Positions 1 through 64,000 of a DNA stretch of 64,000 bases are shown piece after piece; the first letter of the stretch is position 1, and each line of letters starts with the position of its first letter. Source of the DNA: an uncultured Eubacteriales bacterium. Lineage in GTDB: Bacteria; Bacillota; Clostridia; Oscillospirales; Oscillospiraceae. The stretch lies in the NCBI GenBank assembly GCA_900317905.1, contig ONIN01000011.1:85399-149398 (forward strand). The letters are read 5' to 3'. The notes beneath the pieces were generated by a model, which worked only from the letters and a program-made list of their open reading frames with translations, searched no databases and had not been told where the DNA came from. Made by a program: the position numbers and the translations under genes.

Positions 1-1
1 G

Positions 2-124
2 CTGGTGACCCACAACGCCGCCATCGGGGACATGTCCGACCGGGTGATCCACCTGCGGGACGGCGCCATCGTGAGAGACGAGCAGCACGCCTACCGGGTC
101 CACGCTGCGGATCTCAACTGGTGA
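2..124 (+). CDS. ABC transporter ATP-binding protein, C-terminal end (partial)
   Basis: Only the last 40 codons are in the window; the gene begins upstream. The fragment opens with LVTHN, the H-loop (switch) His of ABC ATPases, followed by the usual tail in which a strand ending in HLRDGAIV precedes the C-terminus. It lies 13 bases before an FtsX-type permease and is almost certainly that permease's ATPase partner (LolD/MacB type). Family assignment rests on this short tail plus context. Confidence 0.8.
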   Translation: MVTHNAAIGDMSDRVIHLRDGAIVRDEQHAYRVHAADLNW

Positions 125-137
125 GGAGGGGAACACC

Positions 138-2375
138 ATGAAAAATCCCCTGCGCAAGCGCTGGCTGCGCGATTTGAAAAACGAGCTGGGCAAATACATC
201 GCCCTGTTTCTGTTCCTGTTTTTGACCATCGCCTTCGTCGCGGGCTTCCTGGTGGCGGACAACAGCATGAAGGTGATCTACGCCAACAGCTTTTCCGACT
301 ACGACATCGAAAACGGCCACTTCACCACCGACCGGGCGCTGACGGACGAGGAACTGGCTTCTCTGGAGAAAAACCTCGACCTCTCCATTTATCCGCTGAC
401 CTACATCGACCGGGTCATGGAAAACGAGCATACCGTCCGGTTCTTCCAACCCCGTGACCCGGTGAACCGGGTGGATCTGCTTTCCGGCAGCCTGCCCGCC
501 GCGGCGGATGAGATCGTCATCGACCGGCTCTACGCCGAGAACAACGACCTCTCCATCGGCGACACCCTGACGGTCTCCGATTTGACCTTCCGGATCACCG
601 GCTTCGTGGCCCTGTCGGATTACAGCACTCTCTACAAGAGCAACAACGACATGCTCTTCGACGCCAACAAGTTCACCGTCTCCATCGTGACGCGGTCGGC
701 CTTCGACAGCCTCGGCACCGTGGGCCTGCACCACTGCTACGCCTGGCTGAACGACGATGACACGCTCTCGGATTCCGGGCAGCTGCGCTTATCGGAGCGG
801 CTGATGTACCGGATCTACCAGCTGGACGCCCTGGAGGAGTTCATCCCCAGGCAGCAGAACCAAGCCATCAACTTCGCCGGGCATGACATGGGCAGCGACT
901 ATGTGATGATGCAGACGCTGCTGTACATCATCATGGTGATCCTGGCCTTTATCTTCGCCATCACCGCCAGAAGCACCATCGAGCAGGAGTCCGGCACTGT
1001 GGGAACCCTGAGAGCTTCCGGCTATACCCGAAAAGAGCTTCTGATCCATTACCTCACGCTTCCCATGCTGGTGACGCTGCTGGCGGCGATCTGCGGCAAC
1101 ATCGTGGGCTACGGGCTGTTCAAATCCGTGCCGGTGATGATGTACCGCCACAGCTATTCGCTGACCCACTATGAGACCCTCTGGAACGGCAAGGCCTTCT
1201 GGCAGACCACGGTGATCCCGCTGGTTTTGATCTTCGTGGTGAACGTGGTGGTACTCTGGACGACCTTGAAGCTGCCGCCGCTGCAGTTTCTCCGTCATGA
1301 GCTCCGGTTCCACAAGAAAACGAAGGTCATCAAGCTGAAAAGCGGCAGCTTCCTCAGTCGCTTCCGCACCCGCGTGATTTTGCAGAACACCTCCGCCTAT
1401 CTGACGCTGTCTCTGGGCATTCTCTTTGCCAGCGTGCTGCTGATGTTCGGCATGATGTTCTCGCCGCTGCTGACCCATTTTAAAGAGGACGTGGTCAGCA
1501 CCCAGATCGCGGACTATCAGTACGTCCTGAAGTCGCGGCAGGAGACCGCCGTCTCCGGCGCGGAGAAATACAGCCTCATGTCACTGCAGAACCCGAAGCA
1601 CGAGGATGTGATGGTCTACGGCATTCAGGAAAACTCCGCCTATCTCCCGAACCTCTCCGGGGACGAGGCCGTCATCTCCGACGGCTATCTGGACAAATAT
1701 GGTCTGCAGGTGGGGGACACCATCACCCTCCATCAGAAGTTCCACGCCAGCGAGACCTACGACTTCAAGATCGTCGGCAGCTATCACTATCCCGCCTCCA
1801 TGTGCGTGTTCCTGTCTCAGGCGCGGTTCAGCGAGATCTTCGATCTGGACGAGGGCTTCTTCAACGGATATTTCTCCAACGAGAAGCTCACGGACATCGA
1901 CGCCGAGCAGGTGGCGACCGTCATCACCCAGGCGGATCAGACCGTCATGGCCGACCAGCTGGAGGACTCCATGGGCAGGATGTTCCCGCTGTTCTCGGGC
2001 TTCAGCATGGCGATCTACCTGCTGATGATGTACCTTCTGACCAAAATGATTATCGACCGGAACGCAGAGACCATCTCCATGCTGAAGATCCTGGGCTACA
2101 CCAACGAGGAGGCGGCGCGAATCTTCACCCGGGCCACCCTGGCGGTGGTGGTCATCGCGCTGCTGGTGTCGCTGCCCATCAGCTATTATCTGATCAAGCT
2201 CATCTATTACGCCATGATGCAGGAGTATCCCGGCTGGCTGACCTTCTGGCTGGCGCCGTGGATCATGCCGGCCATGTTTGCCATGGGTCTCGGCTGCTAT
2301 CTGATCGTCAGCGCCCTGCAGCTGAAAAACGTGCGGCGCATCCCCATGGCGTCGGCCCTGAGAGGGCAGGAGTGA
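138..2375 (+). CDS. FtsX-like ABC transporter permease
   Basis: A 745-residue permease. It has an N-terminal membrane helix (about residues 18-40), an extracytoplasmic region, a three-helix FtsX core at about 255-380, a second extracytoplasmic region, and a second FtsX core near 620-740. This duplicated layout is typical of Gram-positive MacB/BceB-like exporters that work on lipids, peptides or antibiotics at the membrane surface. A GAGGAGGGG ribosome site precedes the ATG. The ATPase gene ends 13 bases upstream and an AraC-type regulator follows within 6 bases, so the three form one operon. The substrate cannot be read from the sequence. Confidence 0.9.
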   Translation: MKNPLRKRWLRDLKNELGKYIALFLFLFLTIAFVAGFLVADNSMKVIYANSFSDYDIENGHFTTDRALTDEELASLEKNLDLSIYPLTYIDRVMENEHTVRFFQPRDPVNRVDLLSGSLPAAADEIVIDRLYAENNDLSIGDTLTVSDLTFRITGFVALSDYSTLYKSNNDMLFDANKFTVSIVTRSAFDSLGTVGLHHCYAWLNDDDTLSDSGQLRLSERLMYRIYQLDALEEFIPRQQNQAINFAGHDMGSDYVMMQTLLYIIMVILAFIFAITARSTIEQESGTVGTLRASGYTRKELLIHYLTLPMLVTLLAAICGNIVGYGLFKSVPVMMYRHSYSLTHYETLWNGKAFWQTTVIPLVLIFVVNVVVLWTTLKLPPLQFLRHELRFHKKTKVIKLKSGSFLSRFRTRVILQNTSAYLTLSLGILFASVLLMFGMMFSPLLTHFKEDVVSTQIADYQYVLKSRQETAVSGAEKYSLMSLQNPKHEDVMVYGIQENSAYLPNLSGDEAVISDGYLDKYGLQVGDTITLHQKFHASETYDFKIVGSYHYPASMCVFLSQARFSEIFDLDEGFFNGYFSNEKLTDIDAEQVATVITQADQTVMADQLEDSMGRMFPLFSGFSMAIYLLMMYLLTKMIIDRNAETISMLKILGYTNEEAARIFTRATLAVVVIALLVSLPISYYLIKLIYYAMMQEYPGWLTFWLAPWIMPAMFAMGLGCYLIVSALQLKNVRRIPMASALRGQE

Positions 2376-2380
2376 TCAAC

Positions 2381-3259
2381 ATGAACGAAAGCTATCCCAA
2401 AGGCCTCACGGTCACGGGCTATGACGTGTTCCCGGGCATCCGGCTGCTGTACATCGAGGCACAGGGCTGCCCGGAGGCCATCCGGCGACCGGAGATCGGC
2501 GACGTGCTGGAGATCGAGCACTGCCGGCAGGGGAGAGCGGAAGGCCAGCTGCAGGATGCCTTCTACTATCTCTCCGACGGGGATCTGGCTATCGCCCGGC
2601 GCAGCGGCTTTTCGGAGACTGTCCGTTTCCCCGAGGGGCGCTATCAGGGGGTCACCGTCCGCATCGATCTGGAGAAGGCCCCCGGCTGCCTCAGCTGCAT
2701 TCTGGAGGACGTCTGCGTCCAGCCGAAGCAGCTCTGCGAGAAATTCTGCGGCGACGGCAGGGCCTTCATCGCCCGGTCCAACGCCTCCATGGAGCACATT
2801 TTCTCGGAGCTGTACAGCGTCCCCGAGGCCATCCGCCTGGGCTACTGCAAGGTGAAGGTGCTGGAGCTGCTGCTGTTTTTAAGCGGCATGGACTACACCG
2901 CCGATGCTCTGCCTCAGAGAAGGCTGAGTCCCGGTCAGGCGGCCCTGGCGAAAGAGGTCTGCGCCTACTTAAACGCCCACATGGAGTCCAGAGTGACCCT
3001 CGCCATGCTCTCGGAGCAATTTCACTGTTCCGGCACCCTGATCAAAAGCAGCTTCAAGAACGTCTACGGCCGGTCCCTCTATGCCTACACCCGAGCCCAG
3101 AAAATGCGCACCGCCGCCGAGCTCCTGCGCACCACCGACCAGACCATTCTGGAGATCGCCGGCCGCTTCGGCTATGACAACGCCAGCAAATTCGCCGGCG
3201 CCTTCCGGGACGTCATCGGCATCACCCCCAATGAGTACCGGCAAAATCTCACCGCCTGA
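2381..3259 (+). CDS. AraC family transcriptional regulator
   Basis: A 292-residue protein. The C-terminal hundred residues hold the two helix-turn-helix motifs of the AraC/XylS family, including the second-helix signature around ILEIAGRFGYDNASKFAGAF and the closing GITPNEYR. The N-terminal half is an unidentified ligand or effector domain. The ATG chosen has AGGGCAGGAG just upstream, overlapping the end of the permease gene; a longer frame into the permease is a shadow. The position directly behind an ABC exporter suggests it controls that operon, perhaps in response to the exported compound. A strong hairpin terminator closes the unit. Confidence 0.9.
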   Translation: MNESYPKGLTVTGYDVFPGIRLLYIEAQGCPEAIRRPEIGDVLEIEHCRQGRAEGQLQDAFYYLSDGDLAIARRSGFSETVRFPEGRYQGVTVRIDLEKAPGCLSCILEDVCVQPKQLCEKFCGDGRAFIARSNASMEHIFSELYSVPEAIRLGYCKVKVLELLLFLSGMDYTADALPQRRLSPGQAALAKEVCAYLNAHMESRVTLAMLSEQFHCSGTLIKSSFKNVYGRSLYAYTRAQKMRTAAELLRTTDQTILEIAGRFGYDNASKFAGAFRDVIGITPNEYRQNLTA

Positions 3260-3287
3260 AGCCAATTAATCCATAAAAACAATTAAC

Positions 3288-3332
3288 AGCTGACCCGTTA
3301 TCCGGCGGGTCAGCTTTCTTTTTCGTTTTTTA
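3288..3332 (+). terminator. Rho-independent terminator after the AraC gene
   Basis: Ten-base stem AGCTGACCCG (3288-3297) pairs perfectly with CGGGTCAGCT (3306-3315) across an 8-base loop, followed by a T-rich run to about 3332. Confidence 0.9.
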
Positions 3333-3438
3333 TCTGACAAAAATCCCCAAAATTTTGTGTAAAGTGCAATAAAAATAATAATGTTCATTATTTCCTTTGA
3401 ACGAATTGTGAGAAAATGAATAAATTGTGAATGAAGTC

Positions 3439-3467
3439 TTGAAAAATACTAAATGAAGTAATAAAAT
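3439..3467 (+). promoter_or_regulatory. Candidate sigma-A promoter for the NSS symporter
   Basis: TTGAAA (3439-3444) and TAAAAT (3462-3467) are 17 bases apart in an AT-rich stretch. The 70-base leader to the symporter gene contains a CAGACG/CGTCTG inverted pair near 3482-3511, possibly a regulatory hairpin. Confidence 0.5.
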
Positions 3468-3540
3468 AAATTCATTAAATCAGACGCCTGAATGCGGTAA
3501 TCGACGTCTGAAATGTCTCAGGAAAAATGGAGGAATTGCA

Positions 3541-5166
3541 ATGGATCAACAAGTTCATACCAACGATCGTGGTTCATTCGGCTCGAACATCGGCTTCCTG
3601 CTGTCTGCCATCGGCAGCGCGGTCGGCCTCGGCAACATCTGGGGCTTCCCGTATAAGATGGGCAAATGCGGCGGCTTTACGTTCCTGCTGATCTATCTGG
3701 CTCTGGCAGTCTTTGTCGGCTTCGCCATCATGATGGGCGAGCTGGCGCTGGGCCGCAAGACCGGCTTCGGCCCGGTCAACGCCTACAAGGCCATCTCCAA
3801 GAAGTTCAAGTGGGTCGGCTGGCTTGCAGTCGCGGGCGGCTTCTTCGTCCTGACCTTCTACATGGTCCTCGGCGGCTACTGCATCTACTACGTCGTCATC
3901 AACCTGATCGGTATCTTCAGCGGCATGCCCGACAGCTCCAGCTTCGGCGCCATGATCACGAATCCCGGTCTGAGCATCGGCGTCACGGCGGTGTTCTTCC
4001 TGATTTGCTGGGCCATCAACCGCGGCGGCGTCGCCGGCGGCATTGAGAAGTTCAACAACATCGGCATGCCCGCCCTGTTCGTGATGCTGATCATCGTCAT
4101 CATCCGCGCTCTGACCATGCCTCACGCGGTCGAGGGTCTGAAGTTCATGTTCGTCCCCGGCTATGCCACCAAGATGACCGAGTTCGGCCAGTTCGTCGAG
4201 TCTACTCCCGGCATCCTGGCCATCCTCGCCACCGCCGGCGGCCAGATGTTCTTCTCCCTGTCCCTCGGCATGAGCGCCATGATCACCTATGGCTCTTACC
4301 TGGATAAGAAGGCGAACCTGCCCAAGAACTCCGCCATCATCGTCTTCGCCGATACCTTCATCGCCATGCTGGCCGGCGTCGCCGTCATCCCGGCGGCCGT
4401 TGCCAACGGCATCGCCCAGGGTCTCACCGTGGACCAGATCAAGCTCAACGGCCCCGGCCTGCTGTTCTCGACTCTGCAGGACGTGTTCCACAACATGGGC
4501 GCCATCGGCGGTATCTTCGGTGTCATCTTCTATGTCCTGGTTCTGATCGCGGCCATCAGCTCCGCCATCTCCGTCATCGAGGGCGTTGCGGTCACCTTCA
4601 TCGACCGCGCTTCCGCCAAGGGCAAGGAGCCCAGCCGTACCCGCGCCATCACGCTCACCTGCGTGATCCTGGCTGCGTTCTCCATCCTCGTTGCTGCCGA
4701 CGGTCTCGGCTCCAACGGCATCGCCCCCTGGCAGTTCTTCAAGATGGGTGAGGAATCCATCCGCAACTGGAACGACTGCTGGCTCGACTTCTTCGACCTG
4801 GTTGCTGAGGGTATCCTCATGCCGCTGGGCGCCATGCTCATGGCCTGCATGATGGGCTGGGAGCTCAAGCCGAAGTTCATGGAGGACGAGATCAAGCAGG
4901 GCTCCGGCGGCGGCGCAATGGGCTTCTGGGGCTTCTGCATCAAGTTCATCTGCCCGTCGGTCTCGGCTGGTTCTAAGCCATCGAGTTTCCGCGTACTTCG
5001 GTGCGCACCTGAATATGTGCAAATGGGCGATCCATCCCCCATTTCCATATCCCAATGCAAACACGGCTGTAACCGCCAGCCGTGTTTGTTTTTTGATTTG
5101 AAAGCTTGCTTTCAAATAAAAAAACACTTCGAAAAGCTTTTTTGGCGCAAGCACGACTTGCGATAG
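3541..5166 (+). CDS. Sodium:neurotransmitter symporter (NSS) family transporter, C-terminus disturbed
   Basis: The first 470 or so residues are a bacterial NSS (LeuT-fold) sodium-coupled amino-acid transporter. The helix-1 signature IGSAVGLGNIWGFPY is near residues 17-31 and there are about eleven membrane helices. As written the frame runs to 541 residues, but everything after KFICP (near 4955) looks non-membrane and crosses a rho-independent terminator. In the +1 frame the DNA reads GLGWF then a stop at 4974-4976, so a one-base loss has probably fused about 63 meaningless residues onto a protein that ended near residue 478. A GGAGG ribosome site sits before the ATG. The transporter body looks intact. 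The substrate is unknown, probably an amino acid. Confidence 0.85.
   Translation: MDQQVHTNDRGSFGSNIGFLLSAIGSAVGLGNIWGFPYKMGKCGGFTFLLIYLALAVFVGFAIMMGELALGRKTGFGPVNAYKAISKKFKWVGWLAVAGGFFVLTFYMVLGGYCIYYVVINLIGIFSGMPDSSSFGAMITNPGLSIGVTAVFFLICWAINRGGVAGGIEKFNNIGMPALFVMLIIVIIRALTMPHAVEGLKFMFVPGYATKMTEFGQFVESTPGILAILATAGGQMFFSLSLGMSAMITYGSYLDKKANLPKNSAIIVFADTFIAMLAGVAVIPAAVANGIAQGLTVDQIKLNGPGLLFSTLQDVFHNMGAIGGIFGVIFYVLVLIAAISSAISVIEGVAVTFIDRASAKGKEPSRTRAITLTCVILAAFSILVAADGLGSNGIAPWQFFKMGEESIRNWNDCWLDFFDLVAEGILMPLGAMLMACMMGWELKPKFMEDEIKQGSGGGAMGFWGFCIKFICPSVSAGSKPSSFRVLRCAPEYVQMGDPSPISISQCKHGCNRQPCLFFDLKACFQIKKHFEKLFWRKHDLR
5059..5095 (+). terminator. Rho-independent terminator of the NSS gene
   Basis: AAACACGGCT (5059-5068) pairs with AGCCGTGTTT (5078-5087), then a T run. 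It lies inside the over-extended symporter frame, supporting an original stop upstream. Confidence 0.85.
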
Positions 5167-5230
5167 AAAAAATCTTTTCTCCGTGTGCGGTATTTTGCAC
5201 GCCGAAGCAAGCTCCGGCGGCAAAATGTAA
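5096..5230. repeat. Hairpin-dense intergenic segment
   Basis: Successive palindromes fill the space between two convergent genes: ATTTGAAAG/CTTTCAAAT (5096-5117), CGCAAG/CTTGCG (about 5135-5152), and ATTTTGC/GCAAAAT enclosing CGCCG/CGGCG (about 5191-5227). No coding potential is evident. The style resembles the cloverleaf palindromes at 41783-41959. Confidence 0.5.
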
Positions 5231-5262
5231 ACACCCGACGGCTTGCCGTCGGGTGTTGTTTC
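5231..5262 (-). terminator. Hairpin at the convergent end of the K+ channel gene
   Basis: Perfect 11-base stem ACACCCGACGG (5231-5241) and CCGTCGGGTGT (5246-5256) with a CTTG loop, immediately after the channel stop codon. The T tract is better on the plus strand, so it may work in both directions. Confidence 0.6.
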
Positions 5263-5265
5263 TAT

Positions 5266-6477
5266 TCAGAGCTCAATCGTCTCGGCTCCGTTGATATGGC
5301 TCTTGGAATAGAGCAGCACGCGGTCGCCTTCTCTTAAGATCAGGTTGCCTTTGGGAACCAGCATGGTGCCGCCTCTGCGGACCATGACGATGATGGTCTG
5401 TCGGGAGATGTCCAGATCCCGGATGCGCTGACCGTTCCAGGGGCTGTGCCGGCGGAGCGCCACTTCCTTGAGCTCGATGTGCCAGTCGTCCTCGAAGAAC
5501 TCCGCTCCCATGACCACGGTGTCGTTGTCCAGCAGCATCACGTCGCCTCTGGGGATGACCACCTCGTGGCCCCTCTGGATCACCGCGATGATCATGCCGT
5601 GGGGGAGCTCCAGATCCCGGATGTACTTCCCGGTCCAGGGATCGTTTTTGTGCAGATGTACCTTGATGAAGTGCATGTTGTATTCCCCGGCCTGCTCGCT
5701 GAGCCGCTTCATCCTGGTGTCCTGCTCCACGAAGCCGGCGGACATGATACCGGTGGGGATGGCGACCATGCCCACGCCGAGGAAGGTGATCACGATGCCG
5801 AGGAACTTGCCCAGCGGCGTGACGGGGTAAATGTCGCCGTAGCCCACGGTCAGCAGGGTGGAGGCGGACCACCAGATGCCCGAGAAGGCGTTTTTGAACA
5901 CCTCCGGCTGGGCCTCATGCTCCAGAGAGTACATGCACAGGCTGGAGGCCAGCATCAGCACCAGAATGATGCACACCGAGGAGACCAGCTGGTTCTTCTT
6001 GCTGGTGATGACGTTGGTGATGACGCTGAGGGAGTCGTAATAGGCGTTGATGCGGAAAAGCCGGAAGATCCGGATCACGCGCACCAGACGGAAGGCCGCC
6101 GCGCCAGCGGGGAAGAAGAATGGCAGATATACCGGCAGGAAGCTCAGCAGGTCGATGACGCCGCCGAAGCTGATGATGTACTTCCAGGTCGCCTTGCCCC
6201 GGCTGAGCCCCCGATAGCGGAAGTCCGCCGTCACGAGACGGAGGATATAGTCCACCGCGAAGGCAGCCACCGTGACCATCTCAATCCAGCTGAACAGCGT
6301 GCCGTATTTCGCCTCGGCCCCGTCGAAGGTAGACAGCACCGTGGCCGCCAGGTTCAGCAGGATCGTCAGCGTATAAAACAGATCGTATGCCCGGCTCAGA
6401 CGGTCATCGGCGGCGCCGATCTCCACGATCTCAAACAGCCGCAGCCGCCTTTCATGGGCAGGATTCAAGGTTGCCAT
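5266..6477 (-). CDS. Voltage-gated-type potassium channel with tandem TrkA-C domains
   Basis: A 403-residue ion channel. Six membrane helices include an Arg-rich S4-like helix (RLVRVIRIFRLFR), and the pore loop carries the K+ filter TVGYGD near residue 210. The C-terminal 150 residues form two TrkA-C/RCK-C-like ligand-binding domains, each with the HLHKNDPWTGKYIRDL-type motif. It should be a gated K+ channel whose cytoplasmic domains sense a small ligand. I chose the ATG at 6477 because GAGGAACGA lies at correct spacing; an in-frame TTG 21 bases earlier has no ribosome site. A near-perfect palindrome overlaps the promoter region (see 6503-6527). Confidence 0.9.
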   Translation of the reverse strand: MATLNPAHERRLRLFEIVEIGAADDRLSRAYDLFYTLTILLNLAATVLSTFDGAEAKYGTLFSWIEMVTVAAFAVDYILRLVTADFRYRGLSRGKATWKYIISFGGVIDLLSFLPVYLPFFFPAGAAAFRLVRVIRIFRLFRINAYYDSLSVITNVITSKKNQLVSSVCIILVLMLASSLCMYSLEHEAQPEVFKNAFSGIWWSASTLLTVGYGDIYPVTPLGKFLGIVITFLGVGMVAIPTGIMSAGFVEQDTRMKRLSEQAGEYNMHFIKVHLHKNDPWTGKYIRDLELPHGMIIAVIQRGHEVVIPRGDVMLLDNDTVVMGAEFFEDDWHIELKEVALRRHSPWNGQRIRDLDISRQTIIVMVRRGGTMLVPKGNLILREGDRVLLYSKSHINGAETIEL

Positions 6478-6502
6478 GTTCGTTCCTCGTTTGGTCAAAA
6501 AT

Positions 6503-6530
6503 AATGACTGCAGATTCTGCGGTCATTATA
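6503..6530 (-). promoter_or_regulatory. Candidate -10 box overlapping a palindromic operator of the channel gene
   Basis: On the minus strand TATAAT (6525-6530) abuts a 12+12 base inverted repeat (6503-6514 and 6516-6527) with one mismatch. Its position just downstream of a -10 element is that of a repressor operator. The -35 is not convincing. Confidence 0.45.
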
Positions 6531-6560
6531 GTATAAAAAATAAGAAAAAGAAAGGTTTTT

Positions 6561-7004
6561 TTACGAAATCACGCACAGGATGATCCCGTAAATGACGCTG
6601 GCCGCCGAGCCGAACACCAGCACCGGCCCCGCGATGGTGAAGATCTTTACCGCGAGGCCCGTCACCCAGCCCTCGGTCTTGAACTCGATGGCAGGAGAGG
6701 CCACGGCGTTGGCAAACCCGGTGATGGGTACCAGCGATCCCGCTCCCGCGAAGTTCGCCAGATCGTCATACCAGCCGAGACCCGTCAGCAGTGCGCTGAG
6801 GAAAATCAGCGAGATGCTGCACCAGGTCGCCGCGTCCTGCTCTGAGGCGCCCATGCGCTGATATAGGATCAATAAAAATTGCCCCAGCAGGCAGATGATC
6901 CCGCCAACCAGAAAGGCTCTGAGCACATCGGCGCCCAGCCTGGATTTCGGGCTCAGCCGCTGCACCAGCTCGTCGTATTCCCGTTTGCTCATATCCATAA
7001 ACAT
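6561..7004 (-). CDS. spoVAC: Stage V sporulation protein AC (SpoVAC)
   Basis: A 147-residue membrane protein of the SpoVAC/SpoVAE family, with the conserved block GSLVPITGFANAVASPAIEF followed by a glycine-rich helix. SpoVA proteins sit in the spore inner membrane and move dipicolinic acid into the forespore and out at germination. Here the gene stands alone; spoVAD and spoVAE are not beside it. Three in-frame ATGs occur in the first five codons, and a GGGAG ribosome site lies in the 3' arm of a hairpin just upstream. This gene is the window's evidence that the organism forms spores. Confidence 0.88.
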   Translation of the reverse strand: MFMDMSKREYDELVQRLSPKSRLGADVLRAFLVGGIICLLGQFLLILYQRMGASEQDAATWCSISLIFLSALLTGLGWYDDLANFAGAGSLVPITGFANAVASPAIEFKTEGWVTGLAVKIFTIAGPVLVFGSAASVIYGIILCVIS

Positions 7005-7006
7005 CA

Positions 7007-7033
7007 GCTCCCGGACTTAGTCTGCCCGGGAGC
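7007..7033 (-). terminator. Hairpin between the acidic-protein gene and spoVAC
   Basis: GCTCCCGG (7007-7014) pairs with CCGGGAGC (7026-7033). Read on the minus strand the 3' arm contains the spoVAC ribosome site, and no T run follows, so it may be a weak terminator or a translation-controlling hairpin. Confidence 0.4.
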
Positions 7034-7040
7034 CGCTTGT

Positions 7041-7448
7041 TTATTCTTCGATGATCAGATGATCGATGCCGTTTTGCTCAAATTCGGAGTAGTATTCCTC
7101 GATCCGCGCCATCAGCTCCGGATCCGTCTCCGGCAGCGTCTCGCCGTCCTCCAGATCCCGCCGCGCCAGCTCCTCGGCCAGAATGTCGAAGAACACCGCG
7201 TCCTCATAATCGGCGATGGCCTCGTGGATGCCGCCGTTTTCGTATGCGGGGGAGGGGAAGACGTGCCCGTACCAGCGGGTGATCAGCGCGCGCATCCCGT
7301 GCTCCGGGCAGAGGGCAAAGAGCTTCTCCTGCATGTTGTCATAGTCCTCAAACCGGTCGTCGCCTCTGGCGGAGTTCAAAACCCAGTTTCCCACATACAC
7401 CAGATCCAGCAGCCGGCGAAATTCCTTTTCGGTCAGTTCAATGTTCAT
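7041..7448 (-). CDS. Conserved hypothetical acidic protein
   Basis: A 135-residue soluble protein rich in Glu and Asp, with no signal peptide or membrane segment and no motif I recognise. GGGAGG lies 8 bases before the chosen ATG, and a longer frame upstream runs into a repeat block. It sits 36 bases ahead of spoVAC on the same strand and may be co-transcribed with it. Nothing in the sequence indicates a function. Confidence 0.7.
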   Translation of the reverse strand: MNIELTEKEFRRLLDLVYVGNWVLNSARGDDRFEDYDNMQEKLFALCPEHGMRALITRWYGHVFPSPAYENGGIHEAIADYEDAVFFDILAEELARRDLEDGETLPETDPELMARIEEYYSEFEQNGIDHLIIEE

Positions 7449-7564
7449 GGGCAAAGCCTCCCAAAACGCCAATGATTGGTTATTATAGCACGCTGGAACC
7501 GAAAAAGCCATAGGAAACTGCGGACTGTTAAACGGTTTTGCACATAATACCACCAGACCCACTT

Positions 7565-7614
7565 GGCTCTCCCTTTGGGAGAGCTGGCGCGAGCTTGCGA
7601 GCGACTGAGAGGGT
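7565..7614 (+). repeat. Palindromic dispersed repeat, copy 1 (GGCTCYCC...GAGGG type)
   Basis: It starts with GGCTCTCCC, TTT, GGGAGAGC hairpin arms and continues through GCGAGCGACTGAGAGGG. The same architecture recurs at 30533-30576, inverted at 30681-30722, and at 35548-35603, which marks it as a repeat family. Confidence 0.75.
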
Positions 7615-7616
7615 AT

Positions 7617-7686
7617 GCCGCCCCTCTGTAGGGCGGGTCGCTTGCGCCCGCCGTATTGTAGGGGACGGCGTCCTCGACGTCCCGGC
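7617..7686. repeat. GC-rich GTAGGG/CCGCC repeat unit
   Basis: Contains GGGCGGGTCGC-TTGC-GCCCGCC hairpin arms and a GTAGGGGACGGCGTCCTCGACG run. I recall similar units scattered in intergenic regions of gut Clostridia. No second copy was found in this window, so the call is tentative. Confidence 0.4.
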
Positions 7687-7740
7687 AGGAAAGCCTGCCG
7701 CGCCTGACAACGTCGGGCGAATCCGCACGATCTCCCCACA

Positions 7741-7780
7741 TGTCATTGCGAACCAGTCCGCAGACTGGTGTGGCAATCCG
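7741..7780. repeat. TGTCATTGCGA...GGCAATCC repeat unit
   Basis: TGTCATTGCGA and TGGCAATCCG flank a perfect inner palindrome ACCAGTC-CGCA-GACTGGT. This form (cattgcga...ggcaatcc) is one I recall as a widespread bacterial intergenic repeat. It is followed by a short T run. Confidence 0.5.
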
Positions 7781-7869
7781 TTTTTCTATAATTATTTGCT
7801 TGCATATATAATATAGAAATGCTAATATTAAAACAACGTTATACCAAAGAATGAGAAGGGAGAATGAAA

Positions 7870-10068
7870 ATGAAAAAAAGAGTGTGGAGCATCCTGCTTG
7901 TCCTGTGCATGATGCTGACGCTGATGCCGGTTGGAGCGTTTGCCTTCTCTACAGGTTATCCAAACACATATGTTAATTCTGGCACTCAGGCTGCGGACAT
8001 TGCTGGTGTAGCAAGAACTCAAATAGGATATGTAGAAACAAGCGGTAACCATACAAAATACAATTACTGGTACTACAATGGAAACGATACCAGTGCAGCA
8101 TGGTGTGCTATATTTATCAGCTGGTGTGCTGACCAAGCTGGAATTCCTACATCTATCATTGCAAAAAACGCGAGAGCAAGCGGATATACCACTTCAAATA
8201 TGAACAGCAATCCGTTTAGAGTGCCTGCTGTTTCTTTCAGCAACCGAATTCCCGCCGTTGGAGATATTGCTTTTATTGATAATTCGGGTGATAATAACTC
8301 TGATCATGTCGGCATCGTCATTGGAGTAGACGGAAACTATATTTATACAGCTGAAGGGAATTATTCAAACAAAGTTGCTAACAACAAATATGCTAGGTCC
8401 AACGGGAAACTGAATGGAACTAGTTCGACTCATATTGTATTTTTTGCAGTTCCAAATTATCAAAATACTACGCCCACCCCGACTCCGACGCCGAACCGCT
8501 TTCCTGACCCGGAGTTCTATCCGGATGACTTTTATGCTTACATCGTGGTGGAAAAGCCCTGGAAGAGCCTTGGCGTCAACGGCTACAATGTTGAGATCAC
8601 TGACACCGGCAGATCTGATCCCAGAGAGATCTGGCATTTTGTCCGCCTGTCCTCCGGACGTTACCATATCATCAATGAATACAACGGCCTGTATTTGAAC
8701 TGCGACAACGCAGGTACATGGAATGGCACAAACGTCAATGTGTGGAATTACACCGGGGATCTGGCTCAGGAGTGGTGGCATTACTATAACTATGATGGCT
8801 GGTATTCCTATCTGACGCCCGGCACCTGCGAAAAGGTCATTGATGCGGACAATGAAAACCTCGGAAAAGGCAGCAATGCCCAGCTTTGGGATTTCAACGG
8901 CACGCCCGCGCAGCAGCTCAATATTTATAAACTAACCCAGGATGGCGTCAACTACCAGAAGCCTGGTCGCCCGGATGCCAGCAATCTGATCGGAGATTCA
9001 GGCTTCCAGCAAGGGAAGGAGAGCACCCTCACATGGAACGCTTCTCCCGATAAAGGCAGCTATGACGAGCGCGATTACGAGGTTCGGATTTATGACAGCA
9101 ATCAGAACCTGATTCAAACCATCGGCAGCCTCGGAAGCGCAACCTCCTGTAAGTACACCTTCAATGCCGCCGGGACTTATTACGTCGAGGTCACTGCGAT
9201 CAACACCATGTTCGAGAATTACTCCACAGCTGGAAATCGTACAGCAGTACAGGTGAAGCTTCCAGGCGTTACCATCGCTTCTCAGCCGCAGAATTATGTG
9301 GGGAAGGCGAATTCGACTGCCTCCTTTACGGTTGCAGCCGAGGGTGACGGACTCACCTATCAGTGGCAGATCAGCGATGACGGTGGAAAGACCTGGAGCA
9401 ACAGCTCTGTGAAGAATCCGAAATACTCCACCAAGCTCACTGAAGCCAAGGATGGCCGTATGGTGCGCTGCATCGTCACTGATCAGTACGGCAGCTCCGT
9501 TACCAGCGATGCCGCTACCATGAAGTTCCAGAAGGAGCTGAGCATCACCACCCAGCCGAAGAATACTACCGGCAAGGAAGGCACCACCGCGAAGTTCACG
9601 GTCAAAGCCGTTGGTGACGGCCTTACCTACCAGTGGCAGTACAGCGACAACGGCGGCCAGAGCTGGAAAAACAGCTCCGTGAAGAACCCCAGCTACTCCA
9701 CCAAGCTGACCTCCGACAAGGACGGTCGGATGGTACGCTGCATGGTCACGGATCAGTATGGCAGCTTCGCGATCAGCGACGCCGCCACCATGAAGATATC
9801 CGACCTCGCCATCACCACCCAGCCGAAAAACTACGTTGGCAAGGTGAATTCCACCGCGAAGTTCACCGTCGCAGCTGAGGGCAACGGTCTTACCTACCAG
9901 TGGCAGATCAGCGATGACGGCTTCAACTGGGCCAACAGTTCCGTGAAAGCCGCCAGCTACTCCACCAAACTCACCACGGCGAAAAACGGCCGCATGGTCC
10001 GATGCATCGTCACGGACGCAAACGGCAACTCCGTCACCAGCAGCGCGGCCACCATGAAAATCGGATGA
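7870..10068 (+). CDS. Secreted CHAP amidase/peptidase with ricin-type lectin and three Ig-like repeats
   Basis: A 732-residue secreted protein. Residues 1-25 form a signal peptide. A CHAP domain follows, with the likely nucleophile Cys79 (AAWCAIF) and His146 (SDHVGIV), consistent with peptidoglycan amidase or endopeptidase activity. A Pro-Thr linker near 200 leads to a ricin B-type beta-trefoil (about 215-355, QxW-like LWDFNGT and EWWHYY motifs). A fibronectin-like segment and three 90-residue Ig-like repeats follow from about 466, 558 and 646, each with YQWQ and GRMVRC. The AAGGGAG site fits the second ATG (7870), not the one at 7864. The first 600 bases are markedly AT-richer than the rest, suggesting the catalytic part was acquired separately. 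It probably acts on its own or other cell walls. Confidence 0.85.
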   Translation: MKKRVWSILLVLCMMLTLMPVGAFAFSTGYPNTYVNSGTQAADIAGVARTQIGYVETSGNHTKYNYWYYNGNDTSAAWCAIFISWCADQAGIPTSIIAKNARASGYTTSNMNSNPFRVPAVSFSNRIPAVGDIAFIDNSGDNNSDHVGIVIGVDGNYIYTAEGNYSNKVANNKYARSNGKLNGTSSTHIVFFAVPNYQNTTPTPTPTPNRFPDPEFYPDDFYAYIVVEKPWKSLGVNGYNVEITDTGRSDPREIWHFVRLSSGRYHIINEYNGLYLNCDNAGTWNGTNVNVWNYTGDLAQEWWHYYNYDGWYSYLTPGTCEKVIDADNENLGKGSNAQLWDFNGTPAQQLNIYKLTQDGVNYQKPGRPDASNLIGDSGFQQGKESTLTWNASPDKGSYDERDYEVRIYDSNQNLIQTIGSLGSATSCKYTFNAAGTYYVEVTAINTMFENYSTAGNRTAVQVKLPGVTIASQPQNYVGKANSTASFTVAAEGDGLTYQWQISDDGGKTWSNSSVKNPKYSTKLTEAKDGRMVRCIVTDQYGSSVTSDAATMKFQKELSITTQPKNTTGKEGTTAKFTVKAVGDGLTYQWQYSDNGGQSWKNSSVKNPSYSTKLTSDKDGRMVRCMVTDQYGSFAISDAATMKISDLAITTQPKNYVGKVNSTAKFTVAAEGNGLTYQWQISDDGFNWANSSVKAASYSTKLTTAKNGRMVRCIVTDANGNSVTSSAATMKIG

Positions 10069-10087
10069 TCTCGAATCCTAACATGTT

Positions 10088-10124
10088 CCTCCCTCTGTAT
10101 CAACCGCAGAGGGAGGATTTTATG
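10088..10124 (+). terminator. Rho-independent terminator after the CHAP gene
   Basis: CCTCCCTCTG (10088-10097) pairs with CAGAGGGAGG (10107-10116), then ATTTTAT. Confidence 0.8.
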
Positions 10125-10163
10125 TTAACCAATCCGAAATCACAGCCGGCTCAAAATTTCCTG

Positions 10164-10192
10164 TTGTAAAACTGGGAAAAATCAGATATAAT
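10164..10192 (+). promoter_or_regulatory. Sigma-A promoter for DUF1934-argS
   Basis: TTGTAA (10164-10169), 17-base spacer, TATAAT (10187-10192), about 37 bases before the first gene. Confidence 0.7.
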
Positions 10193-10228
10193 ATATGACC
10201 GATATTCTATTTGTTGAGTTGGGAATTT

Positions 10229-10678
10229 ATGAAAGACGTAATGATTCAAATCACCGCGGCCCAGTCCGACGCGGAACAGAACCGGGACGAGCTGGCGGAA
10301 TTCTCCACCGAGGGGCGGTACGAATTCGAGGACGGCTCCGGCGTCATCATCTATCTGGAGAGCGAGCTCACCGGCATGGAGGGGACGGAGACCACCATCC
10401 GCTTCCGGCCGGACGGCGCGGTGCTTTCGAGAGTCGGCACCCTGACCGGGCAGATGGACTTCACCCCGGGGGAGCGGAACACGTTTTTATATGAGACCCC
10501 TTACGGCAGCTCCACCGTGGGGCTCCAGACCCAGCGGTACAACGCGGCCCTGAACGAGCAGGGCGGCACCCTGGAAATCGAATACGTGGTGGATTTTGAC
10601 CACGCCTTCGTCGGCACGAACACACTGCACATCACCATACAGGAACAGAGAGGGAACGAACATGGCAAACAGGATTGA
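10229..10678 (+). CDS. DUF1934 family protein (YwiB-like)
   Basis: A 149-residue cytosolic protein of the DUF1934 beta-barrel family, like YwiB of Bacillus subtilis, with repeated beta strands and no membrane segment. In B. subtilis ywiB also lies next to argS, and here the gene overlaps argS by 17 bases, so the pairing is conserved. The function of the family is unknown. The ATG at 10229 is chosen with a weak GGGA upstream; an in-frame TTG at 10211 is an alternative. Confidence 0.8.
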   Translation: MKDVMIQITAAQSDAEQNRDELAEFSTEGRYEFEDGSGVIIYLESELTGMEGTETTIRFRPDGAVLSRVGTLTGQMDFTPGERNTFLYETPYGSSTVGLQTQRYNAALNEQGGTLEIEYVVDFDHAFVGTNTLHITIQEQRGNEHGKQD

Positions 10679-12359
10679 ACAGGCAAAGCAGGCGCTGGAT
10701 CAGCTGATCCGCAATGCATATACGAAGGCTGCCGAGGCGGGCGAGCTGCCCGAGGGCGCTGTCTTGAACGGCTCCGTGGAGCAGCCGAAGGATTCCGCCA
10801 ATGGCGACTTCGCGGCGAACCACGCCATGGCATCGGCCAAGGTGCTGCACGCTGCTCCGAGAAAGATCGCCGAGAGCATCGCCGCCCACATGGATCTCAG
10901 CGACAGCTGGTTTTCCTCTGTGGAGATCGCCGGCCCCGGCTTTCTGAACTTCCGTCTCAGCGAGAAGTGGTACGCCGACGTGCTGGCCTCTGTGGAGGCG
11001 GAGGGCGCCGACTTCGGCCGCAGCGACGAGAGAAAGAAGGAGCGGGTCATGGTGGAGTTCGTCTCCGCCAATCCCACCGGCCCCATGACCATCGGCAACG
11101 CCCGCGGCGGCGTACTGGGCGACGCGCTGAGCTCTGTTCTGGACTACGCCGGCTACGACGTGTGGAGAGAGTTCTACGTCAACGACGCCGGCAACCAGGT
11201 GGACCTGTTCGGCAAGAGCATCGAGGCTCGCTACCTGCAGCTGCTGCAGGGGGAGGACAGCGTGGAGTTCCCGGACAACGGCTACCACGGCGACGACATC
11301 AAGGCCCTGGCGAAGATGATCGCCGACAAGGACGGGGACAAGTACCTCGCAATGGACTCTGAGGAGCGCCGCAAGGCCTTCACGGAATTTGGTCTGCCCT
11401 ATAACATCGAGAGAATGCAGAAGGATCTGGAGCGCTACCGCATCCACTTCGACCAGTGGTTCCTGGAGAGCAGCCTCCACAAATCCGGTTACGTGGCCGA
11501 GACCGTGCAGCTGCTCACCGACGCGGGCCTGACCTACGAGCAGGACGGCGCCCTCTGGCTGAAGAACACCGACCTCGGCGCCGACAAGGACGAGGTGCTG
11601 CGCCGCTCCAACGGCTTCTACACCTACTACGCCGTGGATGTGGCCTATCACAGAAACAAATTCATCGAGCGCGGCTTCGACCGGGTCATCGACGTCTGGG
11701 GCGCCGACCACCACGGCCACGCGGTGCGCTTCGCCGCCACCATGAAGGCGGAGGCGCTGGGTCTGGAGGATCGGAAGCTGGACTTCCTGATCATGCAGAT
11801 GGTGCGCCTGGTCCGCGGCGACGAGGTGGTGAAGGTCTCCAAGCGTACCGGCAAGGCCCTGACCCTGGCGGATCTCATGGACGAGATCGGCGTGGACGCC
11901 TGCCGCTTCTTCTTCAACGCCAAGCCCGACACACATCTGGAGTTCGATCTGGATCTTGCGGTCAGAGAGGACAGTGAGAACCCGGTCTATTACGTCCAGT
12001 ATGCCCATGCCAGAATCTGCACGCTGATCGCCGCTCTGGCGGAGGCGGGCCACGCAGTTCCTGAGACCGCGAAGATCGACGTCACCGCTCTGGAGACCGA
12101 GCAGGAGAAGGCGCTCATGAAGCAGATCGCCGCCCTGCCGGAGGAGATCGAGACCGCCGCCAGAGATTACGATCCCAGCCGGATCAACCGCTACGCCATC
12201 GAGCTGGCGGCACGGTTCCACCGGTTCTACAACGCCTGCCGCATCAAGGACGCCGAGGAGCCCATCCTCTCCGCCCGTCTGAAGCTGGCCGACACCACCA
12301 GACAGGTGCTGGAAAACGCCCTGACCATCATCGGCGTCACCGCACCCGAAAAAATGTAA
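10662..12359 (+). CDS. argS: Arginyl-tRNA synthetase
   Basis: A 565-residue class I synthetase that charges tRNA-Arg. It has the N-terminal Add-1 domain (about 1-100), a Rossmann core starting NPTGPMTIGNARGG, a KVSKRTGKALTLADL element in the KMSKS position, and a C-terminal DALR anticodon-binding domain. The HIGH-equivalent reads TIGN, with Thr in the place of the first His. AGAGAGGGA precedes the ATG at good spacing. It is translationally coupled to the DUF1934 gene. A GC hairpin without a T run follows. Confidence 0.95.
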   Translation: MANRIEQAKQALDQLIRNAYTKAAEAGELPEGAVLNGSVEQPKDSANGDFAANHAMASAKVLHAAPRKIAESIAAHMDLSDSWFSSVEIAGPGFLNFRLSEKWYADVLASVEAEGADFGRSDERKKERVMVEFVSANPTGPMTIGNARGGVLGDALSSVLDYAGYDVWREFYVNDAGNQVDLFGKSIEARYLQLLQGEDSVEFPDNGYHGDDIKALAKMIADKDGDKYLAMDSEERRKAFTEFGLPYNIERMQKDLERYRIHFDQWFLESSLHKSGYVAETVQLLTDAGLTYEQDGALWLKNTDLGADKDEVLRRSNGFYTYYAVDVAYHRNKFIERGFDRVIDVWGADHHGHAVRFAATMKAEALGLEDRKLDFLIMQMVRLVRGDEVVKVSKRTGKALTLADLMDEIGVDACRFFFNAKPDTHLEFDLDLAVREDSENPVYYVQYAHARICTLIAALAEAGHAVPETAKIDVTALETEQEKALMKQIAALPEEIETAARDYDPSRINRYAIELAARFHRFYNACRIKDAEEPILSARLKLADTTRQVLENALTIIGVTAPEKM

Positions 12360-12369
12360 TAAAATCACG

Positions 12370-12395
12370 AATGGCGCAGCTTTCGCTGCGCCATT
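12370..12395 (+). terminator. GC-rich hairpin after argS
   Basis: Perfect 11-base stem AATGGCGCAGC/GCTGCGCCATT with a TTTC loop. There is no T tract after it, so termination efficiency is doubtful. Confidence 0.5.
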
Positions 12396-12596
12396 CGCTT
12401 GCTGGGGATGGAGAAAAAGAAGAAAGAAAAAGATGGGGAAGCAATGAAAAAAAGCGGCTGCTTGTTGAGCACGGTTTGATTCTAAGGTTTCAACCTAAAG
12501 AAAACCTTAAAATTCCTTAACATGGTAGAGCATACACTATTTTTTCCCATTTGTCCAGCCCCTATTCCCATTTTTTACAATTTATTAATGAATGTA
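12396..12596. other. Intergenic region upstream of the glycine riboswitch promoter
   Basis: No gene is visible. It is purine-rich at first, then contains an imperfect hairpin TAAGGTTT/AAAACCTTA around 12482-12510 and AT-rich sequence. Confidence 0.5.
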
Positions 12597-12617
12597 TTAT
12601 ACGGGAAAACCGTATAA
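12597..12617. promoter_or_regulatory. Palindrome upstream of the riboswitch promoter
   Basis: TTATACGG and CCGTATAA form a perfect 8-base inverted repeat separated by GAAAA, ending 14 bases before the -35 box. It is an operator-like site for an unknown regulator. Confidence 0.45.
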
Positions 12618-12631
12618 TTGGAATTTTTTAC

Positions 12632-12660
12632 TTGACAAAACCCGGATATCGTGCAATAAT
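12632..12660 (+). promoter_or_regulatory. Sigma-A promoter for the riboswitch-AGCS transcript
   Basis: TTGACA (12632-12637), 17 bases, AATAAT (12655-12660). Confidence 0.75.
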
Positions 12661-12689
12661 ATCCAGCGAATTGAAAAACGTTTCCGTAG

Positions 12690-12806
12690 AAGCCTCCTGA
12701 ATGCGTATGCAGACCGGAGGGGGAGGAAGCTCTGGAGAATCCCGTTTTGGGCGGGTGCCGAAGGTGCAAGGCGAAGGCCGAATCTCTCAGGCAAAAGGAC
12801 AGAGCA
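12690..12806 (+). ncRNA. Glycine riboswitch (single aptamer)
   Basis: The aptamer proper runs from about 12725 to 12806. P1 is GCTCT (12729-12733) pairing with AGAGC (12801-12805). The conserved core includes GCCGAAGG and TCTCAGGCAAAAGGACAGAG. Only one full aptamer is present; a CCTCC/GGAGG hairpin just 5' (about 12692-12720) could be the ghost aptamer of singlet glycine riboswitches, which is an inference. It lies in the leader of a sodium:alanine/glycine symporter, a known target of this class, and is followed by an intrinsic terminator at 12851, so control by premature termination is likely. Confidence 0.9.
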
Positions 12807-12850
12807 GGCGTACAGTCGTACCGCGCTTGTTTTTTGTTACTCTTCAGAGT

Positions 12851-12879
12851 CGTTATCCATTGGGATAGCGGCTTTTTTC
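12851..12879 (+). terminator. Expression-platform terminator of the glycine riboswitch
   Basis: CGTTATCC (12851-12858) pairs with GGATAGCG (12863-12870, one G-U), then GCTTTTTT. It sits between the aptamer and the symporter start. Confidence 0.75.
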
Positions 12880-12921
12880 GTTGGAAAAGGCAAATCGGAA
12901 AAAAGTAAAGGAGCGAACACA

Positions 12922-14334
12922 ATGACATTTGCGGAGATTGTCACAGCAGTAGATAATTTTGCGTGGGGTCCGGTCATGCTGATCCTGCTGGTTGGTACGG
13001 GTCTGTATCTCAGCATCCGTTCCGGCTTCCTGCAGTTCACCAGATTCGGCTACGCCATGCGCAACACCATCGGCAAGATCTTCAAAAAGCAGACCGCCGG
13101 CAAGGGTGAGGTCACCCCGTTCCAGGCCATGACCACGGCCCTGGCGGGCACTGTCGGCACCGGCAACATCGCCGGCGTCACCGGCGCCATCTTCATCGGC
13201 GGCCCCGGCGCGGTGTTCTGGCTGTGGATCTCCGCCCTGGTGGGCATGGTCACCAAGTACTCCGAGGTCGTTCTCGCCGTCCGCTATCGTGAGCGGAACG
13301 AGGCGGGCGACTGGGTCGGCGGCCCCATGTACTACATCAAGAACGGTCTGGGCAAGAGCTGGACCTGGCTCTCCTACATCTTCGCCTTCTTCGGCATCAC
13401 CGCCTCCTTCGGCATCGGCAACACCACCCAGGTGGACTCCATTGCCACCGCCATCGGCACGGCGGTCAGCGCTTTCGGCGGCGACGCCTCCAACACCGTC
13501 TTCCGCATCGCCATCGGCGTTGTGGTGGCCGTCATCGTGGCCTTCGTCATCATCGGCGGCATCAAGCGCATCGGTGCGGTCACCGAGCGTCTGGTTCCGG
13601 CCATGGCGGTCATCTACATCATCGCGGCGCTGGTGGTGGTCTTCGGCAACATCGGCCAGATCGGCAACGTCCTGGGCGACATCTTCAAGGGCGCCTTCCA
13701 GCCCGCTGCGGTCTGCGGCGGCGCAGCCGGCGTGGCCATCATGACCACCATCCAGAAGGGCATCGCCCGCGGCGTGTTCTCCAACGAGGCGGGCCTCGGC
13801 TCCGCCCCCATCGCCCACGCCGCCACCTCCGAGACCGATCCCGTGAAGCAGGGCGTCTACGGCATCTTCGAGGTGTTCATGGACTCCATCGTCATCTGCA
13901 CGCTGACCTCTCTGGCACTGCTCATGGGCCTCTACGGTCAGGGCGCGGAGCTCACCTGGGGCCAGGGCGCCGGCTCCGAGATGGTCGTGCAGGCCTTCTC
14001 CGGCGTCTTCAGCGGCAAGGTCGCCGCCATCATCATCGCTGTGGGTCTGAGCCTCTTCGCCCTCTCCACGGTGCTCAGCTGGGCGCTGTACGGCTCCCGC
14101 TGCTGCGAGTTCCTCTTCGGCAAGATCGCTAAGCCCGCCACCATGGTCTACAAGGTCATCTTCTGCATCGTGCTGATCATCGGCTCCACTCTGGGCCTCG
14201 ACATCGTCTGGGACATCGGAGACGCCCTCAACGGCCTCATGGCCATCCCGAACCTGATCGCGCTGCTGCTGCTCTCGGGCACCACCATCAAGATCACCAA
14301 AGAGCACTTCTCCAACAAGGAGAACCTGAAATAA
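12922..14334 (+). CDS. Sodium:alanine/glycine symporter (AGCS family)
   Basis: A 470-residue membrane protein of the AGCS (AlsT/DagA) family with about eleven helices. It has the family block ALAGTVGTGNIAGVTGAI near residue 75 and GVFSNEAGLGSAPIAHAA near 288. It imports alanine and/or glycine with sodium. GGAG lies before the ATG; a much longer frame upstream runs through the riboswitch and is not coding. Control by the glycine riboswitch implies glycine is a substrate or that uptake is tuned to glycine supply. Confidence 0.93.
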   Translation: MTFAEIVTAVDNFAWGPVMLILLVGTGLYLSIRSGFLQFTRFGYAMRNTIGKIFKKQTAGKGEVTPFQAMTTALAGTVGTGNIAGVTGAIFIGGPGAVFWLWISALVGMVTKYSEVVLAVRYRERNEAGDWVGGPMYYIKNGLGKSWTWLSYIFAFFGITASFGIGNTTQVDSIATAIGTAVSAFGGDASNTVFRIAIGVVVAVIVAFVIIGGIKRIGAVTERLVPAMAVIYIIAALVVVFGNIGQIGNVLGDIFKGAFQPAAVCGGAAGVAIMTTIQKGIARGVFSNEAGLGSAPIAHAATSETDPVKQGVYGIFEVFMDSIVICTLTSLALLMGLYGQGAELTWGQGAGSEMVVQAFSGVFSGKVAAIIIAVGLSLFALSTVLSWALYGSRCCEFLFGKIAKPATMVYKVIFCIVLIIGSTLGLDIVWDIGDALNGLMAIPNLIALLLLSGTTIKITKEHFSNKENLK

Positions 14335-14348
14335 TCCAAATCAACAGC

Positions 14349-14385
14349 AAACGGCTCGCCGCAAATCCGCGGCGGGCCGTTTTTC
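14349..14385 (+). terminator. Rho-independent terminator after the AGCS gene
   Basis: ACGGCTCGCCGC (14351-14362) pairs with GCGGCGGGCCGT (14369-14380, one G-U), then TTTT. Confidence 0.88.
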
Positions 14386-14386
14386 A

Positions 14387-14415
14387 TTGACAGGGGGAGG
14401 GGAAACGGGTAAAAT
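14387..14415 (+). promoter_or_regulatory. Sigma-A promoter for the SLH-glycosidase gene
   Basis: TTGACA (14387-14392), 17 bases, TAAAAT (14410-14415), starting right after the preceding terminator. Confidence 0.7.
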
Positions 14416-14446
14416 CAAATTGAGAAATTAGGAAAGGAGAAATAAG

Positions 14447-16129
14447 ATGAAAAGATTGCTTACGATGTTTCTGGCAGTGCTGATGCTCTTCACGCTGGCG
14501 GTTCCGGCCGCGGCGGCGGAGCTGAAGGCCTTCAGCGATGTGAACAACAACAGCTGGTACGCCCCCTCGGTCTACGCTCTGGTGCAGAAGGGGATCATCA
14601 GCGGCAAGTCCGCGACCACTTTTGATCCGCAGGGGAACCTGACCCGCGCCGAGCTGATGAAAATGCTGGCCTGCTCCGTGAAAACCGGTGCGGAGCTTGC
14701 GGAATACGCGGCGGTCAAGAGCTTCTCGGACGTGTCTGCGGGAAGCTGGTATGCGTCCTATGTGAACTGGGCGGCTGCCAACGGGATCACCAACGGCTAC
14801 AGCGACGGCACCTTCGGACCCAACCGGGCGGTGACCCGGGCCGAGGCCGCCTCTCTGCTGGTGCGCTTCGCCCAGAAGACCGGCGTCTCCGATCTGGAGC
14901 CTGTGAAGGTAAAGACCACCTTCACCGACGACGCCAGGATCGCCGGCTGGGCCAAAGAGAACATCTACATCTGCCAGCAGGCGGGCATCTTCAGCGGCTA
15001 TCAGGACGGCAGCTTCCGGGGCGGGAACAACATCGTCCGCTCCGAGGCCGCGGCGGTGCTCTGCCGCCTCCATGGCATCGAGCCGCTGCCGAAGGAGCAG
15101 CTGCCCACGCCGCCGAAGCCTGAGACGGTCGCCGGCACCTTCCAGAAGACCGTGGCGGGCTACAGTGTCACCGGCATGGAGCTCAAGGGCTATCGCGCCG
15201 GCGTGATCCTGGCCAATGACCGGTTCTATCAGGTGGAGTCCGCTTCCTCCATGGTGCAGCGCTCCGGCGCGCCCATCGTCTGCAACGGCCCGTTCTTCAA
15301 CAACAACGGCGACCTGACCACCTACATCGCTGCGGTGGTGGACGGCAAGGCCCTGCGCATCGACAACGCCCACTATCCGAAAAAGTGCTACCTGGTCATT
15401 GACGAGAACGGCAACGCCTCCATGCAGTTTTTGAAGATCTGCCAGACCGCCAAGCTGGTGCAGAACGGGGAAGTGGTCTCCCGGTATGAAGAGGTGGGCT
15501 GCAACTTCGCCTTCGGGGACGCCGACGGCTCCCGCATGGTATTCACCAGCCTCTTTGGCGACAAGATCCCCGGCACCGTGAAGTGCGCCGCCGTCTGCGA
15601 CAAGAACGGCGTGGTCACCAGCGTCTTTGACTCCGACACCGCAAAGAGCGTCTCCATCCCCAAGGACGGCTTTGTCCTCTGCCAGCGCCATCGCCGGGAC
15701 GAGGGACAGGAATATAAATGGGACAAATTCTTCTCCGACTGCAAGGTGGGGGACACCATCCAGCTGGAGATCACCTATGAGGGCTCCACCGTGCAGAACA
15801 TCCGCACCGCCATCAGCGGCGGCCCCACGGTGGTGAAAAACGGTCAGCCCTACGGCGACGTCTCCACCTACAACGAAGAGGGCGTCACCGAGGTCGCGCT
15901 CTACAGCTCCAACGCGCCCCGCACGGGCATCGGCGTGAAGGCCGACGGCACCATCGTCATCGCCATCGCCACCTGCACCTTCCAGGGGCTCAGCCAGGTC
16001 ATGGCCGGTCTCGGCTGCCGGACTGCTATGGTGCTGGACGGCGGCGCCTCCACGGCCTTGTATGTGAACGGCGCCACGGTCTACGGCGCCGGACGCCTGC
16101 TGTCCCACATGCTGACCTTCTCCAAATAA
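14447..16129 (+). CDS. SLH-domain protein with phosphodiester glycosidase (NAGPA-like) domain
   Basis: A 560-residue exported protein. It has a signal peptide at 1-24, then three S-layer homology repeats (about 27-65, 88-130, 150-200, each ending in a TRAE/RSEA-type motif) that should hold it to the secondary cell-wall polymer. The C-terminal 300 residues match the phosphodiester glycosidase family (human NAGPA, DUF2233), with GPFFNNNG, RTGIGVKADG and the hallmark VLDGGASTALY. The family hydrolyses N-acetylglucosamine-1-phosphodiester or related sugar phosphodiester bonds, so teichoic-acid-like or glycoprotein substrates are plausible. It is monocistronic with its own promoter and terminator. 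Confidence 0.9.
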   Translation: MKRLLTMFLAVLMLFTLAVPAAAAELKAFSDVNNNSWYAPSVYALVQKGIISGKSATTFDPQGNLTRAELMKMLACSVKTGAELAEYAAVKSFSDVSAGSWYASYVNWAAANGITNGYSDGTFGPNRAVTRAEAASLLVRFAQKTGVSDLEPVKVKTTFTDDARIAGWAKENIYICQQAGIFSGYQDGSFRGGNNIVRSEAAAVLCRLHGIEPLPKEQLPTPPKPETVAGTFQKTVAGYSVTGMELKGYRAGVILANDRFYQVESASSMVQRSGAPIVCNGPFFNNNGDLTTYIAAVVDGKALRIDNAHYPKKCYLVIDENGNASMQFLKICQTAKLVQNGEVVSRYEEVGCNFAFGDADGSRMVFTSLFGDKIPGTVKCAAVCDKNGVVTSVFDSDTAKSVSIPKDGFVLCQRHRRDEGQEYKWDKFFSDCKVGDTIQLEITYEGSTVQNIRTAISGGPTVVKNGQPYGDVSTYNEEGVTEVALYSSNAPRTGIGVKADGTIVIAIATCTFQGLSQVMAGLGCRTAMVLDGGASTALYVNGATVYGAGRLLSHMLTFSK

Positions 16130-16133
16130 GCAA

Positions 16134-16167
16134 CAAGCTCGCACATTTCTGTGCGAGCTTGTTTTTA
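16134..16167 (+). terminator. Rho-independent terminator
   Basis: CAAGCTCGCACA (16134-16145), TTTC loop, TGTGCGAGCTTG (16150-16161), then TTTTT. Confidence 0.92.
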
Positions 16168-16542
16168 TAAGGGGTAATGAGAGAAGCACTTCTGCTCTCT
16201 GAACGTTCTTCCTTACCAGGGCATCATAGCCTTGATGGGAAGAATCATCGGCCACAGAACACCATACTTAAATCCATTCCATGCGAGATCAAGCAGCAAC
16301 TTTTTTCCTCCTTCCGGATGAGGCGGAATGTGTCCTCGATCCAATTACAGTTTACCATAATACATATGCCCGCACAAGATAGGAATCCATGGCGAGCCGG
16401 AGAAAAATAGCAGCAATAATTGTGCAACTTGTATATATTTAACATAGACTTAAGATATAATCTTGGTAATTCTTAATAATAAGTTAAGATTTAGGACCCA
16501 TCAACAGGGAAGTATAGCTGCAGACCCGCGGATCGCAAAAGA
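16168..16542. other. Intergenic stretch with a possible degraded coding remnant
   Basis: No intact gene. On the minus strand 16213-16344 is open for 43 codons with protein-like composition (PPHPEGGKK then LDLAWNGFKYGVLWPM) but no ATG start or ribosome site, so it may be a gene remnant. The right part (about 16420-16495) is AT-rich with repeated TTAAGAT-type words. Confidence 0.4.
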
Positions 16543-16572
16543 ATCCCTCCGCTTTCCGGGAAGCGGAGGGAT
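16534..16572 (-). terminator. Rho-independent terminator of the E2-like gene
   Basis: Stem ATCCCTCCGCTT (16543-16554) and AAGCGGAGGGAT (16561-16572) with a 6-base loop. On the minus strand it is followed by TCTTTTGC. Confidence 0.75.
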
Positions 16573-16587
16573 GGAATGAATTTGAGA

Positions 16588-17460
16588 TCAGAAGATGTCT
16601 TCAACGACCTTTTCGGGGGGAACCAGCAGCTCGTCCGGATGGCTGAGATACATCTTGAACATCTTGAAGCCCTGGGCGTAGTCCAGACCGTCGCAGATGC
16701 GCTCATCGGTGTTGATCTTGAAATCGATGTACTTGCGCAGCTCTACGGTGCCGTCGCGGGTGACCTCATAGGCTTTTCGTTTCGATCCGAAGGCGATGAA
16801 GGCGGGCAGGGTGCCGAAGTTGTACAGATGGTGGTACACCGGGCCAATGCCGATGGAGCCCAGATCGGTGATGATCATGCTGCCGTGGAAGGGGCTGGCG
16901 TCCAGCAGACTCTGGGGGATGAGGCCAAAATAGTCCATCACCTTCAAAATCCAGATGGCGAACCGGAGGAAGAACCGGGGCAGCTTGCCGAGAGCGGCGG
17001 CCACCTGCTCGGTGTTGTTGTCCTCCTCGCCGTATTTGATCTCGTCGATCTTTTCGTTCATCTTGTGATAGACGTCGTAGATCGTGTCGTAGGGATCGAA
17101 CACCACCTTGATGGTGGTCTCGCCGGCTTCGGCGGTCATGCCGCGGCGGACGGTGAGGACGATCTCGATGTTGTTTCGGGCATAGATCCTGCGGCCCGCG
17201 ATGAAGCGGTTCACCGCCGGACGCTGAGACACCAGACGGACATAGGCCGCGATGAACAGATGCAGGTAGCCCAGGCCCTTGTAGCCCTCTTTGCGCTTTT
17301 CCCGCAGCCAACGGTCGATCTCCGTGACCTCTACCGAGTCGGAGAACTGGTTGCAGGCGTCGTTCTTCTGCACCATGATGTAGGGGATAAACGTATAAAA
17401 AGGATCCAGGGAGCGGATCAGGCGACCCTCTTTGCGGTCACCGAATCTTCTTCTTGCCAA
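16588..17460 (-). CDS. 2-oxoacid dehydrogenase E2-type acyltransferase domain protein, stand-alone
   Basis: A 290-residue protein with the fold of the E2 (chloramphenicol-acetyltransferase-like) catalytic domain but no lipoyl or subunit-binding domain. The C-terminal motif that is DHRxxDG in true E2 enzymes reads DERICDG here: the catalytic His is Glu, while the downstream Asp-Gly is kept. Ordinary E2 chemistry is therefore unlikely; the family member may bind acyl-CoA or use another mechanism. The start is a TTG at 17460, chosen because GGAGGTG sits 6-7 bases upstream; earlier in-frame codons have no ribosome site. It is monocistronic. Confidence 0.8.
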   Translation of the reverse strand: MARRRFGDRKEGRLIRSLDPFYTFIPYIMVQKNDACNQFSDSVEVTEIDRWLREKRKEGYKGLGYLHLFIAAYVRLVSQRPAVNRFIAGRRIYARNNIEIVLTVRRGMTAEAGETTIKVVFDPYDTIYDVYHKMNEKIDEIKYGEEDNNTEQVAAALGKLPRFFLRFAIWILKVMDYFGLIPQSLLDASPFHGSMIITDLGSIGIGPVYHHLYNFGTLPAFIAFGSKRKAYEVTRDGTVELRKYIDFKINTDERICDGLDYAQGFKMFKMYLSHPDELLVPPEKVVEDIF

Positions 17461-17503
17461 GGTCTCCACCTCCGAAAATGTACAAAAAATTTTAAGCTTT
17501 TCA

Positions 17504-17532
17504 ATTATAGCGCATTCTGGTCGGAAAGGCAA
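17504..17532 (-). promoter_or_regulatory. Sigma-A promoter for the E2-like gene
   Basis: On the minus strand TTGCCT (17527-17532), 17 bases, TATAAT (17504-17509). Confidence 0.75.
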
Positions 17533-17744
17533 GTCCGAAGGGGAAGAAATGGCGTTTTCGGACGCCATGTCGCGTATTAAACCGGACTTTGCTTTGTAAA
17601 AACAGAGAAAAAGCCTTGATTTTTAAGCGTTATTTTGTTAACAATGCAGAATGCGTTAAAAAAACCTTGTAATATCAACACGTTTTTGACAGGCATGACA
17701 GAAAAATAATTAGTAAAACTGACGGAAAATGAGCGCCTGAATGC
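17533..17744. other. Divergent intergenic region, no gene seen
   Basis: AT-rich sequence between the E2-like gene and the V-ATPase promoter. I see no ORF, repeat or strong hairpin. Confidence 0.5.
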
Positions 17745-17773
17745 TTGCGGAACGGGCAAAAATGGTATATTAT
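17745..17773 (+). promoter_or_regulatory. Candidate promoter of the V-ATPase operon
   Basis: TTGCGG (17745-17750), 17 bases, TATTAT (17768-17773), within the repeated TATATTATATAG context. The leader to the first gene is about 90 bases. Confidence 0.55.
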
Positions 17774-17867
17774 ATAGTTGAATGTCGTGCAGATTCTGTC
17801 GGGATATTGGAGTAACCGACAATTTGTGCAAAAACATTATGATAGTTCATTGTAGGGAGGTGTGTGA

Positions 17868-18182
17868 ATGTCATTTGAAGCGATCACAACGGTCCGGGAG
17901 GCGGAGGCGCGCGCAAAGCAGATCAAGCTGGAAGCGACGCAGTCCGCGGCCGAGGCGATCGAAGCGGCTGAGGCGGCCGGCGCTGCCGCGGTGCAGGCTT
18001 CGCTGCAGAAGGCGGCGGATGAGCTGAAGGCACTGCGGAGCAAATCGGACGAGAAGGCCACGACGGATGCGGAGGCGCTGGCTGCTCAGACCCGTGAGCA
18101 GGAAGCTGCCATGCGTACGAAAGCCGAGGCGCGACTGGACCAAGCGGCGTCACTCATCGTGGAAAGGATCGTGAATAGCTGA
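17868..18182 (+). CDS. V-type ATP synthase subunit G/H (peripheral stalk)
   Basis: A 104-residue Ala/Glu/Lys-rich protein predicted to be one long coiled coil, typical of the G (H) subunit that pairs with subunit E in the peripheral stalks of V/A-type ATPases. First gene of the operon, with AGGGAGGTG before the ATG. Its stop overlaps the start of subunit I (TGATG), so the two are translationally coupled. Identity rests on composition and operon position. Confidence 0.85.
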   Translation: MSFEAITTVREAEARAKQIKLEATQSAAEAIEAAEAAGAAAVQASLQKAADELKALRSKSDEKATTDAEALAAQTREQEAAMRTKAEARLDQAASLIVERIVNS

Positions 18183-20152
18183 TGGCCATTGTAAAAATGA
18201 AAAAGCTGCAGCTCATGGTCGTGCGCTCCCAAAAGGAGGCGCTGCTCCGCGATTTGATGCTGCTCGGCTGCGTGTCCGTCACGGAGCCGAACGTCCCCGA
18301 GGAGGGGGACGAAGCGCTCCTGCAGCGCGAGACCGGCGGTCTGGTGGAAGCCAGAGCCGAACAGGCGAGACTCAACGGCGCACTCCAGCTTCTGGACAAG
18401 TACGCCCCGGTCAAATCCAAGTTCCTGTCCCCGCGCCCGGAGGTGTCGGAGGCGGAGTTCCTGGACGAGGCGGCACTGGCTGCTGAGCTGAAGGCCGCCA
18501 ATGAGGTGGAGGATCTGGAAGCGCAGATCCGCCGGCTGACTTCTGAGGAGGCGCGCCTGCGCAGCTCCATCGAGTCCTTAAAGCCGTGGACGGCGCTGGA
18601 TCTGCCGCTGGACGTCTCCGGTACCGCCAGCACCGACGTCACCTACGGTACCATCCCCGCGGTGGTGAATCTCGCTGAGGTGAACCAGACCCTGGCAGCT
18701 GCCGCCGAGGAGGCGGAGCTCTTCCCCGTGAGCACGGACGGGGACGCGCACTACACCGTGCTGGTATGTCACAAATCCCAGCAGGCGGAGGCGATCGCGG
18801 CCCTGCGAAACTTCGGCTTCGCGGTGGCGTCTGTCTCCGGAACCAAGGGCACGGCCCGGGAGAACATCGAGTCTCAGACCGCCCAGATCGAGACGCTATC
18901 CAAAGAGCGCACCAATCTGGAGGCCAAGATCGTCAGCTACGCTCCCCATCGGGAGGCCTTCAAGCTCAGCATCGACCGGATGACCGCCAACATCGGCAAG
19001 GCCGAGGCGGCGGAGCGGATGGTCGGCACCGACAGCGTCGTGTGTCTGAATGGCTGGATGGAAGCCCCCGAGGAGGAAAAGGTTCTGGCAGTCCTCTCCA
19101 AATATGACTGCTCCTGGGAGCTGGAAGAGCCGGCGGAGGAGGAGTACCCCGACGTTCCGGTCAAGCTCAAGAACAACGCATTCACCGAACCGCTGAACAT
19201 GGTCACCAACATGTATAGCCTGCCGGCCTACGGCACGGTGGACCCCAACCCGCTGATGGCGCCGTTTTTCATTCTGTTCTACGGCATCATGATGGCGGAT
19301 ATGGGCTACGGCCTGCTGATGATCATCGCGGCCCTGGTGGTGAAGTTCACGGTCAAGCCGAAAGGCGGCATGAAGACCTTCGTGAACCTGCTTCTGGAGG
19401 GCGGCATCGCTACCTTCGTCATGGGCGTGGTCACAGGCGGCTTCTTCGGAGACCTGATCCCGACCCTGTCGAGAATGTTTGGCAAGGAGATGGGCGACAA
19501 CCTGCTGACCAACCCGCCGCTGAACCCCATGACGGACGTGAACTTCGTCCTCTACGGGGCCATGGCACTGGGCGTTGTGCATCTGTTCACCGGCATGATC
19601 GTGAACATGGTGCAGAAGTTCAAGCACGGCGACGGCATGGGCGCCATCCTGGAGGAGGGCTGCTGGTTCGTGATCTTCGGCGGACTGGCGCTGTACCTTC
19701 TGAAGATCGGCGGCAAGCTGGGCATCATCATCCTGGCCATCGGCTGCGTCATGCTGGTCTGGGGCGCCATGCGTCCGGCCAAGGGCTTCGGCAAGGTCAC
19801 GGCGGTGTTCGCCGCGATCTACAACGGCGCCACCGGCTGGCTGGGCGACGTGCTGTCCTACTCCCGTCTGATGGCTCTGATGCTGGCGGGCAGCGTCGTG
19901 GCGCAGGTGTTCAACTCTCTGGGCGCCATGCCTTCCGAGAAGGGCACCACCGTTGTCACGTTCTTCATCTTCGTGCTGGTGTTCCTGGTGGGCCACGCGC
20001 TGAACTTCGCGCTGAACCTGCTGGGCTGCTTCGTGCACGACCTCAGACTCCAGTGTCTGGAGTTCTTCGGCAAGTTCTACCAGGACGGCGGCAAGCCCTT
20101 TGAGCCCCTGGAGATCAACACAAAATACGTAGATGTGGAAAACCACGTCTGA
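18182..20152 (+). CDS. atpI: V-type ATP synthase subunit I (a-type stator)
   Basis: A 656-residue protein with a soluble coiled-coil N-terminal half (about 1-335) and a C-terminal membrane half with seven or eight helices beginning near PLMAPFFILFYGIMMADMGY, the family signature. Together with ring subunit K it forms the ion path; the conserved Arg-containing helices are in the region around YSRLMALMLAGSVVAQVF. It overlaps the upstream gene by one base. Confidence 0.95.
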   Translation: MAIVKMKKLQLMVVRSQKEALLRDLMLLGCVSVTEPNVPEEGDEALLQRETGGLVEARAEQARLNGALQLLDKYAPVKSKFLSPRPEVSEAEFLDEAALAAELKAANEVEDLEAQIRRLTSEEARLRSSIESLKPWTALDLPLDVSGTASTDVTYGTIPAVVNLAEVNQTLAAAAEEAELFPVSTDGDAHYTVLVCHKSQQAEAIAALRNFGFAVASVSGTKGTARENIESQTAQIETLSKERTNLEAKIVSYAPHREAFKLSIDRMTANIGKAEAAERMVGTDSVVCLNGWMEAPEEEKVLAVLSKYDCSWELEEPAEEEYPDVPVKLKNNAFTEPLNMVTNMYSLPAYGTVDPNPLMAPFFILFYGIMMADMGYGLLMIIAALVVKFTVKPKGGMKTFVNLLLEGGIATFVMGVVTGGFFGDLIPTLSRMFGKEMGDNLLTNPPLNPMTDVNFVLYGAMALGVVHLFTGMIVNMVQKFKHGDGMGAILEEGCWFVIFGGLALYLLKIGGKLGIIILAIGCVMLVWGAMRPAKGFGKVTAVFAAIYNGATGWLGDVLSYSRLMALMLAGSVVAQVFNSLGAMPSEKGTTVVTFFIFVLVFLVGHALNFALNLLGCFVHDLRLQCLEFFGKFYQDGGKPFEPLEINTKYVDVENHV

Positions 20153-20161
20153 TTCTCGTAA

Positions 20162-20671
<510 letters not shown>

Positions 20672-20705
20672 TGCGCTTCCGCCGCTTCGGAAAGGTGGAA
20701 AATCT

Positions 20706-21302
20706 ATGACAGGAATTGAAAAAATCACCGGCCGCATCGAAGCCGACGCCCGCGCCGAGGCTGCGCAGATCACAGCCGAAGCCAAGGCCAAGTGCGACGC
20801 GATCAAGGCCGACTTTGAAAAGAAAGCGCAGGACGCCTATTGGGAGAAGCTCCAGGCCGGCGTGAAGGACTGCGAGGACCGGGTGGAGCGGCTGGGCCGC
20901 CTGGCCGGTATGGAGGCGAAAAAGAGCACCCTGGGCTTGAAACAGTCCATGGTGAGCGCCGCCTTCGACCGGGCCGTAGAGAAGCTCTGCAGCCTGCCCG
21001 TCGAGGAGTACATCTCCGCCATGGCGAAGCTCTGCGCCAAGGCTGCCTCCGGCAAGGAGACAGTGGTGATGAACGCCGCCGACAAGGCCCGCTGCGGCGA
21101 GGCCGTGGTGGCAGCTGCCAACGCCCTCTGCGCCGAGCAGGGCAAGCCCTCGGAGCTGAAGCTGAGCGATGACACCCGCGACCTGAAGGGCGGCTTCGTG
21201 CTGCAGCAGGGCGATGTGGAGATCAACTGCTCGGTGGAGACGCTCGCCGAACTCAGCCGGGGCGAACTGGCTTCTCAGGTCGCTGCCGTTCTGTTCGACT
21301 GA
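20706..21302 (+). CDS. atpE: V-type ATP synthase subunit E (peripheral stalk)
   Basis: A 198-residue protein with an N-terminal coiled coil and a globular C-terminal domain, as in subunit E, which anchors the catalytic head to the stator. The ATG at 20706 follows GAAAGGTGG; a longer frame upstream lacks a ribosome site. It is the fourth gene of the operon, between K and C, the usual place. Confidence 0.92.
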   Translation: MTGIEKITGRIEADARAEAAQITAEAKAKCDAIKADFEKKAQDAYWEKLQAGVKDCEDRVERLGRLAGMEAKKSTLGLKQSMVSAAFDRAVEKLCSLPVEEYISAMAKLCAKAASGKETVVMNAADKARCGEAVVAAANALCAEQGKPSELKLSDDTRDLKGGFVLQQGDVEINCSVETLAELSRGELASQVAAVLFD

Positions 21303-21344
21303 TCCTGTTGTGACGGGAACACCGTCTCATAAGGAGGAATGAAT

Positions 21345-22343
21345 TTGGCTAATATCAATGAAACCAACTATCTGGCGATCACCGCCATGCTGGCCGCCCG
21401 CACCTCGGGCATGCTGAGTGCCGAGCGGCTGGAGCGCATGATCGCGGCGTCCTCGGATGATGAGGCTGTCAAGGTGCTGGAGGAGTGCGGCTACGGCGAT
21501 CTGACGGGCATGACCATGTCGGAGCGCAGCGAGGCGCTGGAAAAGCGCCTGGCGGAGGTCTTTGACGAGCTGGAGCACATGGTTCCGGAACCGGAGCTGG
21601 TGCAGATGTTCCGTCTGAAGTACGACTTCCACAACATCAAGACGGTCATCAAGTCCCACGGCGCGGGCGTCTCCGGCGGCGAGATTCTCTCGAACCGCGG
21701 CAGCATCCCCGCCGAGGTGGTGGAGGAGGCCTTCGTCTCCGACGACTACACCGAGATCCCCTCCAATCTGGCCGAGCCCATGCAGGAGGCCGCCGGCATT
21801 CTGGCGAGAACCTCCAACCCGCAGCTGGCGGACTTCACGCTGGATAAGGCCTACTTTGCCGAGCTGACCAGGCTGGTAAAGGATCTGAGCGACGAGGGCT
21901 TTGCCAAAAGCTATGTGAAGCTCATGATCGACAGCGCCAACCTCCGCAGCACCGTGCGTACCCGCCGGATGGGGAAGGACACCGATTTCCTCTCTCTGGC
22001 TTTGGTGGAGGGCGGCGAGATCAACGCCCAGAGCGTTCTGGGTGCTGACTCCGGTGAGGCTCTGGCGGAGCTCTATAAGCCCACCAGACTTGCCGACGCC
22101 GGTGAGGCCGGCGCCGCTGCCATGAACGGCGGCTCTCTGACGGCTTTCGAGCGCGCCTGCGACAACGCGCTGCTGGAGTACGTCAAGGAGGCAAAGCGGA
22201 TGCGCTTCGGCGCGGCCCACGTGGTGTCCTATCTGGCCGCCATGGAGAACGAGGCCACCGCGGCGCGGATGATCCTCTCGGGACGGATGGCAGGCTTGAA
22301 GCCGGACACCATTCGGGAAAGGATGCGTGAGGCTTATGCTTAA
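21345..22343 (+). CDS. atpC: V-type ATP synthase subunit C (central-stalk adaptor)
   Basis: A 332-residue V-ATPase subunit C (archaeal-type, d-like), an all-helical funnel that seats the central stalk on the K ring. AAGGAGG lies only one base before an ATG at 21339 but 7 bases before the in-frame TTG at 21345, so TTG is the likelier start (MANINETNYLAI). The gene overlaps subunit F by 8 bases. Confidence 0.92.
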   Translation: MANINETNYLAITAMLAARTSGMLSAERLERMIAASSDDEAVKVLEECGYGDLTGMTMSERSEALEKRLAEVFDELEHMVPEPELVQMFRLKYDFHNIKTVIKSHGAGVSGGEILSNRGSIPAEVVEEAFVSDDYTEIPSNLAEPMQEAAGILARTSNPQLADFTLDKAYFAELTRLVKDLSDEGFAKSYVKLMIDSANLRSTVRTRRMGKDTDFLSLALVEGGEINAQSVLGADSGEALAELYKPTRLADAGEAGAAAMNGGSLTAFERACDNALLEYVKEAKRMRFGAAHVVSYLAAMENEATAARMILSGRMAGLKPDTIRERMREAYA

Positions 22344-22650
22344 AATTGCAGTCATCGGCGCTCCCGAGACCGTCATGGGTTTTAAAGCGTTGGGTCTGGA
22401 GGCGTGCCCTGTGGCAGACGCGGAAGAGGCCCGCAAGACCCTGCGGCATCTGGCCCGCGACAGCGAGGACTACGCCATCATCTACGTGGAGGAACAGCTG
22501 GCAGCGCAGATCCAGCCGGAGATCGACCGGTACAAGGATTCTCCCACCCCGGCTATCATCCTGATCCCCGGCAGGGAAGGGCCCCTCGGCCTCGGCCAGA
22601 AGGCCCTCAAGGACGCGGTCGAGCGCGCCGTCGGCACCGACATTCTTTAA
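22336..22650 (+). CDS. atpF: V-type ATP synthase subunit F
   Basis: A 104-residue Rossmann-like subunit F of the central stalk, beginning MLKIAVIGAPETVMGFKALG, which is characteristic. The start is inside the end of subunit C; an alternative GTG lies 9 bases earlier. Length is normal for the family. Confidence 0.92.
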   Translation: MLKIAVIGAPETVMGFKALGLEACPVADAEEARKTLRHLARDSEDYAIIYVEEQLAAQIQPEIDRYKDSPTPAIILIPGREGPLGLGQKALKDAVERAVGTDIL

Positions 22651-22708
22651 TGACTTTATCCGCTGTAAGCGGAATGCTAAAATCCTTCAATGAAAGGAAG
22701 TATGTAAT

Positions 22709-24481
22709 TTGAGTGGAACGATTACCAAAGTTTCCGGCCCGCTGGTCGTAGCGAACGGGCTTGCGGACGCCAACGTCTCCGACGTTGTGCGCGTGGGCTC
22801 TCAGCGTCTGATCGGCGAGATCCTGAACATGTCCGGCGACAGCGCCTCGATCCAGGTCTACGAGGAGACCTCCGGTCTGGGCCCCGGCGCCGAAGTCGAG
22901 ACCACCGGAATGCCCCTGAGCGTGGAACTGGGCCCCGGCATGCTGGAGAACATCTATGACGGCATCCAGCGTCCTCTGCCGGAGATCCGCGGCATCGCGG
23001 GCTCTACCATCACCCGCGGCATCGAGGTGCCCGCCCTGAACCGTGAGCGCGTCTGGCACTTTGACGCGGTCGTTAAGGCCGGCGACAAGGTGGTGGGCGG
23101 CGACGTCATCGGCACCGTTCAGGAGACCACCGCGATTCTGCATAAGATCATGGTGCCTCCCACCATGAAGGGCACCATCAAGAGCGTCCAGTCCGGCGAC
23201 TTCAAGGTCGCGGACACCGTCGCCGTCCTGACCGACGAGGCGGGGGAGGACCACGAGCTGAGCATGATCCAGCGCTGGCCCGTCCGTGTGGCGCGTCCCT
23301 ATGCGCAGAAGTTTGCCCCGAACAAACCCATGAACTCCGGTCAGCGTATCATCGACACGCTGTTCCCGATCGCCAAGGGCGGCACGGCGGCCATCCCCGG
23401 CCCCTTCGGCAGCGGCAAGACCGTCGTTCAGCACCAGCTGGCCAAGTGGTCCGACGTGGACATCGTGGTCTACATCGGCTGCGGCGAGCGCGGCAACGAG
23501 ATGACCGACGTTCTGATGGAGTTCCCGGAGCTGACCGACCCCCGCAACGGCGAGCCGCTGATGAAGCGTACCGTCCTGATTGCGAACACCTCCGATATGC
23601 CCGTGGCTGCCCGTGAGGCCAGCATCTACACCGGCATCACCATCGCCGAGTACTTCCGCGACATGGGATACGACGTGGCCGTTCTGGCTGACTCCACCTC
23701 CCGCTGGGCCGAGGCTCTGCGTGAGATGTCCGGCCGTCTGGAAGAGATGCCCGGCGAGGAAGGCTACCCCGCCTACCTGGCTTCCCGTATCGCCCAGTTC
23801 TATGAGAGAGCCGGCTGCGTCCGCTGTGTTGGCTCCGACGAGAGCCGCCGCGGCTCTGTCACGGCCATTGGCGCTGTCTCGCCTCCCGGCGGCGACATTT
23901 CCGAGCCCGTCTCCCAGGCCACCATGCGTATCGTCAAGGTCTTCTGGGCGCTGGACTCCAGCCTGGCCTATGCCCGTCACTTCCCGGCCATCAACTGGCT
24001 GACCTCGTATTCGCTGTATGTGGACTCCCTGAGCCCCTGGTACGAGGCCACCTTCGGCCCCGAGTACATGGCCAACCGCCGTCAGGCCATGAGCATCCTC
24101 CAGCAGGAGAGCGAGCTGCAGGAGATCGTCCGCCTGGTGGGCCAGGACGCCCTGAGCCCCGCCGACCGTCTCACCATGGAGACCGCGAAGATGATCCGCG
24201 AGGACTTCCTCCAGCAGAACGCCTTCGTCGACATCGACAGCTACTCCGAGTATCGCCGTCAGTTCCTGCTGCTGCAGATGGTTCTGGACTATGACAAGCT
24301 CTGCCGCGAGGCGCTGGAGAAGAACGTCGTCATGACCAAGCTCTTCCAGATCCCCGCCCGCGTGGAGATCGGCCGCGCCAAGAGCGTGCCGAATGACGAG
24401 TATGAAGCCGTCTACGCCAGGATCCGCGAGGATATGGCCGCCCAGATCAAAGAAATCATCGCCGGAGGTGAGGAGCAGTGA
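22709..24481 (+). CDS. atpA: V-type ATP synthase catalytic subunit A
   Basis: A 590-residue catalytic subunit. The P-loop GPFGSGKT is at about residues 230-237, and the A-specific insert (about 110-200) is present. The start codon is TTG, with GAAAGGAAG 8 bases upstream. Subunit A hydrolyses or makes ATP and alternates with B in the hexameric head. The gene overlaps subunit B by 4 bases. Confidence 0.97.
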
Positions 24482-25854
24482 TTAAGGAATATAAGACAAT
24501 TCGCGAGATCGCGAGCCCTCTGATGATCGTCAGCAATGTCGAAGGCGTCACCTACGACGAGCTGGCCGAGATCGAGCTCCCCGACGGTGAGAAGCGCCGC
24601 TGCAAGGTGCTCGAGGTCGAGGGCGACAAGGCGGTCGTACAGCTGTTTGAGAGCGCCCAGGGCATCAACCTGGCGGAGTCCAAGGTCCGTTTCCTGGGCC
24701 ACCCGCTGGAGCTGGGCGTCAGCGAGGATATGCTGGGCCGTGTTTTCAACGGCATGGGCGAGCCCATTGACGGCGGCCCCGCCATTCTGGCGGAGGAGCA
24801 CCGCGACATCAACGGTCTGCCCATGAACCCGGCAGCCCGCGCCTACCCCGCAGAGTTCATCCAGACCGGTGTCAGCACCATCGACGGCCTGAACACCCTG
24901 GTCCGCGGCCAGAAGCTGCCGATCTTCTCCGCCTCCGGTCTGCCCCATGCGGCGCTGGCGGCACAGATTGCCCGTCAGGCCCGTGTTCTGGGCGACGGTG
25001 AGAACTTCGCCGTCGTGTTCGCCGCCATCGGCATCACCTTCGAGGAGTCTGAGTACTTCATCCAGGAGTTCCGCCGCACCGGCGCCATCGACCGTACCGT
25101 GGTATTCTCCAACCTGGCCAACGACGCCGCCGTCGAGCGTATCGCCACCCCGCGTATGGCGCTGACCGCCGCCGAGTATCTGGCCTTCGAGAAGGATATG
25201 CAGGTTCTGGTCATCCTGACCGACATCACCAACTACGCCGAGGCCCTGCGTGAGGTCTCTGCCGCCAAGAAAGAGGTTCCCGGCCGCCGCGGCTATCCCG
25301 GCTATCTGTACACCGACCTTGCGACGCTGTACGAACGCGCCGGCCGCCGCATCGGCAAGCGGGGCTCCATCACCATGATCCCCATCCTGACCATGCCTGA
25401 GGACGACAAGACCCACCCGATCCCCGACCTGACGGGCTACATCACCGAGGGTCAGATCATCCTCTCCCGTGACCTGCACCGCAAGGGCATCGTGCCTCCG
25501 GTGGACGTTCTGCCCAGCCTGAGCCGTCTGAAGGACAAGGGCATCGGCGTCGGCAAGACCCGCGAGGATCACGCCGGCACCATGAACCAGCTCTTCGCCG
25601 CTTACGCCAGAGGCAAGGACGCCAAGGAGCTCATGACCATTCTGGGCGAGGCTGCTTTGTCTGATGACGACAAGCAGTTCGCGAAGTTCGCCGACGCCTT
25701 CGAGCAGGAGTACGTCAGCCAGGGCAACGAGACCAACCGCTCCATCGAGGAGACGCTGGATCTCGGCTGGAAGCTGCTTTCTCTGCTGCCGGTGGCCGAG
25801 CTGAAGCGTGTCAAGCCCGAGATGATCGAGAAGTACATGCCCAAGGGCGAATAA
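24478..25854 (+). CDS. atpB: V-type ATP synthase regulatory subunit B
   Basis: A 458-residue non-catalytic subunit B, paralogous to A but with a degenerate P-loop (SASGLPHA in place of GxxxxGKT). The start is GTG overlapping the stop of A (GTGA). Length and conserved [12 protein letters not shown] block are normal. Confidence 0.97.
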
Positions 25855-25891
25855 GCCCTGACAGGACACACCAAATAAGGCAGGTGATTTG

Positions 25892-26545
25892 ATGGCAAGT
25901 ACCGCGATTACTCCGACCAGAATGGTGCTCAATCAGCTCAAAGGCCGGTTGAAAACCGCCCGCCGCGGCCACAAGCTGCTGAAGGATAAGCGCGATGAGC
26001 TGATGCGTCAGTTCCTCGACATTGTCCGTCTCAACAAGCAGCTGCGCGCCAAGGTGGAGGCGGGTCTCACGGAGGCATTCGGTTCTCTGTCCGTGGCCTC
26101 GGCGATCATGTCGCCGGAGATGCTGGAGCAGTCGCTCCTGTATCCGCGCCAGAGCGTGGAGCTGGGCATGACGTTCAAGAACATCATGAGCGTCAACGTC
26201 CCTGTCTACGACTTCAAGACGAAGAACGACGACCCGGCTGAGATCTTCCCCTACGGCTTTGCCCAGACCTCCGGTGAGCTGGACGACGCCTTGGAACAGC
26301 TGGCACAGGTGTTCCAGGATATGCTCCAGCTGGCCCAGATCGAGAAGAGCATGCAGCTGCTGGCCCAGGAGATCGAGAAAACCCGCCGGCGTGTCAACGC
26401 GCTGGAATACGTCATGATCCCGGAGCTGGAGGAAAACATCCGCTACATCACCATGAAGCTGGACGAGAACGAGAGCTCCACCAAGGTCCGTCTGATGAAG
26501 GTCAAGGAAATGGTCCTTCAGGACGCCCACGATTTCAAGTACTAA
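25892..26545 (+). CDS. atpD: V-type ATP synthase subunit D (central shaft)
   Basis: A 217-residue, largely alpha-helical subunit D, the rotating shaft. The N-terminal TPTRMVLNQLKGRL and C-terminal RVNALEYVMIPELEENI motifs are diagnostic. The ATG at 25892 is preferred over a TTG one codon earlier. Last gene of the nine-gene operon G-I-K-E-C-F-A-B-D; a terminator follows. Confidence 0.96.
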   Translation: MASTAITPTRMVLNQLKGRLKTARRGHKLLKDKRDELMRQFLDIVRLNKQLRAKVEAGLTEAFGSLSVASAIMSPEMLEQSLLYPRQSVELGMTFKNIMSVNVPVYDFKTKNDDPAEIFPYGFAQTSGELDDALEQLAQVFQDMLQLAQIEKSMQLLAQEIEKTRRRVNALEYVMIPELEENIRYITMKLDENESSTKVRLMKVKEMVLQDAHDFKY

Positions 26546-26548
26546 TCA

Positions 26549-26581
26549 AAAATGACACGGCTCCGGCCGTGTCATTTTTTA
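26549..26581 (+). terminator. Terminator of the V-ATPase operon
   Basis: AAAATGACACGG (26549-26560) and CCGTGTCATTTT (26567-26578) around a short GC loop, followed by TTT. Confidence 0.92.
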
Positions 26582-26812
26582 TGTAGGGGAGAGAAAGAAA
26601 GGATCGTTTATCTGTCTGCGAGCGTGGAACGTGAAGAGTGGAGAGTGGAGATAAGGAAGATTGAAAAAGAAGTGTTATCAATCATCACGAAGTGATTCCA
26701 TAATTACACTCTTCACTCTCAACTCTTCACTCTCATAACGCTAAACTCCAATTTACCGCTGAAATGTGAAAACCCACTTAAACTCCACACTCCACACTCC
26801 ACACTTTAACAA
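26582..26812. repeat. Low-complexity heptamer repeat block
   Basis: Gene-free. GTGAAGAGTGGAGAGTGGAG (about 26631-26650) faces the inverted CTTCACTCTCAACTCTTCAC (about 26711-26730). Further on ACTCCAC is repeated in tandem (about 26780-26804). The word AAACTCC plus ACACTCCAC also occurs at 30785-30800, so this is a dispersed minisatellite-like element. Confidence 0.65.
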
Positions 26813-26820
26813 TTTGTCTC

Positions 26821-26870
26821 TGGACAAATCCGCCGTTGGCCGTTATACTCTTAACCATGGCAACGGCCAA
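26821..26870 (+). promoter_or_regulatory. Promoter and flanking inverted repeat of the PAP2 gene
   Basis: TGGACA (26821-26826), 17 bases, TATACT (26844-26849). TTGGCCGTT (26835-26843) and AACGGCCAA (26862-26870) form a perfect 9-base inverted repeat straddling the -10, a likely operator. Confidence 0.55.
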
Positions 26871-26885
26871 TGGAAAGGAGAACCT

Positions 26886-27539
26886 ATGAAAAAGAATAGT
26901 TTCACAGCCGCCGGGGTGTTCGGCGTGCTGTTTCTGCTGCTGATCGTTCTGGTGAAAACCGTGGACGTGGCCCAGATCGGCCCGGCGGGCACCAGCATCG
27001 GACTGTCGAGCCTCAACGGCGGCTTCCACGACGCGGTGGGTGTCCACATGTTCTGGTATAAGCTCACCGAGGGGCTGGGCGTCCTGGCCATCCTGGTGGC
27101 GGCGCTCTTCGCTTTTGTGGGACTCATGCAGCTGATCAAGCGGAAAAGCCTCCTGAAGGTGGACAAAAACATCATGGTGCTTGGCTGCCTTTACATCTGC
27201 GTGGTGGCCTTCTACGTGATCTTTGAAGTCATCATCGTGAACTACCGGCCCATCATCATGCCGGGGGAGACCGTTCCCGAAGCGTCCTTCCCCTCCAGCC
27301 ACACCATGCTGATCTGCACGATCATGGGCAGCGCCATGATGCAGATCAAGGAGTATGGACACACCGTAAAGACCGGCCAGATCCTGAAGCTGGTCTGCTG
27401 GGTGATCCTGATCGTCACCGTGGTCGGCCGTCTGATCTGCGGCGTCCACTGGTTCACCGACATCCTCGGCGGCCTGCTTTTGAGCGCGGCGCTGCTGCTG
27501 CTGTACAAAGGCGCCATGGAAAAGATCAACAACGCCTGA
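26886..27539 (+). CDS. PAP2 family phosphatase
   Basis: A 217-residue membrane protein with about six helices. It has the PAP2 motifs PSSHT (second motif) and VGRLICGVHWFTD (third motif, with the catalytic His). The first motif reads VNYRP and lacks the usual upstream Lys. Relatives dephosphorylate undecaprenyl pyrophosphate, phosphatidic acid or phosphatidylglycerophosphate at the membrane face. AAAGGAGAA precedes the ATG. Monocistronic, closed by a strong terminator. Confidence 0.9.
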   Translation: MKKNSFTAAGVFGVLFLLLIVLVKTVDVAQIGPAGTSIGLSSLNGGFHDAVGVHMFWYKLTEGLGVLAILVAALFAFVGLMQLIKRKSLLKVDKNIMVLGCLYICVVAFYVIFEVIIVNYRPIIMPGETVPEASFPSSHTMLICTIMGSAMMQIKEYGHTVKTGQILKLVCWVILIVTVVGRLICGVHWFTDILGGLLLSAALLLLYKGAMEKINNA

Positions 27540-27540
27540 A

Positions 27541-27575
27541 AAAATCCCGGGATTCCGAAGGATCCCGGGTTTTTG
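27541..27575 (+). terminator. Terminator after the PAP2 gene
   Basis: AAAATCCCGGGAT and ATCCCGGGTTTTT form a long stem with a short loop; it is nearly symmetrical, so it can also serve the convergent symporter gene. Confidence 0.88.
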
Positions 27576-27590
27576 TATGTGTTGATTTGA

Positions 27591-28925
27591 TTACTTCCAG
27601 CCGAAGGTGACCAGGCCGTAGATATACAGGGCCAGGATGCAGATGGGGACGAAGTACTGGAAGATGGGCTTCATCCAGCTCTTGACCTTCAGACCGCTGC
27701 CGGCGTTGGCCTCGGCAACGAAGTTGTCCCAGCCCCAGCCAAGCTTGTAGCAGCAGAACAGGGAGAACATCAGAGCGCCCAGCGGCAGCAGGTTGGTGCT
27801 GACGATGAAATCCCAGAAGTCCAGCCAGGCGGTACCCTCCGCGAAGGGCTGGAAGTGGAGCACGCTGTAGCCCAGAGCGGTGGTGAGGGCGATGAGGAAG
27901 ATGCCAACGCCGCAGACGACGCAGCCCTTCGGGCGGCTCCAGCCGGTCATCTCACGGACGCAGGCGAGGATGTTCTCAAACACGGCAAGCTCCGTGGAGA
28001 AGGCCGCGAACACCATGAACAGGAAGAACAGGGTGCCCCAGATGCGGCCGCCGGCCATGTTGTTGAAGACGGTGGCCATGGTGTTGAACAGCAGGGCGGG
28101 GCCGGCGTTCACCTCGACGCCGTAGGTGAAGCAGGCGGGGAAGATGATCAGGCCCGCCATGATGGCGACGAAGGTATCCAGCAGGATGACGTTCAGGCTC
28201 TCACCCAGCAGGGTGCGCTCCTTGCCGATGTAGCTGCCGAAGATCGCCATGGAGCCGATGCCGAGGCTCAAGGTAAAGAACGCCTGGTTCATGGCGCCTA
28301 CGATGACGTTGCCGTTGATTTTGCTGAAGTCCGGCACCAGATAGAAGGCGAGACCCTCCTTGGCGCCGCTCATGGTGAAGCTGTGGATCGCGAGGACGAT
28401 CATCAGCACGAACAGGCCGATCATCAGATACTTGGTCACGCGCTCCAGGCCGCCCTGCAGGTTGAAGCTCAGAACGGCGAAGCCCAGAACCACCGCGACC
28501 AGCAGGTAGATCACGTTGACGCCGGGGTTCGTGATCATCTCCACGAAGCCCAGGTTTGCGGACTGGCCCAGCAGGAACTTCACGAAGTAGTACATCATCC
28601 AGCCGGTGACGACGGTGTAGAACGCCATCAGGGCGATGTTGCCCAGCAGCGCCAGATAGCCGTGGAGGTGCCACTTCTGGCCGGGTTTCTCCAGCTTCTG
28701 ATACATGCGGACGGGGCTGGCCTGAGAGGCACGGCCCATGGCAAACTCCATGGTCATGGCGGGAAGGCCCAGCAGCAGCAGACACAGGATGTACACCAGC
28801 ACAAAGCCGCCGCCGCCGTACTGACCCGTCATCCACGGGAATTTCCAGACGTTGCCGCATCCAATGGCACAGCCGGCGCTTACCAGCAGGAAGCCGAGGC
28901 GGGATTGAAAGTTTTCACGTTTCAT
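27591..28925 (-). CDS. Sodium:neurotransmitter symporter (NSS) family transporter
   Basis: A 444-residue NSS (LeuT-fold) transporter of the eleven-helix bacterial type. Helix 1 carries SAGCAIGCGNVWKFPW at about 17-32, with the unwound GNVWKFP sodium and substrate site. GGAGAGA precedes the ATG on the minus strand. Unlike the NSS gene at 3541 its C-terminus is intact. It is divergent from the CoA-transferase gene, sharing a 187-base AT-rich spacer. Probably takes up an amino acid with sodium. Confidence 0.93.
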   Translation of the reverse strand: MKRENFQSRLGFLLVSAGCAIGCGNVWKFPWMTGQYGGGGFVLVYILCLLLLGLPAMTMEFAMGRASQASPVRMYQKLEKPGQKWHLHGYLALLGNIALMAFYTVVTGWMMYYFVKFLLGQSANLGFVEMITNPGVNVIYLLVAVVLGFAVLSFNLQGGLERVTKYLMIGLFVLMIVLAIHSFTMSGAKEGLAFYLVPDFSKINGNVIVGAMNQAFFTLSLGIGSMAIFGSYIGKERTLLGESLNVILLDTFVAIMAGLIIFPACFTYGVEVNAGPALLFNTMATVFNNMAGGRIWGTLFFLFMVFAAFSTELAVFENILACVREMTGWSRPKGCVVCGVGIFLIALTTALGYSVLHFQPFAEGTAWLDFWDFIVSTNLLPLGALMFSLFCCYKLGWGWDNFVAEANAGSGLKVKSWMKPIFQYFVPICILALYIYGLVTFGWK

Positions 28926-29033
28926 GGTCTCTCTCCATTCATAAAATGTTCATATATCATATCATGAAATTTATTAATATGCAACCTTTTTTAAACAGAA
29001 TGTGCCGTAAAATAGAAAATAATTCATCAGGGA

Positions 29034-29062
29034 TTGCATTTAGTCCCGGAAATTTGTATAAT
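29034..29062 (+). promoter_or_regulatory. Sigma-A promoter for the CoA-transferase gene
   Basis: TTGCAT (29034-29039), 17 bases, perfect TATAAT (29057-29062). Confidence 0.75.
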
Positions 29063-29112
29063 CAATACAGCTAACCAGGTTCGATTTGATCGAAAACAAA
29101 GGAGATAACATT

Positions 29113-30420
29113 ATGGCAGACTACAAAGCAATTTATCAGCAGAAGCTGAAGACCGCCGCTCAGGTGGCCGAGATGGTGGAGTCCGGCTGGGTCTTCGGCA
29201 TGGACGCCGCCCCCACCCAGGCCGACGGCATCATGAACGCCATCGCCGAGCACGTCCGCAACAGCGACGTCAAGGGTCTGAAGGTGCACCTCATGTTGGA
29301 CGGCTATCCCTTCCCGTTCCTGGCGGATGACTCCCTGGACGGCAAGATGAACGGCGTGTCCTGGTTCTCCGGCGGCGGCCTGCGCAAGGCGGTCAACGGC
29401 GGCTACGCGGATCTGATCCCCGGCTACTATCGGGATTTCCCCGGCGTGATCCGGAGAATGTACGAGTATGACGCCTACGTGGTCAGCGTCTCTCCTATGG
29501 ACAGCCACGGCTACTTCAGCCTGGCCACCTCCACCAGCTACTCCCAGGCCATGATCGACAAGGCCAAGCGGATCTTCGTCGAGGTCAACGAGAAGCAGCC
29601 CCGCTGCCTCTGCGGCACCCAGCTGCACGTGTCCGAAGTCACGGCCATCGTGGAGAACACCCACGACATGCCGGTGCTGCCGCCCACGAAGATCGACGAG
29701 ACCAGCAAGATCATCGGCGGCTACATCGCCGAGCAGATCCCCAACGGCGCCTGCATCCAGTTGGGCATCGGCGCCATCCCGGACGCGGTGGGCGCGGCTC
29801 TGATGACCAAGAAGGATCTGGGCATCCACACTGAGATGTTCACCACCTCCATGGTGGATCTTCTGGAGAGCGGCGCAGCCAACAACTCCAAAAAGCAGAT
29901 CCACAGGGGCAAGACCGTCACCACCTTCGCCTTCGGCAGCCAGCGGATCTATGACTTCATCAACGACAACCCCTGCTTCGAGATCCTGCCGGTGGACTAC
30001 GTGAACGATCCCGACGTTATCTGCCAGAACGACAACTTCATCAGCATCAACGCTGCTCTGGAGGTGGACCTCTTCGGCCAGGTCTGCGCCGAGAGCGTGG
30101 GCACCAAGCACATGTCCGGCTCCGGCGGCCAGGTGGACTACGTCCGCGGCGCCTGCCAGTCCAAGGGCGGCAAGAGCTTCATCGCCTTTACCTCCACCGC
30201 CAAGGGCGGCACCATCAGCAAGATCAAGAACATCCTCACCCCCGGTGCCATCGTCACCACCAGCAAGAACGATGTGGACTACATCGTCACCGAGTACGGC
30301 ATCGCCCATCTGAGAGGCGAGACCCTCTCCAGCCGGGCCAAGCAGCTGATCGCCATTGCCCACCCGGACTTCCGCGACGAGCTGACCTTCGACGCCAAGA
30401 AGCGCGGCATCATCATCTGA
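29113..30420 (+). CDS. Acetyl-CoA hydrolase/transferase family CoA-transferase (butyryl-/4-hydroxybutyryl-CoA type)
   Basis: A 435-residue cytosolic enzyme of the acetyl-CoA hydrolase/transferase family, which includes butyryl-CoA:acetate, 4-hydroxybutyrate and propionate CoA-transferases. N- and C-terminal AcCoA-transferase domains are both present, with GIGAIPDAV near 215-225 and EVDLFGQVCAES near 317-328, the latter in the region of the catalytic Glu. Such an enzyme would release short-chain acids and save the CoA bond energy as acetyl-CoA. GGAGA precedes the ATG at 29113; the longer frame starts in the leader. It is a single-gene unit, and which acyl group it prefers cannot be told from sequence alone. 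Confidence 0.85.
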   Translation: MADYKAIYQQKLKTAAQVAEMVESGWVFGMDAAPTQADGIMNAIAEHVRNSDVKGLKVHLMLDGYPFPFLADDSLDGKMNGVSWFSGGGLRKAVNGGYADLIPGYYRDFPGVIRRMYEYDAYVVSVSPMDSHGYFSLATSTSYSQAMIDKAKRIFVEVNEKQPRCLCGTQLHVSEVTAIVENTHDMPVLPPTKIDETSKIIGGYIAEQIPNGACIQLGIGAIPDAVGAALMTKKDLGIHTEMFTTSMVDLLESGAANNSKKQIHRGKTVTTFAFGSQRIYDFINDNPCFEILPVDYVNDPDVICQNDNFISINAALEVDLFGQVCAESVGTKHMSGSGGQVDYVRGACQSKGGKSFIAFTSTAKGGTISKIKNILTPGAIVTTSKNDVDYIVTEYGIAHLRGETLSSRAKQLIAIAHPDFRDELTFDAKKRGIII

Positions 30421-30433
30421 TCCAATCGCATCC

Positions 30434-30464
30434 AACCGGCGCGCCCCAGCGCGCCGGTTTTTCG
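30434..30464 (+). terminator. Terminator after the CoA-transferase gene
   Basis: AACCGGCGCGC, CCCA loop, GCGCGCCGGTT, then TTTT. Confidence 0.92.
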
Positions 30465-30819
30465 TCAGAAGCGCTTTCAGCAAATTGGAGTTTGTAGGGC
30501 AGTTAGATTTTGCAACAGACCGAAATAGAATCGGCTCCCTTGTGTAAAGGGAGCTGGCGCGGAGCGACTGAGGGATTGCTTCTGTGCAGTGGGAGAATCG
30601 CCAATGTATGTGGCTCCACCGGAGTATTTCCAACACTGGAGCAGCCGATGACGCTACGTAAGAAAATCTGTACAGCCAAACGATCCCTCAGCCTTCGGCA
30701 GCTCCCTTTGCGCAAGGGAGCCATGTCCTATCCATCGTCTCACCAAATTTGACATCCCGATAAACTAGAATTTGAAGACACTTTAAACTCCACACTCCAC
30801 GCTCATCAGGAGGAAACCC
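30465..30819. other. Gene-free stretch holding a MITE-like element
   Basis: No gene. It contains the inverted-repeat element at 30533-30722 (annotated separately), preceded by AAATTGGAGTTT and followed by ACATCCCGATAAACT, GAATTTGAA and AAACTCCACACTCCAC. The last words recur at 35770-35800 and 26741-26804. Confidence 0.6.
30533..30722. mobile_element. MITE-like element with 40-odd-base terminal inverted repeats
   Basis: The left arm (30533-30576) begins GGCTCCCTTGTGTAAAGGG and ends GACTGAGGGAT. The right arm (30680-30722) is its imperfect inverse, GATCCCTCAG to AAGGGAGCC. Each arm is itself a small hairpin, and about 100 bases lie between. There is no transposase, so if mobile it would be non-autonomous. 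Confidence 0.65.
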
Positions 30820-32079
30820 ATGTACCGACCTTTGGCAGACGAGCTGCGCCCCACGTCTTTGGAGGACGTGGTGGGGCAGAAGCACATCCTGGGCGCTGAC
30901 GGCATGCTGCGGCGAATCGTCCAGTCCGGTCAGATCCCGAATATGGTGTTCTACGGCCCCTCCGGCACCGGCAAGACCACCGTGGCCAGCATCATCGCCG
31001 CGCGCACCAACCGCACCCTGCGGCGCTTAAACGCCACCACCGCGGGCATTTCGGACATCCGCGCCATCATCGCGGAGCTGGATACCATGCTGACCCCCGG
31101 CGGCGTGCTGCTGTATCTGGACGAGATCCAGTACTTCAACAAAAAGCAGCAGCAGTCCCTGCTGGAGTTCATGGAGGACGGCCGGATCACGCTGATCGCC
31201 TCCACCACGGAGAACCCGTTTTTCTACATCTACAACGCCGTGCTCAGCCGTTCCACGGTCTTTGAGTTCAAGCCCGTGCCTGCCGCCGAGGCGGCGAGAG
31301 CCGTGAAGCGGGCCGTCCGGCTCCTGGCCGAGCGGGAGGGGGTCACCGCGGACACCGAACCGGGCACCGAGGAGTACATCGCCTCCGTCTGCGGCGGGGA
31401 CGTGCGGAAAGCCCTGAACGCCGTGGAGCTGCTGTTCTCGGCGGCAAAGCGGGATGGAGAGACCGTCTTTCTCACCCGTGACGACGCGAAAGCCATCACC
31501 CAGAGAAGCGCCATGCGCTATGACCGGGAGGGGGATGACCACTTTGATGTGGTTTCGGCGCTGATGAAATCCCTGCGCGGCTCCGACCCGGACGCGGCGC
31601 TGCACTATCTGGCCAGACTTCTGGAGGCGGGAGACCTCACGGGCGCCTGCCGCCGGATCCTCTGTTCCGCCAGCGAGGACATCGGCCTTGCCTATCCTCA
31701 GGCGGTGGGCATGGTGAAATCCTGTGTGGACAGCGCCCTGCAGCTGGGACTTCCGGAGGCGCGGCTGCCGCTGGCCCAGGCCTGCATCCTTCTGGCCACG
31801 GCGCCGAAGTCCAACAGCGTGGTCATGGCCATCGACGCCGCCATCTCCGACGTGCGGAAGGGGAAGGCCGGCCCCATCCCCAGAGAGCTCCAGAATGTCC
31901 ACGCAGACGGCACCGGCTTCGAGCGGGAGCAGGGCTACCTGTACCCCCACAACTACGACCATCACTGGGTCAAGCAGCAGTACCTGCCGGACGAGCTGGC
32001 GGGCGTCCATTACTACGAGTACGGCGACAACAAGAACGAACAGGCCGCCAAGGCCTATTGGGACAAGATCAAGGAGTGA
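30820..32079 (+). CDS. rarA: Replication-associated recombination protein A (RarA/MgsA)
   Basis: A 419-residue AAA+ ATPase of the RarA/MgsA/WRNIP1 family, which acts at stalled replication forks. Walker A GPSGTGKT is at about 46-53, Walker B LLYLDEIQ near 96-103, sensor region STTENPFF near 128, and the C-terminal tetramerisation domain ends in the conserved HNYDHHWVKQQYLP. AGGAGG precedes the ATG. DUF951 follows after 4 bases. Confidence 0.96.
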   Translation: MYRPLADELRPTSLEDVVGQKHILGADGMLRRIVQSGQIPNMVFYGPSGTGKTTVASIIAARTNRTLRRLNATTAGISDIRAIIAELDTMLTPGGVLLYLDEIQYFNKKQQQSLLEFMEDGRITLIASTTENPFFYIYNAVLSRSTVFEFKPVPAAEAARAVKRAVRLLAEREGVTADTEPGTEEYIASVCGGDVRKALNAVELLFSAAKRDGETVFLTRDDAKAITQRSAMRYDREGDDHFDVVSALMKSLRGSDPDAALHYLARLLEAGDLTGACRRILCSASEDIGLAYPQAVGMVKSCVDSALQLGLPEARLPLAQACILLATAPKSNSVVMAIDAAISDVRKGKAGPIPRELQNVHADGTGFEREQGYLYPHNYDHHWVKQQYLPDELAGVHYYEYGDNKNEQAAKAYWDKIKE

Positions 32080-32083
32080 GAAC

Positions 32084-32275
32084 ATGGACATTCAGGTCGG
32101 CGACATTCTCACCATGAAAAAGGCCCACCCCTGCGGTGAAAAACGCTGGCAGGTTCTGCGCACCGGAGCGGACTTCCGGCTCAAGTGTCTGGGCTGCGGC
32201 CACGAGGTCATGGGAGCCAGATCCAAGTTCGAAAAGAACGTCCGCGCCATCGACCAAGCTGGCAGAATGCTGTAA
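32084..32275 (+). CDS. DUF951 domain protein
   Basis: A 63-residue small basic protein of the DUF951 family, with the conserved VGDILTMKKAHPCGEKRW start and CLGCGHEVM. The family is common in Firmicutes and may be a nucleic-acid-binding SH3-like barrel; its function is unknown. It follows rarA by 4 bases and is likely co-transcribed. Confidence 0.92.
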   Translation: MDIQVGDILTMKKAHPCGEKRWQVLRTGADFRLKCLGCGHEVMGARSKFEKNVRAIDQAGRML

Positions 32276-32333
32276 TAATTTCGTAACATTTTGGTTGGAA
32301 TGTTGAACAATTTGAAAATTTTTAGCTTTTTAC

Positions 32334-32362
32334 TTGACAAATGTTCCAAAAAGCGTTAATCT
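32334..32362 (+). promoter_or_regulatory. Promoter for the 72-residue protein
   Basis: Perfect TTGACA (32334-32339), 17 bases, TTAATC (32357-32362) as a weak -10. Confidence 0.5.
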
Positions 32363-32423
32363 GTATACAACAGGTGCGACGCACCAAACCCCGCAAGGGA
32401 AAACTTGAAAAGGAGATTATATC

Positions 32424-32642
32424 ATGGATTTCAGAAGCACTTCGGTTAGAGATTTTATTGAAGATCTGGGCGGCAAGGACCTGATGCAGCAGTACACTCC
32501 CAACCTGCTGAAGTTCCCCCTGAAGCTGTTCTATAAGAAGACCTGCGGCGACATTTTCGATCTGTGCCTGAAAAAAGGCCACGTCACCCAGGAGGCCGCC
32601 GAGGCTCTGCAGTCTGCTTTCGAGGCCAAGTATCCTGACTAA
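32424..32642 (+). CDS. Small hypothetical protein, stand-alone
   Basis: A 72-residue soluble protein with no signal peptide or membrane segment, predicted largely helical, with Cys residues at about 39 and 46. I do not recognise a family. AAAAGGAG lies 10 bases before the ATG, a TTGACA-type promoter is about 60 bases upstream, and a strong terminator follows, so it is a real single-gene transcript and could be well expressed. No function can be proposed. Confidence 0.8.
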   Translation: MDFRSTSVRDFIEDLGGKDLMQQYTPNLLKFPLKLFYKKTCGDIFDLCLKKGHVTQEAAEALQSAFEAKYPD

Positions 32643-32688
32643 TCTTTGATCGAATTTTGATTCGAGGTTAGACCAAAGTACATACCAT

Positions 32689-32724
32689 CCACGCTCCGGA
32701 ATCTCCGGAGCGTGGTTATTTTTA
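32689..32724 (+). terminator. Terminator after the small protein gene
   Basis: CCACGCTCCGGA (32689-32700) and TCCGGAGCGTGG (32704-32715), then TTATTTTTA. Confidence 0.9.
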
Positions 32725-32727
32725 TGC

Positions 32728-32756
32728 TTGCTAATGGGGCGTTCCCATATTATAAT
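32728..32756 (+). promoter_or_regulatory. Sigma-A promoter of the fumC operon
   Basis: TTGCTA (32728-32733), 17 bases, TATAAT (32751-32756). The spacer contains ATGGG/CCCAT (32734-32738, 32744-32748), a possible short operator. Confidence 0.7.
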
Positions 32757-32794
32757 GATGGCAGCAACAGGAAAAAGCAGAAAGGATGTTTTTT

Positions 32795-34168
<1,374 letters not shown>

Positions 34169-34171
34169 ATT

Positions 34172-35059
34172 ATGAAGCAGAAAAAGCTGGGCCTCTTCTA
34201 CGGGGCATACATCCTGTCCATGCTGATCTTTGGCACCAACGGCTATCCGGTCTCGAAGATGTCGCTGGACAGCGGACAGATCGTCCTCATGCGCACGCTG
34301 ATCGGCGGCCTGCTGCTGACCTTCGTGGTGCTTTTTCTGGGCGGCTTCGACCGAAAGGCCATCCGTTCTGAATGGGTGCCGCTGCTGGTGGGCGGTGCGG
34401 CCCTGGGCCTCAACTGGGTGGCGCTGTTCACGGCCTACCGGATGCTGAACGTGAGCCTTGCGACCCTGATCTACTATGCCGGCCCCATGATCGTGCTGCT
34501 GCTGTCACCGATCCTGTTCAAGGAAAAGCTGACCGGCAGCAAGCTCATCGCCGTCGCGGTGGTGGCAGTGGGCCTGGTGTGCATCTCCGGTAGCATCGCG
34601 GCCGGCGGTCTCAGCGTTCCGGGGCTCCTGTGGGCGGTGCTGGCGGCGCTGCTGTACGCCACCCTGATCACCTTCAACAAGAAGATCGTGCGCACCAGCG
34701 GCCTTCAGACGGCAGCCATCGAGCTGGACGTGGCGCTGGTCGTGGTGCTGATCTATGTGCTGTGCACCACTGGCCTGCCGCACATCCAGAAGTCGGACGT
34801 GCCTTACGTCTTGTGGATCGGCGCCATCAACACGGGCCTTGCTTATCTCTTGTATTTCTCCGGCCTGCAGAAGCTGCCGGGGCAGTCCGTTGCCCTGATC
34901 AGCTATGTGGACCCGGTGTCGGCGCTGATCTTCTCGGCGCTGCTGCTGGGGGAGAAGATGACCGCCATCCAGCTCATCGGCGCGGTGCTGATCATCGGCG
35001 GCGCCATGCTGGGCGAGCTCTTGAAAGGAAAACGGCAGGAAGATCCTGCATCATCATGA
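34172..35059 (+). CDS. EamA/DMT family transporter
   Basis: A 295-residue protein with ten membrane helices in two EamA repeats, a drug/metabolite transporter superfamily member of the RhaT/YdcZ-like kind. Members usually export amino acids or other metabolites. There is no strong ribosome site and the start is 3 bases after fumC, so translation is probably coupled. The substrate is unknown; the fumarase neighbour might hint at an organic acid or amino acid but that is speculation. Confidence 0.88.
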   Translation: MKQKKLGLFYGAYILSMLIFGTNGYPVSKMSLDSGQIVLMRTLIGGLLLTFVVLFLGGFDRKAIRSEWVPLLVGGAALGLNWVALFTAYRMLNVSLATLIYYAGPMIVLLLSPILFKEKLTGSKLIAVAVVAVGLVCISGSIAAGGLSVPGLLWAVLAALLYATLITFNKKIVRTSGLQTAAIELDVALVVVLIYVLCTTGLPHIQKSDVPYVLWIGAINTGLAYLLYFSGLQKLPGQSVALISYVDPVSALIFSALLLGEKMTAIQLIGAVLIIGGAMLGELLKGKRQEDPASS

Positions 35060-35081
35060 TACTATGAAAGGAGACAGCAAA

Positions 35082-35450
35082 ATGAAGTTTTACAAATGCG
35101 AAAAATGCGGCAAGATGGTCGGCATCGTGAAGGGCTCTGCATGTCCCACCATGTGCTGCGGTGAAGAGATGGCGGAGCTGGTGCCCGGCACCACCGACGC
35201 CGCACAGGAGAAGCACGTCCCCGTCTATACGGTGGAGGGCAACATGGTCTGCGTCCAGGTGGGCGAGGTCGCGCACCCGATGCTGCCGGAGCACTACATC
35301 GAGTGGATCGCCCTCCAGACCAAAGAGGGCAACCAGCGCAAGGCCCTCAAGCCCGGCGACGAGCCCAAGGCCTGCTTCGCCATCACCGAGGGCGATGAGG
35401 TGGAGGCAGTCTACGCCTACTGCAATCTCCACTCCCTCTGGAGCAAATAA
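35082..35450 (+). CDS. dfx: Desulfoferrodoxin (superoxide reductase, class I)
   Basis: A 122-residue two-iron superoxide reductase that reduces superoxide to peroxide without making oxygen, an anaerobe's defence. The desulforedoxin-like N-terminal centre is ligated by Cys6, Cys9, Cys25 and Cys26. The catalytic Fe(His)4Cys centre is matched by His45, His65, His71, Cys114 and His117. All ligands are present. AAAGGAG precedes the ATG, and a terminator follows. It may be the last gene of the fumC transcript. Confidence 0.95.
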   Translation: MKFYKCEKCGKMVGIVKGSACPTMCCGEEMAELVPGTTDAAQEKHVPVYTVEGNMVCVQVGEVAHPMLPEHYIEWIALQTKEGNQRKALKPGDEPKACFAITEGDEVEAVYAYCNLHSLWSK

Positions 35451-35466
35451 GGTCAGATCCCAACCA

Positions 35467-35498
35467 AAACAGCCACCGGTTTCCCGGTGGCTGTTTTT
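35467..35498 (+). terminator. Terminator after the desulfoferrodoxin gene
   Basis: AAAACAGCCACCGG and CCGGTGGCTGTTTTT with a short T-rich loop. Confidence 0.9.
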
Positions 35499-35807
35499 AT
35501 GTTGAAAGGAAATTGGGAGTTTAACGTTGCGCTGGAAATCCCACACGGCTCCCTCGGCGAGGGAGCTGGCACGGCGGGAAATAGCCGTGACTGAGGGAGC
35601 GAGCCTTGCCGCGCAGACTGCACTGGATTCGTTTCAGCCTTTGTCCGACGTTCCCTCCCTCAGTCTCGCTGCGCTCGACAGCTCAGCGAACGCATGGCTC
35701 GACCATCCAAAACAAGTTTTGGGGTCTCCCACACCTCTCCGAGGGCGCCAAGGGGTGCACAGCAGATTTAACATCCCGATAATCTGGAATTTGAACACTT
35801 GATCAAC
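35499..35807. repeat. Gene-free stretch with a second MITE-like repeat copy
   Basis: From about 35548 the segment reads GGCTCCCTCGGCGAGGGAGC then GTGACTGAGGGAGC, and near 35659-35697 the inverse CCTCCCTCAGTCTCGCTGCG to GACAGCTC. It ends with ACATCCCGATAATCTGGAAT plus TTGAACACTT, nearly identical to the tail after the element at 30533-30722. Preceded by AAATTGGGAGTTT. No transposase or gene. Confidence 0.6.
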
Positions 35808-35834
35808 AAAGGAGCCGCTTTCGCAGCTCCTTTT
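35808..35834 (-). terminator. Terminator-like hairpin at the end of the SGNH-SLH gene
   Basis: AAAGGAGC (35808-35815) and GCTCCTTT (35826-35833). It lies just past the stop codon; the T run is short on both strands. Confidence 0.6.
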
Positions 35835-35848
35835 GGAATGGATCTGGT

Positions 35849-38155
35849 TTATTTCTTCGCCATGTAACGGCTCAGGACGGCCGCCAGCTGGGCGCGGGTG
35901 GAGTCGCCTCTGGGTGCGAGGAGACCGTCACCCACACCATTGATGATATTGTTTTCCACCGCCCAGATCACGGCGGGGATGGCGTAATCGCTGATGGTCA
36001 GGTAATCGCTGAACTGCATGAGCACCATGGGATTCACGGCGGTGTCCTTGGAGTAGCGGTAGAGCATGGCCACCATCTGCTCGCGGGTGATGTTGATGTC
36101 GGGGGTGAAGGTGGTGTCAGAGGTGCCGTTGACCACGCCGTTGGCATAGCACCAGACCACGGCGTCCCGGTACCAGTCTGCCTTCAGATCCTTAAAGGGG
36201 CAGGCGGCCCGCTGGGCGTCGGTGACCGGGGGCTTGCCGGCCATGCGGTAGATGACCGTGGCGAACTGGGCGCGGCTGGTGGTCATATCCGGGGCGAAGG
36301 TGTCAGGGGCGATGCCCTCCATGATATCGTTCTCCCAGACATAGTAGACGTTGGGATAGTACCATGCGCCCTGGGCCACGTCCTTGAAGGGGAAGACCCT
36401 GGTGGGAGCGGGAGAGGCGGTGGGCGTCGGAGTCGGCTCCACGGTGGGCGTCGGGGTCGGCGCGACTGTCGGGGTAGGCGTGGGCTCAGCCGTGGGCGTG
36501 GGGGTAGGTGCAGCCGTCGGCGTGGGCTCGGCCGTCGGACTCGGGCTCACGGAGGGAGACGGCTTCGGATTGAGCGCGGGGATCACTTCGGTCTGCACAT
36601 GGGAACTGTCGTTTCTGCAGACGCGGGTCCGCTCGCCGTCCTCGTTGGCGGTGGCGATCTTGGTGATCCTCCAGAGACCCCATCTGTGCTCGACGACGGT
36701 GAGCTTGTAGTAGGTGACCTCGTCGGAGACGCTGCTCTGAATGCCGATCACATAGGTGCCAGCCTTGGAGGCGGACAGCTCGTAGTCATAAGCAAAGCCG
36801 GAGGTCTCGCCGCCCACGACGCTGGACTTGGAGACCAGCTTGAAGCTAAGGGCGTCACTGTCGCCGCTGACGATGGAGTAGGTGGCGTCCTTGTCGCTGC
36901 GGAAGCTCAGGGTGACCGGGGAATCCACACAGTTCTTATACTGATTCTCGGCGGGGACGCTGGGAGCGGCCGTCGGGGTCGGGGTGGGATCCGGCGTCGC
37001 GGTGGGCGTCGGGGTCGGCGCTGCCTCGGCGGGCAGGGCGGCAATGATTTTATCTGTGATAAAGGCGTGGCCCACTTCGTCCGGGTGCGTGCCGTGCTTC
37101 AGACCGCCGATGAAGTCGGAGATGCCGTTTTCACTGAGGATGGCGGGGAAGTCGTGGACCTGAGGATCCCGCACGTCCACATAGATATACTCGCTGCGCT
37201 GGCTGCTCTGATACTGCATGAACAGATTCAGCGGAGCGATGAGCATGGCGCCCAGACGGCCAACGGGCAGGGTGCTGTCCTTGGTCAGGGTCACTTCATT
37301 AAAGGGGTTGTACATGCCCACCACCACGATGGTGGCGTCGGGGTTCAGTTCACGGATTCTTGCGATGTCCTTGTCGAAGTACTCCTTGAACTGGGCCATG
37401 CCCTGCAGGGCGTACTTCATGGAGCCCAGCAGGAAATCCAGAGTGCCGGAGGCGAGGGTGGAGGTCTTCTTCAGGTCGTCGAACTGCTTGAGGATGTCCT
37501 CACCATTCTCCAGACCCATGATGTATTCTCGGAGCTTGGCGCGAACTTTCTCGGCGTTGACTTCCATCTGGCTGGGCTCCTGGCCGGCCTCGGCTGCGGC
37601 CTTCATGGCGGCCTCGATGCTGTACATGAGCAAGCCGTAGGTGAGGGTGTCGTTGTTGCCGATCTCCAGCGTGATGAGGTCGGCCTCCTGCACGGCGGCG
37701 ATGGTGTCTGTGCGCATCTTCTCGAACTTGGGCCATTCAGCCTGCAGCTTCTCCATGCTGACGCCGCCGGCACCGTCAGAGATGTCGATGGCGTAAGAGG
37801 AGGCGAGGAAGGGGATAGTCAGATCGTCGCCCTTGGCATCTTCATTCAGCAGCCAGTCCAGATCCACGGCGCGGTTGCCGCAGTGGGTCATGGGGTAGAA
37901 GGTCTTTGCCTTCACAGCCTTGGCCAGCAGATCGGGATAGCTGCCCTCCACGCGGCTGCCGTCCAGAATGTTCGGCTCCGGCACCGGGTAGTCGGGCAGC
38001 CCGTAGCCCGCGGGGATGCTGTCGCCTAGGACGGTGTAGGTGTCATAGTGCTTGACGTTTTCCTTCGTGGCGGCGGCGCCGGGCATCACCAGCAGACCCA
38101 CCACCAGAACAAGCGCCAGACAAAGACTTATCAGACGTTTTGCAGAAGTCTTCAT
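35849..38155 (-). CDS. SLH-anchored SGNH/GDSL hydrolase
   Basis: A 768-residue exported protein. A signal peptide (1-29) leads into an SGNH hydrolase domain with GDS (Ser46) in block I, EIGNND in block III and HPDEVGH in block V near 355, so the catalytic triad looks complete; such enzymes deacylate or deacetylate sugars or lipids. Next come a short Pro-Thr linker, a beta-rich domain, a longer Pro-Thr-Glu linker (about 530-585) and three SLH repeats from about 587 to the end, which bind it to the cell wall. The ATG at 38155 has AAAGGAG 8 bases upstream. Monocistronic. Confidence 0.9.
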
Positions 38156-38216
38156 AGCGGTTCTCCTTTTCATTTCATCCGGTTTTGCTCTGCAACACTG
38201 CAAAGCTTTAAATAAT

Positions 38217-38245
38217 ATTGTAGCATGTTGGAATTCAGTTTTCAA
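38217..38245 (-). promoter_or_regulatory. Sigma-A promoter of the SGNH-SLH gene
   Basis: On the minus strand TTGAAA (38240-38245), 17 bases, TACAAT (38217-38222). Confidence 0.7.
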
Positions 38246-38398
38246 TATCCAAAAGGCTTTCATGTCAAAAAATAAGTATCCTTAATTGCGAATGACAATC
38301 AAAACAGCAAAACGCAGAGAAAAAAGCGGCAGAAAATGTTAAAATCCGTCAAATTCAATGAATTTATAAAATGCATTATTTTTTTCGATTTGAGAGAC

Positions 38399-38427
38399 TT
38401 GACAAGTTGGAAAAATGGTAGTAAAGT
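38399..38427 (+). promoter_or_regulatory. Sigma-A promoter of glnN
   Basis: Perfect TTGACA (38399-38404), 17 bases, TAAAGT (38422-38427). Confidence 0.7.
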
Positions 38428-38430
38428 GAC

Positions 38431-38494
38431 ACCATTGAAACGGCAATGGCGTCGCGGAGATGGGAAACTCTCTGGGACTCATAGCCGCTTTTTT
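38431..38494 (+). promoter_or_regulatory. Attenuator-like leader RNA of glutamine synthetase
   Basis: Hairpin P1 is CCATTG/CAATGG (38432-38437, 38444-38449) with a six-base loop. Its 3' part can instead pair as CGGCAATG (38441-38448) with CATAGCCG (38480-38487, one A-A mismatch), which is followed by CTTTTTT. The two foldings exclude each other, the classic arrangement of a transcription attenuator. A small inner GAGA/TCTC hairpin lies between. Not a riboswitch I recognise. Confidence 0.55.
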
Positions 38495-38536
38495 CGTTTC
38501 AAGCCCATATGCTAATCAAGAAAAGGGGTGCCTGAC

Positions 38537-40630
38537 ATGGCGAAAATTTCAGAGATCTTTGGCGTGAACGTGTTCAACGACGACGTGATGAAGGAGCGGC
38601 TGCCCAAGGAGACCTACAAGCAGGTGCAGCTGACGATCCAGACCGGCAAGCGTTTGAATGACGAGGCTGCGCGCATCGTGGCCAACGCCATGAAGGATTG
38701 GGCCATTGAGAAGGGCGCCACCCATTTCACCCACTGGTTCCAGCCCATGACCGGCGTCACCGCCGAGAAGCACGACAGCTTCATCTCCCCGGTGGACAGC
38801 GGCAACGTGATCATGGAGTTCTCCGGCAAGGAGCTGGTTCGCGGCGAGCCCGATGCCTCCAGCTTCCCCTCCGGCGGCCTGCGCGCCACCTTCGAGGCCA
38901 GAGGCTACACCGCCTGGGACCCCACCAGCTACGCCTTCATCAAGGACAACGTCCTCTGCATCCCCACGGCCTTCTGCTCCTACGGCGGTGAGGCGCTGGA
39001 TAAGAAAACCCCGCTGCTCAGAAGCATGGACGCCCTGAACCGGGAGGGCCTGCGCATCACGAAGCTCTTCGGTCTTGACGACGTGAAGCGGATCGTCACC
39101 TCCGTGGGCCCGGAGCAGGAATATTTCCTCATCGACAAGTCTGTTTATAACCAGCGGCAGGATCTGGTCTACACCGGCCGCACGGTCTTCGGCGCCAAGC
39201 CCGTGAAGGGACAGGAGCTGGACGACCACTACTTCGGCACCATCAAGCCGAGAGTCAAGGCATTCATGAGCGATCTGGACGAGGAGCTCTGGAAGATGGG
39301 CGTCCTGGCCAAGACCGAGCACAACGAGGTGGCCCCCGCTCAGCACGAGCTGGCGCCCATCTACACCACCGGCAACCTGGCCGCTGACCATAACCAGCTG
39401 ATGATGGAGACCATGCAGAAGGTGGCCTCACGTCACGGCATGGTCTGCCTGCTCCACGAAAAGCCCTTCGCCGGCGTCAACGGCTCCGGCAAGCACAACA
39501 ACTGGTCCATCGGCACCGACACCGGCCTGAACTTCCTGGATCCAGGCGAGACCCCGGCGGAAAACGCCATCTTCCTGCTGACCCTCTGCGCGGTTATCCA
39601 GGCCGTGGACGACTATCAGGACATGCTGCGTATCAGCGTGGCCTCTCCCGGCAACGATCACCGTCTGGGCGCCAACGAGGCCCCGCCGGCCATCGTGTCC
39701 ATCTTCCTGGGCACCGAGCTGGAGGAGATCCTGGACGCCATCGAGTCCGGCACCGCCTATGTGGGCCAGGAGCGGGAGCTGCTGAAGATCGGCGTCCACG
39801 CGCTGCCCCGCTTCGCCAGAGACACCACTGACCGGAACCGCACCTCGCCCTTCGCCTTCACCGGCAACAAGTTCGAGTTCCGCATGCCCGGCTCCAGCGC
39901 CTCCATCTCCGGCGTCAACGTGGTGCTGAACACCGCCGTGGCCGAGAGTCTGCGTCAGTACGCCGACGAGCTGGAGGGAAGCGAGGACTTCGAGTCTGAC
40001 CTCCAGGCCCTGATCCGCCGCGTCATCCACGACCACAAGCGCATCATCTTCAACGGCAACGGCTACACCGACGAGTGGGTGGAGGAAGCCGGGCGCCGCG
40101 GCCTTCTGAACCTGCGCACCACCCCCGAGGCGCTGCCGTACTACGTCTCCGACAAGAACGTGGCGCTCTTCACGCGGCATAAGGTCTACACCCGCGCCGA
40201 GATGGAGGCCCGCTACGAGATCCATCTGGAGCACTACTGCAAGGTGCTGAACATCGAGGCCCTGACCATGATCGACATGTCCCGCCGGCACATCCTGCCC
40301 GCGGTGAGCAAGTACATCCACGAGCTCAGCGACACCGCCCTCGCGGTGCAGAGCCTCACCACCTCCGCCGTCTGCGCCTTTGAGCAGGAGCAGATCGCCG
40401 AGATGTCCGGTCTGCTGTCCGACGCCTTCCGCAAGACCAAGAACCTGGACGCCGCCCTCTTCGGCGCCAAGTCCGTCTCCGGCAGCCAGGAGCTGGCGGA
40501 TTACTACCGTGACCGGGTCTTCACCGCCATGCAGGAGCTGCGCATCAGCGTCGACACCCTGGAGACCATGACGCCCTCGGACGTCTGGCCCTTCCCCAGC
40601 TACGGCGAGCTGCTGTTCAGCGTCAAATAA
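38537..40630 (+). CDS. glnN: Glutamine synthetase type III
   Basis: A 697-residue GSIII, far longer than GSI (about 450) and typical of Bacteroides and Clostridia. It has the GSIII N-terminal domain, the catalytic domain with EQEYFLID (metal-binding Glu), [12 protein letters not shown] and [16 protein letters not shown], and the C-terminal helical domain. It makes glutamine from glutamate, ammonia and ATP. AAGGGGTG precedes the ATG. The leader carries an attenuator-like structure, so nitrogen control at the RNA level is likely. Confidence 0.96.
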
Positions 40631-40647
40631 AGCGAATACAATCAATC

Positions 40648-40679
40648 CCTCCGGAGCCAATGGCTCCGGAGGTTTTTTT
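40648..40679 (+). terminator. Terminator after glnN
   Basis: CCTCCGGAGCCA (40648-40659) and TGGCTCCGGAGG (40661-40672), then seven T. Confidence 0.95.
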
Positions 40680-40768
40680 GAAAAGTAAAATTGAAAATGA
40701 GATTTCGAGAGTATTTAAGAGAAAATCAGCGATTTTAAGAGGAAACCAAATCCTAATCAAATTTCGTG

Positions 40769-40797
40769 TTGACAGGCTGAGCCGTTTGTGTTATAAA
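40769..40797 (+). promoter_or_regulatory. Strong sigma-A promoter of rplM-rpsI
   Basis: Perfect TTGACA (40769-40774), 17 bases, TATAAA (40792-40797). Confidence 0.85.
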
Positions 40798-40803
40798 GAT
40801 AAA

Positions 40804-40826
40804 GCGCGTTTCGATGGAAACTGCGC
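40804..40826 (+). promoter_or_regulatory. Leader hairpin upstream of rplM, candidate ribosomal-protein leader
   Basis: GCGC-GTTTC (40804-40812) pairs with GAAAC-T-GCGC (40817-40826) with one bulge and a GATG loop, at the 5' end of the transcript. L13 leaders with autoregulatory hairpins are known in Firmicutes; I cannot confirm that this is one. Confidence 0.45.
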
Positions 40827-40864
40827 CTGAGATGTTATTTCTTTATTTAATTGGAGGCAACACC

Positions 40865-41293
40865 ATGTCCACGACTATGCTCAAGAGCGGCGAAGTCGCT
40901 CGCAAGTGGTACGTTCTGGATGCCGCCGGCAAGCCCATGGGCAAGACCGCCGCGATCGCGGCCGATCTGCTCCGCGGCAAGCTGGATCCGACGTACACCC
41001 CGCACGTTGACTGCGGTCATTTCGTCATCATCATCAACGCCGAGCAGGCAGTGCTCACCGGCAAGAAGCTGGAGCAGAAGTACTACCGCACCCACTCCGG
41101 TTATCCCGGCGGCCTGCATGAGACTCAGTACAAGAAGCTCATGAAGGACAAGCCCGAGCTGGCTATGCGTCTGGCCGTCCGCGGCATGCTGCAGAAGAAC
41201 AGCATCGCCCAGTGGCAGCTCCGCCGTCTGAAGATCTATCGCGGCGCCGAGCATCCCCACGCTGCCCAGAAGCCCGAAGTCTGGGATCGCTGA
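40865..41293 (+). CDS. rplM: 50S ribosomal protein L13
   Basis: A 142-residue L13 with the family blocks KWYVLDAAGKPMGKTA, VIIINAEQAVLTGKK and the L13 signature region KLKIYRGAEHPHAAQKP (RRLKIYRGAEHPH). GGAGG precedes the ATG; the longer frame begins in the leader. Followed by rpsI after 16 bases, the standard pair. Confidence 0.97.
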   Translation: MSTTMLKSGEVARKWYVLDAAGKPMGKTAAIAADLLRGKLDPTYTPHVDCGHFVIIINAEQAVLTGKKLEQKYYRTHSGYPGGLHETQYKKLMKDKPELAMRLAVRGMLQKNSIAQWQLRRLKIYRGAEHPHAAQKPEVWDR

Positions 41294-41309
41294 GAAGGAG
41301 GAATAGACT

Positions 41310-41720
41310 ATGGCAACCTATAAGCCCAAGAAAGAGTATATGTACGGCACCGGCCGCAGAAAGTCCTCCGTCGCTCGTGTGCACCTGTTCCCGAACGGCA
41401 CCGGCGCCATCACCATCAACGGCCGCGACATCGAGGAGTACTTCGGTCTTGAGACTCTGAAGCTCATCGTTCGTCAGCCCCTGGTCACCACCAACACCCT
41501 CGGCAAGGTCGACATCGAAGCCACCGTCACCGGCGGCGGCGTCACCGGTCAGGCCGGCGCGATCCGTCACGGCATCTCCCGCGCCCTGCTGCAGGTGGAT
41601 GACAGCTTCCGTGCCCCTCTGAAGGCCGCTGGTTTCCTGACCCGCGACCCGAGAATGAAAGAGCGTAAAAAGTACGGTCTCAAAGCCGCCCGCCGCGCTC
41701 CGCAGTTCTCCAAGCGCTAA
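41310..41720 (+). CDS. rpsI: 30S ribosomal protein S9
   Basis: A 136-residue S9 with [14 protein letters not shown], the signature [20 protein letters not shown], and the universally conserved C-terminal SKR tail that reaches the P-site tRNA. GAAGGAGG precedes the ATG. Operon partner of rplM. Confidence 0.97.
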
Positions 41721-41739
41721 ACCTTACAGGCTATTATCA

Positions 41740-41776
41740 ATACCACTCTCCACAAACCGGAGGGTGGTATTCTTAT
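41740..41776 (+). terminator. Terminator of the rplM-rpsI operon
   Basis: AATACCACTCTCC and GGAGGGTGGTATT (one G-U pair) with an ACAAACC loop, then CTTAT. Confidence 0.75.
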
Positions 41777-41782
41777 ACCTAA

Positions 41783-41853
41783 GTAATCATTTCCGCTGTG
41801 CGGAAATATGCGGTAAAAACGCATATTTGGCGTGTTACACGCCAAATGATTAC
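41783..41853. repeat. Cloverleaf palindrome 1 (three hairpins in a closing stem)
   Basis: GTAATCATTT (41783-41792) pairs with AAATGATTAC (41844-41853). Between them, with no unpaired base at the junction, are CCGC/GCGG (41793-41803), AAATATGCG/CGCATATTT (41804-41828) and GGCGTG/CACGCC (41829-41843). All arms are perfect. Confidence 0.8.
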
Positions 41854-41861
41854 AACGGTGC

Positions 41862-41959
41862 AATTTGATCATCTGAAATAAAAGCCGAAACAGCTTTTAT
41901 TTCCCAACACAAACCGGAGGTTTGTGTTATTCATCGAACGATGAGATGATGATCAAATT
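41862..41959. repeat. Cloverleaf palindrome 2 (three hairpins in a closing stem)
   Basis: AATTTGATCATC (41862-41873) pairs perfectly with GATGATCAAATT (41948-41959). Inside are GAAATAAAAGC/GCTTTTATTTC (41875-41903), AACACAAACC/GGTTTGTGTT (41906-41928) and TCATC/GATGA (41931-41944). Confidence 0.8.
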
Positions 41960-41962
41960 ATA

Positions 41963-41997
41963 GAAAAAAGAAGGAAGCCCGGATTTGGGCTTCCTTC
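41963..41997 (-). terminator. Terminator of the LRR-SLH gene
   Basis: GAAGGAAGCCC (41970-41980) and GGGCTTCCTTC (41987-41997). On the minus strand it is followed by TTTTTTC. Confidence 0.88.
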
Positions 41998-42007
41998 TAT
42001 ATTTTGG

Positions 42008-44545
42008 TTATTTTGCTCTGTAAAGGAACGTGACGGTCTCGCCGCGGGAGCAGCGGTTCATGGGGGAGAAGTGGGTGGCATCGGTGCCTTTGGTGATGCC
42101 CTTTTCCAGCGCCCACAGCACCGCGTCATAGTAAAAGCTGCCCTTGGAAACATCGGTGAAGGGGTTCTTGGCAGAAACCTTCTCGCTGCCGTTTGCCCGA
42201 TAGAGGAAGGTGACGAACTCTCCTCTGGTGCATACCATTCCGGGGGCAAAGTGGGTCTTGTCGATGCCGGTGGTGATGCCTTTTTCCAGCGCCCAGAGGA
42301 CTGCTTGATAGTAGTAGGCATCCTTTGCCACATCCTTAAAGGGATTGTCCGCTTTCTTCGGCTCCGGCATGCCTGCGGCTCTCCAGAGGAAGGTGACGAT
42401 CTGGGCACGGGAGGCGTCGCCGTTGGGGGAGAAGTGCGTCTTGTCCACACCGGTGGTGATGCCGTTTTTCACCGCCCAGAGTACCGGATCATAGTAATAA
42501 GCGCCTTCCGCCACATCCACGAAGGGGTTGGCGGGTGTCTCCGGCGCCAGGAGCTCTACCCGGACGTAGCTCCGCTCCTCGGTGACCGGTTCCTCCTCCC
42601 AGGGATCCTGGTGGGTCACGGTCATGTCGCCCACATCCAGCACCCGATACCGGGCGTTGGCGGACATGAGGATCTCGTTTTCGCTGCTGTGGGCCACCGC
42701 GTCGATGTTCACGGCGCCCTGGGCCTCCATGGCCTCCTTGGAGGCGTAGATGATGAACAGCGTGTCGCCGAATCCGCAGGCCACGGCGGCGTCCGGGGTG
42801 GTGCTGATCATGACGGGATCCGTAAACTCCCTGCCGATGGCGTCGATGAGCTGTTCTCTGGTGGGCACCGTGTCGGTGCCGGCGGCGGCCATCAGCTGGC
42901 TGTCATAGACGCCGCTGTAAAGGATCAGATCGTCCTGCATTTTGCCGCGTCCCAGCTCGGTGAACAGGCCGTGGTTCATCATCAGATACATCTGCTCGAA
43001 GTCGTCGCCGAAGAAGTTCACGGCGTTGGCCCACATCTCCGGGTCGTGGTTCTGTACGGCGGTCATGGCCATGAAGTGGGGGATGACCTCACCCTTGTAG
43101 CGCATGATGTAGGGGATCAGATCCAGAGAGAGGGGGTTGCCCTGCTTCTCGTTGTAGGCGAGGTATTCCGCGCTCCAGCGTTCGAACTCCTCGTTGGAGA
43201 TCACGCGGAAGTCCTTGTAATCCGCCTCGCGGTAGATGCTCTTGTCACCGGCGGCGGATTTGGTCTCCACGGCATTGTCAGCGGACAGGGTGGAGGCCAG
43301 CGCCTCGGCTTCCGCTTCCACGTCACCGAAGGCCTTGGGATCCACCTTCACCCCTTCGGGGATCTTCATATCTGTGATCTCGGTTTCCGCGAAGGCATAG
43401 GCCTTGATCTCCTTCAGACTCGCGGGCAGCTGAACGGATGTCAGCGGGCAGCTGGCGAAGGCATAGGACTCGATGACCTCCACGCCCTCCGGCACCGTGA
43501 AGCCGGTCTGGGGTTCCTCGGCGTAGGGATCCTCCGGCATCCAGTAGAGGAAGGTCTTGCCGTCGGCGGTCAGCAGCGCGCCGTCCCTGACCTGATAGGC
43601 GTCGTTCTCCTCCAGACTGACGGAGGCGATACTGGAGCCGTAAAATGCGCCGGGCTCAATATCGGAGACGGTACTGCTGATGTTGAGATCCGTCATTCCC
43701 GCGCCGAAGAAAGCCCTGGACTCAATGGTTTTCGTTCCCTCATGGATGGCGAAGTAATTCACCGCGCCGCAGCCGGACAGAACGCCCGTGGGAATCACCG
43801 GGGCGGTGAAATCCGCGCTGGCCATCTGCTCGCAGTTTTCAAAGGCGTAGCCGCCGATGGATTTCAGCGCCGTGCCGTGGTAGAAGGCCTGCAGGCTCTT
43901 GCAGCCGGAGAAGGCCCGCTTGCCGATGCTGGTGACGCTCTCGGGGAGGCGGATCCGGGTCAGCGCCTCGCAGCCGTAGAAAGCGCGATCGGGGAGCGTC
44001 ATCAGATTCCCGCTGCCGAAGGAAGCGCTGGCAAGACTGCCGCAGCCCGCGAAGGCGAAGTCACCCAGTTCCTCCAAATCCGCCGGGAGCACGATGCTCA
44101 CCAGCGCGTCACAGCAGAGGAAGGCGCCTTTGCCGATCCGCTGCACATGGTCCTGGAGATCCGCCAGCGTCAGGCGGCCGCAGCCGGAGAAGGCACCGTC
44201 GCCGATCTCCAGCAGGGAGTCGGGCAGATAGATCCGCTCCAGAGCGCTGCAGCACTCGAAGGCGTAGTCGCCGATGCGCCGGATACCCTCCGGCACGTGG
44301 ACGCGCTTCAGGCAGACCATGCCCTGGAAGCAGCCGTCGCCGATCTCGGTGACGGGCTTGCCGTCGATCTGGGCGGGGATGGTGAGATTTGCGGCCTTTC
44401 CGGTGTAACCGGTGAGAGTCAGACCGTCTTTTCCGGCGGTGTAGCGATAATCGCTGCCGGCGGCGAAGGCCGCGGGGCAGAGACTCACCACCAGCGCCAG
44501 AACGCACAGAACGGTCAGGAACCGTTTCAATCCTTGATGTTTCAT
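42008..44545 (-). CDS. SLH-anchored leucine-rich repeat (BspA-like) surface protein
   Basis: An 845-residue exported protein. After a signal peptide (1-28) come some ten BspA-type (LRR_5) repeats of about 23 residues (roughly 45-400) with the IGDGCFQGM/IGDYAFECC pattern, as in adhesins of gut and oral bacteria. A middle region of about 240 residues has no family I recognise. Three SLH repeats (about 665-845) anchor it to the wall. AAGGAGGAAA precedes the ATG on the minus strand. Likely role: adhesion or surface binding. Confidence 0.92.
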   Translation of the reverse strand: MKHQGLKRFLTVLCVLALVVSLCPAAFAAGSDYRYTAGKDGLTLTGYTGKAANLTIPAQIDGKPVTEIGDGCFQGMVCLKRVHVPEGIRRIGDYAFECCSALERIYLPDSLLEIGDGAFSGCGRLTLADLQDHVQRIGKGAFLCCDALVSIVLPADLEELGDFAFAGCGSLASASFGSGNLMTLPDRAFYGCEALTRIRLPESVTSIGKRAFSGCKSLQAFYHGTALKSIGGYAFENCEQMASADFTAPVIPTGVLSGCGAVNYFAIHEGTKTIESRAFFGAGMTDLNISSTVSDIEPGAFYGSSIASVSLEENDAYQVRDGALLTADGKTFLYWMPEDPYAEEPQTGFTVPEGVEVIESYAFASCPLTSVQLPASLKEIKAYAFAETEITDMKIPEGVKVDPKAFGDVEAEAEALASTLSADNAVETKSAAGDKSIYREADYKDFRVISNEEFERWSAEYLAYNEKQGNPLSLDLIPYIMRYKGEVIPHFMAMTAVQNHDPEMWANAVNFFGDDFEQMYLMMNHGLFTELGRGKMQDDLILYSGVYDSQLMAAAGTDTVPTREQLIDAIGREFTDPVMISTTPDAAVACGFGDTLFIIYASKEAMEAQGAVNIDAVAHSSENEILMSANARYRVLDVGDMTVTHQDPWEEEPVTEERSYVRVELLAPETPANPFVDVAEGAYYYDPVLWAVKNGITTGVDKTHFSPNGDASRAQIVTFLWRAAGMPEPKKADNPFKDVAKDAYYYQAVLWALEKGITTGIDKTHFAPGMVCTRGEFVTFLYRANGSEKVSAKNPFTDVSKGSFYYDAVLWALEKGITKGTDATHFSPMNRCSRGETVTFLYRAK

Positions 44546-44664
44546 GATTTCCTCCTTCTTGTTTCATTATGGTTGTTTTCTATCATATCATAAAACCATG
44601 TTTTCTTCCATAATAATTTCAAATCCTACACAGAAATGTTTGTCCTTTCCAATCGGGCAGGAGG

Positions 44665-44693
44665 TTCCATTCTTTTGAAGAATGTGCTATGAT
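44665..44693 (+). promoter_or_regulatory. Candidate promoter of the CooC-like gene
   Basis: TTCCAT (44665-44670), 17 bases, TATGAT (44688-44693). Confidence 0.45.
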
Positions 44694-44718
44694 AAAGAAA
44701 AAAACAAGGAGGACTACC

Positions 44719-45456
44719 ATGAAGCTGATTCTTTGCGGAAAAGGCGGCTGCGGCAAGAGCACCATCTCCGCGCTGCTGGCCAGGGCGTACGAAAAACGGG
44801 GCTTTCAGGTGCTGGTGATCGACTCCGACGAATCCAACTTCGGTCTGCACCGGCAGCTGGGGCTGGCGCTGCCGGAGGATTTCACCCACTATTTCGGCCA
44901 CAAGAAGGGCATCTACGCCGACGGCGCCCAGGATGTGTTCGAGGGCGGCTGGCATCTGGAGGACCTGCCGGCGGACTACGTCTCCGGAGACGGCGCCGTG
45001 CGGCTCATGGCCATCGGGAAGATCGCCGACGCCGGAGAGGGCTGCGCCTGCGCCATGGGCACGCTTTCGAAGGTGCTGCTGGAGCATCTGGTGCTGCGGG
45101 AAAATGAGGTGGTCATCGTGGACACCGAGGCCGGTGTGGAGCACTTCGGCAGGGGGGTGGATCGCTTCGCCGACGCCATTTTGATGGTGGCGGATCCCTC
45201 CTATGAGTCCATCCAGCTCATCGGGAAGATCTCCGAAATGGGCAAAACCTTCGAAAAACCGGTGTTCGTGGTGCTCAACAAGACCGACGCCCAGCAGCAG
45301 AAGCTGATGGAGGACGCCATCGAGAATCGAAATGCCGTCATCGGCGCTCTGACGCCGGATCCCGAGATCCTCATGGCGGGGCTAAAAGGGGAACCGCTCA
45401 CGAAAACCCTCCCTGAGATCGAGAGGATCATCGACACTCTGCAGCAGAGAATATGA
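44719..45456 (+). CDS. CooC-like P-loop ATPase (ParA/MinD superfamily)
   Basis: A 245-residue ATPase with the deviant Walker A GKGGCGKST at residues 6-14 and VIDSDESNFGL, matching the CooC/nitrogenase Fe-protein-like group that loads nickel into carbon monoxide dehydrogenase. The CACAM motif (near 110-114) supplies the paired Cys of this group, which may bind metal at a dimer interface. No CO dehydrogenase gene is in the window. AAGGAGG precedes the ATG. Alternative: a general metal-cluster assembly ATPase. Confidence 0.8.
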   Translation: MKLILCGKGGCGKSTISALLARAYEKRGFQVLVIDSDESNFGLHRQLGLALPEDFTHYFGHKKGIYADGAQDVFEGGWHLEDLPADYVSGDGAVRLMAIGKIADAGEGCACAMGTLSKVLLEHLVLRENEVVIVDTEAGVEHFGRGVDRFADAILMVADPSYESIQLIGKISEMGKTFEKPVFVVLNKTDAQQQKLMEDAIENRNAVIGALTPDPEILMAGLKGEPLTKTLPEIERIIDTLQQRI

Positions 45457-45468
45457 AAAAACCGCATG

Positions 45469-45500
45469 AAAAAGCTGTCTCACCGAATGGAGTGAGACAG
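45469..45500. terminator. Bidirectional terminator between convergent genes
   Basis: AAAAGCTGTCTCAC and GTGAGACAGCTTTTTT with an 8-base loop. The T run overlaps the minus-strand stop codon of the condensation-type gene. Confidence 0.92.
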
Positions 45501-45505
45501 CTTTT

Positions 45506-46807
45506 TTATTCCATTTCGTCGGGGGCGATTATCGGCTCCTGGATGCGGGCAATATCGCTGGGCATCTCACGCTTGACCGCATAGGGGATCCCGCGCTTTT
45601 CCAGCTGGCGGAGGAAGCTCTCCCGAACGGTGTCCTCCAGAAATCGCTGCTGGACGGAGAGAAAAATCTTCCCGTTCACGGCGGCGATCTCCACCATGAG
45701 ACTGAAGGTGTTGGGCGGGTGCGTCCAGAATTCCCGGACATAGCCGCCCACGTTGGGATGCTTCCACTTTCCGGTGTAGCTGACCAGAAAGCTCACAAAC
45801 CCCTCGCCGCCGCTGAAGGCCTGACCGAAGGCCTGTTTCTTTTCCTCCAGCGTCTTGAGACTCTCCGCCGCTGCCCGGATCTGGACGGCGTTCATGGCGG
45901 TGTCCCGCCGGACACGGTCAGCGTCGCTCTGAATGAAGGTCTTGCCGCGATAGACCGTGCACTGCCGGTCGAAGGGCATGGCCTCCACCCGGCTGTCGTA
46001 ATTCAGCAGCGCCATGCCGAGGCAGTTGTGGTGGGTCAGCTCCGCGCCCAGCATGGGTCTGGCGTTGATGACGTATGCGCTGATGATGTCCTTGCTCCGC
46101 TCCGGGTACAGATCTGCGATGGCGTGGGCCATCAGCAGAGAGATCAGCGTCCCGGGGCTGGCGTCGTTGGCAGAGCTGTAACGGATCAGCGTCGCCTCCG
46201 GGATCTCCAGATCCCAGATGGTGGGCCCGGAGGGCGTCAGCCCACCGTCGGTCTCCAACGTAAAGGCAGGCTGAAAGGCCGCTGCCGGCGGAAGCTTACT
46301 CTCCGGGACCTCAATGGTATCCTGTGGGTCCAGCGTCTCCGCCTCCGAAATCGGCGTCTCCAGCATCGGGATCCCGGGGTCGATTTCGGTTCCGTACCGC
46401 GCCTTGCAGTAATACCCCAGCAGGGTGGCCAGCACCTGGTACATCCCGGTGCCGTCGGTGATCCCGTGGAAGAAATCCAGATGGATCCGATCCTCGAACC
46501 AGGCCACGGCCCAGGGCTGGAAGTTCGTCTCTTCGCTGAAGAGCGAAACGCGCTCGTCGGTGTGCAGCAGCGCGATGGAGCGGTGGTTTTCCGCATAATA
46601 GAACCCGTCCTCTGCCGCCCGCAACTCCCGGGAGAAATAGGGATACCGCAGCTGCGTCTTCTCCAGCGCCTTCAGGAGCAGATCGCCGTCGATCTCGTCT
46701 GCGAGCCGCACCGTCAGCCTTACGGTGTAGTCCACCTTTTCTCCGAAAGCCCCGTGGACGTGCATCATGTCCCCGGTGGTGACGGGGATGCGTCTACAGT
46801 CTTTCAT
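45506..46807 (-). CDS. Condensation-domain-like acyltransferase (alcohol acetyltransferase type)
   Basis: A 433-residue cytosolic protein of the CoA-dependent acyltransferase/condensation superfamily. The catalytic HxxxDG motif is HGITDG near residue 114, followed by the long second half with NARPMLG and GKWKHPNVGGYVREFW. Relatives acylate alcohols, amines or lipids. Last gene of the five-gene minus-strand operon, starting 2 bases after the triple-fusion gene without its own strong ribosome site, so it is translated by coupling. It may be the metabolic output, or just a co-regulated enzyme, of the signalling operon. Substrate unknown. Confidence 0.78.
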   Translation of the reverse strand: MKDCRRIPVTTGDMMHVHGAFGEKVDYTVRLTVRLADEIDGDLLLKALEKTQLRYPYFSRELRAAEDGFYYAENHRSIALLHTDERVSLFSEETNFQPWAVAWFEDRIHLDFFHGITDGTGMYQVLATLLGYYCKARYGTEIDPGIPMLETPISEAETLDPQDTIEVPESKLPPAAAFQPAFTLETDGGLTPSGPTIWDLEIPEATLIRYSSANDASPGTLISLLMAHAIADLYPERSKDIISAYVINARPMLGAELTHHNCLGMALLNYDSRVEAMPFDRQCTVYRGKTFIQSDADRVRRDTAMNAVQIRAAAESLKTLEEKKQAFGQAFSGGEGFVSFLVSYTGKWKHPNVGGYVREFWTHPPNTFSLMVEIAAVNGKIFLSVQQRFLEDTVRESFLRQLEKRGIPYAVKREMPSDIARIQEPIIAPDEME

Positions 46808-46809
46808 GG

Positions 46810-48369
46810 TTACAGATTCTTTTTCAGCGTCAGGATGTTCTTGCCGTCCTGATACTCATAGGCTACGTCGTCCATGAGCTGCTTGGTCATGAAGATGCCA
46901 AGACCGCCGATCTCCCGATGCTCCGCGTCAAGGGTCACGTCGGGATCCTGCTTGGACAGAGGATCGTAGGGGGTGCCGTGATCCACAAAGGTGATGGTCA
47001 CGCTCACCGGCTCCTGAGACACCTCCACCCGGACGGTGGTGTTGCCCTTTTCCGGGGCGTAGGCGTAGCTTGCGATGTTGATGAAGATCTCCTCTACCGC
47101 CACGCCGATCTGCATCTGAGCCTTCATGGGGCAGCTGGCTCCCTCCAGATGCTCGTCCACGAAGGCCTGCACATCCGGCAGATTTTCGGGAACGGCCTCG
47201 ATCACCAGCTCGTTGGGGGAGAAGGTCAGGGTGTCCGTCTGCTCCAGCAACTCCAGCAGCTCCGCTTTCCAGTGCTCGATTTCCTGGCGGCGCTTGGGGT
47301 CTTCCAGACCCTTTCTGCGGATGGAGCGGCGGATCAGGCGGGTGTAACCCACGATCCGGGCCTTGTTCTCCACCTCTGTGAGCTTCGCCTCGCAGGTGGT
47401 GCCGAGATATGCGGCCAGGGTCTTTCTCCAGAAGGCCTGCGCGGTCTCGAAATCAAAGCCCTGGAAGCGCTTGATGATCTCATGGTCGCACTCGGAAAAG
47501 CCGATGAAGGCATTGTACATGCTGGCCAGCTCAAACACCGGGTTGCCCACGGCCAGGGTGTCCATGTCGATGAGCAGCACCTCGTCGTTCTGCAGCTCCA
47601 GATTCTTGGTGTGGTAGTCGCCGTGGATCATGTGGTCATCCTGGGGCACGGCCTCCACCAGAGCCAGCAGCTTCTTCGCGGCCGTCTCCGGCAGATGGTC
47701 CTGCAGGAACTGCGCCCAGCCGATGACGGTCTCGCGCATATCCGGCAGCTTTCCCTTGGGCACCTCGGTGCCGTGGATAATCTGGAGCATCTTCACATAC
47801 TCCTGCACGCACCAGTCCATCTTCTCCGGCTCCGTGGCGAGGATCTTGGAGAAGGAGCGGGCGTTTAAGAGCTCAAACACCGAACCGTAGCTGTCGCCCA
47901 CGCGCACCACGTCGTAGGAGATGGCGGTGGGCACGCCGAGGATCAGCGCCAGCTTCGCCACCTCGCGCTCATGCTGGATCTCCGAGAGGGCGTCGGCGTT
48001 GTTGTAGACCTTCACCACGTTGTCCTGGTCGATGCGGTATAGGGTGCCGTTGGCGCCGCGGCCGATCTCCTCGCAGCCCTCGATGCTCACCACGCGGTAG
48101 GCCTTTTCCACCGGCATCAGCTCGGTGAAGCCGGTCATTTCCAGGATCTCATAGACGTCGGAGTTGACATTGATGATCTTCAGATCCCGGGTGTTCTTTT
48201 TCAGTCTGAGGATGACGCGCAGGCCCGCCGAAGAGATATAGTCCAGCTTCTCCGCGTCCAGGACCACAGCCGCCCCGGGCTGGGTGATCTGCGCCTTGAT
48301 GGTTTCTTCCACCTGGGCCGCGTTGCCGGAGTCGATGCGGCCGTTGAGTTCCACACAAATCTGTTCCAT
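46810..48369 (-). CDS. STAS-kinase-HATPase triple-fusion signalling protein
   Basis: A 519-residue soluble protein with three domains. Residues 1-95 are a STAS antagonist domain with the phosphorylatable Ser in YISSAGLR. Residues 100-360 are an aminoglycoside-phosphotransferase-like kinase with catalytic HGDYHTKN and LLIDMDT. Residues 385-519 are a GHKL anti-sigma kinase with N box VAVEEIFINIASYAY, G1 box DHGTPYDP and G2 box GGLGIFMTKQL. The STAS plus APH part resembles family TIGR02172; the added RsbW-like end puts antagonist and kinase in one chain. GAAAGGAG precedes the ATG. It is the fourth gene of the operon and could be the switch core answering to the membrane phosphatase. Confidence 0.85.
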   Translation of the reverse strand: MEQICVELNGRIDSGNAAQVEETIKAQITQPGAAVVLDAEKLDYISSAGLRVILRLKKNTRDLKIINVNSDVYEILEMTGFTELMPVEKAYRVVSIEGCEEIGRGANGTLYRIDQDNVVKVYNNADALSEIQHEREVAKLALILGVPTAISYDVVRVGDSYGSVFELLNARSFSKILATEPEKMDWCVQEYVKMLQIIHGTEVPKGKLPDMRETVIGWAQFLQDHLPETAAKKLLALVEAVPQDDHMIHGDYHTKNLELQNDEVLLIDMDTLAVGNPVFELASMYNAFIGFSECDHEIIKRFQGFDFETAQAFWRKTLAAYLGTTCEAKLTEVENKARIVGYTRLIRRSIRRKGLEDPKRRQEIEHWKAELLELLEQTDTLTFSPNELVIEAVPENLPDVQAFVDEHLEGASCPMKAQMQIGVAVEEIFINIASYAYAPEKGNTTVRVEVSQEPVSVTITFVDHGTPYDPLSKQDPDVTLDAEHREIGGLGIFMTKQLMDDVAYEYQDGKNILTLKKNL

Positions 48370-48419
48370 ATGGGTACTCCTTTCAATGCGCCTGCCCGAA
48401 AAACGGGACGAGGCCGATT

Positions 48420-50066
48420 TTAAGGCTCTTTGCTCAGGGTTTCCCGATCCAGCAGACCAAGCCGGTCTGCCTGGAGGATCAATTCCATTTGCAGCAGGCT
48501 CTGGTTGGCCGCCGCAGCGAAGATGCCGAAGAGGATGTCGAAGATCATCGCGTCGATCAGCGCGGTGGACGGGATCTGCAGCTCGGCGAAGATCATGATA
48601 TAGGCCAGCAGGTTGGCCCCCGGCACCGGCGGCGTCGCCACAAACAGCACCACCGACAGCACCATGGCAGCCAGCAGCCAGCCGGCGGACACGGGCACCT
48701 GATACCGGGCCGCCGCGAACAGGGTAAACATCAGCGTACCAATGACGTTGGCGGGCATCAGCAGCACCAGACCGTAAGGGAGACTCACCGTGGCAAAATG
48801 CCGCTCGATCCCCAGCCTGAGGATGCTGTCCTGCTCCATCTTGCCGTATCCGGCGTCCAGACTGCCGGTGCGCACCGCCGTGCGGAAGGCGGGCCAGAGC
48901 TTTTTCAAAAGCACCTTGAGCTTCACGCCCTTGCGCTTCGAGACGTAAAAGGCGATGCCCAGCATGACCGCAGCGGCGACCAGTATCGCCAGGATCAGCA
49001 CGCCCCAGAGACCGCCGAAGGTCAGCAGACTGCCGCTGATGATCTCCATGCAGAGCAGGATCCCGGCAAAGGCGGGCACCAGACGGCTGACGTTCTCGGT
49101 CATCAAAAGGCCCACCGCGTCCCCCTGTCGGATCAGACGCTCCAGACCCTCGGCTCTGGCGCCGACAGCGGTGATGCCGCCGCCCAGCAGGAAGGCCAGC
49201 AGCAGAAGTTGGGGGGTGTTGGACTCCATCAGCGGGGAGATCAAGTCACTGGGCATGACCAGCAGCAGACTCTGCCAGATTTCCGAGACTTCGATGCCGG
49301 GCTTGCCACCCAGAAGCAGCGGCACCCGGGTAAAGACCCCACAGGCGATCACCGCCAGCAGCGCCGCCAGCAAACTCAAAAGAAAGTACCAGAGGAAGAC
49401 CCGTCGGCTGCTGCCGCCCTCCTCCTCAATGGTTCGGGTGTTCAAAACTGAAGTGCAGACCATCAGGAACACCACCGGGCCGGAGAGCACCGTCAGCATC
49501 CGGACCCAGAAATCATAAAGGGGCATCAGGAAGCCCGTGATCAGCCCCTCCTGCGCGCCGGCAGTCAGCCAGGAACGGAGCAGCAATCCAGCGCCGACGC
49601 CGATGGCCAGAGCGATCAGCAGCTGCAGCGCGGCATTCATGCCCTTTTTCGGAAGATTCAGACGCAGAACATTCTTCCCGCCGGAGTAGCTGTAGAGAGG
49701 AGAGAGGCCCACCGCCGTCAGCAGGGAACCGCTCCAGTCCTCCAGCTCCGAGGCAGTCTTGCTCAGCGGGTTGAAGACGTCGCCCGCCAGCTCGATCTGC
49801 ATGCTGGGTCTGCCGAAGCGGCTGGAGACCTTCAGCCGGAATCGCTCCTTCTCTCCGAAACGCTCTCTGAGCCGGAGCAGCGATTCCTCGAAGGAGAAGC
49901 GGATCCGGATCCGGTTCTGCCGCTCTACCCCAAGCTGCTCCAGCAGCAGGTCGATCTGCTCGGAGCAGGTCTCGATCCCCATGGCGTTCAGCGGAAAGGT
50001 GTCATCAAAGCTGACCGGCTCGCCCCGCAGCGGGTGCAGCAAAGTCCTTTTCTTTGTGTTGGCCAT
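48420..50066 (-). CDS. SDF-family (dicarboxylate/amino acid:cation) symporter with N-terminal HATPase-like domain
   Basis: A 548-residue protein. From about 140 on it is a sodium:dicarboxylate symporter-type membrane protein with about eight helices and the late loop region PPVPGANLLAYIMIF. The first 130 residues are soluble and read like a worn RsbW-type ATPase: FSFEESLLRL at the N box (the key Asn missing), AGDVFNPLS at the place of the DxGxPFDP box, and a closing strand SGGKNVLRLNLPKK like that of RsbW proteins. It probably no longer hydrolyses ATP but could bind a STAS partner. It follows the phosphatase gene with a 1-base gap and precedes the triple fusion. A transporter acting as sensor or target of partner switching is my inference. 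Confidence 0.75.
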   Translation of the reverse strand: MANTKKRTLLHPLRGEPVSFDDTFPLNAMGIETCSEQIDLLLEQLGVERQNRIRIRFSFEESLLRLRERFGEKERFRLKVSSRFGRPSMQIELAGDVFNPLSKTASELEDWSGSLLTAVGLSPLYSYSGGKNVLRLNLPKKGMNAALQLLIALAIGVGAGLLLRSWLTAGAQEGLITGFLMPLYDFWVRMLTVLSGPVVFLMVCTSVLNTRTIEEEGGSSRRVFLWYFLLSLLAALLAVIACGVFTRVPLLLGGKPGIEVSEIWQSLLLVMPSDLISPLMESNTPQLLLLAFLLGGGITAVGARAEGLERLIRQGDAVGLLMTENVSRLVPAFAGILLCMEIISGSLLTFGGLWGVLILAILVAAAVMLGIAFYVSKRKGVKLKVLLKKLWPAFRTAVRTGSLDAGYGKMEQDSILRLGIERHFATVSLPYGLVLLMPANVIGTLMFTLFAAARYQVPVSAGWLLAAMVLSVVLFVATPPVPGANLLAYIMIFAELQIPSTALIDAMIFDILFGIFAAAANQSLLQMELILQADRLGLLDRETLSKEP

Positions 50067-50067
50067 T

Positions 50068-51849
50068 TCAGACCTTCTCCTTAACGTGATACTGCATACA
50101 CATCATGGTGAGATCGTCAAACTGCTCCGCCTCCAGCACGAAGGCGTCCACGGACTTTCTCACGTTTCCGAGCACCTCCACCGGATCGGCGTCGGGGGAG
50201 CGGTTCAGCGCCTCCAGCATCCGCTGCGTGCCGAAGAGCCGATTCTCCGCGTCTGTTGCCTCGGGCACGCCGTCGGTGTAGAGGAACAGCTTCGTGCCCG
50301 GCTGCAGCTGCAGTTCATAGTCTTTGTAATGAATGCCCTCCATGCCGCCGATGACCAGTCCGTGCTTGTCCTTCAACAGATGGAAAGGCTCGCCGGGCTG
50401 CTGGATCACCGGGTACTCGTGCCCGGCGTTGGCGGCGGTGAGCTTCCCGGTGGAGAGCTCCAGAATGCCCATCCACACCGTGACGAACATCTCCTGGGGA
50501 TTGTTGGCACAGATGGCGTTGTTGGTGTCGGTCAGGACCTGGGCTGGTGATTTGCCCATCTTGGCGTTGCTGGAGAGAATGATCTTGGAGGCCATCATGA
50601 ACAGCGCCGCGGGAATGCCTTTTCCGGAGACGTCCGCCATGACCATGCACAGATGATCCTCGTCGATGAGGAAGAAATCGTAAAAGTCGCCGCCCACCTC
50701 TCTGGCGGGATCCATGGAGGCGTAGATGTCGAACTCTCTACGCTCCGGGAAGGGCGGGAAGATGCTGGGCAGCATGGACTTCTGGATCTGGGTGGCCATG
50801 TTCAGCTCAATGTTGACCCGCTCGCGCTCGGCGGTGATGGTCTCGATCTTGCTGAGATAATCGTCGATCTCCACGGTCAGCTCGGAGACGTCCATGGACA
50901 GCTGGCCGATCTCGTTGTGGGGTCTCACCAGAGCGAGGTTCTTCACCACCGCCTTGCTGTCCTTGCTGTCCCGATAGAGACGGATGTTCTCCTGCACCGC
51001 CTTGAGCGGGTGGAGCACAAACACAAAGATCAGCGTCAGGCAGATCAGCGACAGGCCGATCTGATTGAGGATCGCAAAGACCGTGTTCGTCCGGGACTGG
51101 GCAGTCATGCTGGCGCGCAGATCGGTGAGGTTGTAGGTCATGCCGATCAGCACCGTATGGCCGCCAAGCTCACAGAAGCTGGCATAGTAATCCATATAGT
51201 TTCCGGCTTCGGCCAGATAGCTGTGATGCTCCGCGGCCCGGGCCATGGCCAGCTGCTGGCTCTCCCCGACGGTGACCGCGTGGCCGAGGGGGTAGACCTC
51301 CTCATATTCCGTGCCGCGCACCGCGCCGGGGTCGGCGGCGCTGAAGAGGAAGAACTGGGTGTCGTAAGGCTCCTCGGTCACCACGCAGAACAGATAGTCC
51401 ACGTGGCAGGCCTGCTTGATCTCATTCAGGCGGGTGATGAGCCAGGAGTAGGTGATCTCTGCGTAGAGCTTCTGATCCTCCTCCGGCAGCACCTCCAGCT
51501 CCTCGGCTCTGGCATATTCCAGCGACAGATTCGGGTGCCGCTGACTGAACAGCCGGCACTTTCCGGCGGTCATGCTGTCGGCGGTGAATTCCTCGTCATA
51601 GTCGATGTCCATGGCGTCGGCGTGGGTGTACCAGTAGTGAAACATCCATTCCCAGGCGGGATACTCCGTCACAGAGCGCTCTATCTCATCCGAGATCTGG
51701 GCGGCGTAGAGCTCCGTCTGCCGCTTCACGCTCTGACCGGAGAGCTCCTGCTGGGTGAAGTATGTCAGAAGACCCGTCACCAGCACGCCGAGGGCAAAGA
51801 GGATCGCGACCTGCAGGATGATGCTGCCGCGAAGTTTTTCCTTCTTCAT
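50068..51849 (-). CDS. Membrane sensor PP2C (SpoIIE-type) serine phosphatase
   Basis: A 593-residue protein. Membrane helix near 11-31, extracytoplasmic sensor of about 235 residues, second helix near 270-290, HAMP-like and coiled-coil linker, then a SpoIIE/RsbU-type PP2C domain (about 370-590). All metal-binding blocks are present: VGGDFYDFF, MADVSGKGIPAALF, NAGHEYPV, LYTDGVPEA and FDDLTMM. Such enzymes dephosphorylate a STAS antagonist in response to a signal, here from outside the cell. The gene starts 11 bases after the STAS gene with a poor ribosome site, so translation is coupled. Confidence 0.9.
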   Translation of the reverse strand: MKKEKLRGSIILQVAILFALGVLVTGLLTYFTQQELSGQSVKRQTELYAAQISDEIERSVTEYPAWEWMFHYWYTHADAMDIDYDEEFTADSMTAGKCRLFSQRHPNLSLEYARAEELEVLPEEDQKLYAEITYSWLITRLNEIKQACHVDYLFCVVTEEPYDTQFFLFSAADPGAVRGTEYEEVYPLGHAVTVGESQQLAMARAAEHHSYLAEAGNYMDYYASFCELGGHTVLIGMTYNLTDLRASMTAQSRTNTVFAILNQIGLSLICLTLIFVFVLHPLKAVQENIRLYRDSKDSKAVVKNLALVRPHNEIGQLSMDVSELTVEIDDYLSKIETITAERERVNIELNMATQIQKSMLPSIFPPFPERREFDIYASMDPAREVGGDFYDFFLIDEDHLCMVMADVSGKGIPAALFMMASKIILSSNAKMGKSPAQVLTDTNNAICANNPQEMFVTVWMGILELSTGKLTAANAGHEYPVIQQPGEPFHLLKDKHGLVIGGMEGIHYKDYELQLQPGTKLFLYTDGVPEATDAENRLFGTQRMLEALNRSPDADPVEVLGNVRKSVDAFVLEAEQFDDLTMMCMQYHVKEKV

Positions 51850-51859
51850 GTCAGCGGGT

Positions 51860-52159
51860 TTATTCGATGGTCAGGATATCCGAAAAGCCGGTGACCTCAA
51901 AGATCTCCTGAATGGTATCGCTCACATGGACGACCTTCATTTCGCCCTGCTGGCCCATCCGCTTCTGAGCCATGAGCAGCACCCGGAGCCCGGCGGAGGA
52001 GATGTACTCCAGCTTTTCAAAATCCAGCGTCAGCCGGGAAAGATCCGAGACCGCCGATTTGATGGCCTCCTCCAGCTGGGGCGCCGTGATGGTGTCAAGC
52101 CGTCCCTCCAGGGAGAAGACCGCGTTGTCGTTTTCGATGGCTTTCGTGATATTCAGCAT
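51860..52159 (-). CDS. STAS-domain anti-sigma factor antagonist
   Basis: A 99-residue single-domain SpoIIAA/RsbV-type protein with the phosphorylation loop LEYISSAGLRVLL; the second Ser is the usual site. It is nearly the same motif as in the triple fusion. First gene of the operon, with AGGAGG before the ATG. In partner switching the unphosphorylated form sequesters an anti-sigma kinase; its phosphatase is probably the next gene and its kinase the HATPase of the triple fusion. No sigma factor gene is in the operon. Confidence 0.93.
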   Translation of the reverse strand: MLNITKAIENDNAVFSLEGRLDTITAPQLEEAIKSAVSDLSRLTLDFEKLEYISSAGLRVLLMAQKRMGQQGEMKVVHVSDTIQEIFEVTGFSDILTIE

Positions 52160-52226
52160 AATGCTACCTCCTGTGAATATGAAACATGCATCGTGTGCAG
52201 ATGATTTTATAATGTTATGTTATTTT

Positions 52227-52256
52227 ATCATACCACAAATCGCGGCACAGTTCCAA
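52227..52256 (-). promoter_or_regulatory. Candidate promoter of the partner-switching operon
   Basis: On the minus strand TTGGAA (52251-52256), 18 bases, TATGAT (52227-52232). Confidence 0.5.
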
Positions 52257-52368
52257 CACAAAATTCAAAATGCACGTCGGTTTTTTTGAAAAATGGAAGG
52301 TGTTGGTTCTTTCGGGGAATTCTCCCGCCTCCGATCCGCTCCGGAGGTGTCCGAAAGCGTATTTTTTC

Positions 52369-52397
52369 TTGTATTGGTGTTACGTTTGTGTTATAGT
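52369..52397 (+). promoter_or_regulatory. Candidate promoter of the lipid cluster
   Basis: TTGTAT (52369-52374), 17 bases, TATAGT (52392-52397). A CCTCCG/CGGAGG hairpin lies just upstream (52328-52347). Confidence 0.55.
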
Positions 52398-52438
52398 TGG
52401 GAAGTAGAAAAGAGAAAACAGAAAAGGAGAAGGAAAAT

Positions 52439-53710
52439 ATGTCATTGGCGACCCTGTCAGAGCATGAGATCATCGCGACCCTCATCGCTCTGGCTCTTTT
52501 GTTAGGCAGCGCGTTTCTGCTGGGCTCTCTGATGGAGCGGATCAAGGCGCCGCGCGTGGTGGGCGAGATCCTGGGCGGCCTGGTTCTGGGCGGCACGCTG
52601 CTGTATCACTTTTTCCCCGATCTGATGGGCGGGATCTTCCTGGCCTATCCGGAAGAGGGGAAGGTGCTGAACATCTTCTATCAGCTGGGACTGATCTTTC
52701 TGATGTTCCTCTCCGGCTACAATACCCAGCTGGACATCGACCGCTCCAACGGCAGAGTCATTTGGTGCGTCTTTCTGGGCGCCACGGTGCTGCCCATGCT
52801 GGGGGCGCTGCCCTTCATCGGCATGTTCCGGGACGCCTTCATCGGGGAGATGGGAAACGAGATCTCCTTCGGTCTGGTGTTCACCATCGGCGTGGCCATC
52901 ACCTCCATCCCCGTGATCTCCAAGATCTTCTTCGACATGGGGATCATGAACACCAGATTTTCCAATACCGTCCTGACGGTCTCCACCTTCCAGGATCTGC
53001 TGCTGTGGATCCTCCTGAACGCCGCCACCCGCATCGCCTCCGCCGGCGAGCTGCGGTTGCCGGATATGATCGGCGTGGTGGCCATCACCCTGGGCCTCTT
53101 CGCGGTGGTGAAGCTGATCTCGGACCACACGAAGCCGAGAGAGCAGCATTTAAAACCCATCACCTTCTATTCTGTGAGCTTTGTGATCCTGCTGCTGGTC
53201 TGCGCGGGACTCTATACGGTGGGCATCAACATCATGTACGCCGCCTTCCTGGTGGGCTATGTGGTGAAGGCCGTGGCCGGTGTGGACGAGCGGGTGAAAA
53301 ACGCCATGGAGTCTCTGGGAAACTTCGCGTTTTCCTTCTTCATCCCGATCTATTTCGCCCTGGTGGGCATCCAGCTGAACCTGCTGCACAACTTCTCTGT
53401 GGCAAGGTTTCTGCTGTTCTTTGTCATCGCCTTCGGTCTGGAGGGGATCGGCACCCTCATCATGCTGCAGCTGACGGATCTCAGACCGGCAGCGAAAATC
53501 AACTTCGCCATCACCATGAACGCCAGAGGCGGCCCCGGCATCGTGCTGGCTACCGTGGCCTATTCCTATCAGATCATCAATGTGGAGTTTTTCACGGTGC
53601 TGATCCTCACCACCATGCTCTCGTCTCTGATCGCGGGCTACTGGCTGAGAAATCAACAGCGGAAAGACAGCACCATCTTCACCCGGCTGCGGAAGGGAGA
53701 GGGGAACTGA
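52439..53710 (+). CDS. Cation:proton antiporter (CPA2 family)
   Basis: A 423-residue membrane protein with about 13 helices, of the Na+/H+ exchanger CPA2 (KefB/NapA) family. It begins with APRVVGEILGGLVLGG, a family hallmark, and has no C-terminal TrkA domain. It would exchange Na+ or K+ for protons. AAGGAGAAGG precedes the ATG; the longer frame begins in the leader. First gene of the rightward cluster, with the DgkA-like gene starting 3 bases after its stop. Confidence 0.9.
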   Translation: MSLATLSEHEIIATLIALALLLGSAFLLGSLMERIKAPRVVGEILGGLVLGGTLLYHFFPDLMGGIFLAYPEEGKVLNIFYQLGLIFLMFLSGYNTQLDIDRSNGRVIWCVFLGATVLPMLGALPFIGMFRDAFIGEMGNEISFGLVFTIGVAITSIPVISKIFFDMGIMNTRFSNTVLTVSTFQDLLLWILLNAATRIASAGELRLPDMIGVVAITLGLFAVVKLISDHTKPREQHLKPITFYSVSFVILLLVCAGLYTVGINIMYAAFLVGYVVKAVAGVDERVKNAMESLGNFAFSFFIPIYFALVGIQLNLLHNFSVARFLLFFVIAFGLEGIGTLIMLQLTDLRPAAKINFAITMNARGGPGIVLATVAYSYQIINVEFFTVLILTTMLSSLIAGYWLRNQQRKDSTIFTRLRKGEGN

Positions 53711-53713
53711 GAC

Positions 53714-54085
53714 ATGGACGGAAGACCACCCAAGAGCAAGGGCTTTTTCGAAAGCGTCTACTATGCCCTCGTGGGCACTTTCTACGGTTTTAAGACCGAG
53801 AAGAATTTCCGCACCTATCTGCTGATCTGCACCACGTTTTTCATCATCAACTGTCTGTGTCATGTGACCATGCTCCAGCACGTGGTGTTCATCGTCTGCC
53901 TGGGCAGCGTGTTCTCGGCGGAGATGCTCAACACCGCCATCGAGCACATCATGGACTTTTACACCCCGGAGATCCACCCCGAGGTCAAGATCATCAAGGA
54001 TCTGGGCGCGGCGGGGGTCTGGATGGCCGGCGGCGCATTCTTCATCATGGAGGGGATCTACATATGGAACGCCCTGGCGCACTGA
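53714..54085 (+). CDS. Diacylglycerol kinase / undecaprenol kinase family protein
   Basis: A 123-residue three-helix membrane kinase of the DgkA family. The signature EMLNTAIEHIMDF with HPEVKIIKDLGAAGV and the N-terminal EKNFRTY are clear. In Gram-positives these enzymes mostly phosphorylate undecaprenol or diacylglycerol. In this cluster a lipid or prenyl alcohol from the neighbouring enzymes is a plausible substrate. The next gene starts inside its 3' end. Confidence 0.88.
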   Translation: MDGRPPKSKGFFESVYYALVGTFYGFKTEKNFRTYLLICTTFFIINCLCHVTMLQHVVFIVCLGSVFSAEMLNTAIEHIMDFYTPEIHPEVKIIKDLGAAGVWMAGGAFFIMEGIYIWNALAH

Positions 54086-54660
54086 TCCGCGGGATCTATG
54101 TCACCGGAATGCCCGTGATCATGGGCGGCGTGGGGAACATGCTCTTCACGAAAACGCCGCTGTATCAAAAGCACCGCGCGCCCATGGACGGGGGAAAGGT
54201 CTGGAAGGACGGCAAGCGGATCTTTGGTGACAACAAGACTTGGATCGGCTTTTCCTCCATGGTGGGCATCACGGCGGCCTCCCAGATGGTCTGGGGAAGT
54301 CTCTGTCAGAAGAAAGGCTGGAACGCCCTCCACGACCTCTACCGGGTGCGGGGCAACAGCGCATCGCTGAACCTGAAATACGGCCTTCTCAGCGGCCTCG
54401 CCTACGCCGTCTGCGAGCTTCCCAACAGCTTCGTGAAGCGGCGGGTGGACATCCGCCCCGGCAAGACCGAGCAGGGGAGCCTGGGAAAGGTGTTTTTCGT
54501 GGTGGATCAGATCGACTCCCTGCTGGGCGTCTTTCTGGTGCTGAAGGCCATGAGCGGCATTTCCTGGACGCGATACGCCCAGTACATTCTGGTGGGCGCC
54601 GGCACCCATGTGGGCGTGAATCTGTGTCTCTATAAGCTGCATATCAGAAAGAATCTTTGA
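54064..54660 (+). CDS. CarS-like CDP-archaeol/CDP-diglyceride synthase (DUF46 family)
   Basis: A 198-residue membrane protein of the CDP-archaeol synthase (CarS, DUF46) type, related to CdsA. Diagnostic stretches are GDNKTWIGFSSMVG near 55-68 and SFVKRRVDIRPG followed by VVDQIDSLLG, which form the CTP and metal site. It should activate a phospholipid acid with CTP to give a CDP-lipid. The ATG has GGAGGGG upstream and overlaps dgkA by 22 bases. Direct fusion to the pssA and psd steps downstream fits a dedicated head-group pathway. Confidence 0.82.
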   Translation: MERPGALIRGIYVTGMPVIMGGVGNMLFTKTPLYQKHRAPMDGGKVWKDGKRIFGDNKTWIGFSSMVGITAASQMVWGSLCQKKGWNALHDLYRVRGNSASLNLKYGLLSGLAYAVCELPNSFVKRRVDIRPGKTEQGSLGKVFFVVDQIDSLLGVFLVLKAMSGISWTRYAQYILVGAGTHVGVNLCLYKLHIRKNL

Positions 54661-54672
54661 TTGGGGAAAGAA

Positions 54673-55272
54673 ATGAAGAAACCACTGTTTATCGGCGTGT
54701 TCAACCTCGCCAACTGCGTCACCTATCTGGGCATCGCCGCGGCGGTGATCGGCGTCTGCTTCGCGGGTAATCCGAAGATCGCCATGCTGATGCTGCTGAT
54801 CGCCGGCATCTGCGATATGTTTGATGGCCGTGTGGCCCGCATGTTCCCGAGAACGGACGTGGAGAAAAAGTTCGGCATCCAGCTGGACTCCTTCGCGGAC
54901 ACCGTGTCCTTCGTCATCTTCCCGGCGGTGTTCCTGATCGCCCAGCAGCGATCGGTCTGGACGGTAGTGCTGGCGATCCTCTATGTGTTCGCAGGCGTGA
55001 CCAGACTCTGCTGGTTCGACATCACCACCGACGGCGCAACTAAGTATTTTCAGGGCATGCCGGTGACCATGATCTCGCTGTACCTGCCGCTGCTGTATGC
55101 CATCGCGGCGCTGACGAATTTCGCGGGCGTGACCGTGGCCGCGGCCATCGTGATGCTGGTGATGGCGGTGCTCTTTGTCCTGAACATCCCGGTGAAGAAG
55201 CCCGGAGGCAAGGGTGCCATCCTCCTGCTGGTGATCGGCCTTGCCACCGGCGTCATAATGGCGCTGGCATGA
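54673..55272 (+). CDS. pssA: CDP-alcohol phosphatidyltransferase (phosphatidylserine synthase-like)
   Basis: A 199-residue membrane enzyme with the CDP-alcohol phosphotransferase motif: Asp48, Asp51-Gly52, Ala55-Arg56, Gly68, Asp72 and Asp76. The spacing between Arg and Gly is a few residues longer than usual. It should replace CMP in a CDP-lipid with serine. The psd gene overlaps its stop by 4 bases, which supports serine as the head group. The archaeal counterpart would be archaetidylserine synthase. Confidence 0.9.
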   Translation: MKKPLFIGVFNLANCVTYLGIAAAVIGVCFAGNPKIAMLMLLIAGICDMFDGRVARMFPRTDVEKKFGIQLDSFADTVSFVIFPAVFLIAQQRSVWTVVLAILYVFAGVTRLCWFDITTDGATKYFQGMPVTMISLYLPLLYAIAALTNFAGVTVAAAIVMLVMAVLFVLNIPVKKPGGKGAILLLVIGLATGVIMALA

Positions 55273-56123
55273 AGATCTGGCAGCGCGGCACAGACCGCTA
55301 TGTGGAAGAACCGGAGTACGGCGCGGCTGCCCTCCGCTTTCTCTATGAGACCATCCCCGGCAGAGTGCTGCTGCGGGTGGCGGTGGATCCCAGGATCAGC
55401 CGCTGGCGGGCGAAGTATCAAAAGTCGCCCAAATCCCGAAAGGACATCCTGCCCTTCGCGGAGCGCTGCGGCGTGGATCTCACGGGCTACGACGTTACGC
55501 AGTTTGCCTGCTTCAACGACTTTTTCACCCGAAGAAGGGAAAACCATACCGACGCCGCGGAGGATGAGCTCATCTCTGTGGCCGACAGCCGTCTCAGCGT
55601 CTGGCCGGTGTCGGAGGATCTGGTTTTGACCATCAAGCACAGCCGCTACACCCTCCGCGAGGTGGTGGGCGGCGGCGTGGATCTGGAGCCCTTCGCCGGG
55701 GGACACTGTCTGGTGTTCCGTCTGGCGGTGCAGGACTACCACCGCTATGTGTTCCCGGACGCGGGCAGGGTCGTGAGCTCGGCGAAGCTCCCGGGCGAGC
55801 TGCACACCGTGCGCTCCATCTCGGAGAAGTATCGCGTCTATTCCCGCAACAGCCGGGTCTGCACCCTTCTGGAGACCGCGCACTTCGGCCCCATGCTGCA
55901 GATCGAGGTGGGCGCCATGCTGGTGGGCGCCATCCGAAACCATAAGGTGACGGACTTTCAGCGGCTCCAGGAAAAGGGCTACTTTGAATATGGCGGCTCC
56001 ACGATCCTGTTGATCGTGCCGGAGTCCGTTCAGATCGACGAAGATCTTCTGGAGCAGACCAGACTGGGCTTCGAGACCCAGGTTCGGGTTGGAGAAAAAA
56101 TCGGAGGAAAGAAACCATGCTGA
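55269..56123 (+). CDS. psd: Phosphatidylserine decarboxylase
   Basis: A 284-residue pyruvoyl-dependent decarboxylase. The self-cleavage site is GGST near residue 245 (FEYGGSTILL), with DYHRYVFPDAG and HTVRSISEKYRV as family blocks. It would convert the serine lipid into an ethanolamine lipid. Its start overlaps pssA (ATGA) and its end overlaps ubiA, so the steps are tightly coupled. Confidence 0.94.
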   Translation: MKIWQRGTDRYVEEPEYGAAALRFLYETIPGRVLLRVAVDPRISRWRAKYQKSPKSRKDILPFAERCGVDLTGYDVTQFACFNDFFTRRRENHTDAAEDELISVADSRLSVWPVSEDLVLTIKHSRYTLREVVGGGVDLEPFAGGHCLVFRLAVQDYHRYVFPDAGRVVSSAKLPGELHTVRSISEKYRVYSRNSRVCTLLETAHFGPMLQIEVGAMLVGAIRNHKVTDFQRLQEKGYFEYGGSTILLIVPESVQIDEDLLEQTRLGFETQVRVGEKIGGKKPC

Positions 56124-57040
56124 AACGACTGAACATCTATTTCAAGGAGATGTACCCCATCCTGCCGCGACTGGGCCTGGGCTATCTGATCGCGGGGGAG
56201 ATCTACTTCATCGTCCTGCTGAACCACGGCGTCACCTGGCCCACCATCTGGGCCAGCATCTGCGCGCGCCACGGCATCCAGGAGCTGATCCTCGGCTTCA
56301 CGGTGTTCAGCTTCCTGATGTGGCTGCGCATCGCGGACGACTTCAAGGATTATGAGCTGGACTGCAGGCTCTTCGCCCATCGGCCGCTTCCATCGGGAAG
56401 AGTGACGAAAAAGGATCTGCGGATCTGGCTCTGCATCCTGATCCCGGTGACCCTGGCGCTGAACTTCATCTTCATGAAAAACCGCTGGTTCTGCGCCATC
56501 CTCTATACCTACGGCTCTCTCATGGCCATCTGGTTTTTCCAGAAGTACAAGATCCAGAAATCCTTGCCTCTTGCGCTGGTGACCCACAACCCGGTGCAGT
56601 TCATCATGAACATCTACATCATCTCCTTCGTGGTGATGGAGTACAAGATCAAGGCGGTGGATCTGATCAACGTCTTCGCCTGCTTCACGCTGTACTTCCC
56701 GGCCCTGTACTGGGAGGTCTCCCGCAAGATCCGGGCGCCACAGGACGAGACCGAGTACGTCACCTATTCCAAGCTCTTCGGCTACAAAAAGGCCACCAAC
56801 TTCACCATGTTCGTGGTGCTCATCGACATCTTCACCAACTTCGTGCTGGTGTGGAACCTGTCGAAGCTCAGCGTGGCGGTGCTGGCGATCCTGGTGGGCT
56901 GGATGTGCTGGACCTTCCAGAGCTTCAAGAAGGATCCCACCCAGTTCAAGCTGGTGACCAAGGTGGAGCACTACACCTACATCCAGGAGCTGACGATGAT
57001 CGCCACCGTGGTCATTTTCCTCCTGGTGGGAAAGATTTGA
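56117..57040 (+). CDS. UbiA family prenyltransferase
   Basis: A 307-residue membrane protein with about nine helices. The first Asp-rich motif reads RIADDFKDYELD, followed by RPLPSGRVT, and the second-motif region reads YWEVSRKIRAPQDE, all as in the UbiA superfamily. Members join a prenyl chain to an aromatic ring, haem, or, in archaea and some bacteria, geranylgeranylglyceryl phosphate. Its place between psd and a phosphotransferase inside a phospholipid cluster favours a lipid acceptor, but no GGGP synthase is here. Substrate unproven. Confidence 0.85.
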   Translation: MLKRLNIYFKEMYPILPRLGLGYLIAGEIYFIVLLNHGVTWPTIWASICARHGIQELILGFTVFSFLMWLRIADDFKDYELDCRLFAHRPLPSGRVTKKDLRIWLCILIPVTLALNFIFMKNRWFCAILYTYGSLMAIWFFQKYKIQKSLPLALVTHNPVQFIMNIYIISFVVMEYKIKAVDLINVFACFTLYFPALYWEVSRKIRAPQDETEYVTYSKLFGYKKATNFTMFVVLIDIFTNFVLVWNLSKLSVAVLAILVGWMCWTFQSFKKDPTQFKLVTKVEHYTYIQELTMIATVVIFLLVGKI

Positions 57041-57043
57041 TTT

Positions 57044-59251
57044 ATGAAAGCAGACAATTTGCAGCGGATGCGCGCCCACGGCCTGCCCGTGCCGGCGTTC
57101 ACCGTTGTGACCGCACAAAACCCGCTCCGTCTCGATTTTTCCGAGGCGGAGCGCTTCGCCGTGCGCTCCACCTTCGAAGAGGAGGACTCCGAAGGCTTCT
57201 CCTACGCGGGACAGTTTGAGACGATCTTGAACGTGTCGAAATCGGAGCTGGCGGAGGCCGTCGAGCAGGTGCGCAGGAGCTACCGCGAGGGCGCCAGAGC
57301 TTATGCCAAAGCCCATGGGCTGCAGGCGTCGGAGATCGGAGACGATTCCCCGGTCCTGGTGCAGGAGATGGTGGACGCGGACTATTCAGGCGTATTGTTC
57401 ACCTCCAATCCCACGGGACAATTAAACGAATTGGTCATCGTCGTGGGCAGCGGCCTCGGCAGCAACGTGGTGGAGGACAAGGTGGACACCACCTCCTGTT
57501 TCTACAACAAGGACGACGGCCTTTCTTACTATGAGTGCTCCGGCGATTCGCCGCTGCTGGAAGGGGAGACCCTCCAACGGCTGATCGATCTGGGTCAGGA
57601 GTGCGAGCGGCTCTTCGGCGGCCCCACGGATGTGGAATACGCGGTTTCGAAGTGGGAAGTCTGGCTCCTGCAGGCGAGGCCCATCACCGCCCTGCCGGAT
57701 GGTAACACCATTGTTCTGGACAGCTCCAACATCGTGGAGAGCTACCCGGATCTGACCCTGCCGCTGACCCAGAGCTTCGTCAAGGAGATCTACTACCGCA
57801 TCTTCAAATCCCTGCTTTTGGAAGTCACCCACCGGCACCCCATCGTGCAGGATCTGGACCCGGAGCTGCGGGACATGGTGGACATGGCCAACGGCCGGGT
57901 CTACTACCGGATCTCCAACTGGTACGGCGTGCTGCGGCTGCTGCCGTTTTCCAACGTGTTCATTAAGATCTGGCAGCAGATGCTGGGGGTGGAGAACCCC
58001 ACCGTCACCGCCACCGAGCGGCGGGTGCCGTGGAAGGTCAAGGGCACCTTGGCTTTCGAGCTTCTGCGCTGCGTTACGAAAACGCCGCAGCGGATGGACG
58101 ATCTCTGTGATTTCTATGAGGAATACGCCGTCGAGCTGGATCGCCGCATTCAAACCATCCCTGCGAAAGGCACTCCGGGGCGGATCTCAAGCCTGCTGGA
58201 GATCTACAACGCCATGCTGGAGGACATCCTCTCCAAGTGGCACGTGACCCTCATCAACGACATGTACGCCTTCCTGTTCACCTATCTCGCAGGGAAGCGC
58301 AACAAAGAATCTCTGGCGGACGTGCGGAATCTGGAGAGCATGCGCCCGGTGCAGAAGATCCTGGAGCTCACCGAGGTGGCACGGCAGAACGGTATGGACT
58401 CCGACGCCTACCGAACCGCGAAGGCCGATTTCATTAAAGCCTACGGCGACCGATGTCTGGGAGAACTGAAGCTGGAGACCCACACCTACCGCACCCATCC
58501 GTCTCTGGTGGACGATTTCGTACAGGGCAGGCTGGATCAGCCCACGCTTTTGAAAGAGCCGGAGCCGCAGAAAGCATCGGGAAAAGACCCCTTCTTCGTC
58601 CGCTGCTCCAAGCTGGGCATCCGCAACCGGGAGCGCTCCAGAATGGATCGGACGCGGATGTTCGGCACCATCCGGTATCTGTTCCGCTCTATCGGCGAAG
58701 AGCTCTACGATCAGGGCCGCATCGACGACCCGGAGGACGTGTTCTATCTCGCGGTAGAGGAGCTGGAACAGGCCAGCGGCGACTACCGAAAGCTGGTCTC
58801 CGAACGGAAGAACGACTACGCCATGTATGCGGCCCTGCCCGCCTTCAGCCGACTGGTGTTCCGTGGGGCGATCCGCAATAAGCGGGTGCTCAGCGCCCTG
58901 ACCGACCGGCTCCACCAAAGCGACACCCTCACCGGCGTCTCCGCCGCACTGGGTAAAGCGGTGGGCGAGGCGCTGGTGGTGACCAGCCCTGATCTTTCTC
59001 TGGACACCCGGGGGAAGATCCTGGTGACGAGAAGCACCGACCCCGGCTGGGTCTTTCTGATCGAAAACGCCAGCGGCATCATCGCGGAAAAGGGCTCTCT
59101 GCTGAGCCACACTGCCATCATCACCCGCGAACTCCACAAGCCCTCCATGGTGAACGTCCGGAACGCCTGCACCAGCATCCGCACCGGCGACCTGGTGGAA
59201 CTGGACAGCACCCATGGTACCATCCGGATCCTGCGCCGGAAGGAGGGATGA
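57044..59251 (+). CDS. PEP synthase-like / rifampin phosphotransferase-like enzyme
   Basis: A 735-residue protein with an ATP-binding PPDK-N domain, shortened at its start (FAVRSTFEEEDSEGFSYAGQ, QEMVDADYSGVLFTSNP, LLQARPI up to about 222). A middle domain of about 400 residues follows, then a C-terminal swivelling domain with the phosphorylated His689 in GSLLSHTAIITRELHKPSM. The C-terminal PEP/pyruvate barrel of true PEP synthase is absent, so the layout is that of rifampin phosphotransferase: ATP charges the His and the phosphate passes to a substrate bound by the middle domain. In a lipid cluster that substrate may be a lipid or prenyl alcohol. Coupled 3 bases after ubiA. Confidence 0.78.
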   Translation: MKADNLQRMRAHGLPVPAFTVVTAQNPLRLDFSEAERFAVRSTFEEEDSEGFSYAGQFETILNVSKSELAEAVEQVRRSYREGARAYAKAHGLQASEIGDDSPVLVQEMVDADYSGVLFTSNPTGQLNELVIVVGSGLGSNVVEDKVDTTSCFYNKDDGLSYYECSGDSPLLEGETLQRLIDLGQECERLFGGPTDVEYAVSKWEVWLLQARPITALPDGNTIVLDSSNIVESYPDLTLPLTQSFVKEIYYRIFKSLLLEVTHRHPIVQDLDPELRDMVDMANGRVYYRISNWYGVLRLLPFSNVFIKIWQQMLGVENPTVTATERRVPWKVKGTLAFELLRCVTKTPQRMDDLCDFYEEYAVELDRRIQTIPAKGTPGRISSLLEIYNAMLEDILSKWHVTLINDMYAFLFTYLAGKRNKESLADVRNLESMRPVQKILELTEVARQNGMDSDAYRTAKADFIKAYGDRCLGELKLETHTYRTHPSLVDDFVQGRLDQPTLLKEPEPQKASGKDPFFVRCSKLGIRNRERSRMDRTRMFGTIRYLFRSIGEELYDQGRIDDPEDVFYLAVEELEQASGDYRKLVSERKNDYAMYAALPAFSRLVFRGAIRNKRVLSALTDRLHQSDTLTGVSAALGKAVGEALVVTSPDLSLDTRGKILVTRSTDPGWVFLIENASGIIAEKGSLLSHTAIITRELHKPSMVNVRNACTSIRTGDLVELDSTHGTIRILRRKEG

Positions 59252-59252
59252 G

Positions 59253-60320
59253 ATGCGTTACTCCCTGTACGCCGAAAACGACGCCTTCCTGCGAAAACGG
59301 TTCCTGGATCTTCCAAAAGGCATGTACCCCAGGGAGCGGGACACCCAGGATCGAAAGACCGAGGAAGCGCTCTTACAAGGTACCCATCCTTTGAGTGGAA
59401 ACTTCCGGGTTTATCCCTTCCTGGCCCTGGACGAAAACGGCTGGGGCGCAGCCCGCTGTCTGCTGACCATCTATCCGAATGACGAAAATGGCTACGTGGG
59501 CTTTTTCGAGAGCGAGAACTCCCCCGAGGCTGCCAGACTGGTGCTGGACGCCGCCGCGGAACAGGCCAGATCCCTCGGATGCAGCAAGCTCGTGGGGCCC
59601 TACAACGCCTCCTTCTGGATCGGTTACCGGTTCAAGACCTCGAGCTTCCAACGGTATTTCACCGGGGAGCCCAATAATAAGGCCTTTTACCCGAAGCTTT
59701 GGGAAGCCTGCGGCTTTACCGTGACGGATCACTACTTTTCCAACCACATGCGTGTCCCCACCGAGGCAGACGTGATCCCCAAAGCGGTGAAGCGGCTGGA
59801 GCGCTTCCGGGCGGATGGCTATGATTTCCGCACCATCACGCCAAAGGCCTTCGACAAATGCCTGGTGGACATTTACCATCTGCTGACGGAGCTGTACAGC
59901 AGCTTCCCGGGGTATCAGCCCATCTCCGAGCGGCAGTTCGTCTCGCTGTTTGGTTCGCTGAAATTCGTTCTGGATCACGAGATGGTGAAGCTGGTATACA
60001 AGGACGGAAAGCTCGCGGCCTTCGTGATCTGCGTCCCCAACTACGGCGCCCTGGTGGAGGGCAGCCTCCGGCTCCGGGATCTGGGAAAGATCCTCAAGAT
60101 CCGCAGCGCGCCGCGGGAATACGTGATCCCCTATATGGGGGTCTCACCGGAGCACGCGGGTCTGGGCAACGCCCTGTCAGAGCTGCTGCGGCAGGATCTG
60201 ATCCGAAAGAACGCCACCAGCTTCAGCGCCCTGATCCACGACGGCAAGGTCACCGGCGGCTTCTACAAAAATTTGAAAATCGGCCAGACCGACTATGTTC
60301 TGATGGAACGGCCACTGTGA
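59253..60320 (+). CDS. GNAT-like acyltransferase, hypothetical
   Basis: A 355-residue soluble protein. Two GNAT-like halves seem present; the second includes VIPYMGVSPEHAGLGNALSE, resembling an acetyl-CoA loop. I do not recognise the exact family. It would attach an acyl group to an amine or alcohol. AAGGAGGG precedes the ATG at 59253, which overlaps the end of the phosphotransferase gene. Last gene of the lipid cluster, closed by a terminator, so it belongs to the same pathway. Confidence 0.65.
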   Translation: MRYSLYAENDAFLRKRFLDLPKGMYPRERDTQDRKTEEALLQGTHPLSGNFRVYPFLALDENGWGAARCLLTIYPNDENGYVGFFESENSPEAARLVLDAAAEQARSLGCSKLVGPYNASFWIGYRFKTSSFQRYFTGEPNNKAFYPKLWEACGFTVTDHYFSNHMRVPTEADVIPKAVKRLERFRADGYDFRTITPKAFDKCLVDIYHLLTELYSSFPGYQPISERQFVSLFGSLKFVLDHEMVKLVYKDGKLAAFVICVPNYGALVEGSLRLRDLGKILKIRSAPREYVIPYMGVSPEHAGLGNALSELLRQDLIRKNATSFSALIHDGKVTGGFYKNLKIGQTDYVLMERPL

Positions 60321-60321
60321 G

Positions 60322-60359
60322 AAAAGCGCATCCCTGTGCATTTGGGGGTGCGCTTTTGG
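60322..60359 (+). terminator. Terminator of the lipid cluster
   Basis: AAAAGCGCATCCC (60322-60334) and GGGGTGCGCTTTT (60345-60357) with a 10-base loop; the T run is short. Confidence 0.75.
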
Positions 60360-60381
60360 CATAGAATGCTTCGGGCAGGTG

Positions 60382-60837
60382 ATGGAAGTGGAATATCCGA
60401 TTCTGCAAAATCAACGGGTGATCGGCACGCTGCAGGCGAAACAGGAGGGGCTCTATACCATTTTTACCGCCAGATGCGAGCCGGTGTCGGAGCGGCTGCG
60501 GCTGGCGGTGTACGGAGCGGAGAAACAGGCCTATCTCGGTCTGATGCTGCCGGGCGCAGACGGAAAGCTGTTTCTTCGAAGACGCCTCAGCAAGCTGGAG
60601 CGCAGTCGCCTTCCGGAACCAATTTTATACGCTTCGGAGGAGGGAAACCGACAGCCGGAACCCCAGCCGCAGAACGTCTGGCGCCGCAGACCCGACGGCA
60701 CCCTGCGTCTGGAGTGGAAGGGCAGGCGCTACGCGGCGATCCCGCTGGAGCGGATCCACGCGCCGGGGGTGAAACCGGAGCTGCTTCGAACCATCGGCGG
60801 TCGGCGGTATCTTGTCTTTTGCCTGGGAACGTGGTAA
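60382..60837 (+). CDS. Hypothetical protein
   Basis: A 151-residue soluble, Arg-rich protein with no signal peptide or membrane segment and no motif I can name. GGGCAGG lies close before GTG (60379) and ATG (60382). It precedes the nucleoside phosphorylase gene, whose promoter lies in its 3' end. Function unknown. Confidence 0.65.
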   Translation: MEVEYPILQNQRVIGTLQAKQEGLYTIFTARCEPVSERLRLAVYGAEKQAYLGLMLPGADGKLFLRRRLSKLERSRLPEPILYASEEGNRQPEPQPQNVWRRRPDGTLRLEWKGRRYAAIPLERIHAPGVKPELLRTIGGRRYLVFCLGTW

Positions 60838-60840
60838 AAT
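60812..60840 (+). promoter_or_regulatory. Sigma-A promoter for the pdp operon
   Basis: TTGTCT (60812-60817), 17 bases, TAAAAT (60835-60840), at the end of the preceding gene. Confidence 0.65.
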
Positions 60841-60871
60841 TCAAATAAGAGAAACGCGGGAGGTGACTTCC

Positions 60872-62176
60872 ATGCAAATGAACGATCTGATCGTAAAAAA
60901 GCGGGACGGCTATGCCCTGACCACCGAGGAGATCCAATGGATGATTCGGGGCTTCACCGACGGCAGCGTGCCGGATTACCAGATGGCCGCCATGGCCATG
61001 GCCATCTACTTCCAGGGGATGGATCGGCGGGAGACGCTGGATCTGACCCTGGCCATGCTCCACAGCGGCGACACCATCGATCTCAGCGGCGTCAGCGGCG
61101 TCAAGGCGGACAAGCACTCCACCGGCGGCGTGGGGGACAAGACCTCTTTGGTTTTGGTGCCCATGATGGCGGCCTGCGGGGTGAAGATGGCGAAAATGTC
61201 CGGTCGCGGGCTGGGTCACACCGGCGGCACCATCGACAAGCTGGAGAGCTTTCCGGGCTTCGACACCGCCCTCACCATGGAGCAGTTTTTCCACAACGTG
61301 GAGACGGTTGGCATGGTCATCTCCGGCCAGAGTGCCAATCTGGACCCGGCGGACAAAAAACTCTATGCCCTGAGAGACGTCACCGGCACCGTACCCAGCA
61401 TCCCGCTGATCGCCAGCTCCATCATGTCGAAAAAGCTGGCCGCCGGCGCAGACGTGATCGTCCTGGACGTAAAATGCGGCGCGGGCTCCTTTATGCGCAC
61501 ACCGGAGCAGGCGCGAGAACTGGCGACGGAGATGGTGGAGATCGGCAAGGGCGCCGGGCGAAACACCGTGGCGGTCATCACCGACATGGACGAGCCCCTT
61601 GGCAACGCCGTGGGCAACGCCTTGGAAGTCCGGGAGGCCATCGACGCCCTCAACGGCGCGGAGCCGGGGGAGCTGATGGAGCTCTGCTACACCCTGGGCA
61701 GCGCCATGCTCACCGCCGGGGGCATCGCGGCGGACGATGCGGCTGCTAGAGCCATGATGCAAAACGCCATCCAAAGCGGTGCAGCGCTGAGAAAACTGAA
61801 GACCCTCATCGAGGCCCAGGGCGGCGACGCCTCTGCGGTGGAGCAGCCGGAACTGCTCCCGACGGCTCCGGTGCAGGTGGAGGCTACCTCCAATGTGGAA
61901 GGTTATGTAAACCACATCGACGCCGCCGACGTTGGCGTAGTATCCATGCATTTGGGCGGCGGCAGAGCCACCAAAGAGAGTGAGATCGACCTCCGTGTAG
62001 GCCTGGTGCTCCACAAAAAGGTTGGAGATTATGTTAACCTCGGTGAGAGCCTCGCCACCATCCACGCGGCGGACGAGACCAGCGCCGAGGAGGCGGTCAT
62101 GCTCCTTCGGGGCTGCTACCACATCGAGCAGGGTCCGCCGGAGAAAACCCCGTTTATCAAAGGGATCGTGCGTTGA
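60872..62176 (+). CDS. pdp: Pyrimidine-nucleoside phosphorylase
   Basis: A 434-residue enzyme that splits uridine, deoxyuridine or thymidine with phosphate. The phosphate site block DKHSTGGVGDKTSL is at about 80-93 and the family signature SGRGLGHTGGTIDKLES at about 110-126. The C-terminal domain is complete, and the length matches Gram-positive Pdp. GGGAGGTG precedes the ATG. It is followed directly by a methyltransferase gene. Confidence 0.94.
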   Translation: MQMNDLIVKKRDGYALTTEEIQWMIRGFTDGSVPDYQMAAMAMAIYFQGMDRRETLDLTLAMLHSGDTIDLSGVSGVKADKHSTGGVGDKTSLVLVPMMAACGVKMAKMSGRGLGHTGGTIDKLESFPGFDTALTMEQFFHNVETVGMVISGQSANLDPADKKLYALRDVTGTVPSIPLIASSIMSKKLAAGADVIVLDVKCGAGSFMRTPEQARELATEMVEIGKGAGRNTVAVITDMDEPLGNAVGNALEVREAIDALNGAEPGELMELCYTLGSAMLTAGGIAADDAAARAMMQNAIQSGAALRKLKTLIEAQGGDASAVEQPELLPTAPVQVEATSNVEGYVNHIDAADVGVVSMHLGGGRATKESEIDLRVGLVLHKKVGDYVNLGESLATIHAADETSAEEAVMLLRGCYHIEQGPPEKTPFIKGIVR

Positions 62177-62902
62177 ATGAACCATCCGGAAATCGACGAA
62201 CTCTGGCCGGGCACCCGGTTTCTGGCGTCCGGAGGCGCCTTCCCGCTGGGTACCGATTCGGTGCTGCTGGCGGACTTTGCAAAGGGCAGCGGAAAGATTC
62301 GACAAATCGCGGATCTGGGCTGCGGCGGCGGTATCCTCACGGTCCTGCTGCTGCAAAAGTTCCCGGCGGCAGAGGCCTTCGGCATCGAGATCCAGCCGGC
62401 TGCGGCAGAGCAGTGCCGGGAGAATCTGAAACTGAATGCTCTTTCTGAACGTGCGCAGATTGTCACCGGCGATCTGCGGGAGCGGGAAAACCTCCCGGAG
62501 GCCGGAAGCTTTGATCTGGTAATTTCGAACCCGCCGTACTTTCCATCCGGCAGCGGCTACACGGCCCCGGAAGCCGGCAGAGCAGAGGCCAGAGACGAGC
62601 GCAGCTGCACCCTTGAGGACGTCTGCAAAGCGGCGGCATACCTCACCCGCTGGGGCGGCACCTTCGCCATCGTCCACCGGCCGGAGCGGCTGTCGGAGCT
62701 CTGCTGCGCGTTGACGGCGACGGGACTGGAGCCGAAGCGGCTTCGAATGGTCACGCCGAAGCCCGGGGCGGCCCCCAGCCTGATTTTACTGGAAGCGAGA
62801 CGAGGCGGCAAACCCGGTCTCACCATCGAACCGGCGCTGCACCTCTTTGACCCCGACGGCACCGACTCGACCGAGAGCCGGAGAATCTATCACTTGGAGT
62901 AA
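62177..62902 (+). CDS. TrmN6-like tRNA (adenine-N6) methyltransferase family protein
   Basis: A 241-residue SAM-dependent methyltransferase with motif I ADLGCGGGILTVLL near 44-57 and the N6-adenine catalytic NPPY near 117-120. It resembles TrmN6/YfiC, which methylates A37 of tRNA1(Val); in Firmicutes the homologue (YabB type) usually lies beside rsmI, as here. Starts right after pdp with no spacer and no clear ribosome site, suggesting coupling. Confidence 0.88.
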   Translation: MNHPEIDELWPGTRFLASGGAFPLGTDSVLLADFAKGSGKIRQIADLGCGGGILTVLLLQKFPAAEAFGIEIQPAAAEQCRENLKLNALSERAQIVTGDLRERENLPEAGSFDLVISNPPYFPSGSGYTAPEAGRAEARDERSCTLEDVCKAAAYLTRWGGTFAIVHRPERLSELCCALTATGLEPKRLRMVTPKPGAAPSLILLEARRGGKPGLTIEPALHLFDPDGTDSTESRRIYHLE

Positions 62903-62906
62903 CATT

Positions 62907-63734
62907 ATGAGCGGAATTCTATATCTGGTCGCGACGCCCATCGGCAATTTGGGCGACCTCTCGGTGCGGGCTTTGGAGACCCTGCGAAACGCGGACTTCA
63001 TTGCCGCCGAGGATACCCGGGTCACGGCCAAGCTCTTAAACCATTTCGAGATCAAAAAGCCGCTGGTGAGCTATTATGAGCACAACAAGCGGCAGAGCGG
63101 CGAGAAGATCCTCGCAAGGCTTTTGGCAGGGGAGACCTGCGCCCTGGTGACGGACGCGGGCATGCCGGCCATCTCCGACCCGGGGGAGGATCTGGTACGT
63201 CTCTGCGCCGGGCATGACGTCACCGTGCAGGCCATCCCCGGATGCTGCGCCGCGGTGACGGCGCTGGCGCTGTCGGCGCTGCCCACCCAGCGGTTCTGCT
63301 TTGAGGGCTTCCTTGCGGTGTCCGGCAAAAACCGCACGGAGCATCTGGAACAGCTCAGATCCGAGCGCCGCACCATGATCCTTTACGAGGCGCCCCACAA
63401 GCTGCTGCGGACGTTGGAGGATCTGATCGACACCCTGGGGCCGGACAGAGAAATCGCTCTCTGCCGGGAGCTGACCAAGCTCCACGAGGAGACCTTACGT
63501 ACCACCCTCTCCGGCGCTCTGGCGCACTTTCAGGAGGTGCAGCCCAAGGGCGAATTTGTATTGATCCTCAAGGGCGCGGAGCCGGAGGCACAGACCGTGA
63601 CCGAGGAAGAAGCGCTCAAGCTGGTGGCCGCACTGCAGGAGCAGGGGCTCTCCCTGAAGGACGCCTGCAAGCAGGTCTCGGCAGAGACCGGCTTCGGAAA
63701 AAATGTGCTCTACCGCAGGGCGCTGGACGGTTGA
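62907..63734 (+). CDS. rsmI: 16S rRNA (cytidine1402-2'-O)-methyltransferase
   Basis: A 275-residue tetrapyrrole-methylase-fold enzyme beginning with YLVATPIGNLGDLSVRAL, the RsmI hallmark, followed by EDTRVTAKLL and ALVTDAGMPAISDPGEDLV. It 2'-O-methylates C1402 in the decoding centre. The ATG has GGAG 8 bases before; a longer frame runs into the previous gene. The promoter of the next gene, a tRNA, overlaps its stop codon. Confidence 0.95.
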   Translation: MSGILYLVATPIGNLGDLSVRALETLRNADFIAAEDTRVTAKLLNHFEIKKPLVSYYEHNKRQSGEKILARLLAGETCALVTDAGMPAISDPGEDLVRLCAGHDVTVQAIPGCCAAVTALALSALPTQRFCFEGFLAVSGKNRTEHLEQLRSERRTMILYEAPHKLLRTLEDLIDTLGPDREIALCRELTKLHEETLRTTLSGALAHFQEVQPKGEFVLILKGAEPEAQTVTEEEALKLVAALQEQGLSLKDACKQVSAETGFGKNVLYRRALDG

Positions 63735-63759
63735 CAGCTTTGTTCGATGCGGGTATAAT
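63731..63759 (+). promoter_or_regulatory. Consensus promoter of tRNA-Leu
   Basis: Perfect TTGACA (63731-63736), 17 bases, perfect TATAAT (63754-63759). The -35 covers the rsmI stop codon. Confidence 0.9.
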
Positions 63760-63772
63760 GTAACCCGCCCAA

Positions 63773-63858
63773 GCCGCCATGGTGGAATGGCAGACACCGT
63801 GGACTTAAAATCCACTGGGAGCGATCCCGTGCCGGTTCAAGTCCGGCTGGCGGCACCA
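63773..63858 (+). tRNA. tRNA-Leu (anticodon UAA)
   Basis: Acceptor stem GCCGCCA/TGGCGGC with encoded CCA, a long variable arm typical of class II tRNAs, anticodon arm GTGGA-CTTAAAA-TCCAC giving UAA, and T-loop GGTTCAAGTCC. Reads UUA and probably UUG codons. Confidence 0.96.
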
Positions 63859-63894
63859 GAAGAAGCGCACACCCGCAAGGGTGTGCGTTTCTTC
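63859..63894 (+). terminator. Terminator of the tRNA gene
   Basis: GAAGAAGCGCACACCC (63859-63874), GCAA loop, GGGTGTGCGTTTCTTC. The T-rich part lies in the 3' arm. Confidence 0.75.
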
Positions 63895-64000
63895 TGGTGG
63901 CGGTGAATTATACTATCAAGTGCAACACTTCAGAAGCGTAAAGAAGTTCATACGAAACTCATGTAGAATGGAGTCACCACAACACACAAAATACAGAGGA
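63895..64000 (+). other. Possible left end of an insertion sequence (window edge)
   Basis: After the tRNA terminator the composition changes to AT-rich, with AAGTGCAACACTTC, then TTCATACGAAACTC, TAGAAT and ACAACACACAAAATA. I recall IS30-type ends and leaders of this appearance in gut Clostridia, but no transposase is visible before the window ends. Confidence 0.3.

Follow-up and report, generated by a model that had tools for sequence, protein, structure and literature searches.

What does a partner switch control when no sigma factor gene accompanies it? Partner switches are best known for controlling sigma factors, and RsbU-RsbV-RsbW and SpoIIE-SpoIIAA-SpoIIAB serve as such switches in Bacillus. 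The question is raised by five genes in a 64,000-nt window (the whole stretch of DNA that was analysed; all coordinates below are positions in it). An earlier note had described them as closely spaced minus-strand genes encoding the parts of such a switch, a symporter and an acyltransferase, and had suggested that the switch might control the transporter or the enzyme directly. The layout was borne out: the ORF call gave five intact minus-strand ORFs at 45506-52159, with intergenic gaps, in gene order from the STAS gene, of 10, 1, 50 and 2 bases. The features are as follows.

52227..52256, minus strand: promoter-like pattern TTGGAA-18-TATGAT, upstream of the STAS gene, not significant
51860..52159, minus strand: free STAS protein, RsbV/SpoIIAA-like (99 aa; Pfam STAS 2.4e-16, TIGR00377 2.5e-19)
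50068..51849, minus strand: membrane SpoIIE/PP2C phosphatase (593 aa; Pfam SpoIIE 2.1e-47)
50860-51849, minus strand: N-terminal membrane sensor of the phosphatase (about aa 1-330; no Pfam family)
50089-50664, minus strand: SpoIIE phosphatase domain (aa 396-587; Pfam SpoIIE)
48420..50066, minus strand: whole gene for an SDF-fold membrane protein with an apparently degenerate N-terminal GHKL/HATPase domain (548 aa; Pfam SDF 2.5e-35)
49656..50009, minus strand: the apparently degenerate (pseudo-)GHKL domain (about aa 20-137 of the SDF protein; hhalign to the HATPase profile)
48432..49634, minus strand: SDF core (about aa 145-545; Pfam SDF, AlphaFold, fold search)
46810..48369, minus strand: STAS - APH-like kinase - HATPase_c_2 fusion (519 aa)
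48100..48369, minus strand: fused STAS domain with YISSAGLR (aa 1-90; Pfam STAS 3.8e-14)
47224..48090, minus strand: APH-like (TIGR02172-like) kinase domain (aa 94-382; Pfam APH 1.2e-12)
46813..47217, minus strand: intact HATPase_c_2 domain, predicted STAS kinase of the operon (aa 385-519; Pfam 1.6e-23)
45506..46807, minus strand: condensation/acyltransferase-like tail gene with an HGITDG motif (433 aa; HxxxDG motif)

Related loci were collected with two peptide patterns built on six sequences. This gave 67 loci, which are not a complete census and in which a gene divided between two contigs (L091, L136) is counted twice; loci L031-L069 overlap partly with L070-L136 and were kept out of the counts. 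The carriers of the operon are gut bacteria, mostly from ruminants (the titles of 53 of the 67 related loci bear a ruminant or RUG label).

The switch is complete in its STAS, PP2C and HATPase components, and its STAS, HATPase and kinase motifs are conserved in nearly all relatives. YISSAGLR is present in both the free and the fused STAS domain, again as described before, and its serine is the predicted phosphorylation site. The corresponding [YF][IML]SS[AS]GLR site was found in all 29 free STAS proteins of the related loci, and a serine site of the same type in 29 of 30 fused STAS relatives. In the HATPase part of the fusion the N, G1 and G2 residues are invariant in the 11 aligned sequences; by pattern, the N-box was recognized in 27, G1 in 30 and G2 in 31 of 32 relatives. 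The profile of this domain matches RsbW in PDB (6m36, 1.9e-5). The HGDxxxxN kinase motif of the APH-like domain is kept in 30/30 relatives. At related loci the phosphatase relatives carry other sensors, for example dCache_1 with a weak HAMP match (L071, L169).

The absence of a sigma gene from the locus was confirmed for Sigma70_r2: none occurs in it, and the nearest on the contig lies about 116 kb upstream with none beyond (Sigma70_r2 search, genome 79.6% complete). The SDF protein offers a candidate for the output. Its N-terminal domain aligned to the HATPase profile with an hhalign probability of 97.4% (E 1.5e-11), a profile of the domain recovered the operon's own HATPase (E 2.4e-5), and its order of strands and helices in the AlphaFold model (E-H-H-E-E-H-E-E) agrees with that of HATPases. 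No match was obtained when the domain profile was compared with PDB sequences, and among the best 50 of 888 matches of the whole-protein fold search there were SDF/glutamate-transporter structures only, so that profile comparison and element order are the basis on which a GHKL fold is assigned. The residues expected to handle ATP were then compared in an alignment of 66 proteins (the window protein and 65 of 68 full-length ORFs; those of L076, L079 and L103 were left out). The N-box Asn position is occupied by Arg in 61 and by Asn in none of the 66, the aligned G1 position is never Asp (0/66), a GxG-type pattern, as for the G2 glycines, occurs in two and a loose DxGx, anywhere, in two. Glu60 is invariant (66/66) and Arg65 is kept in 61/66. 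The domain is best described as a homologue of RsbW-type (GHKL) HATPases which is apparently dead, its ATP residues having been replaced.

The earlier note called this protein an SDF-type symporter, a description in which the GHKL-like N-terminal domain did not figure. The family and fold stood: the AlphaFold model (pLDDT 86.8, pTM 0.84) has the fold of GltPh/GltTk, with a TM-score by target of up to 0.82 in the fold search. The word 'symporter' proved too strong. At the sodium and substrate positions of SDF symporters, NMDGT among them, the related proteins are altered: Pro replaces GltPh D312 in 66/66 cores (aligned to the PDB aspartate transporter), the positions of D394, R397 and D405 hold mostly Gly, Ala or Leu, and that of N401 is Asn in 54/66. 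With these residues altered, the protein may be no sodium symporter and may not transport. The fused protein of L060, which is more distantly related, retains an N-x-D-G motif within its SDF core, and STAS and STAS-kinase genes adjoin it.

The association between the fused SDF gene and the switch extends beyond this contig. Partner-switch genes lie within 6 kb of the fused SDF gene in 39 of the 67 related loci, and all 90 of these neighbouring genes (90/90) are on its strand, while gene orders are shuffled between loci. No partner gene was found within 6 kb in 20 control loci with a plain SDF gene (0/20), which were hand-picked from SDF matches lacking the N-terminal part. Restriction to loci where both flanks reach 6 kb left 14/22 related against 0/11 control loci (Fisher p 0.0005, uncorrected for kinship); the other 8 of the 22 have no partner genes nearby. 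This conserved linkage (39/67 against 0/20) excludes chance as the origin of the gene set. With regard to gene order, for which conservation had been put forward as the test, a transporter-like gene does travel with the switch in many species, but all five genes in precisely this order were met in a single close relative, where they are spread over two contigs (L091, L136). For 17 of the 28 loci that lack local partners the genome was searched with the kinase domain of the fusion; 14 gave a match (a domain match alone) and the remaining 3 gave none.

GHKL-like domains were also found on other transporters. An ABC protein of SBP-permease-ATPase type (7 ORFs) ends in one (96.4%, E 1.3e-9), and an NTD-SDF gene adjoins 6 of these 7 ORFs. 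Another (97.2%) belongs to a small protein, judged by eye to be a membrane protein, beside a SpoIIE-HATPase gene at L067. MATE proteins in or near related loci carry Pfam HATPase_c_2 above the cut-off; in those of L055, L169, L171 and L180 the N-box Asn and G1 Asp are kept, as judged by eye, and these domains may be working kinases rather than docking domains. Three other candidates were rejected, namely two MATE-like proteins of L044 (13958-15679, 65.2% with no Pfam HATPase match, and 5846-7699, 25.6%) and a glyoxalase protein (L042:3431-4639) whose N-terminus looked GHKL-like by eye and gave 0.9% with hhalign.

That a transporter-like protein carries an apparently dead copy of the switch's kinase domain hints at possible action of the switch on this membrane protein and not on gene expression. 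In the model that we prefer, to which we give about an even chance, the partner switch has a membrane protein as its output instead of a sigma factor. The membrane SpoIIE phosphatase would sense an outside signal and dephosphorylate the STAS protein(s), and the HATPase on the fusion, the only one of the operon with intact motifs, would rephosphorylate them. Dephosphorylated STAS would bind the SDF protein at the dead GHKL domain and alter the transport or signalling state of that protein; in other species it would dock on GHKL-like domains carried by ABC or further transporters. The STAS-APH-kinase fusion would be another output of this switch. The genes and their domains, the conserved switch motifs, the replaced ATP residues of the fused domain and the conserved linkage are observations, whereas we infer that STAS binds the fused domain, and likewise phosphorylation, the direction of the signal and the substrate. 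On the best reading, the SDF protein is a membrane transporter or transceptor that STAS would switch. The idea that the switch controls the transporter directly thereby gains a physical handle, the hidden GHKL domain; the enzyme lies outside the conserved set. More generally, the dead GHKL domain could be a STAS docking adaptor placed on unrelated transporters: SDF, an importer of amino acids of the ABC type, a small membrane protein and perhaps MATE. A single sensor phosphatase and a single kinase would then gate membrane transport by phosphorylation without a sigma factor; we hold this wider claim tentatively, at somewhat below an even chance.

The SDF protein could instead be the input. As a transceptor, its core would sense a solute and its dead GHKL domain would sequester or release STAS, and the real output would be the tail enzyme and/or the APH-like kinase, which would act on small molecules or on proteins. 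The altered sodium and substrate positions, with Pro at D312 throughout, agree with this, as do the intact kinase motifs and the wider spread and stronger conservation of the kinase domain, which is found in 45 of 250 genomes at E <= 1e-10 and is 75-83% identical in 17 other genomes. Its occurrence in 16/26 genomes with the fused domain against 27/224 others, counts that are uncorrected for kinship, supports the preferred model. This table keeps 26 of 47 genomes for the fused domain, since true HATPases are among the weaker matches; for the kinase domain it keeps 43 of 45, the weak matches of G156 and G076 having been dropped. The kinase domain is more frequent than the SDF fusion, being present in 27 genomes that lack a strong match to the fused domain, and for that reason the SDF protein may be an input. 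However, the operon already has a membrane sensor in its phosphatase, L060 combines a retained N-x-D-G motif with adjoining STAS and STAS-kinase genes, and the varied transporter types that carry such domains are as easily outputs as inputs. We consider the transceptor role possible but rather unlikely.

An ordinary sigma switch working in trans appears improbable. In it, the sigma factor bound by the fusion HATPase would come from another locus, and the transporter gene would be a passenger under regulation, or a target. The genome does hold 12 Sigma70_r2 matches above the cut-off, and the resemblance of the HATPase profile to RsbW would suit such a role. Nevertheless, no Sigma70_r2 gene is near, the genome's SpoIIAA-SpoIIAB-sigma-like set sits together on contig 11, and, apart from shadow ORFs and the partner genes, 9 of the 67 loci is the most that share any gene cluster; moreover, the GHKL domain on the transporter itself is left unexplained.

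Co-evolution was examined with a mirror-tree test (27 to 29 loci per partner). Partial correlations with the fused domain and with the membrane part were, respectively, 0.128 (p 0.096) and 0.195 (p 0.033) for the free STAS, 0.141 (p 0.057) and 0.260 (p 0.0025) for the fused STAS, 0.056 (p 0.29) and 0.284 (p 0.0005) for the HATPase, and 0.253 (p 0.013) and 0.231 (p 0.016) for the kinase. The test thus speaks against a special tie of the fused domain, which it does not single out; the membrane core follows the free STAS, the fused STAS and the HATPase more closely, all weakly. This result and the loss of the ATP residues would fit a mere structural or oligomerisation remnant, with genes kept together by shared regulation, but the conservation of Glu60 and Arg65 and the recurrence of such domains on unrelated transporters make that very improbable.

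The model with a membrane protein as output can be set beside known systems. The locus resembles RsbU-RsbV-RsbW and SpoIIE-SpoIIAA-SpoIIAB of Bacillus in its PP2C phosphatase, its STAS protein with a YISSAGLR-type site and its HATPase_c_2 kinase; it differs in having no Sigma70_r2 gene, in the fusion of the HATPase to STAS and an APH-like kinase, and in a second, apparently degenerate GHKL domain on a transporter-like membrane protein. With GltPh/DctA the SDF protein shares fold and Pfam family, but not the sodium/substrate positions, and it has the extra N-terminal domain. Non-sigma partner switches include SypE/SypA, SiaABC-SiaD and BtrU/V/W, with biofilm, secretion or signalling proteins as outputs. 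HmpUVW is another, according to the available part of PMC8256260, which also summarises partner switching of the RsbU-RsbV-RsbW type. These switches have in common a STAS protein and an output that is not a classical sigma factor, and no GHKL-transporter fusion is described among them in the sources consulted. In the available part of PMC7367683, MlaB is a STAS protein bound to the ABC transporter ATPase in MlaFB, so STAS is tied to a transporter after translation there too (binding here being predicted); there STAS sits on the ABC ATPase itself, and that part of the paper yielded neither a fused GHKL domain nor a kinase/phosphatase switch. SLC26/SulP transporters likewise have a partner-switch fold built in, the STAS half there and the GHKL half here (PMC8256260, available part). 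The earlier statement that no described system has this gene set holds among the literature matches listed, none of which is such a system.

If the dead GHKL domain docks STAS, it would be a plug-in that lets an outside signal set transporter activity fast, by phosphorylation, in bacteria of the rumen and other guts. It could account for STAS/SpoIIE genes that lack a sigma partner, assign a function to degenerate GHKL domains, and flag transporters, as a class, for which expression alone does not reveal activity. The docking idea is directly testable, as small soluble domains suffice.

Two minor features of the locus remain. Promoter-like patterns as good as that upstream of the first gene number 2 in the region against 1.8 expected by chance, which is not significant. 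The tail gene has no credible Pfam family and no NCBIfam match. Its description as a condensation-type acyltransferase is based on the HxxxDG motif (H114, D118, G119), invariant in 6/6 homologues, and on a weak profile match to 1l5a (E 0.042), so that its classification is weak; an AlphaFold model from three sequences reached pLDDT 44.9. Its proposed membership of the set was not sustained: a homologue is present at 2 of the 67 genome-contig loci (4 loci in another locus scan), and because of this rarity the acyltransferase was rejected as a core part of the operon. One further weak homologue of the tail gene lies elsewhere in its own genome (E 1.3e-7).

The window (G000:C23:85399-149398) is part of an assembly of 2.23 Mb in 38 contigs with a completeness of 79.6%. 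Its minus-strand region 45506-52159 is filled by five ORFs with intergenic gaps of 10, 1, 50 and 2 bases, and Pfam names the first four, in order, as STAS, SpoIIE, SDF and a fusion of STAS, APH and HATPase_c_2; the five-gene layout and domain types described in the earlier note are thus borne out. For the fifth ORF (the tail gene), Pfam and NCBIfam searches found no credible family. Its description as a condensation-type acyltransferase holds in part: the HxxxDG residues (H114, D118 and G119) are invariant across six homologues, but the six-row profile matched 1l5a in the PDB only weakly (E 0.042), so that the product is compatible with a putative enzyme of this type. The tail gene is recurrent, yet rare: the copy of the closely related L136 shares 90% identity, and distant homologues occur in loci L105, L043 and, as two copies, L044.

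The SDF protein is 548 amino acids long, its Pfam match begins only at residue 147, and residues 1-140 are conserved among relatives. This part is a GHKL-like domain, a feature absent from the earlier description. A profile built from 19 SDF N-termini and one built from 11 HATPase domains of loci of this kind could be aligned across 110 columns (probability 97.4, E 1.5e-11), and in a search against genomes the N-terminal profile recovered the operon's own HATPase domain (E 2.4e-5). When PDB sequences were searched, the HATPase-domain profile matched RsbW (1.9e-5) and the SDF N-terminal profile gave no match. AlphaFold, supplied with a 66-sequence alignment (pLDDT 86.8, pTM 0.84), placed residues 20-137 N-terminal to a GltPh-like core in the order strand-helix-helix-strand-strand-helix-strand-strand, the order typical of GHKL domains. 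At the position of the N-box Asn of working HATPases, the fused domain has Arg (61/66), Cys (3/66) or Val (2/66); the aligned G1 Asp position holds Asp in none of the 66 sequences, and a loose DxGx pattern anywhere in the N-terminal part and a GxG-type pattern were each found in two. With its ATP-residue positions so replaced, the domain should not act as a kinase.

Elsewhere in the switch the motifs are largely kept. The STAS phosphorylation-site motif was present in 29/29 free and 29/30 fused STAS domains; N-box, G1 and G2 were recognized by pattern in 27, 30 and 31 of 32 HATPases; the HGDxxxxN loop and DMD were found in 30/30 APH-like kinases; and the SpoIIE relatives have DD[LI]T in 20/20 and the YTDGV pattern in 16/20.

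When genome contigs were scanned once with six close relatives, 67 loci were found, one gene split over two contigs being among them. By hand count, 53 of their titles mention a ruminant animal, the rumen or RUG (presumably 'rumen uncultured genome') and the remaining 14 are uninformative; the taxa named include Clostridia, Lachnospiraceae, Oscillospiraceae, Coriobacteriaceae, Atopobiaceae, Erysipelotrichaceae and Selenomonadaceae. In 39/67 loci the SDF gene bearing the fused domain (NTD-SDF) has partner-switch genes no more than 6 kb away, always on its strand (90/90 neighbours). Where both flanks reached at least 6 kb they were found in 14/22 loci, against 0/11 plain SDF controls from the same family of genomes (0/20 irrespective of flank; Fisher p 0.0005 for the full-flank comparison, kinship ignored). 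By neighbour kind, 31 of the 67 loci have HATPase, 30 STAS-kinase, 28 free STAS, 17 SpoIIE and 2 the tail gene. Linkage of SDF with switch genes thus recurs but the order is shuffled, which argues for functional linkage over a single inherited block:

Recurrent gene orders (STASkinHATP, STAS-kinase-HATPase fusion; SpoIIEHATP, SpoIIE-HATPase; STASkin, STAS-kinase)
STAS-SpoIIE-SDF-STASkinHATP: window, L070, L071
STAS-STASkinHATP-SDF: L078, L080-L082, L090
SDF-STAS-STASkinHATP: L075, L076, L083, L125
SDF-STAS-SpoIIEHATP-STASkin: L100, L115, L133

Apart from partner-switch genes and ORFs presumed from strand and position to be shadows, no gene cluster within 8 kb recurred in more than 9 of the 67 loci, the most frequent being S-layer-homology proteins (9 loci) and an ABC-exporter-like protein (8 loci). 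In the window itself, 42008-44545 (minus strand) encodes an 845-aa protein with BspA-type leucine-rich repeat and S-layer-homology; its middle part resembles an ADP-ribosyltransferase by eye, with no such Pfam match.

Of 28 loci without local partner genes 17 were checked: in 14 cases the genome has a match to the kinase domain of the fusion (lowest E in each genome 1.7e-163 to 1.3e-32, for the kinase domain alone), and in 3 it has none. Among 250 same-family genomes, the kinase domain was found in 16/26 with a strong fused-domain match versus 27/224 others (Fisher p 6.4e-8, kinship ignored); 27/250 have it without a strong SDF-fusion match. Neither domain was found in the three same-genus genomes, so the system looks accessory. 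NTD-SDF arrays of five (L134) and three genes (L131), from Selenomonadaceae/Selenomonadales bins, have no partner genes nearby, and kinase-domain matches elsewhere in their genomes. Twenty loci of kinase-domain matches were mapped. Near a STAS-kinase-HATPase gene, L174:9524-9937 is a 137-aa ORF with a partial SDF-core match that may be what is left of an SDF fusion. PHP-like phosphoesterase ORFs stand beside or near STAS-kinase genes in L071, L085, L167, L169, L170, L172, L173, L177 and L178 (Pfam for L169, first residues for the rest), and HD_4-domain proteins, perhaps MESH1-like alarmone hydrolases, immediately precede them at L060:12488-13102 and L183:7703-8272.

GHKL-like domains also occur on other proteins. 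In an SBP3-permease-ATPase ABC protein (1134 aa; Pfam, L048 copy), the fused-domain profile aligns with the last 120 residues (96.4%, E 1.3e-9). Such a tail is present in seven ORFs (L042, L045, L046, L047, L048, L050 and a 455-aa ORF in L067), six of which adjoin an NTD-SDF gene; in L045 and L050 no partner-switch genes were found within the stretch examined. L067 also encodes a 300-aa GHKL-like protein (97.2%, E 3e-11), membrane by eye, adjoining SpoIIE-HATPase and near STAS. MATE proteins with a C-terminal Pfam HATPase_c_2 above cut-off lie inside an operon (L169), adjoining NTD-SDF (L055) or some 3 to 4 kb off (L180, L171); these domains retain Asn and Asp by eye and may be active.

Domains and linkage point to a chain that we consider the most likely account, with even chances of being right. 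An outside signal would act on the membrane SpoIIE phosphatase, which would yield dephosphorylated STAS; this is predicted to dock on the dead GHKL domain of the SDF protein and alter the state of that membrane protein. The operon's single intact HATPase would be the reset kinase, and the STAS-APH-kinase a second output. A mirror-tree test did not favour the fused domain over the membrane core as the co-varying part. The phosphatase sensor regions vary: in L071 and L169, dCache_1 was recognized together with a weak HAMP match, and no domain family was recognized in the window and L101. As background, serine phosphatases with dCache_1 sensors are reported in a rumen survey (PMC9540692). Another SpoIIE-type domain in the genome (G000:C37:28011-28586) scores slightly higher than the window's, and contig C37 has no STAS or HATPase_c_2 match.

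Somewhat unlikely, in our judgement, is the converse arrangement, with the SDF protein as sensor and the APH-like kinase as output. Of the claim of an SDF-type symporter, the family and the GltPh-like core stand, but the aspartate-transporter key positions are mostly replaced. GltPh D312, D394, R397, N401 and D405 are functional positions; in an alignment to the PDB aspartate transporter (66 sequences) they correspond to Pro (66/66), Gly (49/66), Ala (35/66), retained Asn (54/66) and Leu (56/66), respectively, and the NMDGT stretch is YMPAS-like. Distant relatives L060, L062, L063 and L066 keep N-x-D-G and are still recognized by the fused-domain profile (E 3.4e-7 to 2.4e-11); of these, L060 is adjoined by STAS and STAS-kinase genes. 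The core may thus carry another solute, act without sodium, or sense.

A sigma factor acting in trans is less probable still. The absence of a sigma gene at the locus holds for Sigma70_r2: of 12 Sigma70_r2 matches above cut-off in the genome, the sole one on this contig (C23:14918) is about 116 kb from the operon. The genome's only other HATPase_c_2 (above cut-off) and only other STAS are grouped with a sigma gene on contig 11 (160307-161312), which is the arrangement expected for spoIIAA-spoIIAB-sigF. The factor may be encoded elsewhere, be of another type, or belong to the fifth of the genome that the assembly lacks. That the fused domain is a structural remnant is very improbable: Glu60 is invariant (66/66), residue 61 is Glu or Asp (66/66), and a conserved pocket or surface is retained.

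Partner switches themselves are known; the variant here has a degenerate GHKL domain carried by a transporter-type protein. In line with the earlier note, which knew of no described system with this set, none, and no paper on a GHKL-bearing transporter encoded at a STAS/SpoIIE locus, was found in full-text literature among the matches listed, a weak absence with subscription papers mostly outside its scope. The nearest case among those matches is MlaFB (PMC7367683), in which a STAS protein binds an ABC transporter, alike in the STAS-transporter tie.

Elsewhere in the window, 53714-59251 (plus strand) holds a divergent lipid-like cluster: diacylglycerol kinase, CarS-like CDP-archaeol synthase family, CDP-alcohol phosphatidyltransferase, phosphatidylserine decarboxylase, UbiA family and a PPDK_N/PEP-utilising protein. 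Its bacterial CarS and UbiA pairing recalls archaeal lipid synthesis.
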